Source: Dunaliella salina (Eukaryota > Chlorophyta > Chlorophyceae > Chlamydomonadales > Dunaliellaceae). From it: a stretch of DNA of 24,179 bases. Both the position numbers and the translations under genes were made by a program. Each line of letters opens with the position of its first letter. The first letter of the stretch is position 1. The notes under the pieces are model-generated. The model saw only the letters and a list, made by a program, of their open reading frames with translations, searched no databases and was not told the DNA's origin. Below are positions 1 through 24,179 of the stretch, piece after piece. The stretch spans positions 324,670 to 348,848 of the forward strand of contig MU069621.1 of the NCBI GenBank assembly GCA_002284615.2. Direction: 5' to 3'.

Positions 1-69
1 GGCTGGAGAGGAGGCGTTAAAAACGCATTCCACGGACTTCCCTGAGGGCATCTCAGGGAAAGCAACCAA

Positions 70-510
70 AAAACGCTGCTGAATACCCTAGACTATGGTG
101 GTCTTGCACCCTGCACACTGCTGAATACTTTAGACTGTGGTGAAATCTTTAGACCGACCAAAAAACACTGCTGAATACTTTAGACTGTGGTGGTCAAGCA
201 CCCTGCACACTGCTGAATACTCTAGACTGTGGTGAACACTTAAGGCCGACCAAAAAACACTGCTGAATACTTTAGACTGTGGTGAATAATTTAGACTGTG
301 GTGGTCAAGCACCTTGTACACTGCTGAATACTTCAGACTGTGGTGAATACTTTTGACCAACCAAAAAACACTACTGAGTACTTTAGTCTGTGGTGAATAC
401 TTTAGACTGTGGTGAATACTTCAAACCGACCAAAAAACACTGCTGAATACTTCAGACTGTGAATACTTTAGACTGTGGTGAATACTTTAGACTGTGGTAG
501 TCAAGCACCC
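70..510. repeat. minisatellite with about 19-bp core
   Basis: Variants of a 19-bp core, tgaatactttagactgtgg, are repeated many times. They are grouped in larger blocks that begin with accaaaaaacactgctg (near 158, 250, 360 and 430) and include variants with tcaagcaccctgcac. The array should lie in the USP intron downstream of the exon ending at 1503. I see no exon-derived sequence in it. Confidence 0.85.
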
Positions 511-519
511 TGCACCCTG

Positions 520-1323
520 TGCGCCTGAGCAGAGCATCAGGAAATCAGTCCCTGCCCTCGCATTGCTGCCCAAGCTGTAAGTTACCCCCTCTTGGAGCCC
601 TCCGTGAGAGCCTTGCACACTGTGCGCACGAGACACGCATCAGGTACTCAGTCACTGCCCCCTCACCACTGCCCAGGCAGAGGGTGGCCATCCCCTCTTC
701 AGGCCCACCTGCCTTTTGCAAACACACGCCCCTGAAGCGAAAGCATACCTTTCACAGGTGCATGCCATCGCAAACCCATGCATTCGTAAATGCACACCTT
801 CCACCAATGCATGGCTTCTGACGGAGCAAAATTCCGGGAATAGGCTTGCTCTCCAAGCCTTGCGCAGAGCCCTGGCTAGTACATTTGGTGGAAGTCCACA
901 ACAACAGCACAAGTGGAGTGCCTTGTCACGACCTTCAGGACATAAGAGTGAGTTGTGCCTTGTAGGGAACCGCGCCTGTTTTGCACTGTCGTCTTGCATC
1001 ATGCATCCAATCTCTTACATAAGCATGCGCTTTCTCAGGACCTGGGATCTATTTATATTTTTATACATAAAAGGCCCCCTGTAACATTTGCACGTGCTTT
1101 CCCGAGACCTGGGATCCTCACCCCTTCCTTGCCATGGCATGCATTCCAAACCACAAGCATTTTCTTTTCATGGCAGGCGCCTGTGCCCCTCACTGAAGCA
1201 GGTTGCATTCCCATAACCTTTTGTACATTTTGAGCACATGGGCTTCTGCAACAACAAAGCACTGAAGCCACGTTGCAGCATGTCAGATCCCTCCGATTCT
1301 ATGAGCATTTACGCATCCATGAT
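520..1323. other. intronic sequence, no exon recognised
   Basis: This should be part of the USP intron following the exon at 1503-1607. The next expected protein segment (the equivalent of plant GGISKLTHVDGRSMVINVEY) is not found on either strand. Short diverged repeats containing gacctgggat occur near 1044, 1113 and 1486. The open frames here show no family resemblance. Confidence 0.5.
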
Positions 1324-1380
1324 CACCTCGTGTGCCTTCAGCGGCACTGCCAGGCTGTTCATGTCAGTCATGGTGCGCAT
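1324..1380 (-). repeat. copy of the donor edge of the USP exon 1503-1607
   Basis: About 57 bp match the end of the real exon at 1498-1555, including the codons for MNSLAVP and a donor-like GAG/gtgatc in place of the real GAG/gtgagc. The copy lies 174 bp downstream of the true donor, carries small indels, and is presumably not an exon. Confidence 0.8.
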
Positions 1381-1502
1381 CCATACCCCTTACACATTTG
1401 CGAGTGCTCCCCAAGACCAGAGAAGCTCCACCTATACTTGCCATGGTATGCATCTGGCCGCCTTTCGCTAGCAGGTACTTTCCTATGACCTGGGATGCTC
1501 AC

Positions 1503-1607
1503 CTCCTGTGCCTTCCGGGGCACTGCCAGGCTGTTCATGTCATAGTCATGGCGTCCGCTCACACCCAGCGCCGCCACCAGCCCACGAAACACCAGTGCGT
1601 TGGTGTC
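1503..1607 (-). CDS. USP: USP exon (DTNALVF...[11 protein letters not shown])
   Basis: The exon is 35 codons, phase 0 at both ends. The acceptor is tgatttcag/GACACC and the donor CAGGAG/gtgagc. It encodes [15 protein letters not shown] followed by [20 protein letters not shown]. It completes the QDTNxL motif split across the intron (FFQ in the preceding exon) and carries the NSLAVPRKA block diagnostic of USP. An internal GGT/GTGAGC after codon 15 could act as a cryptic donor, and the upstream repeat units keep it. This is the last USP exon in the window. Confidence 0.9.
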
Positions 1608-3740
1608 CTGAAATCAAGCAGGCAGGAAAGCAGTGCAGTGTATGTTGTGGATGAGGCACACGCTCACACCCACCAGCACCAGTGCGTTGGTGTCCTGAAA
1701 TCAAGCAGGCAGGAAAGCAGTGCAGTGTGCGTCGTGGATGAGGCACACGCTCACACCCAGTGCTGCCATCAGCCCAAGAAACATCAGTGCATTTGCGTCC
1801 TAAAATCAAGCAGGCAGGAAAGCAGTGACGCGTACGTCGTGGATGAGGCACACACTCACACCCAGTGCGGCCACCAGCCCATGAAACACCGGGGCATTGG
1901 TGTCCTATAATCAAGCAGGCAGGAAAGCAGTGACGCGTACGTCGTGGATGAGGCACACGCGCAAACCCAGCGCTGCCACCAGCCCACAAAACACCAGTGC
2001 GTTGGTGTCCTGAAATCAAGCAGGCAGGAAAGCAGAGGCAGTACGAGTGCGTTGCGGATGAGGCACATGCTCATGCCTGGAGCCGCCACAAGCCTGGGGA
2101 GCACTCATGCATCTGAACACAAGGAAGCATGGATCACCATTTGAAGATAAGCTCAGCAGACAACTTCCCTCGTCCACCGCAAGCCTGCGCGGAAGCTAAG
2201 CCTGACAGACAGGCTCCTCAGACAGGCCCATCAGGAAGGCCTACTTCTACTGTGTCAAACTCACTTGGAAGCTAAGCCTGACAGGGAGGCTCATCGGGTA
2301 GGCTTTCTCAGGAAGGTCCACATCAAACTCGCATGAAAGCTCTTTACAGCTTCCCAAACCCAAATGAAGTGCTTCACTCCCGTTTTGCCAAAGCTGCTGC
2401 GTTTCAGGCTCACTTCTCAGACTCACCAGGAAGAAACACACCTACTTGAAGCGCTCCTTGTGCCACTTTCCGAACTCGTTTGAAGGGCTTCTGTCCCCTT
2501 AAGCCGAAGCCGCTATTTTGCAGGCTCACTTGGCAGGTGGCGGCTGGAAGAAGCACACCCACTTAAAAGCCCCTTTCTCCTTCCACTTTCCAGATCCTTT
2601 TGAAAGGCTTCCATCCCATCCTGCCAAAGCTGCTAATTCTCAGGCTCACCTGGAAGAAGCGCACACCCACATGAAGCCCTCCTTCTGCCACTCTTTAAAC
2701 TCGTGCAAGTCCTGCTCTGCCGAGGCCGCTGCTCATCAGGAAAACTTCACAGGCTCACCTGGAAGAAGCACACCCACTTGAAGCCCTCCTTCTGCCACTT
2801 CTTGGCCAAGCCAGAAGTGTGCAGCAGCGCGTGCACATCACCATGACCGTGCGGCTTGGTCTGTGGGCACAGTCCATGGAAAGCGATGGGAAAAATGAGA
2901 GCAGCATGTGAACCCCTCTGTGGTATTCGTGCAAGTGTGATTATCCATCCTACCATTGGTGCATGTGCACATCATTATGACCGTGCGGCTTCGTCTGCAA
3001 TCATGGAGTGGAACGGAATCAATGAGAGCTGCGCGCACACACCTCTGTGATCCATGCACATTGAGACTGTGCATCCCACCATGAGTGCATGTGCACGTCA
3101 ACATGTCTGTGGCACACGTGCACATGAGCGCACCATAAGCGCTCACAAGCGCACATCACCATGTCTGTGTCACATGTGCACACCACCACGCCTGTGGCAC
3201 ATGTGCACATCAGCACACCATAAGCGCTCACCAGTGCACATCACCATGTCTGTGTCACATGTGCACACCACCACGCCTGTGGCACATGTGCACATCAGCA
3301 CACCATAAGCGCTCACCAGTGCACATCACCATGTCTGTGTCACATGTGCACACCACCATGTCTGTGGCACATGTGCACACTAGCACACCAGAAGCGCTCA
3401 CCAGTGCACTTCACCATGTCTGTGTTGCAATGCACATCACCATGTCTGTGTCGCAATGCACACCACCACGCCTGTGGCACATGTGCACATTAGCACACCA
3501 TAAGTGCTCACCAGTGCACATCACCATGTCTGTGTCGCAAGTACACATCAGTGCACCATAAGTGCTCACCAGTGCACATCACCATGTCTGTGTCACATGT
3601 GCACACCACCACAATTTCTCACGAGTGCATATCACCGCGTCTGTGTCACTAAGTGAGCAAGTGCAAATTGAATCCAGGCCAAGATACTGTGACCTTTGAG
3701 GAAAGAAGCAAAGGAAGAATGAAAGATACACGCACGCACG

Positions 3741-3827
<87 letters not shown>

Positions 3828-6800
3828 GCACAGCAAAGGGGTCCTTGGGGTCAAGGCCCAGGGTGGCCTCATTGTCCACTAAGCATGCCACCTTCTCTTG
3901 CTTGATCAGCGTAACCTGCGACACAGTGTCCAGTGTGAATATCGTGATAAAACAAATGATAACGATTCTATCGGCGAGTGTAAAATGATTGTAATTCAGG
4001 TAATTCATGATCATATTGTAGGAGAATCGTGTATAGAAAGTGACAGAATGCATGTGCCAATCATTACACCCAGAAGCACATGGCGCATGCTTCCTGTGGA
4101 AGGCCCGCGCGGAAAACATGCAAGCATTCCACATCTTTGTCCAAGCCTCTGTTGCTACGCTGCAGTTAATGGACTGGAGTGCAATAAAAAAACTGGCCTG
4201 GTTGTGCAAGATGATGTGCTGGATCTGTGCAAAACAAATGGGCGGAAGTTCATGGACCCCTCATGCTTGTCTGGTTTGCCGGAACTACGTTAGCAAAAAG
4301 TCCGGGGAAAGTGGGAATCGAACCCTGGATCTCCAGGTCTCAGGCAAAAACCCAAACCAAAATTCGTCATTTTTCCAATTTGCCTGGACCCCACTTCAAA
4401 AAATTTCCAGCATTCTCTGTCAAACGTACAATTGTTTCCGGTTGCCGGACGAAGTGAACATCCCTGGCGGAAGTGTATTTGAATAGCTGACCTTGTGCAC
4501 AAAATGATGCACAAGAGTGCAGTACCAGACTGGGCAGGAGATGAGCAGTTGAGCGACTAATCAGGGTGCACCAGACGTGCCGGACCCGTGCACAAAAATG
4601 GGCTGGAGTACAGTTTCACCTCGTGCACAAGATGACATGCAAGATAGTGCACCAGACGCAGGTAGCATCGCAGTTGAAAAGTTGACCTTGTTCATGAGAT
4701 GATGCAAAAGACAATACAAACAAAAAAAATGGGATTGAGTGGATTGAGTTGAAAAGCGGACCTCGTGTACGCGAAGATGCGCGAAGTAATGTACTAGACA
4801 TGGGGCGGAGTCCAGTTGAACAGCTAATCAGGGAGCACCAGGCCGCGTTTGGGCATAGTGCAGCTTCCTTCCCTTACCTTCCATGCTGCACACAATGTTT
4901 AGAATCCAGGATGCATTTGAGCTGCAAGTTCACGCAAGTCCTGATAGTGGTTACAGCTGGATGGCTGGTGGTTGGGTAGGGACAACAAGAAAGGCACCAT
5001 AAGCCATTTGCCATGCCTGATCTTCCTGACAAAGTGTACAGCAGTCTTCCCAAAAATGGGTAAACAGTAACAAATGGAGTCATGCTGGGTGTCTGTAAAA
5101 GGATTGCGGGGGACAAACAAACTGAACAAACTGATTGTCAAGCACAACAATCTACAGACTTTCTGTGTACTTTACACCCCCCCCCCCCCCCAAAAAAGCT
5201 CCAAAGCTTCTTCCCTTGCTTCCAAAAGAAAAGTTCCTTAGCTTCTTCCCTTGCTTACCTCATCTATACTGCACCAACCCATGGAAACGCGCACCCACAC
5301 AGCATGCATCCTCACCTGTGACTTGTCGAGCCCGTAGTACGAGTTCTCTTCCAGCAACTGGTGCGTGCGTTCGTGCGTGTCGTCACTGGTCATGATGGCA
5401 AAAGGAAGAGGCTTGGAGGCGGCTGAACGGGCCTGCAGGTGTGAGTCACGCATGCGACAAATGATGAAAAATTTGTATAATTGTCAAGTCATTGCTGGTT
5501 ATGATGGCAAAAGGAAGAGGCTTGGAGGCGGCTGAACGGGCCTGCAGGTGTGAGTCACACGTGCGACAAATGATGAAATTGAGAAACTTTGTATTCATGT
5601 CAAGTCACGCTGGTCATGACAATTAGCAAAAGGGACAGGCTCGGAGGGATCTGAACAACCGGCCTGCAGGAGTGTGTTAAATGCAAGGCAAATGATGGAT
5701 ACTGGCGTGTGTGCATGCATGTCATCACTGGTCATGATGGCAAAAGCAAGAGGCTTGGAGGCGGCTGAACGGGCCTGCAGGGGTGAGTCAAGCGTGCAAC
5801 AAATAATAAAAAATTTTATATTCATGCATGTCGTTACTGGTCATGATATGTAGCAAAAGGGACAGGCCTGGAGGGAGCTGAACAAGCGGCCTGCAGGAGT
5901 GTGGTACATGCTCAGCAAATGATGGATACTGGTGTGCGTACGTGCATGTCATCACTGGTCATGATGGCAAAAGGGATAGGCTTGGAGGTAGCTGTACAGG
6001 CCTGCAGGTATGTGTTCCATGAACAGCAAACGATGAAAACCAGCATGTATTCATGTGTGTCATTGCTGGCTGTGATGGCAAAAAGGAAAGGCTTGGAGGC
6101 AGCTGAGTTGGGCCTCAAGGATGTCCTTGGTGGTGGCTTTGGTGGTGGTCTGGTGGTGGTAGTGGTTTTGGTGGTGGTGGTTCAGATGATGGCTTTTTTG
6201 GTGTTGCATGCTCAGCAAGCGATGGAAATTTCTGTTGCAAACATGCATGTCGACGCTGGTCATCATAGCAAAAGGGGGGCTTTACCAAAGCAGCAAGGCA
6301 GTTTGAGTGGGCTGTGCGCAGAGCAAAGTGAAGTGGACGCACGCGGCACTCACACTCTCACACCTGCAAGCAAAGCCAGACTGTGTATGTGTAATGGGCT
6401 GAGGCTAGGGCACTTGCAGAAGGAAGGACACATGTTGGTGGTTTTGAGCAGAGGAGGGTGGGGGGGCACGATGAGGTACAAGCAAGAGCATACCAGCCAT
6501 CAGACCATCTAGATCACTTGATGATATGTGTGGGTAAAGTGGTTTGTGATGGTCCAAATAAATAAGAATCATTAATGGATGAAATGTACCTGGAAATAGC
6601 GCAAGATCTAGATCACTTGATGACATGTGTGGGTGAAGTGGTCTGTGATGTTCCAAACAAATAAAAATCATTAATGGATGAAATGCATTTGGAAATAGCG
6701 CAAGACGCAAGACAATCCATTCGTAAGTTACGTTCAAGGGGCACTTGCGGTGTGAAAAAGCATGCTGGCGATTTGCAGCAGAGGAGGAGAGTGGGGGCAA

Positions 6801-9800
6801 CAAGCAAGAAAACAACAAAGTCAAGCATGGAGCCAAGTACAGAATTTTGTGAACGAGCAGAACCCAATGCAGATAGAATGATGAAGGGCAACAGTTCTTC
6901 AGGGTATTTGGGGGGAAAAAAAACCAAACGAGGCCAAGGCTGGCCTTGAATACCAGGCATGTGCTGCTTTTTAGTACAGCTTCATCATAGTCAGGAAACA
7001 TTAACATCCCGAGGTAGATGTCAATTAAATCGAGAATGCAGCCGAGTGCAAGAAGCTTTGAGCCAGCAGAACCCAAGCCGGACAGAATAATGAAGGGCAA
7101 CAGCTCTACGGGTGCTGGTTGGCCTGATGCTGGGGAGCCCCCGAACCAAGGCAACGCTTGACCCTGAGAATCAGGCCCTTGCTGCTTCAGAGACCAGCTT
7201 CATCATGGTCAGGAAGCATCAACAATCTGACCACGATGAAGCTGTACTTGGAAGCAGCACAAGCTGGGTGATTTTTGGCAAAATTTTTTGGCAGAACAAT
7301 TAAGGGCAAAAGCTCTTCATGATATAGGGGGGCCCCCGAACCGAGGCCAGCCCGGCCTCGGAAACCAGGCATGTGTGCTTCCCAGAAGCTCTATCGTAGC
7401 CAGGATGCACCAACATCCTGAGGTAGATGTCAATTGAATCGAGAATGCAGCCAAGTGCAAGAAGCTTTGAGCCAGCAGAATCCAAGCCAGACAGAATAAT
7501 GAAGGGCAACAGCTCTTCAGGGTATCAGGGAGCCCTCGAACCGAGACTTTGGCTTAGAAAACCAGGCGCGTGCTGCTTGCCAACATCCCCACAACGACGA
7601 AGCTGTACGCTGTACAAGACAGCAACACAGGCCTTCTTTCCAAGGCCAGGCATTACCTCGGTTCGCCCCCCCCCTCCCCCCGTGCATCAACATCCTGACC
7701 ATAATGGAGCTGTAACAGGCCAGATTTTGATTAGGCGTCACCTCAGCTCCGATGCCCGGCAGCAGCTGACTGTCAATTTTTTACACTCTGACGACTCACA
7801 TACTTATTAGAATATTTGAGCAACTGTTTTTGCTCGTGGAAATATTTACATCCTGAAAATGATGAAGTTGTACTAAGAGGCAGCACAGACCGGTTTTCAG
7901 GGTGCAGCTCCACCTTAATTCATGTGTCTTCCTTGTTTCAAGAGTGGCCTTCTTTTGCCATCATACGTAGCAGCCTAACTAAATGGCTGAAAAGGAGGGT
8001 GAAATTTTTTTACCAAGGACGGCACGTGTAAATTTTGGGCTGGACCCCCCTGACACCTCTAGTGCCCCAATCTGGACAACAAGGGTGCCAATCTGCTCCT
8101 CTTTTAAATAGCTATCAACCTGCATACTCCACGCAATGAAATGTTGATACACAGCAGAGTTATAGGGCAAAAATTGAGGAGCGGACGCACATGCATACCT
8201 GACCTACCAGGCACCCAAAATTGGCACGTGAGTCAACAAATTGCCCTCCTGATTTAAGCAAGCAAGAATACATCATATATTGTCACTATCCTGGGAGTTT
8301 GGATTGATTTGCTGCATGTTTGCCTCCACACCCCTTGCTGCTCGGACCCTTGTGCGCTTGGCACTGACTCCCAGTCATGCACACAGATCCAACCCCTTTC
8401 ACTAAATTTGCACAGAGAGGGTGCCAATTGAGAGCTTTTGAGCCCAGGAATCTGATGATACATTCAACAGTCTGTAGAATTAGCTCGGAAAAATTCCAGA
8501 GGGGGGGTCCCTAAGAGCCGGAAGCTCCCCGACCCCCCCTCCCCCCCCACCCCGGGACCCCTCCAATTGGACTCATATATGTCCCAATCGATAGCTTTTG
8601 AGCTCAGGATTCTGAATTTATAGTTCTCAATAGGATTGCCATCCAAAAATTACAGGAACGAGACCCTCCTGGGCGAAGGTCATATCCCAGCAGCCATCCA
8701 TGAAATACTCGAAACAATTTCAAGTGTCCCAGTCAGTGTTATTACTGGAACAACATCATCAGGAACAGCTGTGAGAACCTCCTTCAGGATCAGAAGCAAT
8801 TGTCCCATTTCATACTGGAAAAATGTGTGCTGGTGACCCTTGCATTCGGCGAACAGTTTTGCCTTTTCAACATCGATGCACGCCGCTGCATGTCAATTGT
8901 CATTTCTCAAAATAGACATGTATGTAGAGACGTTTCTCGAACATCAATTGTCATTTCTTAAAATTTTCAAATATCTGACGCATGAAAAGCATGGCACAGG
9001 CTTGCCTGCAAAGCCAGGGTGTGAGCGGCATATAGTCCTAGGAACAACTGCCATGTTCGGCACAAACCGTCACGCCTTTTCAACATCAATGCACACTGCT
9101 GTACATAAGTCGCCATTTCTTAAATTAGGAGACATGTGAGTGGTGCATGTAAAGTAAGGCGCAGACATGCCTGCAAAGCCAGGATGTGAGTGGCAAACAG
9201 TCCTAGGAACGACTGCCATGTTCGGCACAGTCACGCCTTTTCAAAATCAATGCACATAGCTATATTTCAGGCACAGACTAGTACTCGAGGCACAGACTTA
9301 CCTGCAAAGCCAGGATGTGCGCAGCATACAGCCCCAAGAATGAGGTCCCTGTCGCACTCTCACATGGTAGTGCCACCTGCACAGGCAGCACAAGCGAAGC
9401 GTACATGCAGGACTGTTGTGGGTCGATGTGGGTCCATGTTGTTGTTGACGCAAGTTGTCCCAGCAATATTCACCAGTCACCTCATGCCTGTTAGGGGCAC
9501 CTGAGGATTCGTTAGGAAGGTGAGCACCCGTCTCTGGGAGCCCTGGCGAGCACGAGGCTTGCAGAGACTCGGAAGGCCTATTTGGCAGAACGAAGAGACG
9601 GAAATCTGGCGGGCGCAACCAGAAAACCGAGCATGAGGCTCGGCGAGCTCGAGACTCGCAGAGTCTCTCGGATATTTCAGATGTTGGGTGATGCCATTTA
9701 CCCATGGCTAGTTATGAACAGCAACACCTCTGCTCAACTGCCCTCTCTTATGACATGCTGTTGCAAGCTTGCTGCTGGTTTTGAGAGGACAGGTACATGT

Positions 9801-12800
9801 TGTTGTCGAAGCTGTTTCTCACCCGGATTCAACTCACACGCGCAGACACGCTTTCGACATGCTGTCGCAAACTTGCAGTTGGTTTGAAGAGGACTATCAC
9901 GTGTTGTCGACGCATTACCACCTGGATTCAACTCACAACTCACAGGCACGGTTTTGGCATGCTGTTGCACATTTGCCACTGATGTGAGAGGACTGGCATA
10001 CTTGTTGTCGAACCTGTTTCTCACCTGGATTCGACTCACAACTGCAAACATGCTTTTGACATGCTGTTGCAAGTTTGCCACTGATTTGAGAGGACCAGAA
10101 AAGCCGCTGTCATGCAATCTCGCCCGAAGTCGGCTCACAACTTGCAAAGACGCTTTTGGCATGCTGTCCTGGACTTGATGCCGGTTTGAGAGGACGGGTA
10201 CAAATGCTGGCAACAGCCCAAATGCCGGAGAAGTCTGCTGCATTGCAAGCTTGAGGGGTGACTTGCACACCAGGCCATGCCTTATTGCCTCTTTGGGGGG
10301 GTCAGCATCCTCTGAGCACCTCCCTCGCCTCTTTTGCAAAGCTGCGTTGTGCATACTCATTCCTATTCTGCTATGCACCTTGTGTAGCAACCTCTTCTTT
10401 TCAATTCCATGCAACACGTGTTTAGCCCCACCACTTCTCTACCACCATTTTTTTATGCGGACCCCACCATTAACAAGCCATGAGCAGTGATTCCCTGAAC
10501 AAATCCAGTANNNNNNNNNNNNNNNNNNNNNNNNNNNNNNNNNNNNNNNNNNNNNNNNNNNNNNNNNNNNNNNNNNNNNNNNNNNNNNNNNNNNNNNNNN
10601 NNNNNNNNNNNNNNNNNNNNNNNNNNNNNNNNNNNNNNNNNNNNNNNNNNNNNNNNNNNNNNNNNNNNNNNNNNNNNNNNNNNNNNNNNNNNNNNNNNNN
10701 NNNNNNNNNNNNNNNNNNNNNNNNNNNNNNNNNNNNNNNNNNNNNNNNNNNNNNNCACACACACACACACCTTGATGCCGCTGTAACCCAGGCGCTCCCC
10801 AAGGCCCCCCGCCACCAGCACAAATGCAGACTGCCCGGCCTCTTGCAAACCACCCTGTAACAAAGTGGATGCAAGAGCGCACACCAGCAAATGTGGAAAC
10901 ATGTGAGTGACCCATGTAGCTCAAGACCCTGCCACCTGCGCAAATGCAGACTGCCCGGCTTCTTGCAAATTACCCTGTCACAAAGAGCATGCGTTTTGGT
11001 ATGAACCTTTTCCTTTGTGAGCTCTATTTCACACTTGTTTGCTACCTCGTGTATCCTTAAAAGAAGTATATTAGCCTATAGTAGCACATGCCAGCAAATG
11101 TGAAAACATGCAAGTGGCACCATGCAGCTCAAATTGTCACAATGAGTATGTAGCACACACCAGCAAGTGAAAATAATGGGAGTTGCACTATGCACTATAC
11201 AGCCCAAGCCCACAAACAGGTCAAACCATCACAGTGGCAGGCAGGACCATGGGCACACCCCTTGTGTGGACGTTTGCCTAACCTAGCGATGTGACCTTCA
11301 AGCTTGATGTTTCAAGGAGAGCGCTGACCACGAAACTTGATATTTCAAGCAGAAAGCTGACCATGAGGTCATGGGAAGGTTTCAGGTACGCCAAGCAGAA
11401 TGCTGGAGACAGCGGAGGGGCATCCATGCGAGGTGTTCAGGGGAGCCACAACAGACATTCAAGCAGTATTAATGACAGGCATAGCTGCACTCCCTCAATC
11501 CTTCAATTGACACCTCGACATGGGGACTTAAAGGGAGTCAGTGGAGAGGCATCAAGACACGGTTGAGGGAAGAACCAGCAGACAACCAAGCAGAGTGAGT
11601 AATGGGCACAGCTGCGCTCTCTGAGCCCCCATGTTGACACAATTACAAAGGAAGTTAGCAGGAAACAGCGGAGAGGCATCAACATGACACTTGAGAGAAG
11701 CACAACAGACAATCAGGCAGAGTGAGTCACACGGACACAGCTGCAATCTGAGCCCCCCCGTTTGACACATATACTTAGGGAAAGAGCAGGAATCAGCGGA
11801 GAGACATCAACATGACACTTCAGAGAAGCACAACAGACAATCAGGCAGAGTGAGTCACACGGATACAGCTGCAATCTGAGCCCCCCCGGTTGACACATTT
11901 TCATAGGGAAAGAGCAGGAATCAGCGGAGAGGCATCAACATGACACTTGGGAGAAGCACAACAGACAATCAGGCAGAGTGAGTTAAGGACACAGCTGCAC
12001 TCTTTGTGTTCCAATTGACCTTGACACCCTTACACAGGTAACCACTCTGCAATTCGCGCAACCCATCCCTGGACATCACCTCCCTGGAGCATCATCATCT
12101 CCAGAACAACCCTCAAAAGAATGTCACACCCCTGCCTCGCTCACCTGCTCTAGGCTCAGAAACTCCGGGGATCCAAAATCCAGCCGCTCCCCATGTGGTA
12201 TGCTGGGAGTGAATCCCTCAAAAGCATTCTTGCCTGTGTGTGGATTGAGGGTGCAGGGCGCGCATTGAGTGCAGGGTATGCAAAGTTAACAGGTGACCCC
12301 CTCGAAAGCGTTCTTGCCTGTGTGTGCATGGAGTGCAGGGTGTGCATGGTGTGCATGAAGTGCAGGAAGTATGCATTGACTTTGCAGCGCTCTTGCCTGT
12401 GTGTGCATTGAGTGTGCAGGGTGTGCATGGAGTGCAGGGTGTGCAGGGTGTGCATGAAGTGCAGGAAGTGTGCATTGACTTTGCAGCGCTCTTGACTGTG
12501 TGTGCATTGAGTGTGCAGGGTGTGCATGGAGTGCAGGGTGTGCAGGGTGTGCATGAAGTGCAGGAAGTGTGCATTGACTTTGCAGCGTTCTTGCCTGTGT
12601 GTGCATTGAGTAAGCATTGAAAGGATGAGAGGGGAGGGCAGTAGGTGACGGTTGGCAACACCTTGGGCTGCATCAAAAATGCGTCAAGTGAGTCGCTTTG
12701 AGCGAGCCGGGTCTTATAGATGGCAGCACTTCTGGCTGTATCAAGGGGGCCTCATGTGGGCTGCCTCCGCCCAGTGGCACAATGGATCCTTGCATGAAAC

Positions 12801-14127
12801 TCGTGGTTGACAAGATGAGGAAGTTTGAAAAATAATGCCTGTTTCGTTGACTGTTCATTCCATTTGCAGCTCAACTGCTGCTTGTTCACACAAAGCTTGC
12901 AGCCGTTGCTTTGCAGGTATGCATGCAGGATGGCGAAGGGGGGCTGCCACTGCTCCTGATAAGGCGCAAGCTCCGCCTCAGCTCCTGCCATCAACCACAT
13001 GCCATACCCTCAGTAGCAAATTGAGGGTGCCTGCGCTTTTATCTCAAAGGCAGGCACCATCAGTTTGCTGTTGAGGGTATGAGATGTGATTGATGGCAGA
13101 TACCACTGGGACAGCCAGATGAAATCCTTTATATGCACAAACATGAAGATCACGTCCTCATCATCTGTTTTACCCATGGATTTAATTGTTTCTCATCAAA
13201 ATTGTCAATGATGACTATGTGTGCTGACTTAAATGTTCTTGAATATACAAGCAACAAAGGTTTACTCATCTCCCTGTTGCAGTAGTTCAAAGCCGTCTCG
13301 AGGGGCTAATCTACTTACTTTACCCCTCACCCAAATCAAACATCACACTGGTGTGTCTAACTCAAGAGCTTTGAACACAAGAAGTCTGTGCACTCCCATA
13401 AAAGTGACGCGGCATGTTTGAAAGGCTTGCATTGATGCCTGTGCAAGAGACTTCAACACACTTCCCCCTGACACTGGGCATGCGAGATGGCAGCGCCCAG
13501 CATCACGGCCTGGATAATTATTAATCCTATGCTCGCACATGCGCACCTTGACGGGCATCCTTCAGCAGTTGCCGTGCATTGTTGATGTATGCTGCAATGC
13601 CCTTGGGGTAGTGTGAGTCCAGCTGCTGCAGCTGCGCAACTAGTCTCCGCTTGTCTGCATCCTGTGTTCCTGGGGCAGGCCATGACTCGAAAAGGCTGCG
13701 TTGGCCTAGCTCGATGAGCTGTGCTATGAAGTGTTGCTCCTGTGGGGCCAATGAGTTTGCACAGGAGAGAGTGAAATGATTCAACAGAGTTCATCACCTT
13801 TGCAGCATCAAAACATCAGGACACGTGTGTACATGTACACACGGTCAAAGGCAGAGAGAGCGCTGGAGAGTGGGATACCTGGATGCAGGAGGCATGCATC
13901 ACCTATCCCACTAAACAGATGTAGAGCAGCACACGTAGATGCCACATCATGTCCGAAATAAGCTGCCTTGCTGTGCATGCTGAGGCATGGGAATGGGACA
14001 ACTGTTCAGCTCATGAGCAGTCCAGTGTGGCCCCTTGCTTACCTTGGCACTGAAAAGCTTTTCATTCCCTTTCAACACCTCTGCCAGCAAGGCACCGTGG
14101 TTGCCAGGAGACTCCTCATGACGGTTC
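1503..14127 (-). CDS. USP: UDP-sugar pyrophosphorylase, N-terminal half, spliced gene (span; exons listed separately)
   Basis: USP makes UDP-sugars (UDP-Glc, -Gal, -GlcA, -Ara, -Xyl) from UTP and the sugar 1-phosphate, and in plants it is a cytosolic salvage enzyme of about 600 residues. Nine minus-strand exons join in compatible phases. They give, in order, the motifs [43 protein letters not shown] (nucleotide-binding loop), [47 protein letters not shown] and [11 protein letters not shown]. These follow plant USP, as remembered, with almost no gaps, and the last two motif groups separate USP from ordinary UGPase. The C-terminal half lies beyond the left edge. Introns run from 303 to 3869 bp and are mostly tandem repeats. 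The start is not settled (see 14043-14637). The family call is strong; splice sites are read by eye. Confidence 0.9.
1608..2070 (-). repeat. 105-bp array of copies of the acceptor edge of USP exon 1503-1607
   Basis: Four copies lie directly upstream of the exon, with the GACACC-equivalent starts spaced 87, 105, 105 and 105 bp (near 1694, 1799, 1904 and 2009). Each unit holds the intron end tgcctgcttgattncag, the first 27 to 45 nt of the exon, the internal gtgag-type sequence (diverged in the outermost copy), and about 45 nt of intron-like sequence ending in ctgctttcc. The AG before GAC survives in every copy. The 87-bp unit has lost 18 bp of the exon-derived part. Confidence 0.9.
2170..2758 (-). 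repeat. array of copies of the donor edge of USP exon 2759-2860
   Basis: Three clear copies, with caggctcac landmarks near 2405, 2521 and 2641 against the real one at 2750, repeat the end of the preceding exon. Read on the minus strand they contain the [17 protein letters not shown] stretch and then the donor. The nearest copy keeps ttccag/gtgagcctg. The next has an insertion, and the farthest has cctg/gtgagt. More diverged relatives (aagctaagcctgaca) continue to about 2170. Spacing is about 109-120 bp. Confidence 0.85.
2759..2860 (-). CDS. USP: USP exon ([13 protein letters not shown]...KWVCFFQ)
   Basis: The exon is 34 codons, phase 0 at both ends. The acceptor is gtgcccacag/ACCAAG and the donor TTCCAG/gtgagc. 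It carries [12 protein letters not shown], the conserved PHGHGD signature of the UDP-sugar/UDP-N-acetylhexosamine pyrophosphorylase fold that contacts uridine. [18 protein letters not shown] follows, matching the plant segment before QDTNGL. Both edges are copied into the flanking introns. Confidence 0.92.
2950..3650 (-). repeat. 85-bp array related to the acceptor edge of USP exon 2759-2860
   Basis: The copy nearest the exon (about 2950-3000) reads attgcag/acgaagccgcacggt on the minus strand, close to the true acceptor and first codons. Beyond it, units with ccataagcgctca at 3133, 3218, 3303, 3388, 3498 and 3556 (85, 85, 85, 110 and 58 bp apart) carry shorter derivatives such as cacag/acatggtgatgtgcac and cacag/gcgtggtggtgtgcac. 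The exon origin is clear for the first copy and inferred for the rest. Confidence 0.8.
3727..3825. repeat. (CA)n/(TG)n microsatellite abutting a splice donor
   Basis: A nearly pure CA tract (pure from about 3753) is preceded by CACG and CGCG variants. On the minus strand it reads (GT)n and begins exactly at the donor of the USP exon 3826-3915. The long cysteine/valine open frames across it are artefacts. Confidence 0.97.
3826..3915 (-). CDS. USP: USP exon ([12 protein letters not shown]...DPKDPFAVQ)
   Basis: The exon is 30 codons, phase 0 at both ends. The acceptor is gtgtcgcag/GTTACG and the donor GTGCAG/gtgtgtgt. It encodes [20 protein letters not shown] then DPKDPFAVQ, aligning without gaps to plant [20 protein letters not shown]. 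The donor's first bases are also the start of a long GT run, so the effective +3 to +6 donor context is gtgtgt rather than gtragt. Confidence 0.92.
3916..5315 (-). other. USP intron, mixed content
   Basis: This 1.4-kb intron has no additional exon that I can support. It holds a B-box-like site (4314-4324), short diverged repeats at about 4480-4860 built on cctcgtgcacaagatgatgc and agtgcaccagac, and a C14 run near 5177. AT content is higher at 3930-4060. Confidence 0.6.
4303..4345 (-). other. tRNA-like B-box sequence, possible SINE or tRNA relic
   Basis: The minus strand contains ggttcgattcc (4314-4324), an exact match to the RNA polymerase III B-box consensus GGTTCGANNCC found in tRNA T-arms. 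Only three base pairs of a T-stem form around it. I cannot find a convincing A box or cloverleaf upstream, so this is not an intact tRNA gene. Confidence 0.35.
5316..5432 (-). CDS. USP: USP exon ([13 protein letters not shown]...YYGLDKSQ)
   Basis: The exon is 39 codons, phase 0 at both ends. The acceptor is cacacctgcag/GCCCGT and the donor TCACAG/gtgagg. After a variable linker ([10 protein letters not shown]) comes [20 protein letters not shown], matching plant [20 protein letters not shown], a core segment of the sugar-phosphate/nucleotide site. SYYGLDKSQ then leads to the next exon. The first 60 to 70 nt and the acceptor are repeated many times upstream. Confidence 0.93.
5433..6290 (-). 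repeat. array of copies of the acceptor edge of USP exon 5316-5432
   Basis: About seven copies have ctggtcatgatggca landmarks at 5495, 5610, 5728, 5837, 5954, 6066 and 6256 (real exon 5386). They are spaced 109-118 bp apart, the last enlarged to 190 bp by a GGT-rich insertion at about 6125-6185. Each contains cctgcag/gcc followed by up to 70 nt of exon-like sequence through the ATGACCAGTGA region. Two unit types appear to alternate at first: gcccgttcagccgcc (exon-like) and gccggttgttcag variants. Nearly all keep the AG. Confidence 0.9.
6505..6703. repeat. two-copy 99-bp tandem repeat
   Basis: The segment from ctagatcacttgatgayatg (6509 and 6608) through aatcattaatggatgaaatg to ggaaatagcgcaag occurs twice in a row with few differences. 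It is intronic and no exon source is seen. Confidence 0.85.
6840..7580. repeat. about 205-bp tandem repeat, four copies
   Basis: Units contain gcagaacccaagccggac, gaatratgaagggcaacagc, a G or C run, an accaggcatgtgctgctt stretch, and gaggtagatgtcaattraat. Landmarks lie near 6858, 7066, about 7275 (partial) and 7475. Minus-strand translations such as [11 protein letters not shown] recur between copies, but I recognise no protein and no exon edge. Confidence 0.8.
7600..8660. other. intron interior, no gene recognised
   Basis: This is non-array sequence inside the 3.9-kb USP intron. It has C-rich homopolymer patches near 7667-7680 and 8500-8560, the latter with G7 and several C6-C8 runs. No open frame resembles a known protein, and no RNA gene is seen. 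Confidence 0.5.
8680..8814 (-). other. orphan exon-like open frame, unrecognised
   Basis: After an acceptor-like tttttccag the minus strand reads [18 protein letters not shown] and onward for about 44 codons to a TGA, with sensible amino-acid composition. USP continuity between the exons at 9302 and 5432 needs no residues here, and no good donor follows. It may be a relic of another gene or chance. Confidence 0.2.
8840..9301 (-). repeat. array of copies of the donor edge of USP exon 9302-9376
   Basis: Two copies (about 8996-9050 and 9161-9215) repeat the exon's end. On the minus strand they read ctcacaycctggctttgcag followed by gcaagc and gcatgt, where the real exon has gtaagt. Associated intron sequence (ccttttcaacatcaatgcac) recurs near 8860, 9076 and 9239. 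The copied donors therefore carry GC rather than GT. Confidence 0.85.
9302..9376 (-). CDS. USP: USP exon ([13 protein letters not shown]...HILALQ)
   Basis: The exon is 25 codons, phase 0 at both ends. The acceptor is ctgtgcag/GTGGCA and the donor TTGCAG/gtaagt, a near-perfect consensus. It encodes [17 protein letters not shown] then AAHILALQ, matching plant VALPRETTTGTCFLQHY and ESILALQ. It supplies the segment after the glycine-rich loop. Confidence 0.92.
9740..10200. repeat. about 102-bp tandem repeat, five copies
   Basis: The landmark catgctgttgca lies near 9754, 9858, 9958, 10060 and 10160 (104, 100, 102 and 100 bp). Units also contain ttgagaggac and ctggattcaactcacaa. It lies in the USP intron between the exons at 10771 and 9376. 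I find no clear match to either exon edge. Confidence 0.88.
10511..10755. other. assembly gap (245 N)
   Basis: A run of N is flanked on the right by (CA)n that leads straight to the USP donor at 10771. Protein frames drawn through it are meaningless. Its position suggests an unresolved CA/GT microsatellite. Confidence 1.
10771..10854 (-). CDS. USP: USP exon with nucleotide-binding loop ([16 protein letters not shown])
   Basis: The exon is 28 codons, phase 0 at both ends. The acceptor is ttgttacag/GGTGGT and the donor ATCAAG/gtgtgtgt. It encodes [11 protein letters not shown] then [17 protein letters not shown], the glycine-rich UTP-binding loop of the UDPGP superfamily, with the USP-type GERLGYxGIK ending. 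It is the single strongest identifier in the window. The donor runs into a GT microsatellite and then the assembly gap. Confidence 0.95.
10880..11250 (-). repeat. copy of the acceptor edge of USP exon 10771-10854 plus short repeats
   Basis: About 60 bp ending near 10985 repeat the exon start on the minus strand: gtgacag/ggtaatttgcaagaagccgg against the real ttacag/GGTGGTTTGCAAGAGGCC, 120 bp upstream. Around it, a diverged element, ccagcaaatgtgraaacatg, recurs near 10886, 11091 and 11160. Confidence 0.8.
11290..12010. repeat. 128-bp tandem repeat, five copies
   Basis: The landmark gagaggcatc lies near 11415, 11544, 11671, 11799 and 11927 (129, 127, 128 and 128 bp). Units also contain acaacagacaaycaggcaga and a C-run after ctgag. 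They fill the USP intron just downstream of the exon at 12145-12233. I do not see the exon edge in them. Confidence 0.9.
12145..12233 (-). CDS. USP: USP exon ([20 protein letters not shown])
   Basis: The exon is 89 nt, phase 1 in and phase 0 out. The acceptor is cacacacag/GCAAGA and the donor GAGCAG/gtgagc. The split glycine is completed from the previous exon. It reads [20 protein letters not shown] then SPEFLSLEQ, matching plant KNPYDGFSPSVPSGENLTFG and the variable segment before the nucleotide loop. It is too short to stand out as an open frame but is clear by homology and phase. Confidence 0.9.
12234..12620 (-). repeat. 99-bp array carrying copies of the acceptor of USP exon 12145-12233
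   Basis: The minus-strand acceptor tgcacacacag/gcaagarygct recurs at about 12312, 12391, 12490 and 12589 (79, 99 and 99 bp apart). The copy nearest the exon extends further into coding sequence (gcaagaacgctttcgagggg). The rest of each unit is rich in gtgcatgaagtgcaggaag on the plus strand. The 99-bp period leaves several frames open by arithmetic, which explains the long repetitive open frames. Confidence 0.88.
12986..13098. repeat. inverted repeat: 49-bp arms, 15-base loop
   Basis: The left arm 12986-13034 (tgccatcaaccacatgccat...) and right arm 13050-13098 are reverse complements at about 42 of 49 positions with no gaps, separated by gcttttatctcaaag. As RNA this is one long hairpin inside a USP intron. 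It could be a small MITE-like element or a microRNA-type precursor. No target-site duplication was established. Confidence 0.85.
13547..13739 (-). CDS. USP: USP exon ([21 protein letters not shown]...)
   Basis: The exon is 193 nt, phase 0 in and phase 1 out. The acceptor is gccccacag/GAGCAA and the donor CGTCAAG/gtgcgc. It encodes [17 protein letters not shown], a charged linker, [20 protein letters not shown] and KDARQ, aligning to plant LLENGQSHLFQQWPELG and LNSSYPGGLAAYIKTAKELL. In-frame TGA codons lie just upstream with no ATG between, so the exon must begin by splicing. Confidence 0.92.
14043..14127 (-). CDS. USP: probable USP 5' exon ([20 protein letters not shown]...)
   Basis: The exon is 85 nt, phase 2 in and phase 0 out. 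The acceptor is gcatttcacag/GAACCG and the donor GCCAAG/gtaagc, both strong. It reads [20 protein letters not shown] then NEKLFSAK. Joined in phase to the next exon, NEKLFSAK plus [13 protein letters not shown] aligns without gaps to plant NLGLLSPDQIELAKILLENGQ, which supports this exon as USP. The 15 or so residues before that have no counterpart that I recall and would form an N-terminal extension. Confidence 0.7.
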
Positions 14128-14351
14128 CTGTGAAATGCATGCACAAACTCACACTCAACATGAAAGTCCGCGGCAATGGGAAGCTGTGCACGAGCGCAAG
14201 TGGAGGGCAGATGTTGGAGTGCAGGGGAAGAGGGTGTTCCATGCAGCACATGAGGTGACACATATTTTAGGCACAGAGATGGTTGTGTGCATGCAGAAGC
14301 AGGCAGTCAGCGTCCATACCCAGCATCGAGCCGCGTGCTTTCATCACCCAC

Positions 14352-14403
14352 TTGTATGCTCTGTAGGTCACGATCCCTGCTGCACTGGCAACGGCAGCGC
14401 CCC
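14352..14403 (-). CDS. candidate small 5' exon of USP
   Basis: The minus strand has a good acceptor, gtacaacacag/GGGGCG, and, 52 nt on, a donor ACAA/gtgggt. In phase 1 in, phase 2 out, it reads GAAVASAAGIVTYRAY and joins the exon at 14127 in frame. Other frames and a later donor (ATGCTGG/gtatgg, exon end 14320) are possible. It could equally belong to a different transcript. Confidence 0.35.
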
Positions 14404-14522
14404 CTGTGTTGTACAGACACGGGGAGGGAAGTTGAGAGTTTTTCCCCGGTTCTCGAGAAGAGGAAAGGGCTTCTTCCAGGTGTGTTAGCAGGAGGCGTAC
14501 ATGAATGCATCGTCCTACACAC

Positions 14523-14637
14523 ACAATTCATAGAGAGCAAGCTGCACGATGCGATGGGCATGCGATCCGACCACTGAGTTCAGTGGTGCCTCCGTCTTCC
14601 TCATGGGAAACAAGCCGTGTCCTATTTTGCTCGTCAT
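14523..14637 (-). CDS. candidate first exon with ATG
   Basis: From ATG at 14637 the minus strand reads MTSKIGHGLFPMRKTEAP, then LNSVVGSHAHRIVQLALYEL, before a gtgtgtgtag donor-like run. The GT repeat allows a donor in any phase: an exon end at 14523 suits the candidate exon at 14403, and 14525 suits 14127. Composition is protein-like and an AT-rich block lies upstream, but I recognise no homologue. Confidence 0.35.
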
Positions 14638-14779
14638 GGACACATGCAGCCTGTATCCACACCTATACACAGCACCGCACGCATCGTAGGTGTGGAAAGG
14701 GAAAGCCAGCTCCGCTCTTCGGGTGGTGCCACAATTTTTGCGAGTTTTTCAAGAAGCAAGACTACTTGTTCAACTGGTA

Positions 14780-14925
14780 CAGCAACCTTATTTGCTTATT
14801 AATTTTCATCCTCATGCCCTATCGCTCGGCAGCTGCTACATTGCTTGCTTTCGATTTTGATCGACACGAACATAAATCTTTTGAAAATAATTATATTAAA
14901 TATTTTTTCGATGCATGGTGACATC
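14780..14925 (-). promoter_or_regulatory. AT-rich block, candidate promoter region of USP
   Basis: This is the most AT-rich stretch nearby, with tatttaatataattatttt on the minus strand around 14883-14905, about 250 bp upstream of the candidate ATG at 14637. It separates gene 1 from the repetitive Q-codon region. No transcription start or defined factor site can be read, so promoter function is inferred from position and composition only. Confidence 0.3.
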
Positions 14926-15590
14926 GGCGGGGAACTATGGCCAAGGGGCTAGGTAATTACCTCCTCCATTGAACTTTTTACTTTGGCGGCGATGGGCCTG
15001 AGTTTGTTCTATGCTGTAAACAACATGATCTTAAAAAAATTGCTCCATCATGAACAAGTCATCTCAAGCATACTGGGCAAGCAATGCTGGATGGCACATA
15101 TTTCTGCCTCAAATTTGTCTTTTGGCTGCCTCAAATGGGCATCTTGACTCACAGGACCAAAGGTTGATGATAGTAAGCGGAAGTGCAAGCCGGCCCCTCT
15201 CCCACTTGCTCCCTGTTGGCGCTGCCTTGCTCGCAAACAGCAAACCTGTTGATGCTGCAGCCGTTGCTGCCACTGCTGTTCCATTCCACTACAAGCCCTT
15301 TTCCCGCAGCACTGCACTCTGATCCTTGGGTGGCGCTGCCTTGCTCGCCGACACCGAACTGTTGTGGCTGCTTCTGTTACGGCTGCACTTGAATCCTGCA
15401 GTACTGCTCTCTACAATGCTGTAGCTGCTGCTGTTACTTCTGATCCAGCTGCGGCCCGATTTGCTGCTGTTGCTACTGATCAAGCTGATGCCCGATTTGC
15501 TATTGCTGGTGCTGCTGCTCCTAGGAGACCTGCTACATCTCAAGTCCTGACCGAACAGCACTGGCTTTGAGGGCGCTGCACTCCACCATG
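14918..15590 (-). pseudogene. decayed glutamine-codon-rich segment, copy A
   Basis: This is paralogous to 15948-16570. Shared landmarks include tgacatcggc, ttacctcctccattga, ggcgatggrcctgagt, atcttgactcacagg, gatgatattgagtag-type sequence and gatccttggg. On the minus strand it translates to CAG/CAA-rich fragments (MEQQWQQRLQHQQ; later FGPVSQDAHLRQ) that shift frame and meet stops. The gtgagt inside GPVSQ could be an old splice donor. It reads as remains of a Q-rich exon, not a working gene. Confidence 0.5.
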
Positions 15591-15900
15591 CTTCAACAGC
15601 ACTGGTTCCTAGGGCGCTGCTTTCCACCATACTGCTGCTGCTGCTGCTGCTGCTGCTGTTGGTGCTGATCCAGCTGCTGCCCAATTTGCTGATCTAGCAG
15701 CTGCCCAATTTGCTGCTGTTGCTACTAAGCTGATGCCCAATTTGCTGTTGCTGCTGCTGCTGCTCTTGCTGCTGCTGCTGCTGCTGCTGCACCTGCTGCT
15801 GCTGCTGCTGCACCTGCTCCTCATGCACCTGCTATATTGCCTTGCTCAGCACCAAACTGCTGCTGCACCATCCCGAAGGTTGTCACAGCAGGACTCAGGG
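15591..15900. repeat. CTG/CAG repeat tracts with a duplicated about 45-bp unit
   Basis: CTG runs at about 15631-15658 and 15747-15812 read as polyglutamine on the minus strand (QQIGQQLDQHQQQ-type) but are broken by frameshifts and TAG. A unit, atggtggarwgcagcgccct to ccagtgctgtt, occurs twice (about 15564-15600 and 15600-15640). It bridges copies A and B of the decayed segment. Confidence 0.7.
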
Positions 15901-15947
15901 TATGGACACAAACAAAAACTTTGAAAAAGGTCTGAAAACTTCTACAG

Positions 15948-16570
15948 ATCCTGACATCGGCAGCATTACCTCCTCCATTGATCTTCTAGCTTGGTGGCGA
16001 TGGACCTGAGTGTCCTCTCTGCTGTAAAAAACATAGGTGCTCAGCAAGTGCTCATCAAAGCCTGCATCAGTATTGAAGCCTGCATGCCGTCGATTGATTA
16101 GCTGGTTCCATGGCTCGAAAAATACTGCCTCAGATTGGCATCTTGACTCACAGGGCCTAAGCTTGATGATATTGAGTAGAATTGCAGGCCACCACCTCCA
16201 CCTGATCCTTGGGTCCGCCATGTGCTGCTGCCTGGCTCGCCAACGTCAAACTGTTGTTGTCGCAGCTGGCGCTGCTGTCCCATACAGAACCATGTTCCCG
16301 CACCACTGCCATCTGCTCCTTGGGTCACACTGCCTTGCATGCCAGCATCATACTGTTGTGGCTGCTGCTGGTGCTGCTGCTCCATCCCAAGTCCTGACCT
16401 AATAGTACTGGCTCCCAGGGCGGTACTCTCCACCATACTGCAGCTGCTGCTGCCCAATTTGCTGCTGTTGCCAATGATCAAGCTGCTGCCTGGTTTGCTG
16501 TTGCTGCTGCTGCTGCTCCTCCTTTGTCCCAAATCCTGCTCCAGCATTGTCTGCTCTCTACTACAGACTT
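15948..16570 (-). pseudogene. decayed glutamine-codon-rich segment, copy B
   Basis: This is the second member of the 14.9-16.6 kb duplication, in the same orientation as copy A, about 1 kb apart, with many indels. The minus strand reads LGPVSQDANLRQ, MEQQHQQQPQQYDAGMQG and, in another frame, QQQQIGQQQLQYGGEYRPG ending in stop. No continuous gene can be drawn. A relation to the Q-rich exons of gene 2 is possible but is not shown by any shared non-Q motif. Confidence 0.5.
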
Positions 16571-18269
16571 TAAAAATGCCTTGTTGCTAAGGTTGTCCGA
16601 GGATTGGTGGGTATGCACACAGTTGTGGCAATAAAGCCTTCCTAAAATCCAGGGAGCACCAGCTGCTGGTGCATTAATATATTTTCTTGCCTTGGGGATC
16701 TGACTGCTCCTTTGATTGAGAGACCCCGTCCATGCAACAGGAAACACAGGGAGTTTTCTATCTCCTGGAAAATTTGGGGAGGACGATTTCAGGAACCCTT
16801 GAACAGGCGTGTTTGTGCACCCATGCACAAGTCCCCAGCAATTCCGAAACTGCACCTGTCAATAATACTCGGCTTTATTTCCCTTATGCAGGGACGTTGC
16901 GACCACACGAGCTTACTTGGGTGGGCCCAGGAGACCCCCTTCCCCCTTGAAGCATATGGTTTGGTTCAGTACCGCGCATGTGGTTTGGTTCAGTACTGCA
17001 GGTAACTCATCAGTAGCTTCACCATCCTCAGCCAACTCATAGGACATGTGCCGCGATGCCAATATCAAACTTTGATTGACAAGCGATGTAGTTTTGTTGT
17101 TGGATGGACTTGGGGTATGCATGAGCACAATGGCTTTATTCTTCTGCCGAATGGTCATTCAATGTCCACTGTTCTCCCAATCACCTCTATCATGAGTGTT
17201 GCTGAACAAACCTAGATAAAAAGTCTGGGGTCTTCGTCTGCGTACATGTCCTTTCAAGTTGAGATGTCCACCCAGTCTGTGCGGGGATATCAACCTGTCA
17301 ATGTTTTCCTTTGTTGAAACTCATTTGTGCAGCCAAGTCCTGCAGTTGAAAGTCACCAATTAAGCCTTTGGAAGAGGAGGTGAGATTGAGGGTCGTAGGC
17401 CAACATGCTGTGTGTCCGGTTGTTACAACTAGGGCCAAACATGTTTTATAGCCAATGCATTGCTTCCTCAGAGCTAAACAATAGATTCCTGCTTGTTCTC
17501 TTGTGCTATGCTTTAACTTTTGCCCCTACACCCTTTTCATTTTATAGACATGCCTGCCTCTCAAAAAATTGAATGTATCAGCTCCGTTGCATTTTCAAGT
17601 CCCAACAAAAATCCCACCTTTGAAAGTCGAGATTTGGATTCACCTGAAAAGTTGTGTCCTTCCTGGGTCACCAAGAAGGCTCACTGCTCTGCAAGCTTAT
17701 GTGCTTTTTCCTTTTAAATTATCCAGGGGATGTGATGTCCAACTCGCAGTCCGTTTTTTCTATTTTTCTCTACCTTTCAGCTGCTGTAGCTCATCTGGAA
17801 TTGTTTTGAGCTCCCATCCTTGCCATGATCACTGGTGAAGGACAACCATTCCTCCCAAAAGCTTGATTGCCCTCCTGGCTTACCTACCTTCCTACCTTAC
17901 AAAATAAAATTGAAATTAATGGTTAAAAAAACATGCCGCAGACTTGATCATTTTGGCAGGAGTCACAAGAAGTTTGTAAACAGTTCCAATGAAGCATTAT
18001 CACAATGCGCATGATGATGGCGTGCAAGAATGCTGTGGCATCTGGCTTTTGGCGTTAGATTTTTGAGGCTACCCTCTTTTGACTTGTGCAGGAGATAATC
18101 ATGTCTCCAGGACGTTGAAAAGTGTTTCTGGTGCTTATCTCTTGACAATGTCTCCTCATTCAATCAGACAAACAAGTGAATCCAGGCAGCAAAGCGTTTG
18201 CACCTCTCTCGCAGCATTAGGCAAAATGTCAGTCAGCCCCAATTCTTCACACAGGGTGGTCTGTCTAAC
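16571..18269. other. intergenic region or 3' flank, no gene recognised
   Basis: There is no repeat array here and no open frame with recognisable similarity. One minus-strand stretch near 17010-17110 (SRHMSYELAEDGEATDEL) is protein-like but has no clear splice borders. The left part is CTG-poor single-copy sequence and the right part is the probable 3'UTR of gene 2. Confidence 0.5.
17897..17901 (-). terminator. candidate TGTAA poly(A) signal of gene 2
   Basis: TGTAA is the usual poly(A) signal of chlamydomonadalean algae. It occurs on the minus strand about 370 bp after the stop codon at 18270. A five-base motif is weak evidence alone, and it is supported only by position. Confidence 0.35.
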
Positions 18270-18385
18270 CTACTGAGTTACTCTGCTATCCCAGTCATTA
18301 TTGTGCTTGCCCTCAGGCACATTTTTGCCTGCTGCCCCCTGGATGGCTGCAACAATAGTGCCAATGGCAGCACCAAGCCCAATGC
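18270..18385 (-). CDS. terminal exon of gene 2 (glycine zipper, stop)
   Basis: The exon is 116 nt, phase 1 in. The acceptor is catctcttcacag/GCATTG. It reads IGLGAAIGTIVAAIQGAAG then KNVPEGKHNNDWDSRVTQ and TAG. The GxGxxxG...GxxG spacing is typical of a glycine zipper, resembling the end of the preceding exon, which is why I place both in one gene. Phase fits a donor at 20248 or at 20311. Confidence 0.6.
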
Positions 18386-20571
18386 CTGTGAAGAGATGTG
18401 CATGGAACACAACACAGCAATACAGATCGATCTTGAATTCCTCATGTTGCCTTTGTGGATCCCAATGCAATCCACAAAACAGTGCAATCCATAGTGAAAG
18501 CAGTGCAAACAGTGAAAACAGTGCAAACAGTGCAAACAGTGAAAACAGTGCAAACAGTGCAAGCAGTGAAAACAGTGCAAGCAGTGCAAACAGTGGAAAA
18601 AGTGAAAACAGAGCAATCCACAGTGAAAACAGTACAATCCACAAAACAGTGCACAAAAGGAATATTGCATGCAAAAAAGGAATGAAAGGGAAGCACATGC
18701 ACACCTGTGTGTGTGCAGAGCATGAACCCATAGAAAGCGCCAAAGATTTGAAATCTACTTACTTTCTATAAAAAAAAGCCGGACAGGCAGTCCAGCCTAT
18801 CTCAACCATCATTGCTGTATTTTGTGATGTGAGGTATAAAGGAACCGCAACAACTGAGCAGATCAGATGAAGCTCAAAAGCAGCGAGGATACTTGATGCT
18901 CAGATGGAGGTGTGCACAAGAGTGTGGAGCAGGAGGCTGCCTGCAACTATTTTGTGGCTGAATCTTCCAATATGACAGCACTTCAGGGCTGAGAACACAT
19001 TCATGAAGCAAAATTCAGCAGCGTCCAGCAAATTGTCGCACACTAAGTGCTTCCAGCCTGGATCTGGCACCCACTGCCAGCACCCCTGGCTGTTTTCTTC
19101 CCCTCTTAGCAAAGGCAGGCCCTGGTGGGACATCGCTATGCCCTTAGGTTGATGTAAAAAACAAAAACAAAAAGGCCCCCAGATACTTGCTGCAGCCCCC
19201 AGGATACACAAAATGGTGCCACATCAGTTACATACAATGACCACAAAGAAGAAGAAGAAGATGTATGTTTGCCCTTAGGCCGCGTGCATTAAGGAAAGAG
19301 CCACAAAGAAAGCAAGGCGTGAGATCTTCAAAGCTCACAGCTGACGTCACTTGCTGCACCAAAAAGGAGCGAGCCGCTTTGACCTCTCAGAACAACCCAC
19401 AACTCACCGAGGGGACCGAGACCAGCCAAGGCACCAACCGCTAGCCCCAGGAGTGTGCCAAATGGAGCCATGTATGCCACAGCCACGATGAGGCTCCTGC
19501 GCTTGTAACATTTCTGGACCTGAGCAGGACAGGTGGAGCACGTCCAGGAACTCAGGAGAAGCTGCTAGCCCCCAGAGTGTGTCAAACGGAGCCATGGTAT
19601 GCCAAAGTCACAATGGGGTTTCTGCGCTTGTAGCATTTCTGAACCTTTTGAGCAGGACAGGTGCGGCACATCAAGGAACTCAGGAGAAGTTGGGCAGACA
19701 CGGGAACTGTCATGTCCCTGATGATGAGGAAACACTCAACATGCTCATCACCATTGATTGCATGATGCAAAGTTTAAGAGACTGAACTGATGTAAAGTGT
19801 ACTCCACGTCCTATGTCCTGCCGATGCCAAGGAATCATAGCTGAAATGGAAAGAGGAGTAACCAATGCTCTCTATTATCTGTCTCTTGATGCGCCAATTG
19901 ATCAACAGCAGGCATGAAAGACTCTTCGGATCGGATGCAAAGGTCTCCCAGTTTCTTGTCCTTTTGGCAAGATGTGAACGATATTGCACATCATCAGGCC
20001 ATTGATCTCCTGGACAACGAAAGCACATCAGCAAGCATGTCAGCAAACAGGAAAGGTCAAAGCATCCACAATGGGGTCCTCAGTGCACGGATCTCACAGA
20101 TCCTGGATGAAATTAACATGAGCAGGCATGAATTATGCAAGAATCCCTCGATTGCTTGTCCGATCAGGATGAGTTGTTGTGCCAGCCAAATTGTCATCTG
20201 GCCAGTAACTTCCAAACACCAAAAGCTTGACAACAAGCACGTGATACAGGTCAAAGCATCCACAACCTGCTCCCGGTCCATGCGTGCAGAGCGCTCGCTG
20301 ATTCTGCCACCGCCGATGCTGCTCCCCACAGCTGCGCCGCATGCTGCAGCCAATGCAGCCACCCAAATCCTAGCTGCACCCGCCAAGCTCCCCAATGCTG
20401 CCCCTACTGCTGCACCCCATACCCCGCCAGCTGCTGTGCCCTCATTCTCCAGCTGCATCAGCTTGCTGTACGCAGAGTGCTGCGCCCAAGGCTGTGCAGC
20501 CCCATACCCTCCATACCCTGTGGACTGTACATCTTGGTGCTGCTGCTGCAACTGCTGCTGCTGCTGCTGCT

Positions 20572-20606
<35 letters not shown>

Positions 20607-23290
20607 GGCCACTGCTCCAAGGCCTGGTGCCAATCTGGTTCATGGGGGATGATCTCCCCATTGATCTTTCTTTCCAGCATCTGGAGCCCAGCTTCCACCC
20701 ATGCGTGTACCCACTCCTCTTCCTCCTTTGCAATCCGTTGCAGAAGGTTTCGCTGCATCTGCTCTTGCAGCTGTGCATGCAGCTTGTGGTCCTGCTGATC
20801 CAGTGGTGCAGCTCTGCTGCGGGAGTGCCCCACGAGGACTGCTACAGGACCTGCAGCCTCCCATCTTTCTGCCCAGATGTGCTCCTCCTCAACCAGCGCG
20901 TCCCATTGCTTTTGCTGCTGTGCCTGAAAGAAGAAAGAAATAAAGAAAAAATGCATTGGCAGAGGAACTCTCCCTACCTCAATAAAGGAAAAGGAGGCAC
21001 ATTAGCACAAAAGAGCCATGAGTCCCTTACACAACAGGATTTGAGACACAAGAGGCTAATGGGGATCTCAAGGGTTTCTAGAAGCTCTAGAGCTTGGCTG
21101 TGAGAGGCACCCTTTGTTCCAATAGCGCGTCTAGTTGTCATAAGTAGGTGGGCACACTAAACTGCATAAGCATGAAGTTTTTGAGCAAGCTTATGTTGGT
21201 GATCCAATCCAAGATCTTCGACTTGCTTGAAGGTATGCTCAGTGTAGCAAGTTCCATCTACACCCAGGAGATTAGGGTGAATTTTAACAGCTTTAGCACT
21301 TAAAACATTTGCAGAGTCCTGCTTGCTGCTGCTGTGCTGCATCCAGCTGATGTTGAGGCCTTGTGTCTGCACAATACTGTGAAGGGTAATCAGCTCAGTA
21401 TCTAGTCGGCTGGAGGTTGATCTTGCTCTCATACCATGAGTCATAGAAAGGCTACGGGGGAAGCGGTAAGAAGGTGTAGGGGGATCTAGAGGTTGTGTTG
21501 TGCAAGCAGAATTTTCAAACTTCCCATGTCTGTGTTGACCAGGCCTGCTCCCGAGTGCTTTTGCTAAATACATTCTGCCCGCAATATTATGGCATTTTCA
21601 TGGTAGAGATGGTTTGATTTTGGCAGCCTGAAAGCATGTGGAGTGCGATGCCCAAAGACAGCCTGAGAGAGGTTCCTCTCATGATGGGTCAGTTGAACTT
21701 TTAAACGGACTGCATGTTTTGGGTTGTAGAGGGTGCCTGCACGATGCTGCAGGATAGTGCGCTTCATGGGTGTGGGTATACAAGTCGTATTTCTGAAGGC
21801 AATCCTCAAGTAGACCTAAACCCAACTGGCTCTATCGAATTCTGGCTGCATAAGGTCGACCAAGTCTCAGCAACCCCTACATCTGGAATCACTGGACGCC
21901 AAATCACACAGCCATTTCCCTCGTAATCCACCTTTCCTCACTATCCCCAAAACCTATACAACACACATGGCTTGTAACACACAAGGCAAATGCGTTGATA
22001 TCCCCAAACCGTTTCCGAATCCTCTACAGGGCTTTTAATGAGGCCAAGCTTGCTGGCATGCACAAGCAAATAACACTATCTCCAGGCAGCTTTGCTACTA
22101 AGCTGCAAGGACTTCTTTCCTGCAAATCCATGCTTGAAAGAAAGTACTCTAAGAAAATCAAAGACTCTTTTTCACGAGCCCTTCCAACCCACTTCCATAC
22201 TGCCCCTCCAAAAATGGGCCCTGGCTCCGCAAGGAGAAATGGCCTCCCTTCTAGACCACAACCCACATTTATCAGCACTATTGGAGTGTTGACCCTCGTG
22301 ACACTCTCTTGGTGCCCTGCACGATCATCTTTCACCCAGATTCTCAGTATGGCATCCCATTTTCAATGCCCAATCATTAGATTTTCATTGAATGAAAATG
22401 GCCTACGAAAAAACCCAATCAAAGTGCTATTTTCAGAACCTGGATGAAAGGGAGCTATGTACCTGTGTCTGCAGCTGCAGATCCCCTCGTGCAGCTGCCT
22501 GCCGCCTTTGCGCCACCTCACGCTTTTTCTCAGCCAAATGTCCCTGCGGCTTCTGATGCTGCTGCCGCTGCTCTTCTTGCTGTGCCTGCTGCTCCATATC
22601 CTGCCGCTGACTCTCTAGATGCCCCTCGCGTGCAGCTGCTTGCTGCCCTTGTGCCATCTCTTGCTTTTTCTCAGCTAAGTGCCCCAGATGCTTTTGGTGG
22701 TGTTGCTGCTGCTCTTCTTGCTGTGCCTGCAGCTCCAGATGCTGCTGCTGCTGTTGCTGCTGCTGCCGTGATAGCTCTGCCTGGTGCTGCTCATCCCGCA
22801 GCCTGTCCAGCCGCCCCTCGCGTGCAGCTGCCTCCCTCATCTGCTCCACATCCTCCACTTGCTTAGCCAGCTGCTTCAGCTGCTCTTGTTCTTGTGGCAG
22901 CTGCTCTACTTGCTGTGCCTGCATCCCCAGATCCTTCTGCTGCTGCTGCTGAGATAACTCTGCCTGGTGCTGCTCATACCTCTGCCTGTCCAGCTGCCCC
23001 TCGCGTGCAGCTGCCTCCCTCGTTTGCCCCACATCCTCCACTCGCTTAGCCAGCTGCTTCAGCTGCTCTTGTTCTTGTGGCAGCTGCTCAACTTGCTGTG
23101 CCTGCAGCTCCAGATCCTTCTGCTGCTGCTGCTGATGCTGCAGAGATAGCTCTGCCTGGTGGTGCTGCTGCTGCTGCTCCTGCCGCCCTCCAGACAGATT
23201 TGACAGCACACTTTTAGCACTGGCATCCGTTTTTGCTTCCTCCTCGTCTCCTGCTGCGGAATCCTTGGTAATGGATGCTGCCTTGCGTAC
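18270..23290 (-). CDS. unrecognised Q-rich coiled-coil/glycine-zipper protein, partial gene (span)
   Basis: Three exons are visible: 22463-23290, about 20248-20923, and 18270-18385. The order is a charged start, long Q-rich repeats with coiled-coil character, a tryptophan/acidic helix region, polyQ, a YGGYGAAQPW linker, glycine-zipper-like GAAVGAALGSLAG and GAAVGSSIGGG, and a last exon with GLGAAIGTIVAAIQGAAG and a polar tail. Glycine zippers often line membrane-embedded helices, so membrane association of the C-terminus is plausible. I recognise no family. The 5' end is not located, and exons could be missing between 20248 and 18385. Confidence 0.6.
18482..18650. repeat. 9-bp minisatellite cagtgmaaa
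   Basis: Units cagtgcaaa and cagtgaaaa alternate irregularly about 15 times, about 100 bp upstream of the gene 2 terminal exon on its intron side, ending in tccacagtgaaa variants. Because nine is a multiple of three, every frame yields a repetitive open frame. It is not treated as coding. Confidence 0.9.
18700..20056 (-). other. gene 2 intron, mostly single-copy
   Basis: This is the interior of the candidate 1.9-kb intron. It contains a GAA run (19247-19263) and the direct duplication listed separately. I could not support any further exon, though a small one cannot be excluded. Confidence 0.4.
19441..19689. repeat. two-copy about 124-128 bp tandem duplication
   Basis: The segment from ctagcccc (19441 and 19565) through gtgccaaatggagccatg, tgcgcttgta and gagcaggacaggtg to aggaactcaggagaag (ending 19561 and 19689) occurs twice directly in tandem at about 85-90 percent identity. 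It lies in the gene 2 intron. Confidence 0.9.
20248..20923 (-). CDS. gene 2 exon: helical, polyQ and glycine-zipper region
   Basis: The acceptor is clear (tttcttctttcag/GCACAG), phase 0. The exon opens AQQQKQWDALVEEEHIWAER, continues with a charged helical stretch (LQRIAKEEEEWVHAWVEAG), a 10-Q run and shorter Q runs, YGGYGAAQPWAQHSAYSKL, then GAAVGAALGSLAGAARIWVA and GAAVGSSIGGG. The 3' end is uncertain. Phase-1 donors at 20248 (ACCT/gtatca) or 20311 (GGCG/gtggca) both join the terminal exon. A copied fragment at about 20053-20075 favours the longer form. The frame stays open to 20057. Confidence 0.65.
21090..21815 (-). mobile_element. degraded retroelement relic (reverse-transcriptase C-terminal region)
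   Basis: Minus-strand fragments ILQHRAGTLYNPKHAVRLK (about 21700-21750), LLGVDGTCYTEHTFKQVEDL (about 21200-21260), then LGLDHQHKLAQKLHAYAV, a TAG, and CAHLLMTTRRAIGTKG resemble, from memory, the C-terminal part of retroelement ORFs common in chlorophyte genomes. The element lies in the gene 2 intron. It has frameshifts and in-frame stops and is surely inactive. The family was not confirmed. Confidence 0.45.
21950..22440 (+). mobile_element. degraded ORF fragment, probably from a related retroelement, opposite strand
   Basis: The plus strand reads FRILYRAFNEAKLAGMHKQI, SFATKLQGLL, then by frameshift QKWALAPQGEMASLLDHNPH and DPRDTLLVPCTIIFHPDSQY with stops after it. This looks like the upstream part of the same kind of algal element as at 21090-21815. 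It is inverted relative to that relic, implying two insertions or a rearrangement. The assignment rests on memory. Confidence 0.35.
22463..23290 (-). CDS. gene 2 exon: Q-rich coiled-coil repeats
   Basis: The exon is 276 codons, phase 0 at both ends. The acceptor is tcctcctgttccag/GTACGC and the donor CAGACACAG/gtacat. After VRKAASITKDSAAGDEEEAK come two tandem 61-64-residue repeats (AELS, poly-Q, QAQQVEQLPQEQEQLKQLAK, then REAAAREG) and two shorter repeats with GHLAEKK and QAAAR. Heptad-like L/Q/E spacing suggests long coiled coils. The frame is open upstream to an ATG at 23473, but that stretch is a pyrimidine-rich intron end, so I start at the acceptor. The true first exon is not located. 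Confidence 0.7.
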
Positions 23291-23519
23291 CTGGAACAGG
23301 AGGATGAACAACGCTAGGCATAAAACAGAAAGAGGAGAAATGACAAGATGAAGGCAGGAAGTGTGCCCCAGGCTTATTAAGAATTGAGCCTGAGGCAAGT
23401 TGAAGAAAGTAACTGGAAAAACAAAAAGATGGAGGAATGACGCTGATCTCAGGAAGATACACAGGTCACACATGTCACTCCCTGCAACCTCCAGGCGCCT
23501 GAGTCCTTACACAAAAATA

Positions 23520-24075
23520 GAATCTAGTGATTATATCCCAGCTGCATCCTGAGATGTGTGAAAATAGTGCTGCATGGCTGAAGCAGGCAGGATCTTGTTG
23601 TGCATGGATGGAGCAATGAATGCATGGACGAGGTAGGCTTCCAGGCCTCATGGGCTTGAAAAAAGCGATCAGAAATCTTTTCCTTTGCCATAAGAGAAGC
23701 ACTTCCAGAGCGAAATGAATGGAAAAATACTTTTTGAGCTTCAGTAAAAAGCGCTTTGAGACCTAAGTGACTGGCTTGAGAGTAAACAGCGGCCAAGAGC
23801 AAGGAGCACCGACGTTAACATGACCGCAAATCATGGGCTGCAAGGAAAGCTTGGACACTGCAGAGGCCATGGCACAGGGGATATGATGCTGACAGATCTG
23901 CAGCCACTGCAGAAACAATTGTGTTCCAGACATGCATTGCAAGGCATGCCTGTTATGAAGACCCTGTAGAAGCCAGCGAGGAGCACCTTGACCAATGAGC
24001 GCTGCCTGAAGGTTGACAAGATCCATGGCCCCAATCATAGCAAAAAAACAGGGCCCGACCGACTTTCGACCTCCA
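23520..24075 (-). mobile_element. degraded tyrosine-recombinase relic
   Basis: The minus strand encodes ALFTEAQKVFFHSFRSGSAS then LMAKEKISDRFFQAHEAWK (about 23638-23760). HSFR fits the HxxR catalytic motif of tyrosine recombinases (H codon 23721-23719, R codon 23712-23710), and AHEAWK fits the following H/W position. Just after W a frameshift moves reading to EAYLVHAFI, where the nucleophilic tyrosine would be expected. Upstream in another frame is a continuous stretch (to about 24070, PCFFAMIGAMDLVNLQAALI) of unassigned origin. This recalls DIRS- or Crypton-like elements; it is inactive. Confidence 0.5.
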
Positions 24076-24094
24076 GCTAAAGCATGCACAAAGC

Positions 24095-24179
24095 ATATCA
24101 GGGATGCCATACACAGGTGCACACACTCACACATACACAGGTGCACACACTCACTCATGCACAGATGCTCACACACACA
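24095..24179. repeat. CA-rich minisatellite at right edge
   Basis: Units of about 28 bp, caggtgcacacactcacwca, repeat to the window end. The Cys/Met/His-rich frame across it is an artefact. Confidence 0.85.

Follow-up and report, generated by a model that had tools for sequence, protein, structure and literature searches.

Tandem copies of exon edges in the introns of a UDP-sugar pyrophosphorylase gene of the green alga Dunaliella salina

We analyzed a window of 24,179 nt from Dunaliella salina (assembly GCA_002284615.2, contig MU069621.1, positions 324,670–348,848 of the forward strand); all coordinates below are those of the window. The minus strand carries a gene for UDP-sugar pyrophosphorylase, an enzyme of sugar metabolism, with an open reading frame of 285 aa spliced from eight exons. 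Residues 7–285 of this frame match the solved UDP-sugar pyrophosphorylase 9uml (E 1.3e-96), and the frame also matches the Pfam family UDPGP (E 2.5e-16). Judged by these homologies, the "USP" of the original prediction is UDP-sugar pyrophosphorylase, and its reading as a ubiquitin-specific protease (PF00443) is ruled out. Exon 1, the first with homology support, lies at 13547–13739, followed on the minus strand by exons 2 (12145–12233), 3 (10771–10854), 4 (9302–9376), 5 (5316–5432, 117 nt), 6 (3826–3915), 7 (2759–2860), and 8 (1503–1607). Two further 5' exons (14043–14127 and 14319–14404) are predictions based on splice signals and not on homology, and array calling found no array in their two short predicted introns (191 and 303 bp). 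The window contains an N gap at 10511–10755, beside a simple repeat.

Each 30-nt exon edge was compared with the adjacent intron and with 100 dinucleotide shuffles. Eight of 15 edges scored above all 100 shuffles, and the remaining seven were not counted. These eight are exactly the junctions for which copies had been predicted, namely, the acceptors at 1607, 2860, 5432, 10854, and 12233 and the donors at 1503, 2759, and 9302, so that exons 7 and 8 are copied at both edges, and exons 1 and 6 at neither. Alignment of every exon edge to its own intron, the check proposed with the original prediction, likewise yielded matches for eight edges, out of 19 when the two predicted exons were added. The copying of exon edges in this gene is thus a real observation at eight junctions.

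Altogether, we identified 23 junction copies, all on the minus strand. The exon 2 acceptor array (12209–12611) contains four, with the exon-like first base at 12317, 12396, 12495, and 12594 and with AG in all four. On exon bases alone, this junction is the weakest of the eight (score 30 against a shuffle maximum of 26) and shows no match in the 24-mer profile, its support coming from alignments that include the intron side, with 85% identity over the nearest copy. The exon 3 acceptor array (10807–11132) has a single junction copy at 10974, with AG; the exon 3 donor, with a 10-nt match only (p 0.03), was excluded from the counts. In the exon 4 donor array (8861–9343), the copies next to 9170 and 9005 both have GC, not GT. 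The largest number of copies, six (5541, 5663, 5774, 5890, 6001, and 6113; AG in each), was found in the exon 5 acceptor array (5363–6276), where up to 76 nt of exon are included and units of 109–118 nt lie within a repeated pattern of about 227 nt, that is, both repeated and higher-order units are present. The exon 7 acceptor array (2831–3100) has one junction copy at 2994, with AG, and the exon 7 donor array (2340–2800) has copies next to 2649 and 2426, both with GT, and next to 2543, with CC at the aligned place. Finally, the exon 8 acceptor array (1556–2094) consists of 105-nt units with four copies (1694, 1799, 1904, and 2009; AG in all), and in the exon 8 donor array (1076–1551), GT is present in both copies, next to 1326 and next to 1121. 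The nearest copies lie 84, 87, 109, 109, 120, 131, 134, and 176 nt from their junctions, close to the predicted spacing of mostly 85–120 bp and up to 174 bp. A by-eye look for microhomology at the breakpoints, at exons 5 and 8 only, gave no result.

One further minisatellite (3088–3649, minus strand) includes no junction and carries, at four places, 21 nt that match the exon 7 acceptor edge; this edge scores 32 there, and 202 other exon 30-mers reach 19 at most. These four matches were excluded from the 23 junction copies.

Within the gene, the copies are strictly local. None of the 19 edges matched the intron at the opposite end of its exon, and none of 162 pairings of an edge with a non-adjacent intron of the same gene gave a match; the latter result speaks, within this gene, against introner-like dispersal, that is, related copies at unlinked sites. 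Exon interiors had no 24-mer matching the adjacent intron when starting at least 48 nt from the acceptor or at least 36 nt from the donor edge. The exon content of the copies is partial: the copied exon part spans 25–76 nt in the longest pair per junction (18 nt in one exon 8 pair), and no whole-exon copy was found among the aligned pairs, the maximum of 76 nt being that of the 117-nt exon 5. Tandem duplicated, mutually exclusive exons were rejected because they would require a copy of the entire exon together with its two splice sites, and no such copy is present. Some copies keep an acceptor followed by an open stretch of exon-like code, as would be expected if they are, or once were, extra alternative exons; however, given this partial content and the location of all 23 copies inside existing introns between colinear exons, with a spliced frame that matches orthologues without any added exon, we consider this explanation to have a negligible probability. 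A tblastn search (E up to 1) with seven of the 120 listed orthologues matched exon fragments inside introns at E values of about 3e-7 to 0.6, some with stops (for example, 4e-5 at 5780–5706 and 0.007–0.01 at 3000–2965), and also returned unrelated low-complexity matches (E 0.02–0.9). Because orthologous proteins from other algae match several of the exon fragments within the introns, the direction of copying appears to be from exon to intron.

The arrays were called from repeat pairs with a separation of 40–500 nt, a length of at least 35 nt, and an E value of up to 1e-4, thresholds that were chosen after seeing the data. The gene contains 18 tandem arrays, eight of which include a splice junction, whereas random placement (three null versions, 4,000 placements each) predicts 1.99, 2.36, or 2.51. 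The observed excess of junction arrays is therefore three- to fourfold, with P values of 2.5e-4, 7.5e-4, and 1.2e-3 for the three nulls, which are optimistic given that the window was chosen because the pattern had been seen there. When the repeat search was repeated with the exons masked, 18 arrays were again recovered and all eight junction arrays kept an intronic counterpart. Three of these eight reach the exon edge, and five end 25–55 nt short of it, so that in the latter, the link to the exon depends on those alignments in which exon bases take part. The proposal that the arrays are seeded at exon/intron boundaries, beyond ordinary minisatellite growth, is supported in part, by the excess over random placement, but weakened by the 10 arrays without a junction and by the small number that reach the edge under masking; array growth away from the edges evidently also occurs, and the edges are not the only seeds. 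Similarly, the statement that the introns are largely built of exon-edge copies applies to the intron at 1608–2758, the only one composed mostly of such copies (79% in junction arrays), but not to the introns overall, in which 3,514 of 13,133 bases (27%) lie in junction arrays.

These numbers leave some room for ordinary minisatellite turnover without any edge preference, whereby intronic and single-junction duplications survive and a chance excess was spotted by eye. Consistent with such turnover, more than half of the arrays contain no junction, arrays of any kind make up 56% of the intron sequence, and both the selection of the window for the pattern and the post hoc thresholds would favor a spurious excess. 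The arrays resemble ordinary intronic minisatellites in being head-to-tail runs of diverged units; the unit is related to an exon, unlike in such minisatellites, in the eight junction arrays and in the one with the 21-nt exon 7 piece, and the other nine arrays include no junction. The three- to fourfold excess and the persistence of all eight junction arrays after exon masking argue against this explanation, as does the distribution of simple repeats: only two (GT)n runs of at least six units occur in the window, both on the minus strand and both beginning exactly at a donor. The first is a microsatellite at 3728–3825, with its first base at the exon 6 donor, and the second begins at the exon 3 donor (visible part, 10756–10770) and enters the N gap. 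These runs also fit the seeding of arrays at boundaries. We regard edge-independent turnover as a possible but rather unlikely explanation.

A predicted gene upstream provides an additional case. From the acceptor edge of its predicted exon at 19408–19519 (minus strand), 80 nt recur at 19564–19644 in the upstream intron, with 68 of 81 columns identical and a spacing of 125 nt. A second acceptor is borderline (score 24, just above the null maximum of 23 that was obtained in 200 mononucleotide as well as in 200 dinucleotide shuffles; 17 nt, GCAGCAG-rich) and was not counted. One clear and one borderline case among six predicted edges counts in favor of edge-independent turnover and weakens the case for seeding at boundaries.

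The second gene bears, furthermore, on whether the copies could be an assembly artefact caused by wrongly joined or duplicated reads in a repeat-rich gene that contains a gap. The N gap beside a simple repeat is compatible with such an error, but the case in another predicted gene and the divergence of the copies, 19 of 23 of which are 79–93% identical to the real junction, make it highly improbable. The similarity of the copies is not simply a matter of distance: at exon 8, the farthest copy is 98% identical and nearer ones 90–96%. This blurs the order of events and makes gene conversion a possibility.

In line with the predicted filling of the introns with decoy splice sites, the splice dinucleotide, GT or AG, is kept in 20 of the 23 copies. 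All 16 acceptor copies retain the AG (32 of 32 bases; the corresponding share is 84% for other intron cells and 87% for exon cells), and four of the seven donor copies retain the GT. Full retention of AG might indicate that the copies are in use, with decoys kept as regulated poison splice sites or spliceosome lures. However, two other of 66 offsets are equally fully conserved, so that the AG retention is suggestive at most and strong selection for it was rejected; in addition, three of the seven donor copies lack GT, copies within one array are not independent, and the pooled change rates fit neutral drift. We thus consider functional use of the copies very unlikely. If used, all 23 decoys would bring a stop, but stops would also arise at 533 of 547 other spacings within these introns, and hence the stops carry no weight.

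Compared with the real junctions, the copies have changes at 65 of 630 sites (0.103) at codon positions 1 and 2, 54 of 317 (0.170) at position 3, and 156 of 898 (0.174) on the intron side, with an intron to position 1+2 ratio of 1.68 (bootstrap 1.27–2.60 over eight junction groups). Faster change on the intron side and at position 3 than at positions 1 and 2 is predicted for a drifting copy beside a selected exon, and in these pooled rates, the copies look neutral. Selection on the coding content of the copies was rejected, since synonymous drift in the real exon would produce the same excess at position 3. The neutral order of rates applies to the pool and not to every group: in the exon 8 acceptor group, the rates for the intron side (0.098) and positions 1 and 2 (0.094) are nearly equal, and in the exon 7 donor group, position 3 (0.071) is below positions 1 and 2 (0.084).

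Taken together, the copies at the eight junctions probably result from serial tandem duplications that straddle a splice junction and are tolerated because the exon-proximal splice site would still be the one used. Short duplications, with units of about 85–175 bp, would have occurred one after another across the junction, and with the exon-proximal site remaining in use, the mRNA and protein would stay intact. By contrast, a duplication inside an exon would alter the protein, and that of a whole exon would risk an extra exon, so that junction-spanning and purely intronic duplications would be the kinds that survive. Thereafter, the copies would accumulate changes as neutral parts of the intron, most of them still with decoy splice sites. 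Less certainly, selection would preserve the exon-borne copy, and the exon edge could thereby serve as a lasting seed for the renewal of decayed arrays; the excess of arrays at edges would be accounted for in this way. A much broader and speculative extension, which we put forward tentatively and consider unlikely as it stands, is that intron growth throughout the genome of this alga starts from exon edges as seeds that renew themselves. Selection on the exon would leave an intact template beside every splice junction, and arrays across the junction, ranging from donor (GT)n runs to units of more than 100 bp, would arise, decay, and arise again as a main route to long, decoy-filled introns.

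The original prediction knew of no named system of this kind, but there are precedents. A tandem duplication across an intron–exon boundary has been described in potato (Ma, Lan and Niu 2016, PMC4974935); in the excerpts of that report, as in the algal gene, the boundary is crossed and the acceptor, polypyrimidine tract, and exon edge are carried along, and the duplicate gave rise to a new intron and inserted exon sequence, with RNA-seq support. In the algal gene, by contrast, the copies lie within existing introns, no new intron is needed, an array can have as many as six junction copies, and the copying affects several junctions of a single gene. The Rogers model, in which a duplicated AGGT exon segment becomes a new intron (PMC3443670, PMC4974935), resembles the reading proposed for the algal gene in that tandem duplication beside splice sites generates intron sequence, but, as outlined in those excerpts, the duplicated segment is exonic, whereas here it comprises exon edge and intron. 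In two green algae (chlorophytes), excerpts of PMC3887541 describe intronic tandem repeats that crowd toward intron ends, with abundant GT/AC, similar to our case in location and in the inclusion of GT/AC; those excerpts do not state that exon sequence or the junction lies within the repeat unit, as both do here. Among the matches listed in a search of titles and abstract beginnings of open-licence PMC papers, a set with few subscription papers, none described intron lengthening through copies of the intron's own splice junctions. The probable type of mutation, tandem genomic duplication, is known, and the outcome differs, being intron lengthening rather than intron gain.

Intron lengthening is mostly attributed to transposons and random insertion. 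Copying of junctions would be a route by which introns lengthen without a change in the protein. If this route is a regular one, introns would be made in part of the edges of their own exons, with near-perfect decoy splice sites, and would offer a natural test of how the spliceosome chooses among several nearly identical sites. A simple genome-wide prediction follows; an annotated long-read assembly of any related alga is enough to check it.

Splicing of eight homology-supported exons on the minus strand, numbered 1 to 8 (13547-13739, 12145-12233, 10771-10854, 9302-9376, 5316-5432, 3826-3915, 2759-2860 and 1503-1607), yields a single open frame of 285 aa, which is assigned to UDPGP in Pfam and aligns over residues 7-285 with the solved UDP-sugar pyrophosphorylase (USPase) structure 9uml (E 1.3e-96). 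Among the best 120 of 2,291 matches, the top named relatives are chlorophyte, the first being Chlamydomonas eustigma (68% identity, 78% of the query), with Chlamydomonas sp. UWO 241 at 61% identity over 94% of the query. Two further 5' exons on this strand, 14043-14127 and 14319-14404, are predicted from splice signals, the latter with a by-eye likeness to the N-terminus of C. eustigma USPase. The 3' portion of the gene falls beyond the window.

We aligned the 30 nt of each exon edge to the adjoining intron and found that 8 of the 15 USPase edges scored above all 100 dinucleotide shuffles. These are exactly the eight junctions named in the original prediction, according to which the introns are largely built from tandem copies of their own exon edges: the acceptors at 1607, 2860, 5432, 10854 and 12233 (exons 8, 7, 5, 3 and 2) and the donors at 1503, 2759 and 9302 (exons 8, 7 and 4). 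With the two predicted 5' exons added, 8/19 edges matched their own intron, none of the 19 matched the intron on the far side of the same exon, and none of 162 edge-intron pairs involving other introns of the gene matched. On the acceptor side, matching 24-mers fell from 48/120 starting within 12 nt of the edge to 10/120 at 36-47 nt and none beyond; on the donor side, they fell from 29/120 with distance, and none matched from 36 nt onward. Exon 2 had no match in this profile; copying of its acceptor is supported by alignments that extend into the intron side. When the longest pair is taken for each junction, the exon portion spans 25-76 nt (18 nt in one exon 8 pair), no whole-exon copy was present among the junction pairs in the self-comparison, and the copy nearest each junction lies 84-176 nt away.

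Two donors without such larger copies carry a different repeat. The only (GT)6+ or (AC)6+ runs in the window both start exactly where an intron begins on the minus strand, one extending from the exon 6 donor at 3825 downward (3728-3825) and the other from the exon 3 donor at 10770 downward into the N gap (10756-10770). In the available text of a study of two green algae, introns are described as rich in GT/AC repeats, with repeats in general commoner towards the intron ends (PMC3887541).

Tandem arrays that include an exon/intron junction (junction arrays) occupy 3,514 of 13,133 USPase intron bases (27%), and all tandem arrays together 7,419 (56%). The junction-array share is 79% in intron 1608-2758, 33% in 5433-9301, 29% in 12234-13546, 28% in the part of the last intron inside the window, 25% in 2861-3825, 22% in 10855-12144 and 0% in the four remaining introns. 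Four listed sites in the minisatellite at 3088-3649 match a 21-nt stretch of the exon 7 edge; aligned to this minisatellite, the 30-nt edge reaches a score of 32, compared with a maximum of 19 among 202 other exon 30-mers. Counting the minisatellite, about four fifths of intron 2861-3825 would be exon-edge derived. The last, incomplete intron also holds a dense array of a AATACTTTAGACTGTGG-like unit (65-519), which includes no junction.

Self-comparison of bases 1-14404 identified 18 tandem arrays, 8 of them junction-including. When units, double units or whole arrays were placed at random (4,000 placements each, rejecting those that fell inside an exon, covered one completely or landed on the N gap), 1.99, 2.36 and 2.51 junction arrays were expected, with P values of 2.5e-4, 7.5e-4 and 1.2e-3, to be read with array thresholds fixed after the data were seen and a window selected for showing the pattern. 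With exons masked beforehand, 18 arrays were still found and each of the 8 junction arrays had a counterpart, three reaching the exon edge and five ending 25-55 nt short; thus, slower exon change is not what makes the junction arrays visible.

Seven orthologous proteins from the 120 listed were run against the window by tblastn (E cut-off 1) and matched the true USPase exons plus intronic fragments, for example at 5780-5706, 6007-5933, 3000-2965, 2594-2544, 2015-1962 and 1365-1279. Taken singly, the fragments match weakly, with E values from about 3e-7 to 0.6, and a small number of unrelated sites of low complexity were matched as well (E 0.02-0.9). The fragments share order and register with the adjoining exon, and several contain stops. 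Judged from these alignments, the junction copies, that is, intronic repeats of an exon edge with its splice site, are derived from exons.

There are 23 junction copies, 16 acceptor and 7 donor. All 16 acceptor copies carry AG, whereas the aligned place in donor copies holds GT in four, GC in two and CC in one. The AG conservation stands out, but is only suggestive, because two other offsets of 66 are equally conserved and copies inside one array are related. Use of any of the 23 copies would introduce a stop, but 533 of 547 other spacings would do the same. The pooled change rates between copy and junction (0.103 at codon positions 1+2, 0.170 at position 3 and 0.174 on the intron side) are compatible with dead copies next to a selected exon: if the copy alone drifts, positions 1+2 would record the changes of one lineage, position 3 would add the synonymous drift of the exon, and the intron side would reflect drift in both copy and original. 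Individual groups vary: the intron rate nearly equals the 1+2 rate for the exon 8 acceptor, and position 3 has the lowest rate for the exon 7 donor. The arrays have a higher-order structure, with 109-118 nt units within a 227-nt pattern at exon 5, and 105-nt units plus one of 87 at exon 8. The best-matching exon 8 copy (98%) is the most distant one; thus, array growth was no simple outward march.

The neighbouring upstream gene, also on the minus strand, whose exons are predictions without homology support, contains one clear case among six predicted edges: 80 nt from the acceptor edge of exon 19408-19519 recur in its upstream intron at 19564-19644 (68/81 columns identical, spacing 125 nt; score 36 vs a shuffle maximum of 20-21). 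A second edge is borderline (24 vs 23) and lies in repetitive sequence; the remaining four gave no copy signal against shuffles. Predicted exons 14319-14404, 18310-18386, 19408-19519 and 20268-20924 encode glycine/alanine-rich, membrane-helix-like stretches, and an array of the 9-nt unit AGTGCAAAC (18493-18637) lies upstream of a predicted exon of this gene. At 22701-23166 lies a glutamine-rich open frame of coiled-coil-like character, in which a 183-nt unit, divisible by three in length, is present in 2.5 copies; a Pfam search of this frame with an E cut-off of 0.01 gave no match.

The simplest account is a series of short tandem duplications. A duplication across one junction would leave the splice site present twice and, if the exon-proximal site is still used, the mRNA and protein would be unchanged and the intron one unit longer. 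Duplication inside an exon would alter the protein, and whole-exon duplication would risk an extra exon, costs that fit the absence of both from the USPase gene. The exon, as a preserved template, may also account for the excess at edges. Published work recognizes tandem genomic duplication as a real route to intron gain (PMC3443670), and in the potato RdRp gene, as far as the available account goes, the duplicated segment spans an intron-exon boundary (PMC4974935), as do the USPase segments. Among the open-licence PMC titles and abstract openings listed, we found no report of longer introns loaded with junction decoys as a pattern. Unlike the new intron described in potato, the outcome in USPase is that existing introns are lengthened and full of decoys; thus, it resembles tandem genomic duplication in its working without amounting to intron gain.
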